Assembly: GCF_900111745.1 (NCBI RefSeq)
Contig: NZ_FOIJ01000023.1
Coordinates: forward strand, 62,001-126,000
DNA from: Stigmatella erecta
GTDB lineage: Bacteria; Myxococcota; Myxococcia; Myxococcales; Myxococcaceae
Reading direction: 5' to 3'
DNA: 64,000 nt
Of this stretch, positions 1-64,000 are shown in pieces. A program made the translations under genes and the position numbers. Below the pieces are notes generated by a model. It was not told the origin of the DNA. It did not search any database and was given only the letters and a program-made list of their open reading frames with translations. The first letter of the stretch is position 1, and the number at the start of each line of letters is the position of its first letter.

Positions 1-1745
1 AGCCGGTCGTGGCCCGGGTAGTAGACGACATAGGACACCGCATCCTTGCGGCGCAGGCGCCCTCCCCCCGGCAGCGGGACGGTGTTGCCCACGGCCAGGG
101 AGACAGCGCCCCCGTTGACCTTCACCTGCGGGGTGGCGTCCAGATAGAAGCCCACGCGGCTCGTCCCCACCTGGGTCGCCAGCGCCGTCATCACGCTGAC
201 GTCTTTGCTCCCATTCCAGGGGCGCATCCGTGCCTGGACCGTGAGGGGAGCCCCCCGCGTGCTCTCGACGAGGATGAACTCGCCGACGCCCTGAAAGTCG
301 TACGCCAGCCCATCGAAGGTGCCCAGGTGCGGGTCTCCCCAGCCGTACGAGATGCCGCACTCGCCCGGGGTGTTCACCTGGCAGCCATCCCGGTACTGGA
401 GCACCAGGACGTCCTTCTCCCCGGCGTTCATCGTCGCCGGGCTGGTGAACTCCCCCTCCGTGAAGCCCGCGATGTAGACCCGGTCGTTGATGTCGGCGGC
501 AATGCCGTTGCCGCTCTCCATCACCTTGGTGGGATCCAACGCGTTGACCGAGCCGAGCTGCCGCGTCACGAGCTTCGTGCCCGCCGCGTCGTACTTCACC
601 ATGAAGATGTTGTCGCTGTCGGCCGAGGTGTTGGTGTCGAGATCGAAGTTGGTGCGGCCCGTGATGTAGACGTTGGCTCCCCCGTCGGAGGCAATGGCCT
701 GCGCCATGTCATTGCCCGCGCTGCCCATCTGCCGCGACCACACCCGCGTGCCGTCCGCGGCGAACTTCACCACGATGGCGTCGAGCAACCCCATGTGGGG
801 TTGCCCGTCGAAGGAAGCCCCCGTGTACCCCACGACGTAAACGTCGACGATCCCATCGAGCCGGCGCGAGGTGGCCACCCCATAGATGGAGTCCGCCTGG
901 TTCGTGCCCATCTGCTTGACCCACTGGAGCGTCCCCGCGGCGTTGTACTTGGCCAGGAACAGATCCGTGGCCCCCGCGTTGGTTCCGTTCAGGTTCCCAT
1001 CGGTGTGCCCCGCGACGTAGACGTTGTCGTTGGCATCCGTGGCCACCCCTCGCACCTGCTCCATGCTGGCCGTGCCCAGCTGCCGGGTCCACACCCAGGT
1101 CCCCGCCGCGTTGTACTTGGTCAGGAACATGTCGAAGCCGCCGGCGTTCGGCTGGCCATGGATGGAGCCCATCGTGTGGCCCGTGACGTAAATGGCGCCG
1201 GTCTTGTCGGTGGTCACCGCCATGACCATCTCGGTGGCCGTGGAGCCGAACTGGCGAGACCAGACGGTGGTACCGGTCGCCGGATCCACCCGCAGCAGGA
1301 CCGCGTCCATCATCCCCTGGTTCGCTCCGCCAAAGGAACCGGCGGTGTAGCCCGCCAGGTAGACCTGATGCGGCGTGCTTCCCATGTACGTGGCAACCCC
1401 CATCCCAAAGTCCTGGACGGGCGTGCCGTACTGCTTCGACCAGAGCTTGTTCCCGGCCGCGTTGTGCTTGACGAGGATGAAGTCGTTCTGGCCGATGGGG
1501 GTATTGCCGTCGAAGCTGCTGTTGGACTGGCCCACCGTGTAGGCGCCCTCGTCCGTGGCCACGACGGCCTGCCCCTGATCCTGGGCGACGGCGCCGAGTT
1601 GCTGGAGCCAGTTCAGCGTATCCCCAATGCCCGTGGGCACCATCTGGATCGAGACGCCGGAGGACGCGACCGGCACCGGCGAAGCGGCGCCCGCGGGCGC
1701 TCCCACGGAGACACCCACACATAACAGCCAGTTCCAAACACGCAT
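1..1745 (-). CDS. Secreted SBBP-type beta-propeller protein (3' end outside window)
   Basis: The frame opens with ATG at 1745 behind a strong GGAGGAGGG ribosome site and runs off the left edge, giving at least 581 residues. A signal peptide (MRVWNWLLCVGVSVG, cleavage after an Ala-rich stretch) comes first. The rest is a series of blades of about 50-55 residues with motifs such as YVTGHT, YVAGHTDG and DLFLAKYNAAG, each followed by a W..Q.GT segment. This is the SBBP/beta-propeller repeat pattern common in exported myxobacterial proteins. The two lipoproteins at 10188-13219 have a similar fold but belong to a different subgroup. Ligand or partner is unknown. The subtilase gene lies just upstream, with a terminator between. 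Confidence 0.85.
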   Translation of the reverse strand, partial: MRVWNWLLCVGVSVGAPAGAASPVPVASSGVSIQMVPTGIGDTLNWLQQLGAVAQDQGQAVVATDEGAYTVGQSNSSFDGNTPIGQNDFILVKHNAAGNKLWSKQYGTPVQDFGMGVATYMGSTPHQVYLAGYTAGSFGGANQGMMDAVLLRVDPATGTTVWSRQFGSTATEMVMAVTTDKTGAIYVTGHTMGSIHGQPNAGGFDMFLTKYNAAGTWVWTRQLGTASMEQVRGVATDANDNVYVAGHTDGNLNGTNAGATDLFLAKYNAAGTLQWVKQMGTNQADSIYGVATSRRLDGIVDVYVVGYTGASFDGQPHMGLLDAIVVKFAADGTRVWSRQMGSAGNDMAQAIASDGGANVYITGRTNFDLDTNTSADSDNIFMVKYDAAGTKLVTRQLGSVNALDPTKVMESGNGIAADINDRVYIAGFTEGEFTSPATMNAGEKDVLVLQYRDGCQVNTPGECGISYGWGDPHLGTFDGLAYDFQGVGEFILVESTRGAPLTVQARMRPWNGSKDVSVMTALATQVGTSRVGFYLDATPQVKVNGGAVSLAVGNTVPLPGGGRLRRKDAVSYVVYYPGHDR

Positions 1746-1780
1746 CTTCAGGCCCTCCTCCTTACAAATCCAGCGGTGAG

Positions 1781-1822
1781 AAAAAACGAAGCGGGGACCA
1801 TGGCCTGAACGCCACGGCCCCC
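1781..1822 (-). terminator. Rho-independent terminator after the subtilase gene
   Basis: Read on the minus strand, 1822-1811 pairs with 1804-1793 as a 12-bp stem (two G-U pairs) with a 6-base loop. Six Ts follow shortly downstream (1786-1781). It lies 23 bases past the stop of the subtilase gene and separates it from the propeller gene starting at 1745. Confidence 0.7.
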
Positions 1823-1844
1823 GCGGATGCAACTTCGCTACGGC

Positions 1845-3014
<1,170 letters not shown>

Positions 3015-3057
3015 GGGTTTTCCTTTCAAAAGCTTCTAAGTGGGGGATGCAGGCGAA

Positions 3058-3086
3058 CATATACGAAAATCAACATTTTCATACAA
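3058..3086 (-). promoter_or_regulatory. Possible sigma-70-type promoter of the subtilase gene
   Basis: In an unusually AT-rich stretch, the minus strand reads TTGTAT, 17 bases, TATATG, about 45 bases before the subtilase start. Both hexamers match the consensus only partly (3/6 and 4/6). The call rests on spacing, position and local AT content. Confidence 0.3.
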
Positions 3087-3150
3087 GGATGATTAGCCGT
3101 TTTACACGCACTAAGTGGCCAGCCCCGAAGCCCCGGTTATTTTTAAACAG

Positions 3151-4440
3151 TTAGAAAACAGGGTCCGAAGGGCCCTCGGACGCGGGAGAAGACACCGCCT
3201 CCTCCGCGAGACACGGCACGGGAATGGGACAGGCCATGTTGGCCGGACACAGCGCTCGCTGTAGACACGGGGGCGGCTCCGGCGCCATCTCGGCATAGCT
3301 CGCGGAGAGCGTCACCCCTGAGTACCGGCTCCAGCCCCGGACCATGACGTAGTAGGTCCCGGCACTGGGCCAGGAGAACGCGCATGTCTCGCTATTGCCA
3401 CCGGTATAGGGGCGGCAGCCGTACTCGGTCAGGGTGGGCGGGGCGCCGGAGCGGACATAAAGGTCCGCATCCCCTGTCCCCCCCGAGAGGCTGAACGTGG
3501 CGCTGGAGACATTTCCGGGGACATAGAAGGTGTAGACCTTCTCCGTGGCCCCACCTCCATAGAGGTTGGAGACAGGGCTGGAGCGCGTGAGCGCATTCCA
3601 GTACGCCACCACCGAGAGGCCGGAGGAAGCCGTGACGCTCTTCACCAGCACGGAGTAGGAGCCCTCGGCGGCCGCGAAGAAGCACGCGTCGTAGTTGCCG
3701 CTGTAGCGCGACGCGCAATCATACGACGCCTCCGTCGCCACACCGCCCCGCTTGACGTACAGGTCCGCGTTTCCCGTCCCGCTGCTCAGGGAGATGGACA
3801 GCCCCACCGAACCTTCGGGGATGGCCACCGAAAAATGTTTCTCGCCCCCGGCGCCCTGCGTGAACCCCGAGACCGGAACCCCCTGGGAGAGCGCCGCGGT
3901 GGTCGAGTTGCAGTACATATTCACGTGAAATATTGGCGCCACGCTGTACGCACTTCGATCCGTATAGAGATTGCAGTCCTTGAGCTGGGGGTGGGGATAG
4001 AGCTGGCTGCCCACCCCAGGCGTGGGCGTCGTGCCAAAGAGGGGGTAGTACGGGGAGGGCCGCAGGCTCGCCGAGGTCCACTGGTAGAAGCCCGCGCTGT
4101 CCAGCACCTGTGTGGAAGGCATGCGCGTGAAGAGCGCATGGGCATAGGTTCCGTTGATCTCAAAGTTCGCGATGTCGCCGTGGAAAGCGTTCTGCCCGGA
4201 GGGATTGGCCAGCGGATCCACCTCCTGGTAATCCATCATCGGGTTGGCGCCGTCGGTGACGGGAAACCCCTGCACGGTGACCAGCTTGTTCAGCGCGCAC
4301 CGCCTCGCCCACTCGACCCGGTTCACCGCATCCGCCGGGCTGATGGCATCCATCCCACACTGTCCAAACTGCGCCTGGGCCTCGATGGGAACGAAGAGTC
4401 CCCCAGCCAGAACAGCCACGGTGCGAAACGTGAGCCTCAT
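3151..4440 (-). CDS. Secreted protein: island N-terminal domain plus two PPC domains
   Basis: A 429-residue secreted protein. The signal peptide ends near AQAQ. Residues about 20-195 form a domain shared with the Hint proteins at 8159 and 13254: a Cys followed by SPADAVNRVEWARRCAL, then a YPLFGTT stretch and a FHVNMYC motif. Here the domain is followed not by Hint but by two bacterial pre-peptidase C-terminal (PPC) domains with ADLYVK/ADLYVR and paired Cys, seen at about 205-295 and 305-400. The tail is Cys/Pro-rich. PPC domains usually sit at the end of secreted peptidases, but no protease motif is visible. ATG 4440 is preferred over the upstream GTG because AGGAAGG precedes it. Function of the shared domain is unknown. 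Confidence 0.85.
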   Translation of the reverse strand: MRLTFRTVAVLAGGLFVPIEAQAQFGQCGMDAISPADAVNRVEWARRCALNKLVTVQGFPVTDGANPMMDYQEVDPLANPSGQNAFHGDIANFEINGTYAHALFTRMPSTQVLDSAGFYQWTSASLRPSPYYPLFGTTPTPGVGSQLYPHPQLKDCNLYTDRSAYSVAPIFHVNMYCNSTTAALSQGVPVSGFTQGAGGEKHFSVAIPEGSVGLSISLSSGTGNADLYVKRGGVATEASYDCASRYSGNYDACFFAAAEGSYSVLVKSVTASSGLSVVAYWNALTRSSPVSNLYGGGATEKVYTFYVPGNVSSATFSLSGGTGDADLYVRSGAPPTLTEYGCRPYTGGNSETCAFSWPSAGTYYVMVRGWSRYSGVTLSASYAEMAPEPPPCLQRALCPANMACPIPVPCLAEEAVSSPASEGPSDPVF

Positions 4441-4584
4441 ACGGAGAGGGCCTTCCTGTGGGGGATTCACTAGCCGTGGAATTCTACCATGAAAAGGAAT
4501 TCAGGAACAGAGTTCCAACTTCTCGTAACTGAATCTAGTCGTTTTCCTTGCTTCGCTTGAGCAAAGAGGCGTATCCGGAAGACC
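4441..4584. promoter_or_regulatory. Divergent intergenic region
   Basis: 144 bases separate the PPC protein (minus) and the HEAT-repeat protein (plus). The stretch is AT-richer than its surroundings and holds two GGAATTC copies near 4478 and 4495. It must carry both promoters, but I could not pick out convincing -35/-10 pairs. Confidence 0.4.
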
Positions 4585-6546
4585 ATGCACGGGACGATCG
4601 CGCGAAAGGCATGGGGGCCTCTGGCCGTCGTCCTGCTGGGATTGGGCGCCTGGTGGTCCCTGGCGGGCAGAGGACAGCCTGAAACGCCCACCGCGCCGGA
4701 CGCCTCGGTCCCACAAGCCTTGCCCTCGCCGCAAGGTCAGACGCCCCCCACGGCGCCCGCCGCGCTCCAAGCCTCCCGCGCGTGGCGGCCTGGGAGCCTG
4801 TACCGCTACGAGGTGAGCAGCGAGCAGGATGTCACCCTGCGTCAACCCCAGACAGCGGCCCCCGCCATGCCAGGGATGCGGTTCCGGCTGAAGGGCGAGT
4901 GGCAGGTGGGCCTCGTCTCCGCGCAGGAGAACCGCATCGAGGCCCGGGTCCACCTGCGTCCGGCCTCCTTCTCCGCGAGCGTGGAGGGCCAGGACCAGCT
5001 GGCCCCCGATGCCGAGCGCATCCTTCTGGCGGCGCTGTCGACGCCCTTCTTCCTCACGCTGGACAGAAGTGGCGCGGTGAAGCTTGTCCACTTCGAGCGG
5101 GACATCGATGGCCTGGCCCAGGGGCTGCTGCGCTCCCTGGTGGCCTCTACCCAGTTCGTCACGGCGGGCGCGCTGGGCGCCGCCTGGCAGACCGAAGAGT
5201 CCGACTCCACGGGCCAATACCAGGCCGCCTACCGCCGCCTGGCCTCAAACCGCTTCGAGAAGACCAAGCGCCACTACTCCCATCTGGCCTCGGAGCAAGG
5301 ACTGGTGCCCATCGAGCCCGGCGTCCGCCTCCAGGTGCGCTCGGTCACCACCTCCGAGTTGGAGGAGGATCTCTGGGTCCGCTCCCTGCAGGGCAACGAG
5401 TGGTTGGAGGCCGAGTTGGGCGTCGGAATGCCCACCGCCACCACCACCCTCACCGTGGCGCTGCGCCTGCTGGAGCGCCGCATGGACCCCTCGCTGCTGG
5501 GGGCGCTGGCCGCGCGGCAGGCCTCGCTCGTCTCCCAGCCCCTGGGCAGCATCGCGGGGCAGGCCGAGGACCCGATGACCCACCACCGGCAGATCCTGGG
5601 AAACAGGCGCTTCGAGGACATCGTCCAGGACTTGCGCGCACTGCCGCAGGACGGGAAGGCGCGGGATGACGCCCGCACGGCGGCGCTCGAGCGGCTGCGC
5701 GCGCTCTTCTTGCTCCAGCCTTCCGAGGCGCAGAAGGTCTCCAGCCTGCTGCGCGAGGGCCTCGAGCCGGCCGCGGCCAGCCCCTTGATGGGCGCGCTGT
5801 CGGCGGCCAGCACGCCCGAGTCCCTCCAAATCCTGTCGCGCACCATCGAGGATGCCACCCTGGCCCCGTCCGTCCGCACGGATGCCGTGGCCGCCCTGGG
5901 CATGGCCGGCGAGCCCACCCAGGAGGCCGTGGACACGCTGTGGCGCACCACCCGGGACGCCTCGCCCGAGCTGCGCGACACGGCGGCGCTCGCCCTGGGC
6001 AATGCGGCCATGAACCTGCAAACCGGCGACCCCCGGCGCGCGGACGCCCTGGTGGGCGAGCTGGTGAGTGCCTATCGCTCGGCCACCACCCCGGAGCAAC
6101 AAGCCCTGGTGTTACAGGCCCTGGGCAACACCCATGCCGCCAGCGCGCAGCCCCTCTTGCTGGAAGGACTGCGCTCCCCCAGCCCGATGGTCCGCGCGGC
6201 GGCCGTCGTCGCGCTGCGCTTCTCGCCAGAGCCCTCCACCGACCCGCTCCTGAGCCAGGTGCTCACCGCCGATCCCTCCTCCGAGGTGCGCAAGAGCGCG
6301 GTCTTTGCTTGCAGTTTCCGCCCCCTCCCGCCCCTGCTCCTGGGGCTCCAGCGCGCCTTGCAGAGCGATCCGGCGGACGCCGTGCGCGCGGAGATTGTCT
6401 TCCTGCTGGGGCGAAACCGCGCCGCCCTGCCCCAGGTGGATGCCCTGCTCACCTGGACCAGCCAGAACGACCGCAGCATGGACATCCGGCAGGCCGCGAT
6501 GTCCTTCCTCCGCCCGTCCGCGCAACCGCTCCCCCCCTCCCCCTGA
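4585..6546 (+). CDS. Membrane-anchored HEAT-repeat protein with vitellogenin-like layout
   Basis: A 653-residue protein. A hydrophobic N-terminal anchor (about 9-28) is followed by a Pro/Ala/Gln linker and then a beta-rich domain (about 60-290) starting with a YRYEVSSEQ strand. From about 330 to the end there are HEAT-type helical pairs, for example LQALGNTHAASAQPLLLEGL and MVRAAAVVALRF. A beta-barrel followed by a helical arch is the arrangement of the lipoprotein N-terminal (vitellogenin) domain, and the TPESL and LGNAA segments are reminiscent of it. That assignment is by eye only; a plain HEAT-repeat exported protein is the safe call. The start is supported by GGAAG upstream. The next gene encodes a secreted beta-rich protein. 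Confidence 0.75.
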   Translation: MHGTIARKAWGPLAVVLLGLGAWWSLAGRGQPETPTAPDASVPQALPSPQGQTPPTAPAALQASRAWRPGSLYRYEVSSEQDVTLRQPQTAAPAMPGMRFRLKGEWQVGLVSAQENRIEARVHLRPASFSASVEGQDQLAPDAERILLAALSTPFFLTLDRSGAVKLVHFERDIDGLAQGLLRSLVASTQFVTAGALGAAWQTEESDSTGQYQAAYRRLASNRFEKTKRHYSHLASEQGLVPIEPGVRLQVRSVTTSELEEDLWVRSLQGNEWLEAELGVGMPTATTTLTVALRLLERRMDPSLLGALAARQASLVSQPLGSIAGQAEDPMTHHRQILGNRRFEDIVQDLRALPQDGKARDDARTAALERLRALFLLQPSEAQKVSSLLREGLEPAAASPLMGALSAASTPESLQILSRTIEDATLAPSVRTDAVAALGMAGEPTQEAVDTLWRTTRDASPELRDTAALALGNAAMNLQTGDPRRADALVGELVSAYRSATTPEQQALVLQALGNTHAASAQPLLLEGLRSPSPMVRAAAVVALRFSPEPSTDPLLSQVLTADPSSEVRKSAVFACSFRPLPPLLLGLQRALQSDPADAVRAEIVFLLGRNRAALPQVDALLTWTSQNDRSMDIRQAAMSFLRPSAQPLPPSP

Positions 6547-6658
6547 AGGGAGGACCCCACACAGCTCACCCGCAGAGACTGAGAAGTATTCACGGCTAGT
6601 GTGCATTTTTTGTAAACTGATCTACTCTGCGCCCCCCGCTATCCCCGAAAGGAAGGCC

Positions 6659-7867
6659 ATGACGCGTCCGATGCTCAAGGCAGTATGGATGATGACGTTC
6701 GCCGTACCTGGGCTTGCACTTGCACAAACCGCGCCTCATTACACGGACCCGAACACCTATCAGGTCGAGGTGATGTACCCGCCGGCCGCCTATGCGACCG
6801 GCTACGTGATGAATGACAGCCTGCCGTGGGAGTCGTCCTATCCCTTCGTCGTGGGTGGCTACTACACCTCGACGGACCAGGCGGCGATCATCAACGAAGA
6901 GGTGGACGCGACGGGCGGAATCCTGTCCAGCGAAGGGGGCGCCCCGCTGATCAACATCAACCAGGGCAACATCCCGGAGGCGGTCCGGCCCAACGTGCCG
7001 CCGGTCGTGGAGCACTTCCCGTCCCCGGACTCGATGCAGGTCCAGACGCCGGGGTACAACAAGTCGTACTCGCGCACCCAGAGCTTCGGAAACAGCATGT
7101 TCGGGGGCGGCTACGCCATTGACACGGCCGTGACGGCCACCGATGGCACGCTGGCCGAGGCCAAGACGGTCGAGGCCTTCGCCGACGGCAAGGTCTTCGG
7201 CACCGCCTTCAACACGCAGAAGGAGCTGGTGCGCGGCCGCGTCGACATCAAGGGCCAGGCCAATGGCCCCAACACCAGCAAGGCGGTGCTCTACGCGATG
7301 GGCCAGCAGATCTGGTCCTCCAACCTCTCCGCGAGGTTCGAGCCCACCCCCGTCGACTGGAGCCGCACGTTCTTCTCGATCTCCAAGACGTTCATGGTCG
7401 GCCCCGTGCCCATCTCGGTCAAGGCGTCGCTCGCGGGTGGCGTCAAGCTCAAGGTGCTCGGAGAGATCAACCCGACGCTCGCCAAGCTGACCGCGGAGCC
7501 CGGCGGGTTCTCCAACGTCACGGCTTCCGCCTCGGTCAACATCATCGTCGCCAGCTTTGGCGTCGAGGGAGGCCTCACCCTCATCAACGCCAAGATGCCC
7601 ACGCTGGGCCAGCTCGACTGGCCGCTGTGCACCGTCAACTGGCAGCTCAGCTCCAAGCTGAACCTCAACACGCTCTCGGGCACCCTGAGCCTCTTCGCGA
7701 AGATCAAGTTCCTCTTCTTCAGCAAGAAGTGGACGGTGACCATCGCCCGGTGGAATGGGCTCACCTATGACTGGACGCTGCTGGGGGTGAACGGCACCAA
7801 GGATCTCGGCATCTGCACCTCCAACGACAACGCCGCGCCGCCCCTGCTCACGGCCAGCGCGAACTGA
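6659..7867 (+). CDS. Secreted protein of unknown function
   Basis: A 402-residue protein with a clear signal peptide (ending GLALAQT). I recognise no family. The N-terminal half is Pro/Tyr/Asn-rich. The C-terminal half (about 235-385) has alternating hydrophobic strands, such as PVPISVKASLAGGVKLKVLG and ASVNIIVASFGVEGGLTL, suggesting a beta-sheet or barrel structure; two Cys are near the end. ATG 6659 follows GAAAGGAAG and is the first codon that gives a signal peptide; the frame stays open further upstream inside the HEAT gene. It lies 112 bases after the HEAT-repeat gene and ends in a strong terminator, so the two could be one unit. A role with that protein in binding lipid or a surface ligand is conjecture. 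Confidence 0.8.
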   Translation: MTRPMLKAVWMMTFAVPGLALAQTAPHYTDPNTYQVEVMYPPAAYATGYVMNDSLPWESSYPFVVGGYYTSTDQAAIINEEVDATGGILSSEGGAPLININQGNIPEAVRPNVPPVVEHFPSPDSMQVQTPGYNKSYSRTQSFGNSMFGGGYAIDTAVTATDGTLAEAKTVEAFADGKVFGTAFNTQKELVRGRVDIKGQANGPNTSKAVLYAMGQQIWSSNLSARFEPTPVDWSRTFFSISKTFMVGPVPISVKASLAGGVKLKVLGEINPTLAKLTAEPGGFSNVTASASVNIIVASFGVEGGLTLINAKMPTLGQLDWPLCTVNWQLSSKLNLNTLSGTLSLFAKIKFLFFSKKWTVTIARWNGLTYDWTLLGVNGTKDLGICTSNDNAAPPLLTASAN

Positions 7868-7894
7868 CCTCCCTGACCCGGACGGCCAGCCCCC

Positions 7895-7927
7895 AAGCCT
7901 CGCTTTCCAGCGAGGCTTGTTTTTTTT
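7895..7927 (+). terminator. Rho-independent terminator
   Basis: A perfect 10-bp stem (7895-7904 with 7909-7918), loop TTCC and a run of eight Ts (7920-7927), 27 bases after the stop of the secreted-protein gene. A textbook terminator that cuts the first half of the island from the Hint operon. Confidence 0.92.
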
Positions 7928-8011
7928 GCGAGGAAGGGCCCGGGCACACAAGCACTCACGGTGTGGCGAAACCCAATCCTCAAGCGGTATCTCCAGCACT
8001 CATTAAAATTC

Positions 8012-8039
8012 ATGACATTTCACATAAAGTCCGTATACC
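8012..8039 (+). promoter_or_regulatory. Possible promoter of the first Hint gene
   Basis: ATGACA, 16 bases, TATACC in a locally AT-rich stretch after the terminator. The -35 matches 5 of 6 positions and the -10 matches 4 of 6. It would give a leader of about 110 bases before the ATG at 8159, so another start site is possible. Confidence 0.35.
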
Positions 8040-8158
8040 ATTGAACCCCTTAAACTGATGCCAGAGGGTTTAGTCCGGGACTCGAGTGCCGCCTCCCGCG
8101 GCATTGAGGGCAGTGTTTTGTCTGAAGCACGGGAGTTGCCAACTTCGAAGGAGTCAGC

Positions 8159-9235
8159 ATGAACAAGATTCAGATTCTGGGAGCCATGGCCGTTGTTGCC
8201 GGCGTTTCGCTGGTTTCCACGGAGGCCGAAGCGCAGCCAATCCTTCTCCAGCGCTGCAGCGCGGACAACCTGAGCCCTGCCGAAGCGCTTGCCCGCATCG
8301 AGTGGGCCCGTAAGTGCGCGCTCTCGCAGCGCGTGGGCAGCCCGGGTGCCGGGTTCGACACGGGAATCCCCGCCGCCAACGGTGGCAATCTCATCGAGTA
8401 CGTCGAGGCGGACTCGGGCGCCAACCCCAACGGCAAGGATGCGTTCTCGGGGCCGGCGTATGGCTTCGAGGTCAACTACGCCAACGTCAACACGACCTTC
8501 CTGAGCGGCTCCACCAGCCAGAGCTCGGATCCGGACGGCTACAAGAAGTGGACGCGCCCCGCCACCCGTGCGCGCGCCCGCCCGCTGTACCCCACCTTCG
8601 GCACCACCGCCAACCTGGCGGATGCCAACAACTTCCAGCTCATTCCGAGCAGCACCAGCTGCCAGGTCCTGAACGGCGGCGCTCCGGCGGCGACCTTCTA
8701 CGTGAACGGCTACTGCGAGGCGAGCTGCTACTCCGGTGACCAGAAGGTCCTGTTCGAGGGCGGCGAGCAGCCCATCCTCGACGCGCTGAACTCGCGCCGC
8801 GAGGATCTGGTGACCCTGTCCTCGGAGTCCACGCTGGACAACGTCCGGCTGGCGAAGAACAAGACCTACGGCTACACCGTGGAGACGCGCGACACGGCGC
8901 ACGAGCTCATCGCCATCTCCACCGCGGCCGGCGGCACGCTGAACGTGACGGATGAGCACCCGGTCATCAACGGCGAGGGCCGCATGGTGCAGGCCAAGAC
9001 CCTCAAGACCGGTGACGAGCTGGTACGCGCGGATGGAAGCCGTGACCCCATCGTGAGCATCGAGCGGGTCAAGCACTTCGGCAAGGTGTACAACATCCGC
9101 CCGGTGACCGAGGACCTGGTCTCCAACGTCCTGGTGGCCCAGGGCTTCCTCGTGGGCTCCTCGCGGTTCCAGAACGATGACGTGGGCTACATCAACCGCG
9201 TCATCCTCTACAGCGACGTGCCGCACATCCCGTAG
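8159..9235 (+). CDS. Secreted Hint (intein-like) domain protein, copy 1
   Basis: 358 residues. The signal peptide ends near STEAEAQ. Residues about 25-185 are the island N-terminal domain (RCSADNLSPAEALARIEWAR, RPLYPTFGTT, FYVNGYCEA). A Hint domain follows: nucleophile-position Cys190 in ASCYSGDQKV, block-B TDEH with His267, a block like KTLKTGDELV, VYNIRP, and FLVGSSRFQN ending at Asn339. The 19 residues after Asn339 are nearly the same in the second copy. Known Hint domains self-splice or self-cleave at these Cys and Asn positions, so autoprocessing after export is expected but not shown. GAAGGAG precedes the ATG. Two hairpins follow the gene. Confidence 0.88.
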   Translation: MNKIQILGAMAVVAGVSLVSTEAEAQPILLQRCSADNLSPAEALARIEWARKCALSQRVGSPGAGFDTGIPAANGGNLIEYVEADSGANPNGKDAFSGPAYGFEVNYANVNTTFLSGSTSQSSDPDGYKKWTRPATRARARPLYPTFGTTANLADANNFQLIPSSTSCQVLNGGAPAATFYVNGYCEASCYSGDQKVLFEGGEQPILDALNSRREDLVTLSSESTLDNVRLAKNKTYGYTVETRDTAHELIAISTAAGGTLNVTDEHPVINGEGRMVQAKTLKTGDELVRADGSRDPIVSIERVKHFGKVYNIRPVTEDLVSNVLVAQGFLVGSSRFQNDDVGYINRVILYSDVPHIP

Positions 9236-9257
9236 TCCATCCCACTGAAGAGAACCG

Positions 9258-9317
9258 GGAGCCCGCCACGCACCGGCGGGCTCCTGGCCAGAACCGCCCA
9301 CCTTTCCGGGTGGGCGG
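9258..9317 (+). terminator. Two consecutive GC-rich hairpins after Hint copy 1
   Basis: Stem 9258-9267/9275-9284 (10 bp, perfect) is followed by stem 9294-9302/9309-9317 (9 bp, perfect). Neither has a T-run, so they may act as weak or partial terminators, or protect mRNA ends, letting the first Hint gene be expressed above the genes downstream. Confidence 0.5.
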
Positions 9318-9357
9318 CGTTGCGTCCCTTCTGCTCCGCTGGAGGCCTGGGATTTCG

Positions 9358-10173
9358 ATGAAGCCCTTCCGAATCACCCTCATCGCCGCAGTGCTCATCG
9401 TGGCCGCCGTCGTCTCGGTCGAGTTCGCCCTGTCCGGGCCTCCCGAGGTACCGGTGCTGGCCACGCCCGAAGGGGCCGCCGCCGTCCCCCCCGCCCCGCA
9501 GCAGGCCGCCGCGCCTTCCCGGCCGCCGCCCAAGCCCGCAGCCGCCGCGCAGGCCGCCATTCCGCCCCTGCTCGCCTCCCCTGAAACACCCTTCCTGCCC
9601 GAGGATGACGGAGAGCACGGCGAGTTCACCACCTCGACGGACATCCTCAAGCAGCGCCTCTTCAAGCGCGAGCCCAAGCTGGCGCAGTTCGACTACTTCC
9701 GCGAGCACGTCCTGCTCGACTCCGTCAGCCGGGAGAGCTACCGCAAGCTGCTGCTGGACAAGGAGATGATCGCTCAGACGCGCGATGCGCTGCTGCACCC
9801 GAAGTACACCAAGGACACGACCGAGACCAACGTCGAGCGCTTGATGCAGATCGACTACCTGCGCGAGGGCATGGCCTGGAAGGAGAACCCGGAGATCGAC
9901 CACCTGCTCGCCACGGTGGAGTCCATCATCCTGGAGGACACCTTCACGGAGGACATGTCCCCCGGCGTCAAGCGCTCCATCGCCGCGACCAAGATGGAGC
10001 TGTACGAGCTGCTCTCCAACCGCGACCCCGCCCGCGCGCTCGCGCTGGTGGACAAGGTCCGGGGAACCCGGCTGGAGAAGATGCTCCAGTACTTCGCCGA
10101 GCACAACCAGCGCCGCCTGGCCAAGGAGCGCGAGCTGAGCCTCCAGGCGCAAAAGTCTACCCCCAAGCCATAA
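9358..10173 (+). CDS. Membrane-anchored protein of unknown function
   Basis: 271 residues. A single N-terminal hydrophobic helix (about 6-24) is followed by an Ala/Pro-rich spacer to about residue 80 and then a charged, mostly helical domain (TTSTDILKQRLFKREPKLAQ onward) ending in a basic, coiled-coil-like tail. No family is recognised. ATG 9358 has GGAGG upstream; an in-frame ATG at 9310 would spoil the signal anchor. Its stop codon overlaps ATG 10173 of the next frame (TAATG), so it is probably co-expressed with the two propeller lipoproteins. It could tether or assemble the secreted products of the island, but nothing in the sequence proves this. Confidence 0.75.
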   Translation: MKPFRITLIAAVLIVAAVVSVEFALSGPPEVPVLATPEGAAAVPPAPQQAAAPSRPPPKPAAAAQAAIPPLLASPETPFLPEDDGEHGEFTTSTDILKQRLFKREPKLAQFDYFREHVLLDSVSRESYRKLLLDKEMIAQTRDALLHPKYTKDTTETNVERLMQIDYLREGMAWKENPEIDHLLATVESIILEDTFTEDMSPGVKRSIAATKMELYELLSNRDPARALALVDKVRGTRLEKMLQYFAEHNQRRLAKERELSLQAQKSTPKP

Positions 10174-10187
10174 TGAGAAGAGCCTCC

Positions 10188-11579
10188 ATGTCCGTCTTCC
10201 TCTCCTTCCGAAACCTCCTGGCGGCCACCGCCGCGGGCACGCTGGCGGCCGGCTGCAGTCCCGAAGAGCTTCCCCCCGAGCCCACCCACAGTGGCTTCGA
10301 GTGGTCCACCCAGGGGTGGAACCTCATCGGCACCCACTTCGGCACGTTCCAGAACGACGAGGCCACGGACCTCTGGATTCACCCCTTCTCGGGCGCCGTC
10401 TATGTCTCCGGCTACGAGAACGGCTTGCTGGGACAGTCCTCGATCGAGCCCTCGGGCAACGCGGACGGTTTGATCCTGTCCTTCCCCTCGAACCTGGACT
10501 GGCAATACGCCAAGACCCTCAAGTTCGAGAGCACCGATGGGAAGGCGGAGGTCATCGAGGCGATCAGTGCCAAGCCTGTCCAGGGACAGGACTCGTTCGA
10601 TCTGTACTTCGCGGGACGCACCACGGGGACGTTCGGCACGGCCAACGCCGGCCAGTTCGACACCCTCGTGGGCTGGACCAATCGCGGGTTAACCACCAAG
10701 AGGGTCTTCCAGTTCGGCACGGATCGGCCCCAGCACCCGCGGCGGCTGGCGCTCGATGGCCGGGGGGGCATTGTCGTCTCCGGGTATGACGATATCTACA
10801 TCCCCTCCAACTATGTGGAGGCGTGGGAAGATCCGTTCGTCATGAAGGTGCAGCGCTCGAACGACACCCTGGCACATGCCGCCGGGTGGCCCGTCCAGTT
10901 CGCGACCCCCTTCACGGACACACTGCCCGGCATGGCGATGAAGTCCGAGGCGAACGCGCCCATCTACGTCACGGGCTCCAACGCTGCCGGCAGCGGCCGC
11001 GGCATGTTCGTGAAGAAGTTCCGGCCCGATGGCACCGTCGAGTGGACCGCCCAGCAGTCCTCCATCTCCCTGGACATGGGGGCGGCCCTGCATGTTCTGC
11101 CGGACAACACCGTGCTCTTCGCCGGCTCCAGCTATGCGGACTTCGGACAGGGCACCTTCGGTGAGCAGGACGTGGTGGTGCGCCGGCTGCGCCCGGACAA
11201 CAACGGGCAGGCCCTCTGGACCAGGACGTATGGAACCACGAGCGCCGAGTGGGTCACGGACCTGACCGTCGACACCGAAGGCAACATCTACGTGGTCGGC
11301 CAGACCCTGGGTTCGTTCGATCCCAGAATCGAGCCCGGCCAGGGAGAGAGCGACATCTTCCTGATCAAGCTGGCGCCGGATGGAACCTCGCCCCAGTACT
11401 TCCAGATCGGCTCGCCGGGAGAGGACTATCCCGCGTCCGTCGCGGTGAATGCGAACGGCGACATCTTCGTGGCAGGCTACACCACGGGCACCCTCATTCC
11501 TGGCAGCCCGTACAAGGCGGGCCGTGATGGCTTCGTGTTCCGCGTGACGCCTCCTGGCTTCGGAACGGGCGCCTACTAA
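10188..11579 (+). CDS. Beta-propeller lipoprotein, tandem copy 1
   Basis: 463 residues. A type II signal peptide ends in LAAGC. The body is a series of propeller blades with YVSGYENG, YVTGSNAAGSG, VLFAGSSY, IYVVGQTLG and IFVAGYTTG strands. The neighbouring lipoprotein at 11618 is a clear paralog: both share the near-identical DDIYIPSNYV..WEDPFV segment, QHPRRL, and EWVTDL. The start is either ATG 10173, overlapping the previous stop, or ATG 10188; I prefer 10188 because GAGAAG lies at normal distance before it. Likely faces the periplasm or cell surface. Ligand unknown. Confidence 0.82.
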   Translation: MSVFLSFRNLLAATAAGTLAAGCSPEELPPEPTHSGFEWSTQGWNLIGTHFGTFQNDEATDLWIHPFSGAVYVSGYENGLLGQSSIEPSGNADGLILSFPSNLDWQYAKTLKFESTDGKAEVIEAISAKPVQGQDSFDLYFAGRTTGTFGTANAGQFDTLVGWTNRGLTTKRVFQFGTDRPQHPRRLALDGRGGIVVSGYDDIYIPSNYVEAWEDPFVMKVQRSNDTLAHAAGWPVQFATPFTDTLPGMAMKSEANAPIYVTGSNAAGSGRGMFVKKFRPDGTVEWTAQQSSISLDMGAALHVLPDNTVLFAGSSYADFGQGTFGEQDVVVRRLRPDNNGQALWTRTYGTTSAEWVTDLTVDTEGNIYVVGQTLGSFDPRIEPGQGESDIFLIKLAPDGTSPQYFQIGSPGEDYPASVAVNANGDIFVAGYTTGTLIPGSPYKAGRDGFVFRVTPPGFGTGAY

Positions 11580-11617
11580 GCAACAACCGCCCCCATCTCC
11601 CTGGAGAAACGCCCTCT

Positions 11618-13219
11618 ATGTCCCTGCGCCCGAGCTTGGTGCTCCTGGTGTCTGCCCTGGTGGTGCTGACAGCCTGTGGTGAAGACTCCCCGCCAGATGG
11701 CGGGACGCCCGACAGCGGGGTCATCACGCCCGATGGCGGAGGGGATGGCGGCCGCCCGGATGGGGGCCCCCCCGGGGACGGTGGCTCTCCGGGAGACGGG
11801 GGTCCCCCCGGGGACGGCGGCTCCCCCGGAGACGGCGGCACGCCGGGGGATGGCGGCACACCTGACGCAGGTGGCCCGCCTCGCTGTGTCGTCCTGCCAG
11901 CCAGCTGGAGCAATGGCGGGGTGATGTGGGGAACGGCGCTCAGCGATGAGGTCCTGGACGTCGCCATCGACAACGAGGCGAACGTCTTTGTCGCCGGCTA
12001 CGAGAATGGCATCACGGGGCAGACCAACGTCGATCCCTCGGGAGATGCCCGCGCGGTGCTCGTGAAGCTCGCCACGGGCGCCTCCGGGCTGGCGCCCGCC
12101 TGGAAAAAGGAGTTCAACACCGCGGGAACGGACACCCTCGAAGCGCTCGCCTTCCACCCGGAGACGGGCAAGCTGCACTTCGCGGGCCGCACCACCGGTG
12201 CCTTCCCTGGCTTCACCCACCAGGGCCAGCAGGATCTCTTCCTGGGCGGCCCGGGCAGCGCCTCGGACTTCGAGGTGCTCTATCAGGGGGGCTCGGAGAC
12301 GCCCCAGCACCCCCGCCGGCTCCACTTCGATGCCGCGAGGGATGTCATCGTCAGCGGGTTCGACGACATCTACATTCCCAGCAACTACGTCGATAAGTGG
12401 GAGGACCCCTTCGTCGCCAAGCTGCGCCGGGACGGAGACACGTTCACGGTGCAGTGGTGGTGGCAGTTCAACACCCCCCATACCGACATGCTGGGCGGGG
12501 CCGCGGTCGATGCCCGGAGCACGTCCTCCATCTACATCACGGGCGTCAACGCCGCCGGGGCCCAGCGTGGCACCTTCGCGCAAAAGATCGACCCGGCCGG
12601 CAAGAGCGTGTGGTTCCAACGCCAGACGCCGGTGGGCATCGACATGATGCAGGCGGCCGAGATGCTGCCGGACGGGCACGTGGCCATCGCGGGCTCGACC
12701 TTCTCCACGCTGGGCGATCGGGCCTATGGCCAGCAGGACATCGTCGTCCGGAAGCTGGACGCGGCGACCGGCACACCCCTCTGGACGTTCCAGTTCGGCA
12801 CCGAGGAGTCCGAGTGGGTCACGGACCTGGCGGTGGACGCGCAGGGCAACCTCCTCGTGGTGGGCCAGGCGACCCTGGCCCTGAAGGATGGCTACGAGCC
12901 CAAGGGGGACATGGAGGTGTTCCTCGTGAAGGTGAACCCGGAGGGAAAACTGCTCGATGTCTACCAGTGGGGCAGCGCCGGAGAGGACTATCCCGCCACG
13001 GTGGCCGCGGACGCGTGTGGGGCGGCGATCATCGGTGGCTTCACGACCGGGGATTTCTTTGGCCCAAGCCAAGGGGCCCGGGATGCCTTCCTCCTCACCA
13101 CCGCCGCCTCTGTGCCCACCGCGGGCGGCGCCTCAGGAGTGCCGGCCCTTCCAGGCGAAGCAGGCTGGTGTGGGGGAACGCTGCCCTCGCACCTCGGGCA
13201 GCCCCCTCTCTCCCGGTGA
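11618..13219 (+). CDS. Beta-propeller lipoprotein with PGDGG linker, tandem copy 2
   Basis: 533 residues. A type II signal peptide (VVLTAC) is followed by a flexible Gly/Asp/Pro linker to about residue 86, including six copies of a [PST]PGDGG hexamer. A propeller domain paralogous to the preceding protein follows: same VAGYENGITGQ, QHPRRL, DDIYIPSNYV, WEDPFV, ESEWVTDL and AGEDYPA landmarks. The extra C-terminal 30 residues are Pro/Gly-rich with one Cys. The gene begins 38 bases after copy 1 and ends 34 bases before Hint copy 2. The long linker would let the propeller reach away from the membrane. Tandem duplication is evident; the role is unknown. Confidence 0.82.
   Translation: MSLRPSLVLLVSALVVLTACGEDSPPDGGTPDSGVITPDGGGDGGRPDGGPPGDGGSPGDGGPPGDGGSPGDGGTPGDGGTPDAGGPPRCVVLPASWSNGGVMWGTALSDEVLDVAIDNEANVFVAGYENGITGQTNVDPSGDARAVLVKLATGASGLAPAWKKEFNTAGTDTLEALAFHPETGKLHFAGRTTGAFPGFTHQGQQDLFLGGPGSASDFEVLYQGGSETPQHPRRLHFDAARDVIVSGFDDIYIPSNYVDKWEDPFVAKLRRDGDTFTVQWWWQFNTPHTDMLGGAAVDARSTSSIYITGVNAAGAQRGTFAQKIDPAGKSVWFQRQTPVGIDMMQAAEMLPDGHVAIAGSTFSTLGDRAYGQQDIVVRKLDAATGTPLWTFQFGTEESEWVTDLAVDAQGNLLVVGQATLALKDGYEPKGDMEVFLVKVNPEGKLLDVYQWGSAGEDYPATVAADACGAAIIGGFTTGDFFGPSQGARDAFLLTTAASVPTAGGASGVPALPGEAGWCGGTLPSHLGQPPLSR
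11768..11875 (+). repeat. 18-base coding repeat (linker hexapeptides)
   Basis: Six in-frame 18-base units encode PPGDGG, SPGDGG, PPGDGG, SPGDGG, TPGDGG and a degenerate TPDAGG, in the linker of the propeller lipoprotein. Array length could vary between strains by slippage without changing frame. Confidence 0.85.
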
Positions 13220-13253
13220 AAAAAACACCCTAACCAACAGCAAGGAGTTTCAC

Positions 13254-14375
13254 ATGAAGGGTTTGTTCGGGGCATGCGCCACCTTGTTCGCGGCTGGTTT
13301 TCTGCTGCCCTCGCTTGCAGAAGCCCAGCCGATCCTCCAGCAGCGCTGCAGCGCGGACAGCCTGGATTCTGGTCAAGCCGAGCGGCGCCTGCTCTGGGCC
13401 CGCCGCTGCGGTTTGCTGACCCACGTGGGAAGCACCGGCAACTGGTTCGACACCTATGCTCCCTCCTCGAACAACGCGGGAACCTTGAAGGATTACGCCG
13501 AGGACAACATCGCCACCAACTGGGCGGGGCAGAATACCTATACCGGCCAGAGCGAGGCCTTCGAGCTCAACTCCTCGTTCGTCTCCAGGCTCTACCTGAG
13601 CGGCCTCACCTACCAGTACACGGATGGCGATGGGTTCTTCCGCTGGGAGCGCCCCCTGGCCCGCAAGAAGGCACGCCCGCTCTACCCGACCTTCGGCAGC
13701 CAGGGCGACATCTACAGCCCCAGCAACCAGCAGCTGTTCCCCCACCCCAGCCAGGTGATCGACGGCAGCCCGCTCAACTGCAGTTTCTATCTCAACCAGG
13801 CCGGGACGATTCCGGCGACGGGCATGAGCTTCTACGTGAACGGCTACTGCGAGGCGTCGTGCTACACGCCCGACCAGAAGGTCCGCTTCCCCGAGGGGGA
13901 TGTCGCCATCGTCGAGGCCGTGGCCAGCATGAAGAAGGACGTGGTGACGCTGACGCCCGACTCCAGCCTCGACGCCATCCAGCTGCAGACGAACAAGACC
14001 TACAGCTACACCGCGGAGTTCCGTGACACGGCGCACCCGGTCGTGCAGCTGGAGATGGCCTCGGGCGGAAAGCTGACCGTGACGACGGAGCACCCGCTCA
14101 TCAACAGCGAGGGCCGGCTGGTGACCGCCCAGACGATCAAGGTGGGCGATGAGCTGGTCAAGGTGGACGGCTCGTTCGATCAGGTCGTGAGGGCGGAGCG
14201 CAAGACGCACTTCGGCAAGGTGTACAACCTGCGGCCGGACACCGACGAGCGCCTCTCCAACATCCTGGTGGCGGAGGGCTACCTCGTGGGCTCGTCGCTC
14301 TTCCAGAATGACGAGGTCGGCTACGTCAACCGCATCATCCTCCACCGGCAGGTGCCCGCGTCGCTGATTCCTTGA
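13254..14375 (+). CDS. Secreted Hint (intein-like) domain protein, copy 2
   Basis: 373 residues, paralogous over its full length to the protein at 8159. The signal peptide ends LAEAQ. The shared N-terminal domain (RCSADSLDSGQAERRLLWAR, RPLYPTFGS, FYVNGYCEA) spans about 25-200. The Hint domain has Cys203 in ASCYTPDQKV, His280 in VTTEHPL, TIKVGDELV, VYNLRP, and terminal Asn352 in SLFQN. A 21-residue tail follows, with DEVGYVNRIIL matching DDVGYINRVIL in copy 1. Start ATG 13254 has AAGGAG upstream; open frame continues 5' inside the preceding gene but without a signal peptide. Keeping all Hint landmarks in both copies while the N-domain diverges suggests selection on the self-processing part. 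Confidence 0.88.
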   Translation: MKGLFGACATLFAAGFLLPSLAEAQPILQQRCSADSLDSGQAERRLLWARRCGLLTHVGSTGNWFDTYAPSSNNAGTLKDYAEDNIATNWAGQNTYTGQSEAFELNSSFVSRLYLSGLTYQYTDGDGFFRWERPLARKKARPLYPTFGSQGDIYSPSNQQLFPHPSQVIDGSPLNCSFYLNQAGTIPATGMSFYVNGYCEASCYTPDQKVRFPEGDVAIVEAVASMKKDVVTLTPDSSLDAIQLQTNKTYSYTAEFRDTAHPVVQLEMASGGKLTVTTEHPLINSEGRLVTAQTIKVGDELVKVDGSFDQVVRAERKTHFGKVYNLRPDTDERLSNILVAEGYLVGSSLFQNDEVGYVNRIILHRQVPASLIP

Positions 14376-14475
14376 GCGGAGGGTAGCCCCCAGGCCCGGA
14401 CCGGCAGCGCCCCTGCGTTGCCGGCCCGCGGCGGCCCCTCGGACAGCGGGTGCTCCCGCCAGTCCGCCGGTCAAG

Positions 14476-14498
14476 AAGGCCACCGGAGCGGCCTTTTT
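14476..14498 (+). terminator. Rho-independent terminator closing the island
   Basis: AAGGCC (14476-14481) pairs with GGCCTT across an 8-base loop, extendable by A-T and G-T pairs, and leads into five Ts (14494-14498). It sits between Hint copy 2 and proC. Confidence 0.6.
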
Positions 14499-14536
14499 GC
14501 ATTACGCTCCCGGCTCCCCTGGAGCCCCCTTCTTCT

Positions 14537-15370
14537 ATGCTCGAACGCACCATCGCCTTCCTCGGAGCCGGCAACATGGCGGAGGCCCTCATCAAGGGCC
14601 TCCTGCGCTCCGGCACCGCCCGCCCCGATGCCATCCTCGCCACGGGCCGCCGCACCGACCGGCTCCAGGTGCTCCAGAGCACCTACGGCGTGCGCACCCT
14701 GACGGACAACGTGGCAGCCGCGCGCGAGGCGGACATCATCGTCCTCTCCGTCAAGCCGCAGGCCATGGACAAGCTGCTCGTCCAGGTCGCCCCCGTGCTG
14801 GACCACACCAAGCTCATCATCTCCGTGGCGGCCGGCGTCCCCATCGCCGCGCTGGAGCGGCGCTTGGGCGCCGGGGCGCGCATCGTCCGCACCATGCCCA
14901 ACACCCCCTCCCTGGTGGGCGCGGGCGCGTGCGCCCTGTCCCGCGGCGAGCACGCCAGCGACGAGGATCTCGCCGTGGCCAGCCGCATCTTCCAGGCCGT
15001 GGGCATCACCACCGTGGTGGACGAGAACCTCCTGGATGCCGTGACGGGGCTGTCGGGCAGTGGCCCCGCCTACCTCTTCCTCGTCATCGAGGCCCTCTCG
15101 GACGCCGGGGTGAAGGTGGGGCTGCCCCGCTACACCGCCCTCAAGCTCGCCGCGCAGACGGTGCTCGGCAGCGCCCAGCTCCTCATCGAGACCAATGCCC
15201 ACCCGGGCCAGCTCAAGGACCAGGTGACGAGCCCCGGGGGCACCGCGATCGCTGGCCTGCATACCCTGGAGGCAGGCGGGCTGCGCACCACCCTCATCAA
15301 CGCCGTGGAGGCCGCCACCCGGCGCGCCAAGGAGCTGGGCGAGCAGTTCCTGGAGAAGTCCGGGGGCTGA
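14537..15370 (+). CDS. proC: Pyrroline-5-carboxylate reductase
   Basis: 277 residues, normal length for ProC. It catalyses the NAD(P)H-dependent last step of proline synthesis in the cytoplasm. The N-terminal Rossmann motif is FLGAGNMAEALIKGL, the central part has RTMPNTP, and the C-terminal dimerisation domain has the family signature GLSGSGPAY followed by SPGGTAIAGL. ATG 14537 places the glycine-rich loop at residue 10 as usual. It heads a run of four closely spaced plus-strand genes (gaps of 16 and 5 bases, then a 4-base overlap). Confidence 0.97.
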   Translation: MLERTIAFLGAGNMAEALIKGLLRSGTARPDAILATGRRTDRLQVLQSTYGVRTLTDNVAAAREADIIVLSVKPQAMDKLLVQVAPVLDHTKLIISVAAGVPIAALERRLGAGARIVRTMPNTPSLVGAGACALSRGEHASDEDLAVASRIFQAVGITTVVDENLLDAVTGLSGSGPAYLFLVIEALSDAGVKVGLPRYTALKLAAQTVLGSAQLLIETNAHPGQLKDQVTSPGGTAIAGLHTLEAGGLRTTLINAVEAATRRAKELGEQFLEKSGG

Positions 15371-15386
15371 CCTATAATCGGCCCCC

Positions 15387-15914
15387 ATGAAGATCACCCC
15401 GCTCGACATCCGGCAGAAGCGGTTCGACACCGCCATCCGTGGCTTCTCCCGCCGGGAGGTGGAAGCCTACCTGGAGCTGCTCGCCGGTGAGTTCGAGGAG
15501 GTGGTGAAGGAGAACATCTCCCTCAAGGAGGAGCTGCGCCGGGCCCAGCTGCGCATCGAGCAGTACCAGGAGCGCGAGCGCACCCTCCAGGAGACCATGG
15601 TCACCGCACAGCGCATCAGCGAGGACCTGAAGTCCGCCGCCAAGAAGGAGGCGGAGATCATCATCGCGGACGCCGAGCACCAGGCGGAGAAGATCGTCCA
15701 CGGCGCCCACCAGAAGCTCGTGCAGGTGGTGGAGGACATCAACGAGCTCAAGCGCCAGCGCACCCAGTTCGAGTCCCAGGTGCGCTCGGTGGTGGAGGCG
15801 CACCGCAAGCTGCTGGAGACCTTCAGCGCCCCCAGCTTCGCCGACCGCGACTACGCGCGCGTCGAGGACAACGTGGCCTACCTCTCCCAGAAGAAGGCCA
15901 CCCACGGCGAGTAG
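15387..15914 (+). CDS. DivIVA-family coiled-coil protein
   Basis: 175 residues. The N-terminus KITPLDIRQKRFDTAIRGFSRREVEAYLELLA is the DivIVA membrane-binding and coiled-coil entry motif, with an aromatic (Phe20) where the lipid-inserting loop lies. Residues 30-155 are continuous heptad-rich coiled coil. DivIVA proteins mark curved membrane at poles and septa and recruit growth or chromosome-segregation factors. It lies 16 bases after proC and 5 bases before the DUF167 gene, a grouping also seen around yggS/yggT-type clusters elsewhere. The specific client is not predictable. Confidence 0.9.
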   Translation: MKITPLDIRQKRFDTAIRGFSRREVEAYLELLAGEFEEVVKENISLKEELRRAQLRIEQYQERERTLQETMVTAQRISEDLKSAAKKEAEIIIADAEHQAEKIVHGAHQKLVQVVEDINELKRQRTQFESQVRSVVEAHRKLLETFSAPSFADRDYARVEDNVAYLSQKKATHGE

Positions 15915-15919
15915 TCCCC

Positions 15920-16216
15920 ATGCCCGCCTGGCTCAAAGTCCTGCCAGACGGCGTGGAGCTGGCCCTGCTCATCCAGCCCCGCGCCTCGCGCACCCGGGTG
16001 GTGGGCGAACACGATGGGCTGCTGAAGCTCCAGCTCGCCGCCCCCCCCGTGGACGGTGAGGCCAACGCCGCCCTGGTGGAGTTCCTGGCCAAGCGCCTGG
16101 GCATCCCCCGCCGCCAGGTGACGCTCGTGGCGGGTGACGCGGCGCGGCGCAAGCGGGTGTTTCTCCAGGGAGTTGATGCGGCCCAGGCCGAGGCTGTTAT
16201 GTCTCAGGCCTCGTGA
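15920..16216 (+). CDS. DUF167/YggU-family protein
   Basis: 98 residues, whole-family length. Landmarks are VQPRA-type IQPRASRTRVVGEHDG, the APPVDGEANAAL segment and a final RRKRVFLQG strand. The family is small, conserved and without a settled biochemical role; it is often encoded near proC, yggS and divIVA, as here. Its last four bases overlap the GTG start of the next gene, indicating translational coupling. Confidence 0.92.
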   Translation: MPAWLKVLPDGVELALLIQPRASRTRVVGEHDGLLKLQLAAPPVDGEANAALVEFLAKRLGIPRRQVTLVAGDAARRKRVFLQGVDAAQAEAVMSQAS

Positions 16217-17385
16217 GTCCGCGCATGCGCCTGCTCCTGCTCCTGTCCTTGTTGCTGTTGGCCCCCCAGGCGTCCGCCCAGGAGGGCGGCGTGAGCGCGC
16301 ACGGCGTGGCGGAGCCCGCGCTCGTGCCCACCTCCCGGCCGGCGCTCGTGGCGGGCGAGGTGGCCACCCCGCGCTTCCGCCTGCTCTACACCCTGGCCTC
16401 GGAGGGCACCGCCCGGGCCCTGGCGGAGAACATCGAGGCGGTGCGCGACTCCTTCGTGAAGGTGTTCGGCCGGGACTGGCCGGGCATCACCGAGGTCCGC
16501 ATCGGCCTGGGCCGCGAGGAGTACGAGGCCCTGGCGCTGCCGGGCGGCGAGCCCCCGGGCTGGGCGGTGGCGCTGGCCTACCCCTCCCACGGCATCATCC
16601 TGCTGGAGGCCCGGAGCCTGAGCACCCCCGAGGGCCCGGTGACGCTGCGCCACGAGCTGGCCCACGTGGCCCTGGGCCAGATCGGGGGCCGCTGGCCCCG
16701 CTGGTTCCAGGAGGGCATGGCCCAGCACCTCACCGGGGAGCGCATCGCCCTCACCCACTACGCGGCCATCTTCCGCGCCGTGGCCCAGCAGCGCGTCTTC
16801 GAGTTCGAGGATCTCGCGCAGGGCTGGCCCGACATGCGCTCGGATGTGGAGATCGCCTACGCCCAGAGCGCGGACTTCGTGGCCTACCTCGCCGCGACCC
16901 ACGGGGCCCCTGCCATGGCCGATCTGCTCAACGGGGTGGCGGCGGGCGAGCCCTTCGAGAAGGCCTTCGGCATGGCCTTCCACTCCTCGCTCACCGTGGA
17001 GGAGAACGCCTGGCGCGGAGGGCTCGCCACGCGCTTTGGCTGGCTGCCGCTCACCACCAGCTCGCAGCTGGCGTGGATGGTGGCCCCCGCGCTGTGCGTG
17101 GTGGCCTACCTGCGCCGCCGCCAGCAGCAGGCCGCCCGCCTGGAGCTCATGTCCCAGGAAGAGGCCGCCGAGGACGCCGAGATGGAGCGCCTGGCCCGGG
17201 AGATGGCCCTGCGGGAGCCGGAGCCCTCCGCGGAGGCGTCCCTCGTGGCCTGGCCTGCCCCCGCCACCGGCGAGCCGCAAGAACTGCAAGAGCCGCAGGA
17301 GCCCCAGGAGCCTCAGGAGCGGCGCGAGCTTCGGGACGAGGACGAGGCGCGGAACCCGCACCAGCCCAAGCCCACGCTGCACTGA
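16213..17385 (+). CDS. Secreted, membrane-tethered gluzincin-like metallopeptidase
   Basis: 390 residues. A signal peptide (LLLLSLLLLAPQASA) precedes a peptidase MA-like domain. It has HELAHVALGQ (HExxH zinc motif, about residues 154-158) and a downstream WFQEGMAQH helix whose Glu should be the third zinc ligand. A hydrophobic stretch near 295 (LAWMVAPALCVVAYL) looks like a transmembrane helix, leaving a charged cytoplasmic tail with QEPQEPQE repeats. The start is GTG 16213 inside the preceding stop (GTGA); ATG 16225 is an alternative. The substrate is unknown. A periplasmic protease anchored by its C-terminus is the simplest reading. Confidence 0.85.
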   Translation: MSPRMRLLLLLSLLLLAPQASAQEGGVSAHGVAEPALVPTSRPALVAGEVATPRFRLLYTLASEGTARALAENIEAVRDSFVKVFGRDWPGITEVRIGLGREEYEALALPGGEPPGWAVALAYPSHGIILLEARSLSTPEGPVTLRHELAHVALGQIGGRWPRWFQEGMAQHLTGERIALTHYAAIFRAVAQQRVFEFEDLAQGWPDMRSDVEIAYAQSADFVAYLAATHGAPAMADLLNGVAAGEPFEKAFGMAFHSSLTVEENAWRGGLATRFGWLPLTTSSQLAWMVAPALCVVAYLRRRQQQAARLELMSQEEAAEDAEMERLAREMALREPEPSAEASLVAWPAPATGEPQELQEPQEPQEPQERRELRDEDEARNPHQPKPTLH

Positions 17386-17593
17386 GCCGGACCCCCACCG
17401 CCGCCGCCTCCAGCAACCGGCCAGCCCTGGGCGCGGTGAGGCGCGGAGGGCCGGTGTGCGTCCCGCGCCGCTGAAGCTCCTTTCCCTCCGGGGGGCCCCG
17501 GGACCGGAGAAATTACGGCCTGGGGGGCTCCCCGCAGTCGGAGCCATCCGTCCAACGTGCCGATTTTCTTGAGGGTTGGGAGCCCGAGGCCGC

Positions 17594-17609
17594 TGGCAAC
17601 GGACTTGCT
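17594..17609 (+). promoter_or_regulatory. Sigma-54 (-24/-12) promoter
   Basis: TGGCAACGGACTTGCT matches the sigma-54 consensus TGGCACRNNNNTTGCW at every fixed base except one (A for C at position 6), with correct GG-to-GC spacing. A start site about 12 bases past the GC (near 17620) leaves a leader of about 20 bases that contains GGAGGA just before ATG 17643. Transcription would need an enhancer-binding protein. Confidence 0.75.
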
Positions 17610-17642
17610 TTGTCTGGGGACAGAACCTGGAGGACACCAGAC

Positions 17643-18158
17643 ATGACGGAGCGTGGAAAGCGGGCAGCAGGCGTGGCGCGGGTCTTCACCCAGCAGCCGG
17701 ACCGTCTCGCCGCCGCTTGGAGGCGGGTGCGATGCACGGGAAGCGCGCAGCACATGCCCCCCCAGGGATTGCTGGATGCGCTGGTGGAGCCCTTCATCCG
17801 CGAGGTGGGTCTGAGCCTGGCGGGCAACGAATCGAGCGCGTGGAGCCGCACCCGGGCGGTGCTCCGGCTGTCCCCGGAGCGGGGCGCGCGCAGCCTGTAT
17901 GAGGAGTTCGCCGTCCTGCGCCGCTGCATGGTGGACGCGGTGGAGGTGCTGGGCGGCGGGGACGCGGAGCGTGCGGTGGTGAACCGCGCCGTGGACGAGG
18001 CCGTGGATTCCTCGGTGGCGCTGCTGCAGCGGCTCATCGACACGTCGGCCGACGGCCCGCGCGTGCCCTTTGGCGGTTTGGTGGTGGAGTGGTTCGAGCG
18101 CCCGTCCGAGGCCCGGGTTCAGCCCGCCTCCAGCGGTGAGCGCGCGGCGCTTCATTAA
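17643..18158 (+). CDS. Small helical protein of unknown function under sigma-54 control
   Basis: 171 residues, no signal peptide or membrane segment. It is predicted mostly helical and contains SLYEEFAVLRRCMVDAVEVLG followed by AVDEAVDSSVALLQRLID. These two helices resemble the sensory four-helix region found at the N-terminus of RsbR-type proteins and of some histidine kinases, but no kinase or STAS domain follows. ATG 17643 has GGAGGA nine bases upstream. The gene is alone between a sigma-54 promoter and a strong terminator, so it is a monocistronic, probably signal-induced unit. The function cannot be named. Confidence 0.75.
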   Translation: MTERGKRAAGVARVFTQQPDRLAAAWRRVRCTGSAQHMPPQGLLDALVEPFIREVGLSLAGNESSAWSRTRAVLRLSPERGARSLYEEFAVLRRCMVDAVEVLGGGDAERAVVNRAVDEAVDSSVALLQRLIDTSADGPRVPFGGLVVEWFERPSEARVQPASSGERAALH

Positions 18159-18386
18159 AGGAATGCCGACCCGTCCGGCTTGACACTCCCGCGAGGGAGC
18201 GTCCGAGGGCCGGCGGTTGATGGGGGCGTGCCGCGGAGCATGGGGGCTCCAGTGGCGCGAAACGGGGGGCGTGCTCCCGGCATGGGGGCTGGTGAGCGCG
18301 CAGGAAGGCCGCGCGGGACGTGGGGATGGGGATCCCCGCGCCTCGTCGGCCGGACGGGTCGGCTTGTTTTTCGCGGGGAGGGTGCG

Positions 18387-18428
18387 GGAGGGAGTGTCCT
18401 CGGGGGTGGACACTCCCTCCTGTTTTTT
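18387..18428 (+). terminator. Strong rho-independent terminator
   Basis: Perfect 13-bp stem (18387-18399 with 18408-18420), 8-base loop, then TGTTTTTTT. It ends the sigma-54-driven gene, although 230 bases after its stop. The polA stop codon (read on the other strand) abuts the T-run, so the hairpin may also mark the polA mRNA end. Confidence 0.88.
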
Positions 18429-21127
18429 TAGTGGGCGTCCGCCCACGTCTTGCCCGCCCCCACTTCCACCTTGAGGGGGACCTGGAGGGTGGCCACCGAG
18501 GACATGCACTGGCGCGCCAGCTCCTTCACCCGGTCCACCTCGGCCTCCGGGGCCTCGAAGAGCAGTTCGTCGTGCACCTGGAGCAACATCACCGTGGACA
18601 GCCGCTCCTTCGTGAGCGCCGCATCCACCGCCAGCATGGCCTTCTTGATGAGGTCCGCCGCGGTGCCCTGAATGGGCATGTTGATGGCGGCCCGCTCGGC
18701 GGCCTGCGCCACGGCCCGGTTCTTCGAGTTCAGGTCCGCCATCAGCCGCCGGCGGCCGAACATCGTCTCCACGTAGCCCGTCTTGCGTGCGCGCTCGACC
18801 GTCTCCTCCAGGTAGCGGCGGATGCCAGCGTAGCGGGTGAAGTAGCGCTCGATGATGTCCCGCGCCTCCTCCACGGAGATGCTCAGGCGGGTGGACAGGC
18901 CGTGCGGCGACAGGCCGTAGGCGATGCCGAAGTTGACCGTCTTGGCCACCCGGCGCTGGTCCCGGTCCACCTGGTCCGGCGGCACGCCGAAGATCTCCGC
19001 CGCCGTGCGGCTGTGAATGTCCTCGTCATGCTGGAAGGCCTCCAGGAGGACGGGATCCTCGGCGATGTGCGCCAGCAGCCGCAGCTCGACCTGGCTGTAG
19101 TCCGCGGAGACGAGCTGGTGGCCGGGCTCGGCCACGAAGGCGCGGCGGATCTCCCGCCCCAGCTCCGTGCGCACGGGGATGTTCTGGAGGTTGGGATCCG
19201 ACGAGGACAGGCGCCCGGTGGCGGTGGCCGCCTGGTGGTAGGTGGTGTGAATGCGCCCGTCCGGGGCCACCAGCCCCGGCAGCGTGTCCAGGTAGGTGCT
19301 CTTGAGCTTGGACAGAGAGCGGTACTCGAGGATGGCGCCCGGCAGGGGGTGCTGCTCGGCGAGCTTCTCCAGCACCTCCTGGTCCGTGGAGGGGCCCGTC
19401 TTGCCCTTCTTGAGGATGGGCAGCTTGAGCTTGTCGTAGAGCACCTGCGCGAGCTGGGGGTTGGAGCCCACGTTGAACTCCTGCCCCGCGAGCCCGTGGA
19501 TGTTCTTGAGCTTCGTCTCGCACTCGGCATCCACCTGGGTGGACAGGGTCTTGAACACGGCCGTGTCCAGCTTCACCCCGCGCTGCTCCATGCGCGCCAG
19601 GATGGGCAGCAGCGGCAGCTCCATGTCCCGTGCCAGCGCCGCCAACCCGATGGCCTCCAGCTCCTCCCAGAGCCGGGGGGCGAGCCGCCGGGCCGCGTCC
19701 GCGCGGGCGCCATAGGCCGCGGCCACCTCCTCCGCGCCGTGCTCCGCCAGGGGCCTGCCCTTCTTGCCCTCGGCGGCGGGCGGCAGCGCGGGCAGCTCCA
19801 GGCCCAGCCGCTCGCGGCTCAAGTCCCCCAAGGCGTGCTCGCGGCGCGAGGGGTTGAGCAGGTAGCTCAAGAGCTCCACGTCGTCATGGGCGCCCTGGAG
19901 CGTCAGCTTCAGGCTGCCGAGGAGCAGCGAGAGCACCTTGAGATCATGCCCGCCCTTCTTCACCGCGGGGTCGGCGAGCAGCCCGCCCATGACGTGGACA
20001 AAGCGCGCCTCGGGCACCTGCGCCGAGCCGAGCACGTCATGGCGAAGGGGCACATAGCCGGTGCGCCCATCCGCCAGGGCCAGCCCCAGCCCCACCAGGG
20101 GCGCGGAGACGGGGGGCCCGGCGTAGGCGGGCACGAGGAAGAGGGCGCCCGCCTCGCGGGCCGCGTCCGCCCAGGTCTTCAGCTCCGCCTCGGTGGTGAC
20201 CACCTGCACGGGGGCCAGGGGCGCCGCGGGCTCGGTGGGCTTCGGCGCGGTGGCGTCCGCGGGCAAGTCATTCACGAGCCGGAAGAACTCCAGCTCCGTG
20301 AAGAGCTGCCGGGCGCGCGCGGTGTCGATGGGGCGGCGGGCCAGCTCGGGGATGGTGACCTTCAGGTCCAGGTTCGTGTTGAACGTCACCAGTTGCCGGG
20401 CGCGGAGCAGGCTCTCGCGGTGGGAGGCGATCGCCTCGCGGATCTTCGGCTTCTTCACCTCGTCCAGCCGGGCGAGCATCGTGTCCACATCGCCGAACTG
20501 CTGGAGCAGCGCCGCCGCCGTCTTGTCGCCGATGCCGGGGACCTTGGGCACGTTGTCCACCGCGTCGCCGATGAGCGACAGATAGTCGCGCATCTGCCGG
20601 GGCTCGATGCCCAGCCGTTCCTTCACGTCGGCGGGCCCGGTGTGGACGTCCTTCATCGGATCGAAGAGGCGCACGTCCTCGTCGACGATCTGGATGAAGT
20701 CCTTGTCCCCCGTCACCACCTGGACGCAGAAGCCCTCGGCCTTGGCGCGCGCGGCCAGCGTGCCGATGACGTCATCCGCCTCCCAGCCCGGGACCTCGAG
20801 GATGGGCAGGTTGAGCGCCTCCACCACCTTGCGGATGAGCGCGAACTGGGGAACCAGGTCCTCGGGGGGACCTTCGCGGTGGGCCTTGTAGTTGGGATCG
20901 ATCTTCTGCCGCTCGGCGCGGCTGTCCTTGTCGAAGGCGAGCGCGACGTGGGTGGGCTCCAGGTCCTTCAGCGCCTTGAGCACCATGCGCGTGAAGCCCA
21001 GCACGGCGTTGGTGGGCACACCCTTGCTCGTGGAGAGCGGGGGCACCGCATGGTAGGCGCGGAAGATGAAGCTGGAGGCGTCGATCAGCGTCAGGACGGG
21101 GGCGGAGCGCGTAGGGCTCGAAACCAT
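18428..21127 (-). CDS. polA: DNA polymerase I
   Basis: 899 residues, replicative gap filling and repair. The N-terminal 5'-3' exonuclease (1-290) has LTLIDASSFIFRAYHA, EADDVIGTLA, TGDKDFIQ and DNVPKVPGIGDKTA. The C-terminal polymerase (about 500-899) has DPNLQNIP, SADYSQVELR (motif A), RRVAKTVNFGIAYG (motif B) and LLQVHDELLFE (motif C). The middle 3'-5' exonuclease-like domain is present in size, but the DxE of motif I is replaced by a hydrophobic LFLVPAY segment, so proofreading is probably lost, as in Taq polymerase. ATG 21127. Confidence 0.97.
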   Translation of the reverse strand: MVSSPTRSAPVLTLIDASSFIFRAYHAVPPLSTSKGVPTNAVLGFTRMVLKALKDLEPTHVALAFDKDSRAERQKIDPNYKAHREGPPEDLVPQFALIRKVVEALNLPILEVPGWEADDVIGTLAARAKAEGFCVQVVTGDKDFIQIVDEDVRLFDPMKDVHTGPADVKERLGIEPRQMRDYLSLIGDAVDNVPKVPGIGDKTAAALLQQFGDVDTMLARLDEVKKPKIREAIASHRESLLRARQLVTFNTNLDLKVTIPELARRPIDTARARQLFTELEFFRLVNDLPADATAPKPTEPAAPLAPVQVVTTEAELKTWADAAREAGALFLVPAYAGPPVSAPLVGLGLALADGRTGYVPLRHDVLGSAQVPEARFVHVMGGLLADPAVKKGGHDLKVLSLLLGSLKLTLQGAHDDVELLSYLLNPSRREHALGDLSRERLGLELPALPPAAEGKKGRPLAEHGAEEVAAAYGARADAARRLAPRLWEELEAIGLAALARDMELPLLPILARMEQRGVKLDTAVFKTLSTQVDAECETKLKNIHGLAGQEFNVGSNPQLAQVLYDKLKLPILKKGKTGPSTDQEVLEKLAEQHPLPGAILEYRSLSKLKSTYLDTLPGLVAPDGRIHTTYHQAATATGRLSSSDPNLQNIPVRTELGREIRRAFVAEPGHQLVSADYSQVELRLLAHIAEDPVLLEAFQHDEDIHSRTAAEIFGVPPDQVDRDQRRVAKTVNFGIAYGLSPHGLSTRLSISVEEARDIIERYFTRYAGIRRYLEETVERARKTGYVETMFGRRRLMADLNSKNRAVAQAAERAAINMPIQGTAADLIKKAMLAVDAALTKERLSTVMLLQVHDELLFEAPEAEVDRVKELARQCMSSVATLQVPLKVEVGAGKTWADAH

Positions 21128-21213
21128 GCCCCGGCCTTAGCGCGGCTCTTCGGCGCTGTCCACGCGGCACATGGGCACGCGGTCCAACGCCCGTCACTCC
21201 CCTGCCCTGCGGC

Positions 21214-21858
21214 TCACTTCTTCGGCGCCTCGTCTCCCCAGAGTGCCTTCAGGTGAGCATCCCGGCCACAACCAACGCGGTAGGACTGGTAACGCCCGGG
21301 ATTTTTTCGCGCGTAGTCCTGGTGGTATTCCTCGGCCGGATAGAAGGCGGAGGCCGGGACGACCTGGGTCACGATCGGCTGCTGGAAGCGCCCGGACGCC
21401 TCGAGCCGCTGCTTGGACGCCTCGGCGAGCCGCTGCTGCTCCACGTCCAGGACGAAGATGGCGGTGCGGTACTCGGCGCCCCGGTCACAGAACTGGGCGT
21501 TGACCGTGAGCGGGTCCACGTTGTGCCAGAAGATCTCCAGCAGCTGCGCGTAGCTCACCTGGGCCGGATCGTAGACCACCTGCACGGACTCGGCGTGGCC
21601 CGTGGTTCCGCCAGACACCAGCTCATAGGAAGGGTTCGCCACCGTTCCTCCCGAGTAGCCCGAGGTGGCCGACAGCACGCCTGGCGTCTTGTCGAACGCC
21701 AGCTCCATGGACCAGAAGCAGCCTCCGGCGAAGAGGGCGGTGGCCCGGGCAGGCGGCTTCACCGCGTCCTTGGAAGCAGGCTCGGAGGCCAGGGCCCCCG
21801 CTCCCCCCCAGGTGATGGACAGCGCAAACAGCATGAGGCGTGTGGCGCGAGACGGCAT
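21214..21858 (-). CDS. msrA: Exported peptide-methionine (S)-S-oxide reductase
   Basis: 214 residues. MsrA repairs oxidised methionine in proteins using a Cys nucleophile. Here GGCFWSMELAF holds the catalytic Cys, followed by SGYSGGTVANPSYE, the GTTGHAESVQVVYDP stretch, and QYRTAIF-like EYRTAIF; a Cys in VGCGRDAH near the end may resolve. The start ATG 21858 has an ideal GGAGG seven bases upstream. It adds a hydrophobic leader (LMLFALSITWGGAGALASE), so the enzyme is probably periplasmic or membrane-tethered rather than cytoplasmic. Divergent from the RsbQ-like hydrolase. Confidence 0.95.
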   Translation of the reverse strand: MPSRATRLMLFALSITWGGAGALASEPASKDAVKPPARATALFAGGCFWSMELAFDKTPGVLSATSGYSGGTVANPSYELVSGGTTGHAESVQVVYDPAQVSYAQLLEIFWHNVDPLTVNAQFCDRGAEYRTAIFVLDVEQQRLAEASKQRLEASGRFQQPIVTQVVPASAFYPAEEYHQDYARKNPGRYQSYRVGCGRDAHLKALWGDEAPKK

Positions 21859-22011
21859 GACGCACCTCCCTTTCCATCTCCTTACGCACGGGCCCGCGCC
21901 CCCGTTACATCCCCTGGCACTGTCGCTCACGTGACAGGGCTCTCAGCGACGTGCTGGTCCCGGAAACCCCCGCTCCGTCATCCTTGCGTCCGTTATTCAC
22001 GGGGGGAAAAC
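21859..22011. promoter_or_regulatory. Divergent intergenic region msrA / hydrolase
   Basis: 153 bases that must hold both promoters. A CGTGACAGGG-like segment near 21930 is inside, but I see no convincing promoter pair. Confidence 0.35.
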
Positions 22012-22848
22012 ATGAAGCCATCCATTCAGCAGCGCCTGCACGTCCAGGTGCTGGGCCAGGGTCCGGAGACGCTCATCTTCGCGCACGGGTTCGGCGCCAA
22101 CCAGCAAGCCTGGCGGCACCAGGCCGCGGCCTTCCAGGACCGGTATCGCATCGTCCTGTTCGACCACATGGGGTGTGGCCAGTCCGACGTCAACGCCTAC
22201 AGCCCGCAGCGCTACAGCAGCCTCCACGATTACGCGGCGGACGTGCTGGAGCTGTGCGAGGCCTTGAAGCTCTCCCGCTGCACCTACGTGGGCCACTCCT
22301 TCGGCGGCATGATCGGGGTGCTGGCGGCCTTGAAGGAGCCTGACCGTTTCCGGCGGCTCGTCCTCGTGGGCGCCTCGCCCCGCTACCTCAATGATCCGGC
22401 CGAGGACTATTTCGGTGGCTCCGAGCAGCCGCAGGTGGACGCGCTCTATGCCGCCGTGTCGACCCAGTTTCCCGCGTGGGTCGACGGCTTCGCTTCCGCG
22501 TCCATTCCTGGCAGGCCCGAGTTGATCGCCGAGCTCTCCCGCTCGCTTCAGAGCATGCGCCCAGACATCGCCCTGTCCATGCTCCGCACCATCTTCCAGT
22601 CGGACCACCGCGCGGATCTGCCCCAGCTGAAGGTGCCCGCGCTCGTCGTCCAGACCGAGGAAGACTTCGTCGTGCCCGAAGCCGTGGCCCGGCACCTGGT
22701 CCGCCGCATCCCCCAGGCGCAATGGGCCCCCCTGGAGGGCGTGGTGGGCCACCATCCCCACCTGACAGCCCCCAAGCAACTGAACAACGCCATCAAGACC
22801 TGGCTCGGGAATACCGGCGCATTTCCGCCCCCTGGCACATCGCAGTAG
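22012..22848 (+). CDS. RsbQ-like alpha/beta hydrolase
   Basis: 278 residues. It has the compact fold of RsbQ/DAD2-type hydrolases: HGFGANQQAWR (oxyanion loop), FDHMGCGQSD, the nucleophile elbow GHSFGGMIG, the acid in VVQTEEDFVVP, and the His in VVGHHPHLT. In Bacillus RsbQ works with the PAS phosphatase RsbP in the energy-stress branch of sigma-B control; plant relatives are strigolactone and karrikin receptors. No rsbP partner lies here, so a receptor or hydrolase for a small molecule is as likely. ATG 22012 follows a GGGGGGAAAA stretch. The next gene begins 40 bases on. Confidence 0.88.
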   Translation: MKPSIQQRLHVQVLGQGPETLIFAHGFGANQQAWRHQAAAFQDRYRIVLFDHMGCGQSDVNAYSPQRYSSLHDYAADVLELCEALKLSRCTYVGHSFGGMIGVLAALKEPDRFRRLVLVGASPRYLNDPAEDYFGGSEQPQVDALYAAVSTQFPAWVDGFASASIPGRPELIAELSRSLQSMRPDIALSMLRTIFQSDHRADLPQLKVPALVVQTEEDFVVPEAVARHLVRRIPQAQWAPLEGVVGHHPHLTAPKQLNNAIKTWLGNTGAFPPPGTSQ

Positions 22849-22888
22849 GGTTGCGGGCGGTTCCGCACCCGCCCGAGGAAGAAGCCCC

Positions 22889-23320
22889 ATGTCTGAGTCC
22901 AAACGGCGCCTGACGCGCCCCGTGGAGACCGTCCGCGCCGAGCTGCTCGCCGATCCCGATACGCAGCGCATCGCGAAGGCCGTGGGGATGGAACTGCCAG
23001 CTTACGTGGAACTGGTGCTCGACTACGCGCTGAACCCGGACAAGCAGCCGGTGCTTCAGGTGGCCTCGGACGAAGACCTGCGCGAGGCGGGCTACCACCC
23101 TCCGTCGGCCGAGGACGTGGCCCACTTCTTCATCTCCGCATCCAAGGGAGAGCTCGGCCTCGGCGCGCCCGCCTCCTACCAAACGGGGTTCGAGAACGCC
23201 TCCGGCGCCGCCCCCACCTCGCTCCGGGGTGATGAGAACCAGGAGCCGGTGAGCGTGGATGCGGAGACGAGCCAGAAGCTGAGCCAGCACGTGCCCAAAG
23301 GAGGACCGGACCGGCTGTAA
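22889..23320 (+). CDS. Conserved-looking small protein, unknown
   Basis: 143 residues, acidic, no signal or membrane segment. The N-terminal 90 residues look folded (RAELLADPDTQRIAKAVGME and YVELVLDYALNPDKQPVLQV); the C-terminal 50 are polar and probably disordered. No family is recognised. GAAGAAG seven bases before the ATG supports the start. It could be co-transcribed with the RsbQ-like hydrolase, but nothing indicates function. Confidence 0.7.
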   Translation: MSESKRRLTRPVETVRAELLADPDTQRIAKAVGMELPAYVELVLDYALNPDKQPVLQVASDEDLREAGYHPPSAEDVAHFFISASKGELGLGAPASYQTGFENASGAAPTSLRGDENQEPVSVDAETSQKLSQHVPKGGPDRL

Positions 23321-23581
23321 GTTCTCAGGCAACTCTCCTCTCTCATTTCCCGATACTGCCTACATCCTCCCCCTGGTGGGGGCAGCCCAGAGAGGTCTGA
23401 ACATGGCCGTAGGCATGGTCGCGGAGCGGCTCGCGGGCGCGCTGTTCTAAGCCCCCCGCAGACCGTGTAGCAGAGGGCCGCGCGCTCTCGCCTGGGGCCG
23501 GGAAAGACGTTCCCATATGGCCGATGAGAGCGATGACCGCCGAGTCGCGTGGCCGCGGCCCGCCGTCAGGGCGCTACTGCC
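23321..23581. other. Convergent intergenic stretch
   Basis: 261 bases between two convergent genes. A short plus frame ending at 23450 reads FPDTAYILPLVGAAQRGLNM and then MVAERLAGALF before a stop, with no start of its own; it could be a decayed gene fragment but is too short to assign. I see no RNA gene or terminator. Confidence 0.3.
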
Positions 23582-24754
23582 TCAAGGCGTGAGGACCACC
23601 TTGATGCAGCCGTCTTCCTTGTCACGGAACTTCTTGTAGAGCGCGGGCGCGTCGGACAGCTTGGCCCGGTGGGTGACGAGCCGGGTGGGATCAATGGCCC
23701 CGGACTGGATCTTCTCCAGCAGCGGACGGGTGTAGCGCTGCACGTGCGTCTGCCCCGTCTTCATCGTCAGGCCCTTGTTGACGAAGGAGCCGAAGGGAAT
23801 CTTGTCCAGGAAGCCAATGTAGACGCCCGGGATGGAGACCGTTCCGCCCTTGCGGCAGCAGTGGATGGCCTGGCGCAGCGCGTGCGGCCGGTCCGTCGCG
23901 AGCTTCACCGCCGCCTTGGCCTTGTCGATGACCGCATCGAAGCTGCCGGTGCCATGGGCCTCGGCGCCCACCGAGTCGATGCAGCGGTCCGGGCCCCGGC
24001 CCTTCGTCATCTCGTTCAGCGTGTCGAAGACATCCTGCTTCGTGAAGTCGATGACCTCCGCCTTCCCCCAGGTCCGCGCCAGCTCGAGCCGCTCCGGCAC
24101 ATGGTCGATGGCGATGACGCGGCCGGCCCCGAACATCCAGGCGCTCTGGATGGCGAACTGGCCCACGGGCCCGCAGCCCCACACCGCCACGGTGTCCCCC
24201 TTCTCCATCTCGCAGTTCTCCGCCGCCATGTAGCCGGTGGGGAAAATGTCCGTGAGGAAGAGCACCTGCTCGTCGGTGAGGCTCTCCGGAATCTTCAAGG
24301 GCCCCACGTCCGCGTAGGGCACGCGCACGTACTCCGCCTGCCCTCCGGGGAAGCCGCCCAGCATGTGCGAGTACCCGAAGAGGCCCGAGGGCGAATAGCC
24401 CATCACCTTGGCGGCGATCTCCGCGTTGCGGTTCGAGCGGTCACACAGCGAGAAGAGCGTCTTCTGACAGAAGAAGCACTCGCCGCACGCGATGGCGAAG
24501 GGCACGATGACCCGGTCGCCCTTCTTGAGCTTGGTGACGCCCGAGCCGATCTCCACCACCTCGCCCATGAACTCATGGCCCAGCACGTCCCCGCTCTTCA
24601 TGGTCGGCATGTAGCCGTCCAGCAGGTGCAGGTCCGAACCACAGATGGCGGTACGGGTCACCCGGATGATGGCGTCACGCGGGTCTTCAATGGCCGGATC
24701 CGGGGCCGTTTCGTAGCGCACGTCACCGTGACCGTGCCAGCAGATGGCCTTCAT
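23582..24754 (-). CDS. Zinc-dependent alcohol dehydrogenase (formaldehyde dehydrogenase-like)
   Basis: 390 residues, medium-chain dehydrogenase family. Catalytic zinc ligands lie in TAICGSDLH and GHEFMGEV. The structural zinc loop is [13 protein letters not shown], and the nucleotide-binding site is GCGPVGQFA. The insert [26 protein letters not shown] and an extended central region place it with the glutathione-independent formaldehyde dehydrogenase-like branch rather than simple ADHs. ATG 24754 has AAGGAG 12 bases upstream. It probably oxidises a small alcohol or aldehyde with NAD; the actual substrate is not evident. It stands alone. Confidence 0.93.
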
Positions 24755-24977
24755 CGCGAGGGCTGCTCCTTGTGAGGCGTCGAAAGTTTCGCGAAATCTG
24801 GCGATGGCCTTGGCGTGCAACCACGGCGGTTCACGGCGAAGTGCTCGCCTGACTGCTGCCCGAGGGACTGAACCGGAGCGGTGCGCTCTCGCGAGCGTCG
24901 GGCCTTGAACGCTTCGTGCACAGGATCCAGGGTGGGCCCGTGTCCGGGAAGGAACCGGGGCCTACTCATGCCCGCGC
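24755..24977. promoter_or_regulatory. Divergent intergenic region ADH / VWA7-like gene
   Basis: 223 bases between two divergent starts. It holds both promoters; no clear sigma motif or palindrome could be picked out. Confidence 0.35.
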
Positions 24978-27293
24978 ATGAGTTCTCGACGTGGCTTGCA
25001 GTGTGGAGCTTGGCTGGCGGTCGCGCTGGCCCTGCTGGTGAGTCCTTCCGTCCAGGCGTTCTGCCCAACCAATGGGGTGCGGTGTGGCCTCGGAGGGACC
25101 GGGGTGACGCACCAAGACCTGACCGAGGAGGCCCTGGCGGACCTCGCCCAGGAATTCTTCGCCCTGCCCCACCCCACCCTGGCGATGAAACAAGCCTCCG
25201 AGGAAGTCTGGAAGGCCAACGCCGAGGTCGATGACGACCAGACGAATGGCTTCAAGCACTTCGATGGGGAGAGCTTCGCGGCGGGCAAACAGCGGCTCGT
25301 CGCGCTCTTCGAGGGCGTCCGGCAATCCCTGCGGGCCGAGGATGCCACGGCCGCCCGGCGCCAGCTCGGCCAGGCCCTGCACACCCTGCAGGACTTCTAC
25401 TCGCACTCGAACTGGATCGAGTCGGGCCGCTCCGGGGCCCTTCCCAGCCTGTGGCGTCCCGGAGAGGCCCTGCCGCCTCCCGCCGCGGCGGACGCCGCCA
25501 CGTGCAAGGCGTGCGAGTGGGTCCTCCTCTCCGACGGGAGCTTCTTCGTCGATTGTGGGGACAACCTCCTGACGCCGCTGCTGACCACGGGCTTCTATGG
25601 CGGGGAGAACGAGGTCCCCGCGGTTCCCACCAAGTGCCGCCACGGTGGCCCCTCCGACACGGGGCCCGGTCCTTTCGGGGGCATCAACAAGGACAGCGCG
25701 CTGCAGCTCCTGTCCCCTCACTTCGGCCTGCACGGCGCCGCGGCGGAATCCGCCCTGGACGCCAGCAAGCAATTCATCCGGGAACTCACGGCCCCGCTCA
25801 CCGAGCACCAGCGCAGGCTCCTGTTCGGCGTGGGGCCCGCGCTAGCCCTGGTCCTCGATACCTCGGGGGGCTGGGAGGGCGGCCTGCTCTCCCAGCTCGT
25901 CCGGGAAGCCTCACGGCTCATCGACGCCCGGCTGGGCACGGCGCAGGAGCCCTCGCGGTACATCCTGGTGCCCTTTCAAAGCGCAGCCCCTGGCGCCCTG
26001 AGCGCCATGGGGGATGCAAGGGAGTTCAAGCGCGCGCTCACGGCCCTGAAGACGGGCGGCGGCACCTGTGCGGGCCCGTCCATGACGGCGGTGCTTCAGG
26101 CGCTCGGGACCGCCGGTCAGGGCATGGACCTCTTCGTCTTCACCCGCTCCAGCGCCGGAGATGAGGTCCTGGCCTCGGCCGTCAGCGGGCTGGCCCGGAA
26201 ACGGGACGCACGGATTCATGTGTTCCAGGCCGGGACGTGTGGGGGCGACGCGGTCTACCGGCGCCTCGCCTCGGAGACGGGAGGACAGTTCTTCCAGCTC
26301 CAGGCCTTTGATGCGCCGGGCCTCCTCCACTTCGTGGATGCCACCGTTCGTGCCAACGCGGTGGAGCTGCTGTCGGTGGCGGAGACCCAGGGCGGCAGCA
26401 AAACCTTCACCGTGCCCGTCGACGCCTCCCTGTCCCAGGTGACGTTCTCCGTGAGCGGGAGCACCGCCTTGCACCTCACCCGGCCCAATGGACTGCCCCT
26501 GCTGGGGGTGGAGCCCGGGGTGCGGACGGTCCCCCTCTCGACGGGGATGCTCGTGACGGTGATGAACCCGCAGCCTGGCGCCTGGACGGCGTCGATGACG
26601 CCCCGGGGCGGGTTCTCCTTCCGGGTCTCGGGCGAAAGCACCTTGCGGTTCGAGCGCTTCGAGCTCGTCGAACCCTTCGGCCGCCCGGGACACCAGGGCT
26701 ATGCGCCGCTGACGGGCTTACCCTTGAGTGCTGGCGCGTTCGCCCAGGCGCGGCTCTCCGGAGACCTGGCCTCCGCGCGGTTCGAACTGCGCTCCCAGGC
26801 GGGCGGGCTCCTCCAGACGCTCGCGCTGGCCCCCGAGCCCGGCGAGGCTCCCCTGGTGTTCTTCGGGCCCGTGGACCTGCCCGCCTCTCCCGCTGCCGTC
26901 TATGCCGTGGGAACCACCCAGCAGGGAGAGCCCTATCAGCGGGCCCTGGCCCTGGCGCAGGGGCCTCAGCCGGTGCGGGTCGTGGGCCCTGCCGCCCAGA
27001 CGCTCACGCCGGGCACGGCTGCGTCCCTGCTCTTCCAGGTTCATAACTCCGGGGCGGCGAACACCTTCCGTCCCGTGGTCCTGGCGGATCCGCGCTTCCC
27101 CGCGCGGGTCACGCCCGGCTCGCTCGTCCTGGGGCCCGGGGAGACCGGCACCTTCACCGTGCGCTGGGAGACCCCTCGGAACACGGTGCCCGGAACGGCG
27201 ACGGCCTTGACGCTGGCCGCCGAGAGCCTCGTGCCAGGAGGGCCTCACAACTTCGCGGTGGTGGAAGCCCTGGTGGCCTCCCCCGCGCGGTGA
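24978..27293 (+). CDS. Secreted Het-C/VWA7-like protein
   Basis: 771 residues with a signal peptide (VALALLVSPSVQA). Residues about 30-285 look like a Het-C or zinc-phospholipase-C-like helical domain: THQDLTEEAL, FKHFDGESF and ALHTLQDFYSHSNWIE (His135 region), with Cys pairs. From about 289 comes a von Willebrand A-like fold starting LALVLDTSGGWEGG. Asp294 and the first Ser of the MIDAS are kept but the second Ser is Gly. Then come several beta-sandwich regions to the end, the last Ig-like (RVTPGSLVLGPGETGTFTVRW). The same domain order occurs in animal VWA7. Probably secreted adhesion or membrane-active protein; activity untested. Confidence 0.82.
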   Translation: MSSRRGLQCGAWLAVALALLVSPSVQAFCPTNGVRCGLGGTGVTHQDLTEEALADLAQEFFALPHPTLAMKQASEEVWKANAEVDDDQTNGFKHFDGESFAAGKQRLVALFEGVRQSLRAEDATAARRQLGQALHTLQDFYSHSNWIESGRSGALPSLWRPGEALPPPAAADAATCKACEWVLLSDGSFFVDCGDNLLTPLLTTGFYGGENEVPAVPTKCRHGGPSDTGPGPFGGINKDSALQLLSPHFGLHGAAAESALDASKQFIRELTAPLTEHQRRLLFGVGPALALVLDTSGGWEGGLLSQLVREASRLIDARLGTAQEPSRYILVPFQSAAPGALSAMGDAREFKRALTALKTGGGTCAGPSMTAVLQALGTAGQGMDLFVFTRSSAGDEVLASAVSGLARKRDARIHVFQAGTCGGDAVYRRLASETGGQFFQLQAFDAPGLLHFVDATVRANAVELLSVAETQGGSKTFTVPVDASLSQVTFSVSGSTALHLTRPNGLPLLGVEPGVRTVPLSTGMLVTVMNPQPGAWTASMTPRGGFSFRVSGESTLRFERFELVEPFGRPGHQGYAPLTGLPLSAGAFAQARLSGDLASARFELRSQAGGLLQTLALAPEPGEAPLVFFGPVDLPASPAAVYAVGTTQQGEPYQRALALAQGPQPVRVVGPAAQTLTPGTAASLLFQVHNSGAANTFRPVVLADPRFPARVTPGSLVLGPGETGTFTVRWETPRNTVPGTATALTLAAESLVPGGPHNFAVVEALVASPAR

Positions 27294-27311
27294 GCACCCC
27301 CGAGGCGCGGC

Positions 27312-28214
27312 TCAGAGCTGACAGTAGGCCGGCATGGAGGCCGGGAGTCCTCCTGCGTACGGCGAGGGCACCGTGCCGTAGGGATGTGCCTGGAGGAATT
27401 GCCAGACCGCCGCGCGCGCAGCCGTGGGGATGGTGTGCCCATTGCCGTGGTTGCAGATCATCGAGAACTGCGACTTGGCCTTCAGATCCGCGGCGTAGTT
27501 CTGGCTCGCCGTCTGGAAGTTGATGACGACCTGATCGGACGGGCCGCCATGGAAGATCATCGCGGCGAACTTGTTCGCCGGATCTTGCGTGGGAATGGAG
27601 GAGACCCTTCCGCCCGAGTAGGTCACCACGCTCGCGATGTACCCCGAGCGGCGGTAGCTCATCTGCGTCGTGTTCAAGCCGCCCGCGCTCATGCCCATGC
27701 TGTGAATCCGGCGCACATCGATGCCCACCTTCTGGATGGCACAGGCCAGGACTTCGTCCGCCACCCGCAGGTCGTCGTCACGGGACGTGGACGTGACGTA
27801 GAACCACGGGAACGTGCCCGAGGAAGGATCCCGCGTGGGGGCCGCGACAATCCCCCCCTGCGCCTTGATGGCGGCAATCTGCTCCGCGCCAATGCCCGTG
27901 CTGGCCTCCGTCGGCTGGCTGCCCGTGCCGTGCCAGTAGAAGACGAGAGGACCATCCAGCGTCTTGGCCGCATCCGACATCCAGATGCGCACGCTGCGCG
28001 CCGGAAGGCCCGCGGGCCGGAACGTCAGCGTCCCCTCCTGGAACTCGGGACAGGTGCCGGTGGGCTTCGGGAGGAAGGCGGGTGCAGGCTGCGCCAGGCG
28101 GGCGCTCACGCCCTGAAGCGTCCCGGTGCTGTCTTCCGCACCCATCCGCTCGGTGCCCTCTTCACCACATGCGCAAACCAGCGCGGCCAGTATGGCCAGC
28201 AGACCTCTCTTCAT
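27312..28214 (-). CDS. PHB-depolymerase-like esterase lipoprotein
   Basis: 300 residues. A short lipoprotein signal (LAALVCAC) is followed by an alpha/beta hydrolase of the polyhydroxybutyrate depolymerase/feruloyl esterase group: PLVFYWHGTGS (oxyanion), the nucleophile elbow GMSAGGLNT, an Asp in HGGPSDQV and the catalytic His in GNGHTIP. Cys residues are consistent with an exported enzyme. AAGGGGA precedes ATG 28214. It lies 18 bases from the convergent Het-C/VWA7 gene, and the DNRLRE lipoprotein gene is 55 bases upstream in the same direction, so the two lipoproteins may share a transcript. Natural substrate unknown. Confidence 0.87.
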   Translation of the reverse strand: MKRGLLAILAALVCACGEEGTERMGAEDSTGTLQGVSARLAQPAPAFLPKPTGTCPEFQEGTLTFRPAGLPARSVRIWMSDAAKTLDGPLVFYWHGTGSQPTEASTGIGAEQIAAIKAQGGIVAAPTRDPSSGTFPWFYVTSTSRDDDLRVADEVLACAIQKVGIDVRRIHSMGMSAGGLNTTQMSYRRSGYIASVVTYSGGRVSSIPTQDPANKFAAMIFHGGPSDQVVINFQTASQNYAADLKAKSQFSMICNHGNGHTIPTAARAAVWQFLQAHPYGTVPSPYAGGLPASMPAYCQL

Positions 28215-28269
28215 GGCGACGATCCCCTTGTTGAGGCAACGATTCCCAGAAAAACGAGTAAATTACAAC

Positions 28270-29979
28270 TTACCCGCTCACTGGGACAACCACGTCGCTG
28301 AAAAACTGGCGGGACGCCGGGGCGTCCTTGCAGACCGCTCCGTCGATGAGGTGCGAGCCCATGTCGAACAGGATCCGCACCTCGTTCGTGCCCGGCGGAG
28401 GAAGAATGGCCTCCGGGGCCGAGCCGGACGGAGCGGTCAGCGTCACCACCTTCTGCGGCACACTGCTGGCATCGCCACCCCACTTCCAGAGCGCGAACGG
28501 CCCGTTGCTCTCATCGCGAGGCCCACTGAGGATGAGCACGGCCTGGTGGGCCTCGGACCATGCCATGCCCCGGACGCCCTGCCCGCCCAGGTTCACCAGG
28601 AAAGCCTGGCCCAACAGGGCCCTGGCCCCCGAGATGACCGCGGCGGGATTGGTCAGCGAGACGATGATCGCATTCGCACCCGACTGCGGGTTGCGGAACC
28701 CCACCAGCATCGCGCCGGAGGGCAAGGCCGCCAACCCCTCGATGTTGACGCCATCCTCCTTGGGAGCCAGGTTGGCCACGGTGGCCTTCGACAGTTGCGA
28801 GCGCGCCTCCAGCAACGCGATGACCGAAGCGTCCGGCTGGAGCCAGTTCGCGGGGTTCAACATGTCCTTCAGCAGGTTCGAGGACATCCCCACGGTCCGG
28901 AGCGAGGCCTGAGGCACCGTGCCCGACACCTCCAGCGCGAAGAACTTGTAGCGGGATGCCTCCAGCTCCCCGTTCTTGTTCCGGGCATGCGAGGTGGTGA
29001 CGTAGATGCGGTTTCCCACGCGCGCCGCATCCTCGAAGTCCGCCTCGTCCGAGGACGAGAGCCCCAGCGCGCTGCTCAACTCCTGGCTCTGGACGGCAGA
29101 CGCCTGACTCCCCTGGCGGAAAATGCGCGCGGTCTGCGACTCATCGTTGAAGTTCAAGAAGTGGTTGGAGTCGATCCAGGCGCCCCCGGATCCATCGCAC
29201 GTGCCCGCGTACGTCCCGGGCTGGGGTGTTCCCCCGCCGGGCTCCTCCCCATTGGGCAGCTCCCAGACCACCGTCAGCTTGGGCCGGGCGGACGGGGTGG
29301 AGTACTCGCTGGAGCGGATCTCCAGCCGGTTGTCATTGTCCTTGTTGGCGATGATGAGCCCCCGGTTGAGCGAGGGGGCCGCCACCCATGTCTGCACCAC
29401 CGCGAGGCCCGAGGCATTCAGGGCCACGGTGAAGGTGCCCGTGGACGAGGCCTTCACCGCGCCCAGGGACAGCGTGTTCCGGTCCCCGCTGCCATCAGCG
29501 CCCTTCGAGGCCCAGGCGTGGCTGCTGTCTGCCTTCTCCCACGTCACCTGGCCTTCATTCCAGGCGCGCGTCAGCTCGTAGAAACCATAGGACTGGTCCG
29601 CCTTGTCCGACACCGTGACGGAGATGGACGCAGACCGCACGATCGCCTGGGCGGGGATGCTCGACACATCCCACTGCAACAGGATGTAGTTCTCGTTGCC
29701 GCTGCCCGAGGGCGTGTCCCCGCTGGCCGAGAGGCTGGTGTCACCCCCATGGTTGGCCCCGGGGCGCTCCTCTTCGATCATCGCATCGCGTGTGCCCGCG
29801 TAGCCCGGGGACGGCGAGACACCGTCCTGGAACACGGTGCTCTGCACGCCCGTGGCCGCCTGGGCCTCTTCCAAGAACCGCTCGCGCCCCGCTTCCGCCG
29901 GCGCCTCCATTCCGCAGCCCGCCGCGGTCAGGCCGCACACCACCAGGGCACCGATGACCGGAACCTTCCATCCACGCAT
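28270..29979 (-). CDS. DNRLRE-domain plus DUF3616-like lipoprotein
   Basis: 569 residues. The type II signal ends in LTAAGC. Residues about 45-245 match the DNRLRE carbohydrate-binding-like module common in myxobacterial exoproteins: VFQDGVSPSPGYAGTRD, LLQWDVSSIP, WNEGQVTWEKAD, RSSEY..PSARPKLTVVW. A Gly/Pro linker follows, then a C-terminal region (about 260-569) like DUF3616 beta-propellers (TCDGSGGAWIDSNHFL, EDGVNIEGLA). ATG 29979 is chosen over a start nine codons upstream because AAGGGAG lies just before it and it gives a proper signal. Likely surface-exposed binding protein. Confidence 0.88.
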   Translation of the reverse strand: MRGWKVPVIGALVVCGLTAAGCGMEAPAEAGRERFLEEAQAATGVQSTVFQDGVSPSPGYAGTRDAMIEEERPGANHGGDTSLSASGDTPSGSGNENYILLQWDVSSIPAQAIVRSASISVTVSDKADQSYGFYELTRAWNEGQVTWEKADSSHAWASKGADGSGDRNTLSLGAVKASSTGTFTVALNASGLAVVQTWVAAPSLNRGLIIANKDNDNRLEIRSSEYSTPSARPKLTVVWELPNGEEPGGGTPQPGTYAGTCDGSGGAWIDSNHFLNFNDESQTARIFRQGSQASAVQSQELSSALGLSSSDEADFEDAARVGNRIYVTTSHARNKNGELEASRYKFFALEVSGTVPQASLRTVGMSSNLLKDMLNPANWLQPDASVIALLEARSQLSKATVANLAPKEDGVNIEGLAALPSGAMLVGFRNPQSGANAIIVSLTNPAAVISGARALLGQAFLVNLGGQGVRGMAWSEAHQAVLILSGPRDESNGPFALWKWGGDASSVPQKVVTLTAPSGSAPEAILPPPGTNEVRILFDMGSHLIDGAVCKDAPASRQFFSDVVVPVSG

Positions 29980-30044
29980 GTGTTCTCCCTTGCACCCGAG
30001 GTGCATCGCGGAGGACCGTCACCCAGCCGGGTGCATGCGCTTCG

Positions 30045-31952
30045 TCACGATTGGCCGAATTTCGGTGTCAGTCCGGTGACACCCACGGCCCCCTCCGGTG
30101 CCTCCTCCTCACGGCGCCAGCCATGGGCCTCCAGCCAGGAGCGGGCTGCCTCGGCCCGCTCGGTGTGGAAGGCATAGTCCACGGCATCGCCCCCCACCAG
30201 GACGGCGGCATTGTCGTAGAGCTGAGCCCGGCCCTCGCGCAGCAGCAGCACCGGCAGCAGCAGCTCCTCCAGCGCGCCTTCCGCGCCCGGCACCGAGGAC
30301 CCCACCTGGGGGGCCACGAGCCGCCAGCGCTCCAGGAGGACCTGCCCCTTGTCGGACCAGGCGGCCCATTGATCCAGGTTGCGCTCGTCCCCGAAGAGGA
30401 CACGGCCGTGCTCACCCGCGTGCTCCTTGCGCACCCCCAGGTGCCCCCGGTGCAGCGCCACCACCGGCCGCACCCTGCGGTCGAGCTCCCGAACCTTCTG
30501 CGCGAAGAGCAGGTTCACCGCCTCGTTGAGGGTCAGCCCCACGAAGCCCTCGCGCCCCTCGGGCTGAGCGCGCAGGAGCGTGCGCTCCTCCAGCCCATCG
30601 CCGAAGAGCACCTGAAAGCCCTCCTGCTCCGCGCGCCGGCAGGCCTCCGTTCCCACGTCCACCAGCGTCACCCGCGCCCCCGCGGCCCGCAGCACCCGCG
30701 CTACCAGACGCCCGAGCCCATTGGCGCCCAGCAGCACGTAGCCGCCCGGAGCGGCCCGGCGCACGCCCAGCAGGCCCGCCACCCAGCCGCCACTGAGCCC
30801 CTGCAGCACCACCGTCATCGCGATGACCAGGAACACGAGCGCCCGGAGCGCGGGGCCTCCCTCCACGCCGCCGGCCTCCAGGCGCGTGGCGAACAGGGAG
30901 GCCACCGCCGCGGCCACGATGCCCCGGGGCCCCAGCCAGGCGATGAAGCCGCGCTCGCGCCACGAGAGCTTGGAGCCGCGCGTGGCCACCGCCACCGCCA
31001 GCGGCCGGACCAGCACCATGAGCACCCCCACGGTGAGCAGCCCCCGCCAGCCCAGCGCCACCACCTCCCGGAGCCGCACGTCCGCGGCGAGCAACACGAA
31101 CAACATGCCAATCAGCAGCACCGTGAGCTGTTCCTTGAAGACGAGCAGCTCGCGCCGCACGGTGACGCCGGCATTGCCCACCACCAACCCGGCCATGATG
31201 ACCGCCACCACACCGCTGTCCGGAGCCAGCGCCCCGCTGACCTGGAAGAGCCCCAGCACCAGGGACAGGCTGAAGACGTTGTTCAGCTCCTCGGGAACCC
31301 ACCGCTCGGACTTCAGCCCCCGCGCGATGAGCGCCCCGGCCACCAGGCCCAGCCCGAGCCCCACCCCCCAGCGCAGCGCCAGCTCCCGGAGGAACGTGGA
31401 CAGGGCCTCCGAGGGCGGCCGCAGCGCTACCTCCAGGGCCACCACGGCGGTGATGGCGCCCACCGCATCCACGAAGATGCCCTCCGCCTCCAGCACGGTC
31501 TCCACCGGCCGGACCACGCGGATGCGGCGCAGCAACGGGTTGATGACGGTGGGCCCCGTCACCATCACCAGCGTTCCGAAGAGCAGCGCGTTGCGCCAGC
31601 TCCAGCCCATGATCCAGTGGCCCGCCAGCGCGCCCCCCGCCGCCGTCACCAGGGCCCCCACGGTGACGAGTTGGCGGATGACGGTGACCTCCTTCCGCAA
31701 CCGCCGGAGGCTGAGGCTCAAAGAACCCTCGAAGAGGATGACCGCGACCGAGAAGCTCACCAGCACGTGCAAGGCGCCCCCGAGGGACGCGGGCAGCACC
31801 AACCCGAGGGCTTCGGGGCCGAGCACCACCCCGGCGGCCAGCAGCAACACGATGCCGGGCACGCTGAGGTGGCGGGCGAGGATCTGAGCCAGCATCCCCG
31901 CGACGAGGGCGAGTGCGACGGAGAGGGCCGGAGCGTGAGCCGTCTGTTCCAT
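30045..31952 (-). CDS. NhaP-type cation:proton antiporter with RCK domain
   Basis: 635 residues. The first 400 hold about 12 transmembrane helices of the CPA1 sodium (or potassium)/proton exchanger family, with LFEGSL, the GPTVINPLL region, the acidic pair in EGIFVDAVGA and a GPRGIVAAAVAS motif. After a linker, GGYVLLGANGLGRLVARVL starts a TrkA-N/RCK nucleotide-binding domain (about 415-530), which usually gates transport by ligand binding, followed by a smaller TrkA-C-like part. It is the last gene of the long minus-strand run, 127 bases after the FHA-TPR gene. Role: pH and cation homeostasis at the inner membrane. Confidence 0.93.
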   Translation of the reverse strand: MEQTAHAPALSVALALVAGMLAQILARHLSVPGIVLLLAAGVVLGPEALGLVLPASLGGALHVLVSFSVAVILFEGSLSLSLRRLRKEVTVIRQLVTVGALVTAAGGALAGHWIMGWSWRNALLFGTLVMVTGPTVINPLLRRIRVVRPVETVLEAEGIFVDAVGAITAVVALEVALRPPSEALSTFLRELALRWGVGLGLGLVAGALIARGLKSERWVPEELNNVFSLSLVLGLFQVSGALAPDSGVVAVIMAGLVVGNAGVTVRRELLVFKEQLTVLLIGMLFVLLAADVRLREVVALGWRGLLTVGVLMVLVRPLAVAVATRGSKLSWRERGFIAWLGPRGIVAAAVASLFATRLEAGGVEGGPALRALVFLVIAMTVVLQGLSGGWVAGLLGVRRAAPGGYVLLGANGLGRLVARVLRAAGARVTLVDVGTEACRRAEQEGFQVLFGDGLEERTLLRAQPEGREGFVGLTLNEAVNLLFAQKVRELDRRVRPVVALHRGHLGVRKEHAGEHGRVLFGDERNLDQWAAWSDKGQVLLERWRLVAPQVGSSVPGAEGALEELLLPVLLLREGRAQLYDNAAVLVGGDAVDYAFHTERAEAARSWLEAHGWRREEEAPEGAVGVTGLTPKFGQS

Positions 31953-32079
31953 GGGGGCAGGCGCCGAGGAGCGCCGCCGCCAAGCTAGTCACCCGCTCTT
32001 CAGGCGCCCGCCGTCCCGGGCCCAAGGGTTGACCGCGCAACGAACGGCGAAGCCCCCGGGGCCCGGGGGCTCCGGGGCC

Positions 32080-34353
32080 CTAACGGCACTTCAGCTCTTC
32101 CCGGCGGGCCGCGATCTTCTCCTCGAGCCCATCGCCGGAAACGGCGTAGTCCGCGGCCGCCTGCAGGTCGGCGCAGGTTCCCGCGGCCTTGAAGGCCGCC
32201 AGCCCTTGCGTGGAGCAGTAGCCGACCGCCTTGTTCAGGTCCGTGTTGCCCTTGTAGAACTTGAAGCCCAGCTTCCAGAGGCGGCAGCCCCGGCGCGGGT
32301 CCTCGCGCTGCGCCCACACCTTGCCGCTGGAGTAGGCCCGATCGGCGATGTCCTGCTGGATGTTGTGCCGGTAGAAAGACCGGGCCTCTTCATACAGGTC
32401 CCCCATGAGCCGCTTGTCCAGCTCCAGGGCCTCGTCGAAGGGCTCGGCGGCCTTCTCCACCTCGTCCCGCTGCAGCAGCGTGCCACCCGTCTTGTAGAGC
32501 TGATCCACCGTGGACACGGCGGTGATGAGCTCATCCGCCTTGCCGTGCAGCGACGCCTGCGCATAGTCGCTGCGCAGCTTCTGGAGCGTGGCGACGGCCT
32601 CGGTGGTGCGCCCGGACCAGTAATCCAGCATCGCCGCGTACATGAGCTTGTTGGTGTAGATCTCCTTGAACTTCTCCTTCACCTTGTCCCCGGGGTTCGC
32701 CGTCTCGCCGGGGCCGCTGATGACATCCGACACGGGGCACGCCCAGGGCGGCGCGTTCGGATCCATCCTCCGCCGCGCGCTGAGGAACTGGACGTAGAGC
32801 TTGTCCTTGGGCCGCCACTGCCGCTTGCCCACCCGTCCCTCCAGCGAGAGCGTGAAGCCCAGGGGCGGCTCCAGCTCCTCGCGCGCGATGTCCTGGCACC
32901 AGATGCCCATGTACCGGTCACACCGGGGCACGGCCGCGCCCCACTGCGAGTCCCGGAGGTAGCGCTTGCAGTCGTCGAGAGACCGGGCCTTCACCTGCTC
33001 CAGCGCTTCGCGGGCCTTCACCTTGGCCAGGCGGAAGTACTGGCTCTCCTTGGGGATCTTCTGGAAGGTGTCGAGCGCATCCTCTTCCTTGAGGCGCGCC
33101 AGGGCCTTCTGCCCCTGGGCGTAATAGGCCGAAGCCTCCTTCTCGATTTTGATCTTCCGGATCAGGTTGTTGGCCTCGGTGTTGATGGGATCGATGTTGA
33201 GCGCCTTCTCGCACGCCTCATCGGCCTTCACCCACTGGGGCTCGTTGCCCATCTCCATGGACGAGAAGGAGCGGCACTCGCTCAAGAGCTTCTGAAGCTC
33301 CCGGGAGGGGTCCTTCTTGGCGGTCACGGAGGCGGAGCTCTCCGGGACGGGCGCGGGGCCCGTCAACTTGGAGACGATGCCCACCACCAACAACATGCCG
33401 ATGAGCCCACCCGCCACGGCGAGCAACCGCTTGCGCTTGAGCGGGATGCCCCCCGCCTCCGCCACCGGCTTGCCCTCGGCCGCGCCGCCGCCCCGGTCAC
33501 GCCGGGCGGGCACCGCGCCGCGATCCCGGCGCACGGGCAGGTTCGACTCGCCCGCCTCGTACACCACCTCCACCATGCCGAACTGCAGGACATCGCCCGG
33601 GGCGAGCTCCACGGGCTCCGTCCCGATGACTTCCCCGTTGAGCAGCGTCCCGTTGGCGCTGCCCAGGTCCCTCAGCATCACCTTGCCCTGAGGCGTGCGC
33701 TCCACCTCGGCGTGCTTGCGGCTGATCGAATCGTCCTCGAGCAGCACGGCCGCGGGGGGCGCCCGGCCCACGAGCAGCTTGCCCTTGAGGGCAAAGGTCT
33801 TGTTCGCCCAGGGGCCCGTCAGGCCCCGGAGCACGGTGGCCTCGCCCGCGGGGGCCACCGCGCTGGGGGCGGACCGGGCGGGCCGCTTGGGCGCCTCTTC
33901 GCCCGCGGGGCTCGAGGGCCTCACGCGGGGCAGGGCCCGGGTGGCGCGCGGCACGCCTTCCTCGGTCCCCAGCGCGGGGGCGGCCCGCGTCACCTGCGGC
34001 TTGTCGGCGCCCAGGGCGGGGGCCACGCGCGTCACCTGCGCCTTGCGCCCCGCGCTGCTCGGCCGGGTGCTGGCCTTGAGCCGCAGCTCGTAGTCACCAA
34101 TGACGATCTGGGACTGGGGCGTCAGCGGCATGGGCTCGGAGACGCGCCCCGCGTCCACGTAGGTGCCATTGGAGCTGTTGAGGTCCTCGATGAGGATCGC
34201 CCCCTCCTCGGCGAAGACCCGGGCGTGCTGGCGCGACACCCCGCCCTCGGTGAGGGGCAGATCATTGCTCTCGTGGCGGCCAATCTTCAGCTCGCCCGAG
34301 AACTCGTGCTCGGTTTCAGTGCCATCGGGATGGCGGACGATCAGGGTGGGCAC
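32080..34353 (-). CDS. Membrane protein with two FHA domains and TPR-like repeats
   Basis: 757 residues, GTG start; the end of the upstream ATPase gene (GAGGAG then TAG) supplies its ribosome site, with only 5 bases between. FHA domain 1 (about 1-95) has IGRHESNDLPL and SRQHARV..SSNGTYV. FHA domain 2 (about 175-265) has VGRAPPAAVLLEDDSISRKH and GSANGTLLNG. A basic linker and one transmembrane helix (about 310-330, LLAVAGGLIGMLLVVGIV) lead to a large periplasmic Cys-containing TPR-like region. The layout suggests a phospho-threonine sensor in the cytoplasm linked to a periplasmic scaffold of the Tad-like apparatus. The role is inferred from position. Confidence 0.88.
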   Translation of the reverse strand: MPTLIVRHPDGTETEHEFSGELKIGRHESNDLPLTEGGVSRQHARVFAEEGAILIEDLNSSNGTYVDAGRVSEPMPLTPQSQIVIGDYELRLKASTRPSSAGRKAQVTRVAPALGADKPQVTRAAPALGTEEGVPRATRALPRVRPSSPAGEEAPKRPARSAPSAVAPAGEATVLRGLTGPWANKTFALKGKLLVGRAPPAAVLLEDDSISRKHAEVERTPQGKVMLRDLGSANGTLLNGEVIGTEPVELAPGDVLQFGMVEVVYEAGESNLPVRRDRGAVPARRDRGGGAAEGKPVAEAGGIPLKRKRLLAVAGGLIGMLLVVGIVSKLTGPAPVPESSASVTAKKDPSRELQKLLSECRSFSSMEMGNEPQWVKADEACEKALNIDPINTEANNLIRKIKIEKEASAYYAQGQKALARLKEEDALDTFQKIPKESQYFRLAKVKAREALEQVKARSLDDCKRYLRDSQWGAAVPRCDRYMGIWCQDIAREELEPPLGFTLSLEGRVGKRQWRPKDKLYVQFLSARRRMDPNAPPWACPVSDVISGPGETANPGDKVKEKFKEIYTNKLMYAAMLDYWSGRTTEAVATLQKLRSDYAQASLHGKADELITAVSTVDQLYKTGGTLLQRDEVEKAAEPFDEALELDKRLMGDLYEEARSFYRHNIQQDIADRAYSSGKVWAQREDPRRGCRLWKLGFKFYKGNTDLNKAVGYCSTQGLAAFKAAGTCADLQAAADYAVSGDGLEEKIAARREELKCR

Positions 34354-34358
34354 GCGCG

Positions 34359-36158
34359 CTACTCCTCCCGGAAGATGCTCATGTTCACGGGGATGCCCTT
34401 GCGCTGAAGGTCGTCATAGAACTTCGGCACGAAACCGGAGGCCACGAAGCGGCCACGCACCTTCTGATCCTCCGTGAAGCCATCCTGCTTGTAATAGAAG
34501 ATGTCCTGGAGGGTGACGATGTCCACCTCCATGCCGGCCACCTCGGTGATGAAGCAGATCTTCCGCGTGCCGTCCGAGAAGCGCGTCTGCTGGACGATGA
34601 TGTGCACGGCGCTGGAGATCTGCTCCCGGATGGCCTTCACCGGCAGCTCCATGCCCGACATGAGCACCATGGTCTCCAGCCGCGCGATGGCATCGCGCGG
34701 GGTGTTGGCGTGGAGCGTGGTGAGCGAGCCGTCGTGGCCCGTGTTCATCGCCTGGAGCATGTCCAGCGTCTCGCCGGAGCGGCACTCGCCCACGACGATG
34801 CGGTCGGGCCGCATGCGCAGGCAGTTCTTCACCAGGTCGCGGATGGTGATGGCGCCCTTGCCTTCCAGGTTGGGCGGGCGGCTCTCCAGCTGCACCCAGT
34901 GCTCCTGCGGCAGCTGAAGCTCCGCCGCGTCCTCCACGGTGACGATGCGCTCGTCGTCGGGGATGAAGGAGCTGATGATGTTCAGCGTCGTCGTCTTGCC
35001 CGAGCCCGTGCCGCCGGAGATGACGATGTTCTTGCGCGCCTTGACGCACATCTCCAGGAACTCGGCCATCTGCGCGGTGACGGTCTTGTACTTGATGAGA
35101 TCCTGGATCTTCAGCGAGTCCTTCTTGAACTTGCGGATGGTGATGCAGGGGCCCTTGAGCGCCAGCGGCGGGATGATGGCGTTCACGCGGCTGCCGTCCT
35201 TGAGCCGGGCATCCACCAGCGGGCTGGACTCGTCGATGCGCCGGCCGATGGGCGCGACGATCCGCTCGATGACGCCGAGCACCGCCTGGTTGGAGGAGAA
35301 CGTCTTCTCCGACAGGATGAGCTTGCCCTTGCGCTCGATGTAGATCTGGTTGGCGTGGTTCACCATGATCTCGCTGATCTCATCCGACGCGAGGAACGCC
35401 TCCAGGGGCCCCAGCCCCAGCGCCTCGTTGATGACGTCGGTGAGCAGCTCCTCCCGGTCCACGTCCCCCGGGAGCTCCTGGTCCGCCTCCATCTGATCGA
35501 TGATGTCGCGGATGGCCTTCTCGGTCCGGCGCCACAGCTCCTCGTCGCCGAGCCGGTCCATGTCCATGCGCCGCAAGTCCAGGTACTCGATCAGCCGGTC
35601 GTGGATCTCCTTCTGCAGGCGCGTGTAGCGCTCGATGCGCGGATCCACCTTGCGCTTGTTGCGCGCCATGGCCGCCGCCAGCGAGGCGGGCATGCTCGAC
35701 TTGGCGGCGGGCTCCGGGGCGGCGCGCGCCGGGGGAGGCTCCTCGTACGGCTCCTCCTCCTCGTACGGCTCCTCGGCCTGGCCGTCGTCATAGCCCTCGT
35801 CGTAGGGCTCTTCCTCGGGCGGGTACTCCCCGTCCTGAGCACCATCCGCCCCGCGGGCCTCGCCTTCCGGCAGGGCCTCGACGTTGAGGATGTAGTCGCC
35901 GATGTAGACCTTGTCGGTGGGCTTGAGCACCATCGGCGCGGCGATCTTCTTGCCGTTCACGAAGGTGCCGTTCGTGGACTTCATGTCCACGACGATGAAC
36001 TTCCCGTCCTTGGCGACGATCCGGGAGTGGTACTTGGAGACGTTCCCCTTGGCGAGAACGATGTCGTTGTCGCCCAGTCGGCCGATGGAGATCTCATTCT
36101 TTTCGAATTCGATCTGCTCCGAGCCTCCACCCTTCTCGGCGAGCGTGATGAGAAACAT
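34359..36158 (-). CDS. cpaF: FHA-CpaF/TadA secretion ATPase
   Basis: 599 residues. It has an N-terminal FHA domain (about 1-95: IGRLGDNDIVLAKGNVSKYHSRI, STNGTFVNG), a Glu/Pro/Tyr-rich acidic linker, then a full CpaF-type ATPase. ATPase motifs are the Walker A GGTGSGKTTT (Lys388), the Asp box around VEDAAELQLPQ, Walker B IVVGECRSGE and the His box GSLTTLHANTP. This hexameric motor powers Tad pilus-type assembly. The FHA fusion suggests control by Ser/Thr phosphorylation. In M. xanthus the Kil contact-killing Tad-like locus, in the same chromosomal neighbourhood of rpoBC, has a related ATPase (from memory); orthology is likely but unproved. ATG 36158. Confidence 0.93.
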   Translation of the reverse strand: MFLITLAEKGGGSEQIEFEKNEISIGRLGDNDIVLAKGNVSKYHSRIVAKDGKFIVVDMKSTNGTFVNGKKIAAPMVLKPTDKVYIGDYILNVEALPEGEARGADGAQDGEYPPEEEPYDEGYDDGQAEEPYEEEEPYEEPPPARAAPEPAAKSSMPASLAAAMARNKRKVDPRIERYTRLQKEIHDRLIEYLDLRRMDMDRLGDEELWRRTEKAIRDIIDQMEADQELPGDVDREELLTDVINEALGLGPLEAFLASDEISEIMVNHANQIYIERKGKLILSEKTFSSNQAVLGVIERIVAPIGRRIDESSPLVDARLKDGSRVNAIIPPLALKGPCITIRKFKKDSLKIQDLIKYKTVTAQMAEFLEMCVKARKNIVISGGTGSGKTTTLNIISSFIPDDERIVTVEDAAELQLPQEHWVQLESRPPNLEGKGAITIRDLVKNCLRMRPDRIVVGECRSGETLDMLQAMNTGHDGSLTTLHANTPRDAIARLETMVLMSGMELPVKAIREQISSAVHIIVQQTRFSDGTRKICFITEVAGMEVDIVTLQDIFYYKQDGFTEDQKVRGRFVASGFVPKFYDDLQRKGIPVNMSIFREE

Positions 36159-36176
36159 GGGCGCGGATGGTAGCAA

Positions 36177-36203
36177 GCGCCCCCCGTGTGACAAAGGGGG
36201 CGC
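36177..36203 (-). promoter_or_regulatory. Intercistronic hairpin between secretin and ATPase genes
   Basis: GCGCCCCC (36177-36184) pairs with GGGGGCGC (36196-36203) around an 11-base loop, 18 bases before the ATPase start. No T-run is present. It could tune translation of the ATPase or stop RNA decay from the 3' side. Confidence 0.35.
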
Positions 36204-36248
36204 CTCGGATTTCGCTGGCTCCTCCCGCTGGGAGCAAGCGGCCGTGCG

Positions 36249-37706
36249 TCAGTCGAAGATGTTGAAGTTGACCTCGCTGCGGGCCTGCTTATAGCGGCTC
36301 TTCACGTCCTCGATGATCGTCCGGATCTTGTCCGAGTCCGGGTTGACGATGCGCGGGGTGACGAAGATGACCAGCTCGCGCTTGTTCGAGTCGAACGCCC
36401 GGTTCTTGAACAGCTCGCCGATGATGGGGATGTGGCCCAGACCCGGCAGCTTGGAGACGGCCTTCTGCTCGTCGTGGCTGAACACGCCCGACAGCACGAT
36501 GGTCTCCCCGTGGCGCACGGTGACGTTCGTCTTCACCTTGCGGGTGCGGAAGCCCGGCACGGCCACCGAGCCGCCGATGGACACCGCCACCGAGGTGTCG
36601 ATCTCCGAGGCCTCGGCCTCGATCTCCGTCTGGATGTTGCCGTTGCGGTCCGCGGTGGGGCGCAGGTTGAGGATGACGCCGTAGGGCTTGTACTCCACCG
36701 TGAACTGGTTGTTGGTGATGAGCGGGATGGGCACCTGGCCACCGGCCAGGAACTCCGCCTTCTCCCCGCTGGCGCACACCAGCTTGGGCTGGGCGAGCAG
36801 ACGGCCGTAGCCATCGTTCGCCTGGAAGCCGACCGCGAAGTCCGCGCCCCCGGCGATGCCCAGGCCGGAGATGCCGGTGCTCACGTTGCCCGGGAACAGC
36901 TCCTTGGTGATGGTGGCGGTGGCGGTGGCCGTGCCGGAGATGTCCGTGGGGTAGCGGATGCCGTACCGGTCGCGGCTGTCGCGGCGGATCTCCACGAACT
37001 GCACCTCGGAGAGGATCATCCGCTTGATGCCCACCACCAGCAGGTTCTCCACCTTCTCGCCGATGGCCTTGGTGATGAGCTCCGCCTTCTGCAGGTCCTG
37101 CTGGCTCTCCACCGAGCCCTCCAGGAAGATGGTGGCGCCCACCACGTTGGCCTGCACGTTGCGCAGGCCCGCCTTCTGGTAGGCCGCGTTGAGGTTCTGC
37201 GCTACCAGCTTCTTGGCGTTGGGGGCGATCTTCACGAAGCTCTTCACGTTGGGATACAGCGAGACCACCTGCTCGATGCGGTCCGCGTCCTGCGTGGTGT
37301 ACGCCTGGCCGTCCAGGTAGATGCGGTCGCCCACCATGCGCACCGAGACGCCCTCGATTTCACCGAGCAGCTTCTTGATCTCGGAGATGATCTCGTTGGG
37401 GTCCTGCCGGCGCACCGCGATGAGGTAGGTGACGCGCTGGCCCGAGCCCTTCCAGATGATCAGCGTCGTCTTGCCCTCGGACTGGCCGATGATGAGGATC
37501 TGGTTGTTGCTGATCGTCTTCACCTCGGCGACGTTCGGGTCTCCGAGGGCGATCCGGGACAGGCCGGGGACGGAAATCACCCGCTGGGTGCCGACGCCCA
37601 GCGCGATGGTGCTGCCATCCCGTTCCTGCGCGAGCGCGGTGCCCCCCAGAACCAGGATCAGCAAGGCCCCGAGCGTGGCGGCGTGGTGCGTGAAGCGTGT
37701 GAACAT
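36249..37706 (-). CDS. cpaC: Secretin (RcpA/CpaC family)
   Basis: 485 residues with a signal peptide (LILVLGGTALAQE). The N-terminal BON-like/T2SS-N2 region (about 30-190) has GTQRVISVPGLSRIALGDP and the conserved KTLIIWKGSG. The C-terminal secretin domain includes LAQPKLVCASGEKAEFLAGGQVPIP, VEYKPYGVILNLRP and GVFSHDEQKAVSKLPGLGHIPIIGELF. It forms the outer-membrane ring of Tad-type systems. Start ATG 37706 has AGGGG ten bases upstream; the frame is open further upstream inside the peptidase gene but without a signal. 32 bases after the prepilin peptidase, so co-transcribed. Confidence 0.94.
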   Translation of the reverse strand: MFTRFTHHAATLGALLILVLGGTALAQERDGSTIALGVGTQRVISVPGLSRIALGDPNVAEVKTISNNQILIIGQSEGKTTLIIWKGSGQRVTYLIAVRRQDPNEIISEIKKLLGEIEGVSVRMVGDRIYLDGQAYTTQDADRIEQVVSLYPNVKSFVKIAPNAKKLVAQNLNAAYQKAGLRNVQANVVGATIFLEGSVESQQDLQKAELITKAIGEKVENLLVVGIKRMILSEVQFVEIRRDSRDRYGIRYPTDISGTATATATITKELFPGNVSTGISGLGIAGGADFAVGFQANDGYGRLLAQPKLVCASGEKAEFLAGGQVPIPLITNNQFTVEYKPYGVILNLRPTADRNGNIQTEIEAEASEIDTSVAVSIGGSVAVPGFRTRKVKTNVTVRHGETIVLSGVFSHDEQKAVSKLPGLGHIPIIGELFKNRAFDSNKRELVIFVTPRIVNPDSDKIRTIIEDVKSRYKQARSEVNFNIFD

Positions 37707-37738
37707 CGTACAAGTCCCCTCTGCGCGTCGAATCCGAG

Positions 37739-38275
37739 CTAACCCGCGTTTGAGTGTTGCCACCACATGGCCCAGAACGTCCCCAGGGCGATGGCCACCC
37801 CATAGGGGATGTGCCGCTGGGGTGCGAGGGCTTTCTCCGTCCGCAGCAACCGGGCCCGCACCGCCCACCTGCGGCCCGCGGAGGCCAGCGTGTCCCAGAC
37901 TTCGCCCTTCCAGATGAGCGTCACCGCGGCCTGAAAGGCGCCTACCAACGAGATGAAGGCCGCCGCGGCCATCACCGCCGGAAACCCCAGCACCGCCCCC
38001 ACCCCGCCCATCAGCTTGACGTCGCCCCAGCCCATCCGGCCCCGCAGGGCCCCCGGTACCAGCAGCGCCGCCAGCCCTACCGCCGACACCAACCCGCTCA
38101 CCCCTCCCGTCTCCAGATCGCCCACGCCCTCGAACGCCAGGCGCACGCCCAGCGCGAGCGCCATCAGGGGATAGGTGACGATGTCGAGGATGCGATGATG
38201 CAGGACATCCGTGACAACCGATATCACCAGGGCGGCTCCCAGGACTGTCCACAGTGCGGTCTGAGCAGGCGTCAT
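37739..38275 (-). CDS. cpaA: Prepilin peptidase (CpaA/TadV type)
   Basis: 178 residues with about five hydrophobic helices. It is an aspartyl inner-membrane peptidase that cleaves the leader of class IV-type prepilins. The two catalytic Asp are seen as Asp23 (VVTDVLHHRILD) and Asp85 (MGWGDVKLMGG, the GxGD motif). It lacks the N-methyltransferase domain of PilD/TadV-long types, as is normal for CpaA. It is the first of the three core Tad genes in this run; the prepilin substrates are not encoded here. Confidence 0.92.
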   Translation of the reverse strand: MTPAQTALWTVLGAALVISVVTDVLHHRILDIVTYPLMALALGVRLAFEGVGDLETGGVSGLVSAVGLAALLVPGALRGRMGWGDVKLMGGVGAVLGFPAVMAAAAFISLVGAFQAAVTLIWKGEVWDTLASAGRRWAVRARLLRTEKALAPQRHIPYGVAIALGTFWAMWWQHSNAG

Positions 38276-38377
38276 CCGGCGCCTGGCCGTCCGTCATCCA
38301 GGCGCCCGGAATAAATCAGGGAGCCCCGCGCGCAGTCAATCGGCGAACAGCCGAAAGCCCCGGAAGCACTCGCCCTT

Positions 38378-39280
38378 TCAGCGATAGGCGAAGCGAATCT
38401 TCTCGCTGCAGATGAAGAACTCGTCCCCGTGCTCGATGGTCCGCTTCTTGATCCGCTGCTTGTTGAACCAGGTGCCGTTGGAGGAGCCCAGGTCCTCGAT
38501 GATGAAGTTGGGCCCCTCGCGGAGGATCACCGCATGCTCGCGGGAGACCTTGCCGGAGTTGATGACGAGATCGCAGTGCTTGCCGCGGCCGATGACGAAC
38601 CGGTCATTGCCGATCTTCTGCTGATCCCCCGACTCGGTGATGAGGTAGAGCGCCGAGCCCTCCTCGTCGGACGGCTCCTCGTCCAGGGGCTCCTCGTCGG
38701 GCGGCGGCTCCTCTTCGTCGCCCATGTTCTCCAGCCCCGAGTCCTCGGGGGGCTCGGGCGGACCCTCGTCGTCGTCCACGAGATCGTCGTCCACCGGCTG
38801 GGGCGGCTCGTTCTTGCCCTTGATGAGGCGCTCGAGCTCGGCGGCCGTCTCCAGCACGCGCTCGGCCACCTCGCGGCGCACCGGATCATTGTCCAGGGCG
38901 TTGGCCGAGGGGCGCTCATCCACGGGGCGGGAGCCCGAGGGCCGCTGCGGCTCTTCCCGGGGAGGAGGAGGCTTGGCGGCCGCGGGGGCCGGCGCCAGCA
39001 CGGGCGGCCCACCGGCCTTGCCCACCGCGGCGGAGGCCCCGGAGGGACGGGCGGACATCGGCGCGGGCGGGGCGGACACCACGTTCAGGGGCGCCGGCGT
39101 CTCCGCACGGCCCGTCCTTCCCACCTCGATGAAGCCATTGAGCCGCGCGAACATGAACAACGCCTGGTTGATCAGCGCATCGCGGTCCGAGCCCATCTGC
39201 TGGGCCATCTCTTCAAATGTCTCCCACAGGTGGTCGGCGATGCCGACCTTGCGGGCGGGGCGGGAGTTTTGATCGATCAT
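38378..39280 (-). CDS. Ribbon-helix-helix-like plus FHA protein
   Basis: 300 residues. Residues 10-55 (KVGIADHLWETFEEMAQQMGS then RDALINQALFMFARLNGF) resemble a ribbon-helix-helix or CopG-like dimerisation unit. A long Ala/Pro and acidic disordered middle follows (about 65-215, runs of EEPPPDEEPLDEEPS). A C-terminal FHA domain closes it (about 220-300): VIGRGKHCDLVINSGKVSREHAV, SSNGTWFNKQRI. FHA binds phospho-Thr. ATG 39280 is chosen because the frame upstream adds only non-conserved residues. It is first in the Tad-like run and may link kinase signalling to that apparatus. DNA binding by the RHH part is possible but not shown. Confidence 0.82.
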   Translation of the reverse strand: MIDQNSRPARKVGIADHLWETFEEMAQQMGSDRDALINQALFMFARLNGFIEVGRTGRAETPAPLNVVSAPPAPMSARPSGASAAVGKAGGPPVLAPAPAAAKPPPPREEPQRPSGSRPVDERPSANALDNDPVRREVAERVLETAAELERLIKGKNEPPQPVDDDLVDDDEGPPEPPEDSGLENMGDEEEPPPDEEPLDEEPSDEEGSALYLITESGDQQKIGNDRFVIGRGKHCDLVINSGKVSREHAVILREGPNFIIEDLGSSNGTWFNKQRIKKRTIEHGDEFFICSEKIRFAYR

Positions 39281-39346
39281 CGGTAGCGACTCGGGAAAGA
39301 AGCCTAGAGGTAGGAGACGATAGCAGACGCCTCCGGTCTCGCCCAA

Positions 39347-41413
39347 TTACTCATACGGGACCAGACCCGTGGCGTTGGCCGCGTTGTCGAGGATGGACGC
39401 CATGTTGAACTGAAGGACCCCATCGGCCGAGGGATAGGCGATGTAGGCATAAGAAGTCCCGGCGACCTGGGTGTAAACCACGGGACCCGGGAGGCGGTAG
39501 GATGCCAGGCCGGTCCCCGACGAGGTGTCGACCGCGAAGACGAAGGGGCGGTAGCCCGACACAGTGCTGACGACGAACTGATCTCCCCGCTGGGGGAGCG
39601 GTTCGAGCGACTCGCGGTTGATGAACAGGGTGAGGACGGCCCGGAACGCAGGCCGGTTCGGATCGAACCCCGGGGGCCGGAAGAAGTAACCCCCCGGCAC
39701 CGTCAGCTGCTCCGCCTCCCCGTCCCCCATCCGCCCCACGTAGCCCTCGCCGTCGATGTACACCGCGAAGGGCCGGGGGCCCGCCGCCCGGAAGGAGAAG
39801 GTCACCGCGGCGCCGCACTCGGCGGGCAGCGGGGCCGTGTAGGCCACCCCGGTCCCGTCCGGGAGCGCCTCGGTGCGCGTCACCGTCAGGTTCGTGGCGC
39901 AGGCGCCGCCCTCCCCTTCCAGGATGACGAGATCCTGGGCCTCCACGGTGCGCTGGGTCAGGGCCGCCGCGCCCACCTGGAAGGCACACCCGGTGCCGGA
40001 GCACTGCACGAGGGCGGTGTCCGACAGCGAGCGGCCCGCGAGGCTCGGCAGGAGCCCCTGGTACACGAGCCGGTAGATGCTGTCCGTGGTGGCGCCATCC
40101 AGCATCTGGACGCTGACGGCCTGCGCCAGGGTACCGCGCGTCACCGTCCGGGTCTGGTTGGCGGCGTCCACGTACGTGCGCGAGCCGACGCGCACCCCTG
40201 CGGAGTCGAGATCGAACGGCCGCAGCTTCACCGCGTCGAAGAAGGTGATCTGCCCATTGGACGCCGGCACAATGCCCACCAGCGGCCGCGCCTGGAACTC
40301 GCTCCGCAGCACCAGCCCCTCGGTGCTCTCCTCGGTGCAACGGACCTGGAGCGCGGCCGACGGCGCGAGCGTCAGCCCCGTGGGAAGCGCCGTGCCCACC
40401 GCGATGGGCTGCATGGGCAGCTGCGTGGAGTCGGTGGCGATCTGGCCCGTGACGGCGTCCACCGCGAGCACGCCCGAGCAGGCCTGCTGGCCGCAGCCGC
40501 TCTCGTCGAGCACGCCGAACAGGTACGCCCCCGCCTCCAGAGAGGCCTTGGCGGGCACGGTGGCGTCGAGCGCGCAGGTCTGCGTCTCGAAGGCCGTTCG
40601 CTCCACCCGTGGGTGGGTGGCCAGCAAGCGCACGGGCGCGCCGAATGCGTACTCCTGGAGGATCTGGCCCGTGGCCGCATCCCACCGGAACGTGCGGAAG
40701 GAGGGAGCGCCCTGGTTCTCGCTGGCCACGCGGCGCGTGGCGACGGCGAGGTGCTCCTGGCCGGGATTCTCCCGCGTGGCGGGCAGCGACAGCAGCGCGG
40801 TCACCGTCTGTCCGGGCAGCGAGAGCCGGCTCTCCGGCGCGGGCAGCGCGGCACCCGCCAGGAGGGCCTCGGGCCCGGGCAACTCCACCCGGTAGAGGGT
40901 GGCGCCCTCGGGGCCCTGCGTCGCGTAATGGAGGGTGCTGTTGCTCCCCCCGCGCGGCCCCCGCGCCGCGAAGGCCGTGATGAAGCCGCTCACGCTCAGG
41001 CGCTTCACTTCCTTGAAGTACTCCGGGGCCGCGGCCACGACGGAGATCTCCTGGGAGCCCGCGCTTCGCGCGTAGACGTAGGGACCGGCCGTCTCCTGGC
41101 CCAGGTCCGCGTCCGTGGTGCCGTAGGCCACGTCCCGGGTCAGGTTGAGCGGCCGCTTCAGGACCGTGATGGAGAGCGGCTCGAGCGGGTTGGGCGCCCG
41201 GACGAAGTCCCGGGGGCTCGCCTCCAGGTCCAGCACCCGGAGCTCGTTCCGGTCGGACGAGGTGACGAAGACATACCTGCCGACGAACGTGAGATCATAC
41301 GCGCCGGCCAGCCCTGCGTCCGTCAGGACCGTCTGCGAGTCGGAGCACCCGCCGAGCAGCCCCGCGCTCAGCGCGAAGCCCACGGCGAGGAAGCGCTTCA
41401 AGGTTCGGCTCAC
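39347..41413 (-). CDS. Large lipoprotein, probable beta-propeller
   Basis: 688 residues, GTG start at 41413 that overlaps the upstream stop by four bases (GTGA). The lipoprotein signal ends in LLGGC. The body is rich in beta strands with repeating GRYVFVTSSDRNELRVLDLE, VYARSAGSQEISVV, HLAVATRRV and FVFAVDTSSGTG motifs, like YncE-type propellers. Cys pairs occur near SGCGQQAC and SGTGCAF. No catalytic motif is visible. It is translationally coupled to the next propeller lipoprotein. Periplasmic or outer-membrane role; partner unknown. Confidence 0.8.
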   Translation of the reverse strand: MSRTLKRFLAVGFALSAGLLGGCSDSQTVLTDAGLAGAYDLTFVGRYVFVTSSDRNELRVLDLEASPRDFVRAPNPLEPLSITVLKRPLNLTRDVAYGTTDADLGQETAGPYVYARSAGSQEISVVAAAPEYFKEVKRLSVSGFITAFAARGPRGGSNSTLHYATQGPEGATLYRVELPGPEALLAGAALPAPESRLSLPGQTVTALLSLPATRENPGQEHLAVATRRVASENQGAPSFRTFRWDAATGQILQEYAFGAPVRLLATHPRVERTAFETQTCALDATVPAKASLEAGAYLFGVLDESGCGQQACSGVLAVDAVTGQIATDSTQLPMQPIAVGTALPTGLTLAPSAALQVRCTEESTEGLVLRSEFQARPLVGIVPASNGQITFFDAVKLRPFDLDSAGVRVGSRTYVDAANQTRTVTRGTLAQAVSVQMLDGATTDSIYRLVYQGLLPSLAGRSLSDTALVQCSGTGCAFQVGAAALTQRTVEAQDLVILEGEGGACATNLTVTRTEALPDGTGVAYTAPLPAECGAAVTFSFRAAGPRPFAVYIDGEGYVGRMGDGEAEQLTVPGGYFFRPPGFDPNRPAFRAVLTLFINRESLEPLPQRGDQFVVSTVSGYRPFVFAVDTSSGTGLASYRLPGPVVYTQVAGTSYAYIAYPSADGVLQFNMASILDNAANATGLVPYE

Positions 41414-42819
41414 TGCTGCTGACACGTGGAGGTCCCCTGTTTCGTATCGCGCCCCTGCGGCCGCCCAAGGTGGGCCACCAGGCGCGCCCCTTGCGGATTG
41501 ACGAGATCGGGCACGTCCAGCACCGCGACCCGGCCATCTCCGAAGGTGGTGACATAAAGGCGGGCACTGTCCGTCTGCCCCTGCCGGCGCTGGTCCACCG
41601 CGAGCCCGTAAGGCTGGAGACCGATGCCATCGACCTGGGCGACCAGCTGGCCCAGGTCCGCGTCGTAGAAGGCCACCACGCCGGAGGTGATGCTCGAGGC
41701 GCTGCACGTCACCACCACCAGGTCCCCGAGGGGCTGGCCATTGGCGTCCGTGCGGCTGAGCACCTGCACCTGGCTGGCGCTGTCCGGCAGGGGCACCGAG
41801 TCCACCACCGACAGCCTCGGCACGTCCCCTTCCGCGTTCTCCACGTTCACGACGAGCAGCGAGTCCGGGAAGCGCGTCACGATGTAGAGCCGCGTGCCCG
41901 CGTCATTGAGCGCCAGGTCCCGCGCCTCCAGGCTCTGGTAGATGTCGCGCAGGCCCGTCTCCAGGATGCGCGTGGGGTTGTTCCGGTCCAGCAGCCGCAG
42001 GAGGAAGCTGGCCGACACCGTGCCCGCCAGGCCCGCCGCGTACGAGCGGCCCGAGATGAACACGTAGCGCTTGCCGATGGCCGTGGCGTGCGCCCCGCCG
42101 ATCGACAGCCCGTTGGCGCCCAGCGGGAAGAAGCTCTCCGCGGTGAGGCTCAGCTCGTCCCCGGGCACGCGCACCACGTAGGTCTGGAAGTTGGTGCTGG
42201 AGCGGGCCGGCGAGTCCGCCGCCTCGGCGTGCGTCACCCACACCTCGGGTTTGTTGCCCTCCAGGGACGCCGCCACGCTCACCCCGATGGGGGCCGGCGC
42301 CCGGGGCAGGTCGTCCTTTCCACCCGGAATGAGCCCCGTCAACGAAATCCCGGGAAGGCAGTACTTGCCCCCGCCAGGCTGGGCGCAGCTCAGCGCGCTG
42401 CCCTGGATGTCGATGGCATGCAGGGAGTTGGTCTCGGACCGGGCCACGACGAACAGCCGGGGCTGCTCGCCCCGCCACACGTCCATCTCCCCGGCGAAGC
42501 TGGAGATCTGCACGACGGACGTGTCCGAGGTTTTCAGGTCCTCCACGCGCAGCGGCCCGTCCGGGCTCACCGGCGCGCCCACCTCGGGCAGCCCCAGCGC
42601 ATCCAGGTCGAGCGCGAACACCGCGCCCGTGTCGAAGCACTTGTCGAAGTTGGAGCTCGCCACATAGAGCGATCCCTTCGAGGCCTCGTTCCCGGGTGCC
42701 GGGGGAAGATAGGCAATGCCGCTCGGAAAGACGAAGCGGTCGGTTGGCGGGGGCCGCGGATCGGAACTCGCGGAACACCCCGCCCAGAGCAGCGCGGAGA
42801 TGAGGATGAGGGGGCGCAT
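41410..42819 (-). CDS. YncE-like propeller lipoprotein
   Basis: 469 residues. A short lipoprotein signal (LISALLWAGC) is followed by a region with FPSGIAYLPPAP and repeats like GSLYVASSNFDKC, RLFVVARSETNSLHAIDI, TRLYIVTRFPDSLLVVNVEN and ARLYVTTFGDGRVAVLDVPD. These are typical YVTN/YncE propeller blades. It ends in QQQ. The last four bases are shared with the start of the next lipoprotein gene. The pair sits between glyS and the FHA/Tad genes, 81 bases after glyS, so read-through from glyQS is possible. Confidence 0.83.
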   Translation of the reverse strand: MRPLILISALLWAGCSASSDPRPPPTDRFVFPSGIAYLPPAPGNEASKGSLYVASSNFDKCFDTGAVFALDLDALGLPEVGAPVSPDGPLRVEDLKTSDTSVVQISSFAGEMDVWRGEQPRLFVVARSETNSLHAIDIQGSALSCAQPGGGKYCLPGISLTGLIPGGKDDLPRAPAPIGVSVAASLEGNKPEVWVTHAEAADSPARSSTNFQTYVVRVPGDELSLTAESFFPLGANGLSIGGAHATAIGKRYVFISGRSYAAGLAGTVSASFLLRLLDRNNPTRILETGLRDIYQSLEARDLALNDAGTRLYIVTRFPDSLLVVNVENAEGDVPRLSVVDSVPLPDSASQVQVLSRTDANGQPLGDLVVVTCSASSITSGVVAFYDADLGQLVAQVDGIGLQPYGLAVDQRRQGQTDSARLYVTTFGDGRVAVLDVPDLVNPQGARLVAHLGRPQGRDTKQGTSTCQQQ

Positions 42820-42900
42820 CAGAAGGGGGCGGAGTGTAGGAACCCCGCCCCGTCCTGGGCAACTACAAAGGGGCCTGGCTATTCCCCAGCCGTCCGCCCC

Positions 42901-45012
42901 CTACCCGCCCTGAGCGGCTTCTGCCTGGATCTTGGAAAAATCCGCCACCTGGTTGAAGAGCGCGCCGATTTCCGTGAGGAACCGGACGCGGTTCTCCCGG
43001 AGTTCCTTGTCCTCGGCCATGACCGTCACCTTGTCGAAGAAGGTGTCCACCGCGGGCTTCAAGCTGGTGATTTCCTTGAGCGCGCCCGAGAAGTCGTCCG
43101 CCTGGACGTACTGGGCCACCTTGCCCTGGGCCTGGGTGAAGGCGCTGTGGAGGTTCTTCTCGGGCTCTTCCCGGAGCTTGTCCGGGTTGGTCTGCCCCCG
43201 GCTCACGTCCTTGCCCTGCTTCTCGACGATGTTCACCACGCGCTTGAAGGCCACCGCCAGCGGCGTGAAGTCCGCCCGCCCGACGATGCCGCTGAGCGCC
43301 TCCAGCCGCTTGCGCGCCGCCACCAGGTCGTCGAACCCCACCGACAGCACCGCCTCCACCACGTCCGTCCGGTAGCTCTCCGACCAGAGCGCCTTGAGGC
43401 GGCCCCGGAAGAACTCCAGGATCTGCTCGCGCGGCTCCGGCTCACCGGCCTTGCGCTTCACGGTGGCGATCTTCGGCGCGAGCAGCTTGAGCGCCTCGTC
43501 CACCGCGGCCGACAGCGAGAAGCGGTACCCGCGGCCGAACACGAGGTTGATGATGGCCAGGCACGCGCGGCGCAGGCCGAACGGATCCGCCGCCCCCGTG
43601 GGCGCCTTGCCGATGGCGAAGATGCCGCACAGCGAGTCCAGCCGGTCCGCCAGGCCGATGAGCGCGCCCGGGTCCTGGCCCGGCATCGCGTCGTTGGCGT
43701 TGCGCGGCAGGTAGTGCTCGAAGATGGCCACCGCCACCGCCTCCGGCTCCCCACCGGCCCGCGCATACTCGCGGCCCATGACGCCCTGCAGCTCGGGGAA
43801 CTCGCCCACCATGCCGGTGACGAGGTCCGCCTTGGCCAGCGTGGCCGCGCGCTGGATGGTGGCGGTGTGCGCCTTCTGGCCCGTCTGCTCCGCCAGCCAC
43901 ACCGCGAGCGCCCGGAAGCGCTCGACCTTCTCCGCGTAGCTGCCGAGCTGGCCCTGCCACACCACGCGGCCGAGCTTCTCCACGCGCGCTTCCAGCGGCG
44001 TCTTGCGGTCCTCGTCGAAGAAGAAGCGGCCGTCGGCCAGGCGCGAGCGCAGCACGCGCTCGTAGCCGCGCAGCGAGAGCTTCTCGTCCTTCACGGGCGT
44101 GTTGGACACGGCGATGAACTTCGGCAGCAGCTTGCCCTGGGCATCCGTGAGCGAGAAGTAGCGCTGGTGGCTCTTCATCTCCTGCACCAGCACCTCGGAG
44201 GGCAGGTCCAGGTGCCGCGCATCGAAGGTGCCCAGCACCGGCGCGGGCAGCTCCACCAGGTTCGTCACCTGGTCCACCAGCGACTCGTCCTCCAGGAGCT
44301 GGCCACCGGACTGCTGGGCCACCGCCCGGATCTTCTCCAGCAGCAGGGCGCGCCGCTTGCCGATGTCCGCCACCACGTGCGCCTTCTCCAGCGCCACCTC
44401 GTAGACGGAGGGCTGGGCCAGCTCGATGGCGCCCGGGGACAGGAAGCGGTGGCCGTGCGTCGTCCGGCCGCTCTTCACATCCCCGAAGACCACCGGCAGC
44501 ACGTCCCCGCCGAGCAGCGCCACGATCCACTGCACCGGCCGGGCGAAGGCCAGGTCCACGTCGCCCCAGCGCATGGACTTGCGGAAATTGATGCCGTGCA
44601 CCGCCGCGTGCAGCACCTCCGGCAGCAGCTCCGCCGCCGGGCGGCCCTTCTCCTGCACCCGGGCGGACAGGTACTCGCCCTTGGGCGTCTGGGTGCGGCC
44701 CAGCTCGCTCACCGGCAGCTTGAGGGACTCGGCGAACTTCGTCGCCGCCACCGTGGGCTTGCCCTCCTTGTCGAAGGCCGCCTTGGCGCTCGGGCCCAGC
44801 TTCTCGGTGGTGACATCCTCGCCCGAGTCGGCCACGTCCTTCACCCACACGGCCAGCCGCCGCGGCGTGCCATACGTGCGCACCTCGCCGTGCTTCAGCC
44901 GGCCCTCCGCCATGCGCGTGGTGATGATGCGCTGCAGGTCCTCCAGCGCGGGGCCAATGAAGGACGCGGGGATCTCCTCGGCGCCCACCTCCAGCAGCAG
45001 ATCACGCGCCAC
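42901..45012 (-). CDS. glyS: Glycyl-tRNA synthetase beta subunit
   Basis: 703 residues, GTG start overlapping the glyQ end by 11 bases. Landmarks of the bacterial alpha2beta2-type beta chain: [71 protein letters not shown], and the C-terminal DALR-like segment ending in [18 protein letters not shown]. It provides tRNA recognition for glycine charging. The two-subunit form (rather than the single-chain type) is normal in many proteobacteria and myxobacteria. Confidence 0.97.
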
Positions 45013-46003
45013 GGGCCACCTCCGCCTTCTCTGCCTTCTCTGCCTTCTCCACCGGCTTGTTGATCTTCACGTGGTTCCAGTAGTCGCTGGCGGGCTTGCC
45101 CTCGAGCACCGGGAGCTGCTCGCCCACCGTCCACGGCGTCTTGGTCAGCGGGAAGCCCAGGCGCTCGCGCATCTGGAGGTAGCCTTCCGCGCACAGGCGC
45201 GCGTTGTCGCGCACGCGCTTGATGAAGTTGGCGCGCTCCGTCACCGAGATGGCGCCGCGCGCATCCAGCAGGTTGAACGCGTGCGAGCACTTGAGCGCGT
45301 AGTCATACGCGGGCAGCGGCAGCTGGCGCTCGATGAGCCGCTTGCACTCCTTCTCGTAGGCGTCGAACAGCGAGAAGAGCATCTGCGGATCCGACTCGTG
45401 GAGGGCGTACTTGCTCATCTCCACTTCGTTCGCGTGGAACACCTCGCGGTACTTCACGCCCTTGACCCACTCGATGTCGTACACGCTCTCCACGTTCTGC
45501 AGGTACATGCAGATGCGCTCGAGGCCGTACGTCAGCTCGGCCGACACGGGGCGGCACTCGAAGCCACCACACTGCTGGAAGTAGGTGAACTGGGTGATTT
45601 CCATCCCGTCACACCACACCTCCCAGCCCAGCCCCCAGGCGCCCAGGGTGGGCGACTCCCAGTCGTCCTCCACGAACCGGATGTCGTGGGCGTGCGGATC
45701 GATGCCGAACGCGCGGATGGACTCCAGGTAGAGCTCCTGCACGTTCTTGGGCGCGGGCTTGAGGATGACCTGGAACTGGTGGTGCTGGAACAGGCGGTTG
45801 GGGTTCTCGCCGAAGCGGCCGTCGGCCGGGCGGCGCGAGGGCTGCACGTAGGCCACGTTCCAGGGCTCGGGGCCCAGCGCGCGCAGAAAGGTGGTGGGCG
45901 CCATGGTGCCGGCGCCGACTTCGAGATCATACGGCTGGGCGATGATGCACCCATGCCGGGCCCAGTGGTTCTGGAGCGTGAGGATCAGGTCCTGGAAGTA
46001 CAT
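45002..46003 (-). CDS. glyQ: Glycyl-tRNA synthetase alpha subunit
   Basis: 333 residues. [49 protein letters not shown] and the GRFGENPNR stretch mark the catalytic chain of the heterotetrameric enzyme. The Lys/Glu/Ala tail ([11 protein letters not shown]) is not conserved. The stop lies inside the glyS start, so subunits are translationally coupled. ATG 46003. Confidence 0.97.
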
Positions 46004-46084
46004 GGTCGGGGCGTCCTGCGGGCCAGGGAAGGCTAAAGACGCGGCGGACCCTAGTGACGGGGTCCGGGACCGTCAAGGACGAGG

Positions 46085-48238
<2,154 letters not shown>

Positions 48239-48355
48239 ACGAGGCACCCATGCTAGCCATGGATGCCTACCGCGTCGATGTTGGAGACGGAACTCCTGGC
48301 CCGGAAACCCGCTTCCCCCTGTACTTCTGGTCAGGACCGGACGTGCCCCGTGTCC

Positions 48356-49666
48356 TCACTCGCCCCGCCGCTGGACAAGAACGTAGGGCATCACACGCTT
48401 GAGCGGACAGGCGCCGGACAGAAACTCGCTGTTGGCCAGGTTGAGCGCGTGCCACGTGGCCTTCGGGTCCGAGAGCTCCACGGTCTCCCCCGGGCTGAGC
48501 GCCCATGCCTCGGCTCCCCGGCGAAACCCGGTGCGGTGGAAGACACGCTTGCCGCACGGTGTGTCCTCACAGCCCACGGGCGCGGGCAGCGTGGCCACCG
48601 TGAAGGGGGCCGTCTCGTCCGCGTTCAGCACGGCACCGAGCAGGCCCGGATCCGCCGCCAGCAGCAGGGTCCCCGCCGCATCGCGCAGCGTGAGGGCCCG
48701 GTTCTCGGGAAGCGCCTCCGACGAGGCGTCCACCACGTGAACCGTCACGCCCTCTCCGGCCTGAAGGGGCAAGGCGGCCTCCACCGGGAGCGCGAAGGAC
48801 ACGGAGGCCTTGTGCTCCCCGGAAGGCACCGCGGGGCGGGCGAGCTGCAGCGCCAGGGTGCCCTGGGCGTAGCGCACCGAGGTCAACGTCCCGGAGCCCG
48901 TGAAGCCGCGGCGCGGGCCGGGTCCGGAGCGGACGGTGAAGAAACCGGGAACCCCCTGCTCTTCCGGTTCGAGGACCCGCACCTGCCAGGCGCCCCCCAG
49001 GGCCGGGAACGCATGGGCGGGACACGTCGCGGTGCAGACGCCCTCCAGGCACAGGGTGCCGGGGGCGGTGCAGGCGGCCTCTTCCGTGCACGGCGGGGGC
49101 GGCAAGGGCCGGACCTCCACCACCCCATCGGCGGGCGTGAACTCCTGCCGGACGCACGCCTGCGCATCGGCCGGGAGCTGCCCCGGCACGGGCGCGCTTC
49201 CATCGGTGGGGCCCGCGGACGGGACCGACACCGCGTAGCAAAGCTCCAGCCGGAACGTCTCGTCGACGGACGGAACCTCGGGCTTCAGGCACCCCTGAAG
49301 CGCTCCGGAGCCGTCCCGGCAGGAGGCCGTCTCGTCCACCTGCACGAGTCCTTCCCACGCGCGCTCCAGGGCCGCGCCCGGAAGGAGCTTCCACACCCGG
49401 GGAGGCCGCGGGGGCACCGCACAGGCACACCCGCCGCAAAGGGTGTCACAGGCCAGGCACTCGCACGGGGGCGCCTCCACGAAGGAGTACCACTGCCCCC
49501 GGACGCGGCGCTGCACGCGCAGCCCCAGCGTGCCATCCGTGGCATCCACGAAGATGGCCTGGGACGTCCCGTTGCGGATCCGCAGGGTGACGGGCACCGG
49601 AACATCCATGCCGCACTGGCACCCCGAGGCCACCAGGCACAACAGCAACAGAGGGAGAGGCTTCAT
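48356..49666 (-). CDS. Cys-containing lipoprotein of unknown function
   Basis: 436 residues. The signal ends in LVASGCQCG. The body has a beta-rich opening (VTLRIRNGTSQAIFVDATD), a Cys cluster CECLACDTLCGGCACAV, more Cys pairs (CTEEAACTAPGTLCLEGVC), then a beta-sandwich-like part (about 220-330). No family is recognised. ATG 49666 is used instead of the in-frame TTG nine bases upstream. It is divergent from the VWA lipoprotein, whose neighbour also carries CTxxxxC-type repeats, so the group may belong together. Confidence 0.78.
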   Translation of the reverse strand: MKPLPLLLLCLVASGCQCGMDVPVPVTLRIRNGTSQAIFVDATDGTLGLRVQRRVRGQWYSFVEAPPCECLACDTLCGGCACAVPPRPPRVWKLLPGAALERAWEGLVQVDETASCRDGSGALQGCLKPEVPSVDETFRLELCYAVSVPSAGPTDGSAPVPGQLPADAQACVRQEFTPADGVVEVRPLPPPPCTEEAACTAPGTLCLEGVCTATCPAHAFPALGGAWQVRVLEPEEQGVPGFFTVRSGPGPRRGFTGSGTLTSVRYAQGTLALQLARPAVPSGEHKASVSFALPVEAALPLQAGEGVTVHVVDASSEALPENRALTLRDAAGTLLLAADPGLLGAVLNADETAPFTVATLPAPVGCEDTPCGKRVFHRTGFRRGAEAWALSPGETVELSDPKATWHALNLANSEFLSGACPLKRVMPYVLVQRRGE

Positions 49667-49766
49667 GGGCAACACCCGGCCAATGTGACTTTCATGTCAT
49701 ACTTCGCTCTGACAAACCGCACCGTAAGCTTGCGGCCCCCATGGCGCCTACGACATTCTGGCCGCC
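49667..49766. promoter_or_regulatory. Divergent intergenic region
   Basis: 100 bases between two divergent lipoprotein genes, AT-richer than the surroundings around 49690-49720. It must hold both promoters. Confidence 0.35.
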
Positions 49767-50840
49767 ATGACGCTCCGTCTCTTCCTGCTCGCTGCGCTGC
49801 TGGGCGCCTCCGGCTGCGACAACGTGTCAGGAGACCCTGGCCGTGGCGAGGCCGTGCCCACCGTGGCCCCCCCGCGCGTCTCTCCTGTCGAGCTGCTGCC
49901 CCCCACCGTGGACCGCTCCGTCACCCAGCGCGTCGAGGTGAGGGATCCTCCCGTGGCGCCCGCGGTGCAGGTGGACGTCCAGCGCCAGGTGGAAGGCATC
50001 GTCGACATCCTCTGGGTGGTGGACGACTCCGGCTCCATGGCCAACCAGCGGGAGCTGCTCACGCTGCACTTCTCGCGCTTCGTGGAGGAGCTGCTCCGGC
50101 TCCAGGTGCGCTACCAGATGGGTGTCATCTCCACGAACTTCACCGACCGGGGCGTGCTGCGCGGCACGACGAAGATCATCACCCCGGAGACCCCCGCGCC
50201 CCGCGAGGTGTTTCTCCAGAACACCTCCTTCCCCGCCGCCTCGCGCGCCCGCCTGGAGCAGGGCCTGCGGATGATGGAGCTGGCGCTGACCGAGCCCAAC
50301 CGCGGCGGGGCCAACGCGGGCTTTCTGCGCCCCGCTGCGGCGCTGGCGGTCATCGCCGTCACGGACGAGGACGACGGCTCCTATGGAGACCCGGCCTACT
50401 ACGCGCGGTTCCTGCGCAGCCTGAAGGGCCCGGGCAACGAGAACCTCTCCTCGCTCTCCATCATCGGCGGCACCACCCCGGATGGCTGCTTCCCGCCGGG
50501 CGAGGAGATCTACTTCGGCGGACGGGCGGATCCCGCGTTCCGCTACAGCGCCGTCGCCACGCGGACTGGCGGCATCATCGGCTCCATCTGTGACACCTCC
50601 TTCGAGGGCACGCTGGTGAAGATCGCCTCGGCGCTCAACACCTTGCGCCGGGCCTTCCCCCTCTCCCTGAAGCCGGTGCCCGCCACCCTGCACGTGCTCG
50701 TCAATGGCGTGCCCGTGCCCAGAGACCTGGTGAACGGGTGGCAGTACCGCGCGGACACCCAGAGCGTCACCTTCCTGGGCAACTACGTCCCGCCCCCCGG
50801 CGCCCTCCTGCGCTTCGAGTACGCCCTTGCCCCCCCTTGA
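49767..50840 (+). CDS. Von Willebrand A-domain lipoprotein
   Basis: 357 residues. The lipoprotein signal ends in LGASGC. A Pro-rich spacer leads to a VWA domain (about 75-290) with a complete MIDAS start VDDSGSMANQ and the VTDEDDGS acidic motif, so metal-dependent ligand binding is likely. A short C-terminal beta region follows (LHVLVNGVPVPRDLVNGW). The next gene starts six bases after its stop and encodes a Cys-repeat protein, so both are expected on one mRNA and probably work as a surface adhesion pair. Confidence 0.9.
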   Translation: MTLRLFLLAALLGASGCDNVSGDPGRGEAVPTVAPPRVSPVELLPPTVDRSVTQRVEVRDPPVAPAVQVDVQRQVEGIVDILWVVDDSGSMANQRELLTLHFSRFVEELLRLQVRYQMGVISTNFTDRGVLRGTTKIITPETPAPREVFLQNTSFPAASRARLEQGLRMMELALTEPNRGGANAGFLRPAAALAVIAVTDEDDGSYGDPAYYARFLRSLKGPGNENLSSLSIIGGTTPDGCFPPGEEIYFGGRADPAFRYSAVATRTGGIIGSICDTSFEGTLVKIASALNTLRRAFPLSLKPVPATLHVLVNGVPVPRDLVNGWQYRADTQSVTFLGNYVPPPGALLRFEYALAPP

Positions 50841-50846
50841 GGCTTC

Positions 50847-52250
50847 GTGAACCGCTCCCCTGCCCTGCTCCTGCTCGCGCTGCTGGCCGCGCTGGGCGCC
50901 GCCGCGTGTGCCCGGACGGCCATCACACCCGAGTGTCCCGCGGGCTACGCCCTCCAGGGCGATACCTGCGAATGCCTCACCGATCAGGCCTGTCCGGACG
51001 GGATGCGCTGCGAGGCGGGCGTCTGCTTCTGCCGGGACAGCGCCTGCTGCCCCGACGGCCATGCGTACTCCGCCACCAGTGAGTCCTGCGTGTGCCGGGA
51101 CAGCTCCTGCTGCCCCGAGAGCCACGTGTGGAACGCCGCCGCGGGGCGCTGCGAGTGCGGCGGACAGGAGTGCTGCCCTGCGGGCTACACCTTCGACACC
51201 GATGCGGGCGCCTGCCGCTGCACGGCCAGCACCTGCTGCCCGAGCGGCTTCCGGTATGAGGCCCGGACCGAGCGCTGCGTGTGTGACTCGGACGAGTGCT
51301 GCCCGGTGGGCCACCGCTTCGATGCCGAGCGCAAGGACTGCGTCTGCGCCAAGGATTCGTGCTGCCCGCCGGACCACACGTACAGCGCGAGCGTGGGCGC
51401 CTGCGTGTGCCAGGGCGATGCGTGCTGTCCCGAGGGCTACCGCAAGGATGGCAGCGGCGAGCGCTGTGTCTGCATCAGCGACGCGGCGTGCGGCGCGGGG
51501 AACTTCTGCGATGCCGCCTCGGGCGCCTGCCGCTGCCAGAGCGACGCGGGGTGCGCCTCCGGCCAGTACTGCAATGGCTTGGGCTTCTGCCAGACGCTCG
51601 GAAGCTGCACCTCGAACGCCGACTGCCCTCGCGACACCTTCTGCGACACCACCACGGACCGGTGCATCCCCTCGGGTCCCTGCACGCTCGATGAGCACTG
51701 CGCCTTTGGCCAGCTCTGCGATGCCCAGATGGCCCGCTGCCGCCCCGGGTGCCGCCGGGATGCGGACTGCGCGGACAAGCAGGCCTGCGAGTCCGGCCAG
51801 TGCCAGGACTACTGCCGCACCCACGCGAGCTGCGGCGTGAACCTGTTCTGCGCGACCACCGGGGGCGTCTGCGCGCCGCGCGCGGGCCGCACGGACTGCC
51901 AGGACTGCACCGCGTCTCCCAACGTCTGCGGCGGAGGCGCCACGTGCCTCACGTTCATCAGCGAGGGCCAGGTGGCCCGCAACTTCTGCGGCAGCCACTG
52001 CACCACGAACGCGGACTGCCCCTCGGGCTACGGCTGCGGGGACGTCATCTACTCGTGCACCACCGGCGAGGGCGGCGCCTGTCCCTCGGACAGCAAGGCC
52101 CCGGGGCAGACCTTCACCTGCAAGGGGTTCCTGGTGGAGAACGAGCCGGGCACCCGCTTCTACTGCACGGGCGCGGAGGGCCAGCCTCACGCGTACATCC
52201 AGGCCTGCGTGCCGCAGTCGGGCTTCTGCCCCGCCACCGCGCTGCCCTGA
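50847..52250 (+). CDS. Cys-rich secreted protein with 21-residue CxC-CCP repeats
   Basis: 467 residues, GTG start six bases after the VWA gene. The lipoprotein-like signal ends LGAAAC. Residues 60-206 are seven back-to-back 21-residue units with pattern CxC-x4-CCP-x2-[HYF], for example CVCDSDECCPVGHRFDAE. A degenerate eighth follows, then further Cys modules of the bacterial EB/EGF-like type (CTSNADCPRDTFCD, CTLDEHCAFGQLCD) to the end. There are over 60 Cys in total, surely disulphide-bonded after export. No enzyme motif. It is likely a rod-like surface or matrix protein. Ends 13 bases from recO. Confidence 0.88.
   Translation: MNRSPALLLLALLAALGAAACARTAITPECPAGYALQGDTCECLTDQACPDGMRCEAGVCFCRDSACCPDGHAYSATSESCVCRDSSCCPESHVWNAAAGRCECGGQECCPAGYTFDTDAGACRCTASTCCPSGFRYEARTERCVCDSDECCPVGHRFDAERKDCVCAKDSCCPPDHTYSASVGACVCQGDACCPEGYRKDGSGERCVCISDAACGAGNFCDAASGACRCQSDAGCASGQYCNGLGFCQTLGSCTSNADCPRDTFCDTTTDRCIPSGPCTLDEHCAFGQLCDAQMARCRPGCRRDADCADKQACESGQCQDYCRTHASCGVNLFCATTGGVCAPRAGRTDCQDCTASPNVCGGGATCLTFISEGQVARNFCGSHCTTNADCPSGYGCGDVIYSCTTGEGGACPSDSKAPGQTFTCKGFLVENEPGTRFYCTGAEGQPHAYIQACVPQSGFCPATALP
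51024..51464 (+). repeat. Seven 63-base coding repeats (21-residue CxC-CCP units)
   Basis: Seven exact-length in-frame units, each beginning with CxC and containing CCP nine residues later. Unit length never varies although sequence between the Cys does, pointing to a rigid structural period. Not CRISPR: no spacers, and the frame is coding. Confidence 0.9.
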
Positions 52251-52263
52251 GCCGGGGGGCGCG

Positions 52264-52998
52264 TCAGTCCAGGCCGACCTGGGCCATGAAGTCCACGCTC
52301 TTGAGGCGGCGGCCCAGGTGGTGCGCGATGAAGACGTTGAGGATTCCGCGCGCCTGGGCGCGCAGCTCTGGGGCCAGGGGCGTGCGCTGGCCCTCCTGCA
52401 ACGCCCGGAGCCCCGAGAGCAACGTGGCCGGCACGGCCACCGCGTCGCGGGCCCGCACGCCACAGGGCTCGCAGATGGCGCCCCCGTGGGCCTGATCGAA
52501 CCGGGGCCGCTCGCCGGGCTCGCCGCCACACAGCGCGCAGGCATCGAACCGCGGCATCAGGCCCGCGTGCGCCAGCGCGGACAGCTCGAAGGCGAGCAGC
52601 GAGGTGGGGCCTGCTTCCTTGGCATCCAACCGGGCAAGGTACTGCTCCAGGAGGGCGAAGAGCTCGGGGTGCGGCTCATGGTCGCGCGTCAGCTCGCGGC
52701 ACATCTCCACGGCGTACAGGGCCCGGGCAATCAGGGGCAGCTCCTGCCGCGCGGCGTAGTAGCCTGCGAGGATGTCGGCGGAGTCCAGCCGCACCGTGCT
52801 GCCCCGCGTCTCCACGAGCTGGACGCGCAGGTTCATGTAGGGCTCGAGCGCCCCCGCGAACCGCCGCTTGCTCTTGCGCGCCCCCGCGGCGAAGGCCGTG
52901 AGCTTGCCGTGCTGGCGCGTCAGGAGCGTCACCAGCCGGTCCGCCTCCCCGTAGTCCACGGTGGAGAGCACCAACGCCTCGTCAACGAACCGCTCCAT
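52264..52998 (-). CDS. recO: DNA repair protein RecO
   Basis: 244 residues. The OB-fold N-terminus (DEALVLSTVDYGEADRLVTLLT, GKLTAFAAGARKSKRRFAGALEP) is followed by a helical part and the zinc-finger CALCGG..CEPCG. RecO loads RecA with RecR in gap repair. ATG 52998 is the family start; the open frame upstream adds a non-conserved leader. Eight bases after the RodZ-like gene, so it is last in that operon. Confidence 0.95.
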   Translation of the reverse strand: MERFVDEALVLSTVDYGEADRLVTLLTRQHGKLTAFAAGARKSKRRFAGALEPYMNLRVQLVETRGSTVRLDSADILAGYYAARQELPLIARALYAVEMCRELTRDHEPHPELFALLEQYLARLDAKEAGPTSLLAFELSALAHAGLMPRFDACALCGGEPGERPRFDQAHGGAICEPCGVRARDAVAVPATLLSGLRALQEGQRTPLAPELRAQARGILNVFIAHHLGRRLKSVDFMAQVGLD

Positions 52999-53006
52999 GG
53001 TCCTGT

Positions 53007-53393
53007 TTAACCCCCGAGGGGGTTGGGAAGCTTCCCGGTCACCACCAGGAACGCACACACGCCCAGCACCAGCAGGAGCACCATCACCGTCAACCCCACC
53101 CAGGCCCGGCGCCGCCGCTCCCGCTCCAGCGCCGCGGGGGTGGGCGCGGGGGTGGCCTTGCTGACCTCCTCGTAGCGCAGCACGGCCTCCTCGGGCTCCA
53201 GGCCAATGACTTGCGCATAGGCCCGGATGTAGCTCACGACGAAGACGCGCGCGGGCAGCCGCTCGACCTGCCCCTCTTCCAGCGCGGTGATGAGGCTGGG
53301 AGGGATTTTCGTCGCACGGGAGATGTCCGCGCGGGACATCCCTCGCAGTTCCCGTTGCTGGGAGAGGTACTTGCCGAAGTCGAGATGGTCCAC
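53007..53393 (-). CDS. RodZ-like HTH membrane protein
   Basis: 128 residues, GTG start. An N-terminal helix-turn-helix domain of the RodZ/HTH_25 type (FGKYLSQQRELRGMSRADIS, ATKIPPSLITALEEG) is followed by a short linker, a basic patch RERRRRAW and one transmembrane helix (LTVMVLLLVLGVCAFLVV) near the end. The periplasmic DUF4115 domain of true RodZ is missing. Such short forms can act as membrane-bound regulators or cytoskeleton adaptors. Between the Tgl-like gene (13 bases) and recO (8 bases). Confidence 0.88.
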   Translation of the reverse strand: MDHLDFGKYLSQQRELRGMSRADISRATKIPPSLITALEEGQVERLPARVFVVSYIRAYAQVIGLEPEEAVLRYEEVSKATPAPTPAALERERRRRAWVGLTVMVLLLVLGVCAFLVVTGKLPNPLGG

Positions 53394-53406
53394 GGTCGTC
53401 CTGGAA

Positions 53407-54159
53407 TTACAGGTGCTCCCGGAGGCGGCGGCACTCGTCCCTCAGCGCGGGCTGGGCCGCCTTGTTCTCACACGAGGTGAAGCTCTCGCGCGCCGCGTCG
53501 GCCTTGCCCATCTTCGCCTGGCAGACCCCCTCGCGCATGTAGGCATCCGCCACGTCCGGGCACATCTCCCGGTAGCGGCCAAACTGTCGGCACGCCTCTT
53601 CCGTCTGGCCTTGCTGGTCGTAGATGAAGCCCAGGTTCTGGTAGCCCCGGCAGAAGCTCGGGTTGAGCGTCACCGCCGACTTGATGTTCTCCAGCGCCCG
53701 GGCCGTATCCCCCTTCTTGAAGTACGCCCAGCCCAGGTTGCTCTGCGCGATGAAGGGCGTGGGGTAGAGCATGTCGTTGAGCACCTTCTCGTAGGACTGG
53801 ATGGCCTCGTCGTAGCGCCCCTGGTCCAGGTAGACGTTGCCCAGGTTCGTCCGGGCCTCGGAGAAGTTCGGCCGCAGCTCGAGCGCCTTCTGGTACTCCG
53901 CCACGGCCTCCGCGTGGCGCCCGAAGGACAGGTGCAGGATGATGCCCAGCGCGTTGCGGGCCTCGGGGTTGTCGGGGTCCAGCGTGACGGCCTGCTGGAA
54001 TTCGCTCAGCGCCTCCTGAACGTTGCCGGCCTCCTGGGCCTGGATGCCCAGGTTGTAGTGAATCTCCGAGCTCTGCCGCTCCTTCTCGGTGGGGACGTGC
54101 TTGCAACCGGAGAGCGCGAGGACGAGCGCCAGGGGCCAGGCAGGAAACAGACGGGGCAT
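53407..54159 (-). CDS. tgl: Tgl-like TPR lipoprotein (type IV pilus secretin assembly)
   Basis: 250 residues. The lipoprotein signal ends LALSGCKH. It has six TPR units (IHYNLGIQAQEAGNVQEALSE, ARNALGIILHLSFGRHAEAV, ARTNLGNVYLDQGRYDEAIQ and so on). Size, lipobox and repeat number match M. xanthus Tgl, an outer-membrane lipoprotein needed to assemble the PilQ secretin for social gliding, and a PilF/PilW relative. It is known to pass between cells. Position in an operon with two unknown exported or small proteins and a RodZ-like gene fits a motility cluster. A different TPR pilotin cannot be ruled out. Confidence 0.82.
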   Translation of the reverse strand: MPRLFPAWPLALVLALSGCKHVPTEKERQSSEIHYNLGIQAQEAGNVQEALSEFQQAVTLDPDNPEARNALGIILHLSFGRHAEAVAEYQKALELRPNFSEARTNLGNVYLDQGRYDEAIQSYEKVLNDMLYPTPFIAQSNLGWAYFKKGDTARALENIKSAVTLNPSFCRGYQNLGFIYDQQGQTEEACRQFGRYREMCPDVADAYMREGVCQAKMGKADAARESFTSCENKAAQPALRDECRRLREHL

Positions 54160-54187
54160 GATGTGACTCTGACTCGGGGGTGTGGAC

Positions 54188-54652
54188 TCAGAAAGCCGCC
54201 AGGAACCGTCCCAGCGTGGTGGCCGCGTTGCGCTTCTCCTCGACGCGCTTCTGCACGGCGGGCACCTGGCGGGGATCCCGGAAGAAAACGGGCAGCGTGT
54301 GGAGCAGCTCCTCCTGGGTGGCCTGCGCCATGGAGCGCCAGTTGGAGTTGTCCATCATGAAGCCCATGGACTCGACGAAGGCCAGCGCCTCGGCCTCCTC
54401 GCCCAGGTACTCCTCGAAGCTCGCGTTGCGCTTGCCCGAGACGTACACGGCACAGTCGGCAGCCTCGGCCAGATACAGGTAGATGAAGGTCGCGAAGCCC
54501 GTGGAGCCTCGCAGCCCCAGGATGAACGCCTGCGCGGGCCCCGCCGGCTTGCCCGGGATGAACAGGTGGGGCGAGTTGAGCGACGTGTGCAGGGCAATCA
54601 CCTGTTCGCGGCTCGCGGGAAGCCCGCGATATCTTTCATCGACGTTGAACAA
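54188..54652 (-). CDS. Conserved-type protein of unknown function
   Basis: 154 residues, no signal peptide. Landmarks are SREQVIALHTSLNSP, PAQAFILGLRG, and FVESMGFMMDNSNWRSM; the last resembles a recurring motif of uncharacterised myxobacterial proteins. A Lys-rich tail ends it. The gene is in the tgl operon (28 bases before tgl, 23 after the upstream gene), so a link to envelope or motility is plausible but unproved. Confidence 0.75.
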   Translation of the reverse strand: MFNVDERYRGLPASREQVIALHTSLNSPHLFIPGKPAGPAQAFILGLRGSTGFATFIYLYLAEAADCAVYVSGKRNASFEEYLGEEAEALAFVESMGFMMDNSNWRSMAQATQEELLHTLPVFFRDPRQVPAVQKRVEEKRNAATTLGRFLAAF

Positions 54653-54675
54653 GGTTGCCGCCGCCTCCTCGGACG

Positions 54676-55308
54676 CTACCGCGTGGTGAGCGTGAACTCC
54701 TCGGACACATCCTGCGTGTCCGCGGCCGTGCGCTGGAACTGGATGACCGGGTTGTCGATCATCACATTGTCCCCACCCACATTGCCTTCACCAATGATGA
54801 CCTTGAAAGTGTGTTGAGGCGAGTAACTCTTCCGCTGTCCCGCCGACGTCTTGCGCGCGGTGAGCAGGAGGGTGTTCTTGCCTGGCTGGAGATTTCGCGT
54901 CACATCCTGGATGACCTGGTCCTCGCTGCCCCGCAGCTTCCGGATCCACTTGGAGTTGATGTAGACGTCGATGTCGTACTCCGCCATGCCCGGAACGGAC
55001 TGCTGGGTCACCAGGAAGTAGCGCTGGGTGAGCCGGGCAGGCGCCTCGGCCACAGGCGCCGCGGTGGCGGGAGCGGCCGCCGCGGTGGCGGGGGCCGCGG
55101 GCGGAGCTACGACACGGGCCGCATAGCCGGGGGCATCGATGTGGATATCGCCCTTCTCGTCGATGCGGACGGTGGCCTTCTCGAACTTTTGCTGGGTCAC
55201 CCCGTCGATTTTGACCCCATTGAGGTACACGGACCCGGCGGAGGCCAGAGCGGGTGCCAACAGGGCCGCGAGCATGAGCCGGACGGCGGTCAAGGTCGAG
55301 CGAGACAT
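54676..55308 (-). CDS. Exported protein, unknown, first gene of tgl operon
   Basis: 210 residues. The signal peptide (LMLAALLAPALASAG) is followed by SVYLNGVKIDGVTQQKFE and DEKGDIHIDAPGY, an Ala/Pro spacer, and a beta-rich part starting LTQRYFLVTQQSVPGMAEYD. No family is recognised. ATG 55308 has GGAG eight bases upstream and is preferred to an ATG nine codons earlier. Its small beta domain, export signal and tgl neighbour suggest a periplasmic envelope role. Confidence 0.78.
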   Translation of the reverse strand: MSRSTLTAVRLMLAALLAPALASAGSVYLNGVKIDGVTQQKFEKATVRIDEKGDIHIDAPGYAARVVAPPAAPATAAAAPATAAPVAEAPARLTQRYFLVTQQSVPGMAEYDIDVYINSKWIRKLRGSEDQVIQDVTRNLQPGKNTLLLTARKTSAGQRKSYSPQHTFKVIIGEGNVGGDNVMIDNPVIQFQRTAADTQDVSEEFTLTTR

Positions 55309-55437
55309 GGGCGTCACTCCTGGGTAAATCCCCAAAGGTCCCAGGAACTTACAGCCCCATTAGCGCACCCTGAGGGACCGGACAAGGCGTGCGTGCACGA
55401 ATGTGAACGCGCTTCCCGGCCAGACATTCTCTTCGAT

Positions 55438-56172
55438 TTACGGGGCCGCGGGGCCGGTGCTCCCCTCCCGCTGTGCGAGGGCCCAATCGCCTCCCAGGCC
55501 CTCCCCCTCCCGGAAGCGCCGGAAGTCCCTTTTGACGAGCCGGGGGTAGCGCCGGAAGGCATCCAGCTCCTTGTCCTTGATGGCCTTGCGGATGCGGGTA
55601 GGCCCCGCGTTGTAGGCCATCAGGGCCAGCTCCAGGTCCCCCGCGAAGCGCTCCTGCAGGGTCCTCAGGTACCGGATGCCCAGGCGGACGCACAGGGCGG
55701 GATCCGCGGCCACTTCCTCCCGGGTCAGCCGCAGGCCCTCCTTCTCCGCCAGGAAATGCAGGGTGCTGGGCTTGATTTGCATCAGCCCCCGGGCGCCCTT
55801 GTCGGAGACGGCCTCCTCCGCGAAGTCCGACTCCACGTCGATGACGGCGAGGATCAGCAGCGGATCATACCCGGAGCGCTGGGCTTCCTCGGCAATGGCC
55901 CGGCCGAGCTGACGGCGCAAGGTGAGGCCCAGCTCGGGCGCCCGCTTGGCCAACACCGCGTCGATCAGCAAGGCATCGTGGGAGGCCGGCTCCGCCAGCA
56001 CCACCGCGGGGACCCCGGGCGCCGCGGACGGCTGGCTGAGCACGGGGATGACGCGGGCGGAGACCACCAGCGCCATCCCGGCGATCAGCGGCAGCTTGGC
56101 GCACCCCGCGCTCGACGCGTGGAGCCACGCCAGCCACCGGGCACCCGCCGTCCGCGGGGGCGAAGCACTCAC
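55438..56172 (-). CDS. Lytic transglycosylase (SLT type)
   Basis: 244 residues. A hydrophobic N-terminal segment (LPLIAGMALVVSARVIPVL) anchors or exports it. The SLT domain (about 100-215) has the catalytic Glu in VIDVESDF, GARGLMQIKP, IRYLRTLQERF and AYNAGPTRIRKAI. It cuts peptidoglycan between MurNAc and GlcNAc. Often such enzymes make room for pili or secretion machines; here it lies just upstream of the tgl operon. Its start overlaps the preceding stop by four bases (ATGA). Confidence 0.93.
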   Translation of the reverse strand: MSASPPRTAGARWLAWLHASSAGCAKLPLIAGMALVVSARVIPVLSQPSAAPGVPAVVLAEPASHDALLIDAVLAKRAPELGLTLRRQLGRAIAEEAQRSGYDPLLILAVIDVESDFAEEAVSDKGARGLMQIKPSTLHFLAEKEGLRLTREEVAADPALCVRLGIRYLRTLQERFAGDLELALMAYNAGPTRIRKAIKDKELDAFRRYPRLVKRDFRRFREGEGLGGDWALAQREGSTGPAAP

Positions 56173-56516
56173 TTCTTCTGCCCCAGAACCTCGATGCGCT
56201 CGGCCAACCGCGTCAGCCGCGCCTCGAAGTCCTGCAACTCCTCACGCCGGGGAACCTTCAGCCGGGTCAACGTCCCCCGGACCGCCTCCTCCACATTGCG
56301 CTCCAGCTCCCGGCGATGCCCCTGCACGCGCTCGGTGAAGTCGCGTGCCTGGCGCTTCACCTCTTCCGGGCCCCAGCCGGCCGTGGTGGCCACGCGCTGG
56401 AAAGTCCGGTTCATCTCTTCCTCGGCGGTCGAGACCGCCAGGAGCGCCTGGCTCCAGATGCGCTCGAACGCCTCGGCGACGGGGTGCTTCTCTCGGGGGG
56501 CCTCTGGCTTGTCCAT
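56169..56516 (-). CDS. Small coiled-coil (phasin-like) protein
   Basis: 115 residues, helical and charged, with heptads from about 25 to 105 (FERIWSQALLAVSTAEEEMN, RLTRLAERIEVL). It resembles phasins and the PhaR/PhaE-type granule proteins in general look only. ATG 56516 has GGAG just upstream. Its stop overlaps the lytic transglycosylase start. Confidence 0.72.
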   Translation of the reverse strand: MDKPEAPREKHPVAEAFERIWSQALLAVSTAEEEMNRTFQRVATTAGWGPEEVKRQARDFTERVQGHRRELERNVEEAVRGTLTRLKVPRREELQDFEARLTRLAERIEVLGQKK

Positions 56517-56655
56517 TCGGTCACTCCGGGAGGAGCCCAGGCCGGAAGGCCCGGGATTGAGGAAATCCGGGCTGAAATAAGCACACCCCGGCTGCGAAGG
56601 GAACGGCAGCCTCCCTCCTACCCTTCCCTCCGTTGACTCGTAAAGCAAGCCAGCG

Positions 56656-57081
56656 TCAGGAAGCCGACGGCCGCGAGCCGATCCGGCCCGTCACCTTCTT
56701 CACCGCGGAGGGCAGGATCTGATCCAGCTTCTTCGACAGGCGCGTCAGCTCCCGGTTGATCTCCTTCACCTGGGCCTGGCTCGCCACGCCCACCGCCTCC
56801 ACCGCCCGGGCCTGGAACCCATCCAGGCGCTTGCGCAGCTCCGCGCGCACCTGCGTGGCCCGGCGGCCCAGCAGCTTCACCTTGGGGTTCTCCAGGAACG
56901 TCTCGGTGTTGAGCTGGCCCAGGAGCTTCTCCACTTCCTTGGCCGAGCCCTGGCCACGGACCTTGAGCGTATTGAGCACCTTGCTGGCTTCCTGCTCAAA
57001 TCCCTCGAAGCGCTTCTGCGCGTCCTCGAGCTGTCCCTTCACAAACGTCTCCAGGCTGCGGGCTTTGTCGTGGGTGGCCAT
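56656..57081 (-). CDS. Coiled-coil (phasin-like) protein
   Basis: 141 residues, Lys/Glu/Gln-rich, almost wholly helical. LETFVKGQLEDAQKRFEGFE and VKEINRELTRLSKKLDQIL form amphipathic coils. It is like the next gene downstream in style, and both resemble phasin-type or histone-like coiled-coil proteins. GAGGAG precedes ATG 57081. The first gene after the rpoC terminator. Confidence 0.75.
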   Translation of the reverse strand: MATHDKARSLETFVKGQLEDAQKRFEGFEQEASKVLNTLKVRGQGSAKEVEKLLGQLNTETFLENPKVKLLGRRATQVRAELRKRLDGFQARAVEAVGVASQAQVKEINRELTRLSKKLDQILPSAVKKVTGRIGSRPSAS

Positions 57082-57171
57082 GTGTGTGTCTCCTCGGCGG
57101 AGTGGGTTGATTGACGAATCGGTCAATAACGCGGCGCATCAGCGCCGTCAAGAGGGGCCCAGAAAAGCAAG

Positions 57172-57218
57172 AGAAAAAAAGAAGCCGCCGCCCGGAATTT
57201 TGAAGTCCGGACGGCGGC
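57172..57218 (-). terminator. Rho-independent terminator of rpoBC
   Basis: On the minus strand, a GC-rich stem (57218-57206 pairs with 57196-57184, one mismatch) with a 9-base loop leads into TTCTTTTTTTCTC (57183-57171). It lies 37 bases past the rpoC stop. A strong end for a highly transcribed operon. Confidence 0.92.
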
Positions 57219-57255
57219 AATCTCTTCTCAAGCAGGGCCGAGGGCCCCGGGAGCG

Positions 57256-61470
<4,215 letters not shown>

Positions 61471-61537
61471 GTTGCCTCCGAAATCTTATGAAGCGCCGAA
61501 GCGCCCTTGCGTTGCGGGACTGCGCCGCCGCTGAAGC

Positions 61538-61570
61538 CGGATGCCCGCCCTCCTTGGGAGCGGGCATCCG
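61538..61570 (-). promoter_or_regulatory. Intercistronic hairpin rpoB-rpoC
   Basis: A perfect 11-bp inverted repeat (61538-61548 with 61560-61570, 11-base loop) within the 133-base rpoB-rpoC gap. There is no T-run in either direction, so it more likely sets RNA processing or subunit balance than termination. Confidence 0.45.
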
Positions 61571-61603
61571 CTGCGCGGCACCTGCGTGAGTCAGCCCTTC
61601 GGG

Positions 61604-64000
<2,397 letters not shown>

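Follow-up and report, generated by a model that had tools for sequence, protein, structure and literature searches.

A locus of Stigmatella erecta in which two genes for Hint-domain proteins flank three further genes raises the question of what a bacterial Hint domain might do outside the cytoplasm, and with which of its neighbours it would act. The locus lies in a window of 64,000 nucleotides (contig NZ_FOIJ01000023.1, forward-strand positions 62,001 to 126,000; coordinates below are those of the window). A first-pass annotation, made by a model from the sequence without database searches, had proposed that each protein cuts itself at both ends of its Hint domain, that a terminal Asn thereby frees a short tail peptide, and that the propeller lipoproteins encoded in between could be receptors. 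We arrive at a different reading, to which we assign a probability of about 0.6: the two are secreted autoprocessing Hint proteins that run an N-terminal half-reaction without splicing, with the product of the adjoining gene mid1 as their partner and other neighbouring proteins as interchangeable clients.

Both open reading frames were found where they had been annotated, on the + strand. Hint protein 1 (P0001; 8159..9235, 358 amino acids) comprises a signal peptide (residues 1 to about 25), a cysteine-containing N-domain (about 26–185), the Hint domain (190–334) and a conserved tail (335–358). Hint protein 2 (P0002; 13254..14375, 373 amino acids) is 49% identical to it in a BLAST alignment; the starts of both resemble signal peptides, as judged by eye, and both carry the tail motif D[DE]VGY[IV]NR[VI]IL. 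The genes between them encode, as had been described, one N-terminally anchored protein (the mid1 product) and two SBBP-type beta-propeller proteins with lipobox-like starts. That each flanking protein contains a Hint domain was borne out by profile matches, structural matches and 121 aligned relatives. PT-HINT of Pfam matched P0001 with an E-value of 4.4e-05 and P0002 with 7e-05, the bit scores (24.2 and 23.5) falling short of the gathering score of 27.7. TIGR01445, which describes the N-terminal region of inteins, matched with E-values of 0.0029 and 0.0011, respectively, both likewise under its cut-off, and its first position fell on Cys190 of P0001 and Cys203 of P0002. Chance is excluded as the source of these matches, because the domain was found in 12 of the 39 genomes searched among relatives (that of S. 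erecta included) and, at E ≤1e-6, in 63 of 195 genomes of the phylum, both counts including a class of large proteins.

The predicted structure passed the check on which the Hint assignment had been made to depend, that of the horseshoe fold. The AlphaFold model of P0001 was built from a four-row alignment and is weak (mean pLDDT 44.8); in ten-residue blocks the pLDDT was 70–87 over residues 251–310 and 51–68 over 311–330, and it was below 50 for residues 1–194 and 335–358. In a Foldseek comparison with the PDB, all 38 of the 38 rows with E ≤0.001 were inteins, BIL domains or Hedgehog proteins, so that the best structural matches belong throughout to the Hint superfamily. VIA-align gave the model a Z of 11.0 against the intein 6vgv, 10.7 against Hedgehog (1at0; rmsd 2.6 over 109 residues) and 8.8 against the BIL domain 2lwy, the highest Z overall being 11.8. 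The marks of the superfamily, namely a horseshoe fold, an N-terminal Cys or Ser and the TxxH of block B, are all present. Because the model is weak around Cys190, the placement of this residue rests on sequence profiles.

The residues that would carry the first chemical step are nearly invariant in the 121-row alignment (120 called genes and a Bdellovibrio protein, with gaps set aside column by column). Cys190 (codon 8726..8728, +), the predicted nucleophile and first residue of the Hint domain, is Cys in 117 of 119 non-gap rows and Ser in one further row (L096:9559); the large protein L100 was scored as Asn at this column because its Cys was not aligned. Residue 189, on the other side of the predicted scissile bond Ser189-Cys190, is Gly, Ser or Ala in 118 of 118 rows. 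The block B motif T264-x-x-H267 (8948..8959, +; T277xxH280 in P0002) retains its Thr in 119 and its His in 120 of the 121 rows. The exceptions are L082:5793, with Gln in place of His267, and L133:12438 and L137:1, where the profile match begins only at position 51, the Cys part is missing and Pro replaces Thr264. Cys186 was conserved in 118 of 118 non-gap rows, and Asn312 in 117 of 120. The earlier assignment of the Cys and TxxH thus held, and this pattern makes N-terminal cleavage at Ser189|Cys190 plausible.

The C-terminal end of the domain is built differently. Inteins end block G as GxxxHN (PMC7765530), whereas 35 aligned relatives from the present family have at this place Gly, three residues and then G[SD]. 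The alignments place Gly333-Ser334 of P0001 (9155..9160, +; Gly346-Ser347 in P0002) where inteins have the terminal His-Asn. In the 121-row alignment, Gly occupies position 333 in 119 of 120 rows and Ser or Asp position 334 in 117 of 120, and no row has His at 333 or Asn at 334 (0/120). The structural comparison points to the same place: among the alignments listed, the aligned range stops at model residue 334 in 27 of 50, a residue that sits at the edge of the model's confident part. The matched chain ends there, for example, at residue 125 of 6riz, 440 of 2in9 and 159 of 1zd7, which we take to be the terminal Asn of those inteins. Asn339 and its counterpart Asn352, which the first-pass annotation had named as the terminal Hint Asn, lie five residues downstream of this point, so that this part of its observation fell, while the reading frames, the Hint domain, the Cys, the TxxH and the shared tail stood. 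The segment made up of Gln338, residue 339 and the conserved tail (9170..9232, +) has Gln in 119 of 120 rows and Asn339 in 91 of 120; residue 339 is another amino acid in the remaining 29, and the tail, with Arg347 in 105 of 120, is kept where it is Ser. Because the His-Asn place is at 333–334 and the tail is conserved even next to Ser339, the tail is, on sequence grounds, the conserved end of the Hint domain and not a free peptide with a cutting Asn of its own. Cleavage rather than splicing, as had been predicted, would still be a reasonable expectation.

A Hint nucleophile requires an unpaired thiol, and the number of cysteines is consistent with one at position 190. Of 109 proteins counted, 100 have an even number of cysteines from the RC motif of the N-domain to Cys190 and 9 an odd number, and no Cys follows Cys190 in 106. 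These 109 proteins are the 121 rows minus 12, namely the Bdellovibrio protein, three gene calls longer than 470 amino acids, two rows that lack the Cys and six at variance with the search pattern; P0002 is among the overlong calls on account of its start, and by eye it has four cysteines before Cys203. An even count upstream and none downstream would leave Cys190 as the odd, unpaired thiol of a secreted protein. We also considered whether Cys186 and Cys190 might form a redox trap, since a redox-trapped intein is known (3nzm) and was listed among the structural matches. The idea was rejected: Cys186 is kept in N-domain proteins that lack Cys190 (window 3151-4440 and L094:6321-7397), and the count before Cys190 is even. 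Cys186 more likely pairs within the N-domain.

The N-domain itself had been described as new and common to the two proteins. It is shared and has no Pfam match; it is not special to them, however, as it also occurs without a Hint domain. One such protein, with the same N-domain and with PPC domains, is encoded within the window (3151..4440, −), and tandem copies are found elsewhere in the genome. Its most conserved piece is approximately RCxxDxLx(n)AxxRxxWAxKC; a strict form of this pattern was found in 63 of 118 Hint proteins shorter than 480 amino acids, and the Bdellovibrio protein shows a looser version of it.

Immediately downstream of the first Hint gene lies mid1 (9358..10173, +), which encodes 271 amino acids with an N-terminal anchor helix, a Pro/Ala-rich linker and a predicted all-helical domain; the single-sequence model has a mean pLDDT of 51.8 and becomes confident only at about residue 181. 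When 96 genomes of the family were searched with the single sequence, an approach that would miss more distant mid genes, 28 of them proved to contain a total of 36 homologues. None of the 36 is more than 2530 bp away from a Hint match, and for 29 the distance is at most 360 bp. The mid1 protein is thus a dedicated partner of the Hint proteins, and its genomic neighbourhood suggests the role that we propose for it below. With three profiles (midA, midM and midS), a mid-like gene was detected in 56 of 68 Hint loci that we fetched, a sample picked from Hint matches and searched with midS and midM profiles that had themselves been derived from genes selected because they adjoin Hint. The midA and midM profiles match each other (probability 95.9, E 5.2e-09), and 45 of the 68 loci therefore rest on related profiles. 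The other 11 of the 56 mid genes were detected by midS alone, which matched midA (E 0.00045, probability 33, 33 columns) no better than did an unrelated anchored control (E 0.00082, probability 24). No mid gene was detected in 12 of the 68 loci. Four of these are short or cut contigs (L095, L128, L130 and L137), one belongs to the large-protein class (L100) and two come from small genomes (L090 and L093), which leaves five without such an excuse (L076, L094, L117, L123 and L138). At the mid position of L076 a 270-amino-acid gene was called on the opposite strand. A Lif-type lipase foldase profile of NCBIfam matched mid1 with an E-value of 0.055, spanning only the anchor and linker, and its model had no PDB match with E ≤0.001. 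A Lif-like foldase was considered as an identity for mid1 and not adopted; the absent PDB match is not evidence for a new fold.

The genes that follow mid1 vary among relatives. Here they are the two lipoprotein genes, 10173..11579 (+; SBBP E 1.6e-08, lipobox LAAGC by eye) and 11618..13219 (+; lipobox LTAC by eye). Both resemble the LipL53 family (E 8.6e-22 and 9.3e-24), with matches that fall under the cut-off, as does the SBBP match of the second (E 0.0022). In relatives the same slot contains an M4 peptidase with an FTP propeptide together with an M1-like peptidase, or S8 subtilases, some with I9 and PPC domains; RCC1 repeats, Ig/BNR or LRR proteins and unknown proteins also occur there. 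When same-strand neighbours of at least 150 amino acids were clustered, with one or a few members per cluster scanned for domains, propeller-type genes numbered 26 in 16 loci, members of the M4 cluster 16 in 16, of the M1 cluster 15 in 15, of the S8-PPC cluster 15 in 15 and of another S8 cluster 6 in 6; the propeller profile matches of the scanned propeller representative were all under their cut-offs. The window also contains an S8 subtilase with an I9 propeptide (1845..3014, −), relatives of which are found inside the Hint clusters of L097 and L098. Since the content of the slot varies, with peptidases or other proteins standing where the propellers stand here, it is unlikely that the propeller lipoproteins receive a tail peptide.

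The pair of Hint genes that flanks the module recurs among relatives. In a tree rooted on L100, upstream and downstream copies form separate clades: five upstream copies (support 0.996) and five downstream copies plus one other (0.998) for loci of the S. erecta type, and 12 upstream (0.823) and 13 downstream plus two (0.689) for those of the midM type. The two Hint copies are therefore older than the genomes compared. Of the 63 genomes of the phylum with Hint matches, 57 belong to the family of S. erecta, one to family f11 and five to family f22, whose genomes measure 1.3–1.8 Mb; a single genome may contain up to ten matches. No relative was found in viral contigs. A search of plasmids yielded one record, from Bdellovibrio sp. 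HAGR004, that matches residues 178–354 of P0001 at 31% identity. Its protein of 911 amino acids has a lipobox-like start, PKD domains, a C-terminal Hint domain with an NGSxxFQ tail, and the N-domain motif. An overlapping gene follows it, for a 240-amino-acid protein with an N-terminal anchor and a linker; this protein is like mid1 in build and place only, its match to the mid profile being weak (E 0.0099, probability 4).

Strong hairpins mark the spacers behind the Hint genes. Two GC-rich hairpins (9255-9287 and 9294-9317, +) follow the first Hint gene; an Rfam scan of window positions 1-20000 gave no match. Of the 77 spacers that follow a Hint gene, 56 contain a stem of at least 9 bp (9 of 17 Hint-to-Hint, 24 of 32 Hint-to-mid and 23 of 28 Hint-to-other), versus 41 of 100 between other genes; such stems were also counted ahead of Hint genes (7 of 26 spacers) and on the two sides of mid genes (3 of 9 after, 4 of 6 before). 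The median fold z-score was −2.33 for Hint-to-mid spacers versus −1.18 for spacers between other genes (Mann-Whitney p 0.0003), a statistic computed on related sequences that are hence not independent. If such hairpins terminated transcription in part or stabilised the mRNA, so that Hint protein outnumbered its partner, their presence would be explained.

From these data we envisage the following sequence of events. After export, the disulfide-bonded N-domain would fold and leave Cys190 as the one unpaired cysteine. Cys190, aided by T264xxH267, would attack the Ser189-Cys190 peptide bond and convert it to a thioester. With the C-terminal His-Asn replaced by Gly-Ser, neither Asn cyclisation nor splicing would ensue; water or another nucleophile would resolve the thioester, parting the N-domain from the Hint domain, on which the conserved tail would stay. 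The N-terminal half-reaction is thus most likely the only one to proceed, with the N-domain set free or passed on. The membrane-anchored, helical mid1 protein would serve the Hint proteins as a dedicated docking site, chaperone or cofactor; interchangeable clients of the module would be the secreted proteases or propeller proteins encoded nearby.

One alternative is a Hedgehog-like conjugation, in which the N-domain thioester would pass to a nucleophile of mid1, of a lipoprotein or protease from the cluster, or of a lipid, and the N-domain would become a covalent tag. As in the Hog domain of Hedgehog, to which the P0001 model is also structurally similar, the conserved residues serve the N-terminal half-reaction only and a terminal Asn is missing. 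A membrane-anchored partner and secreted proteins usually adjoin the Hint gene, and the N-domain, which occurs alone and in tandem, looks like a module. The N-domain differs from that of Hedgehog, however; just about 20 residues follow the Hint domain, with no region for sterol or adduct recognition, and we identified no acceptor. Such a transfer is possible but unlikely in our estimate. We are a little more doubtful of a full surface conjugation system, in which the Hint domain would load the disulfide-bonded N-domain as a thioester and, together with mid1, join it covalently to a client, be it the propeller lipoprotein or protease of the cluster, mid1 or a lipid; lineages would then have swapped clients and kept the pair of Hint and mid1.

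The Hint domain might instead be folded but inactive, or very slow, and serve as a structural or binding module. The loss of His-Asn would fit, as would the few members without the Cys, Thr or His, and the near-constant Asn at position 312, presumably the place of the block F Asp of inteins. A dead enzyme, in contrast, would hardly have kept Cys190, Thr264, His267 and the small residue before the Cys so nearly invariant, and we consider this reading improbable. Much less probable still is cleavage at both ends, in which Asn339 would free a short tail peptide as a signal to the propeller lipoproteins: the Cys, the TxxH and a conserved tail are there, and Asn is the commonest residue at 339, but the His-Asn place of inteins is not at 338–339, the tail outlasts the loss of that Asn, and proteases or other proteins replace the propellers in other clusters. 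Of what the first-pass annotation had made of the locus, the export signal, the Hint fold with its Cys and TxxH, the shared N-domain and the conserved tail hold up, and the release of a tail peptide and its reception are not supported. A pretoxin HINT of a polymorphic toxin, suggested by PT-HINT as the best Pfam match, would need a toxin to free, whereas only the tail of about 20 residues follows the domain, with no His-Asn for a C-terminal release, and we regard this as highly improbable.

The half-reaction reading can be set beside several known systems. A-type BIL domains and inteins share with P0001 the Hint fold, the first Cys and the TxxH, but have the terminal His-Asn that it lacks. B-type BIL domains are described as having intein motifs without a C-terminal HN (PMC7765530), which is absent from P0001 too, a comparison made by description only. 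The probable kind is the C-type BIL of Bdellovibrio, in favour of which speaks the plasmid-encoded relative with the same order of N-domain motif, Hint domain and tail. Dori-Bachash and colleagues (2009, Funct Integr Genomics 9:153) reportedly described a new BIL type in Bdellovibrio and predatory bacteria, along with a new conserved domain that accompanies it. A 'putative predator-specific domain 1' was found in C-type BILs (PMC9185962). The proteins studied here, likened by description only, probably belong to this type.

Burglin (2008; PMC2362128) lists, as 'yet another subgroup' set apart from intein, Hog and BIL, a bacterial C-terminal Hint-like domain in MXAN_6253, STIAU_1829, Reinekea, Photorhabdus, Serratia and Yersinia, myxobacterial members included, with signal peptides in some and two conserved cysteines upstream. 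Going by that description only, this subgroup perhaps corresponds to the class of large proteins of about 630–690 amino acids (for example L100), which end in GD..Q and have relatives in Pseudoalteromonas, Tistrella and Azospirillum. The kind of Hint domain is thus probably known already. In the open-access papers searched we found no description of its partner, of the G-[SD] end or of the exchangeable slot, nor, in a literature set that lacks most subscription journals, any paper that joins a Hint domain with myxobacteria or Myxococcus.

Taken together, the secreted Hint proteins, their partner, and the proteases and propellers beside them point to a little-studied secreted processing system. 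If the Hint proteins do cleave themselves outside the cytoplasm, they would form a system of autoprocessing that is widespread in a predatory lineage, has a partner dedicated to it and exchanges its secreted hydrolases or propellers, and they would offer a case on which to decide what a bacterial Hint domain without the terminal Asn does with its thioester, be it hydrolysis or a Hedgehog-like transfer.

Among the short Hint proteins at the loci fetched from other genomes, two of the same build (L090, 6261-7076, minus strand; L093, 6136-6954, plus strand) are encoded in host genomes of just 1.3-1.6 Mb, and the profile search of the fetched Hint loci did not detect a mid1 gene, which encodes the anchored partner, at either locus. 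In a single Hint protein, at locus L096 (9559-10659, plus strand), the nucleophilic Cys is replaced by Ser, and the upstream Cys is retained. The bacterial family to which the window belongs also has a second class of proteins, about 630-690 amino acids long, with a C-terminal Hint domain and a GD..Q end (L100, 2730-4688, minus strand; L142, 3710-5692); plasmids recorded for Pseudoalteromonas, Tistrella and Azospirillum encode relatives of this class.

The intra-operon spacers 3′ of the Hint genes, in the window (9255-9317) and at the fetched loci, tend to contain strong GC-rich hairpins, whose position is kept while their sequence has diverged.

The adjoining divergent set on the minus strand, encoding an N-domain and PPC protein (3151-4440), an S8 subtilase (1845-3014) and a further propeller-like protein (1-1745), has the same gene order at three fetched loci (L077, L078 and L079). 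On the plus strand, 4585-6546 encodes a HEAT-repeat protein of 653 amino acids with an N-terminal anchor. Clustering of the neighbour genes yielded a group of 17 genes (653-718 amino acids), spread over 17 Hint loci, which looks like the family of this protein. Because this apparent family recurs in 17 Hint loci, the HEAT-repeat protein may be part of the Hint module.
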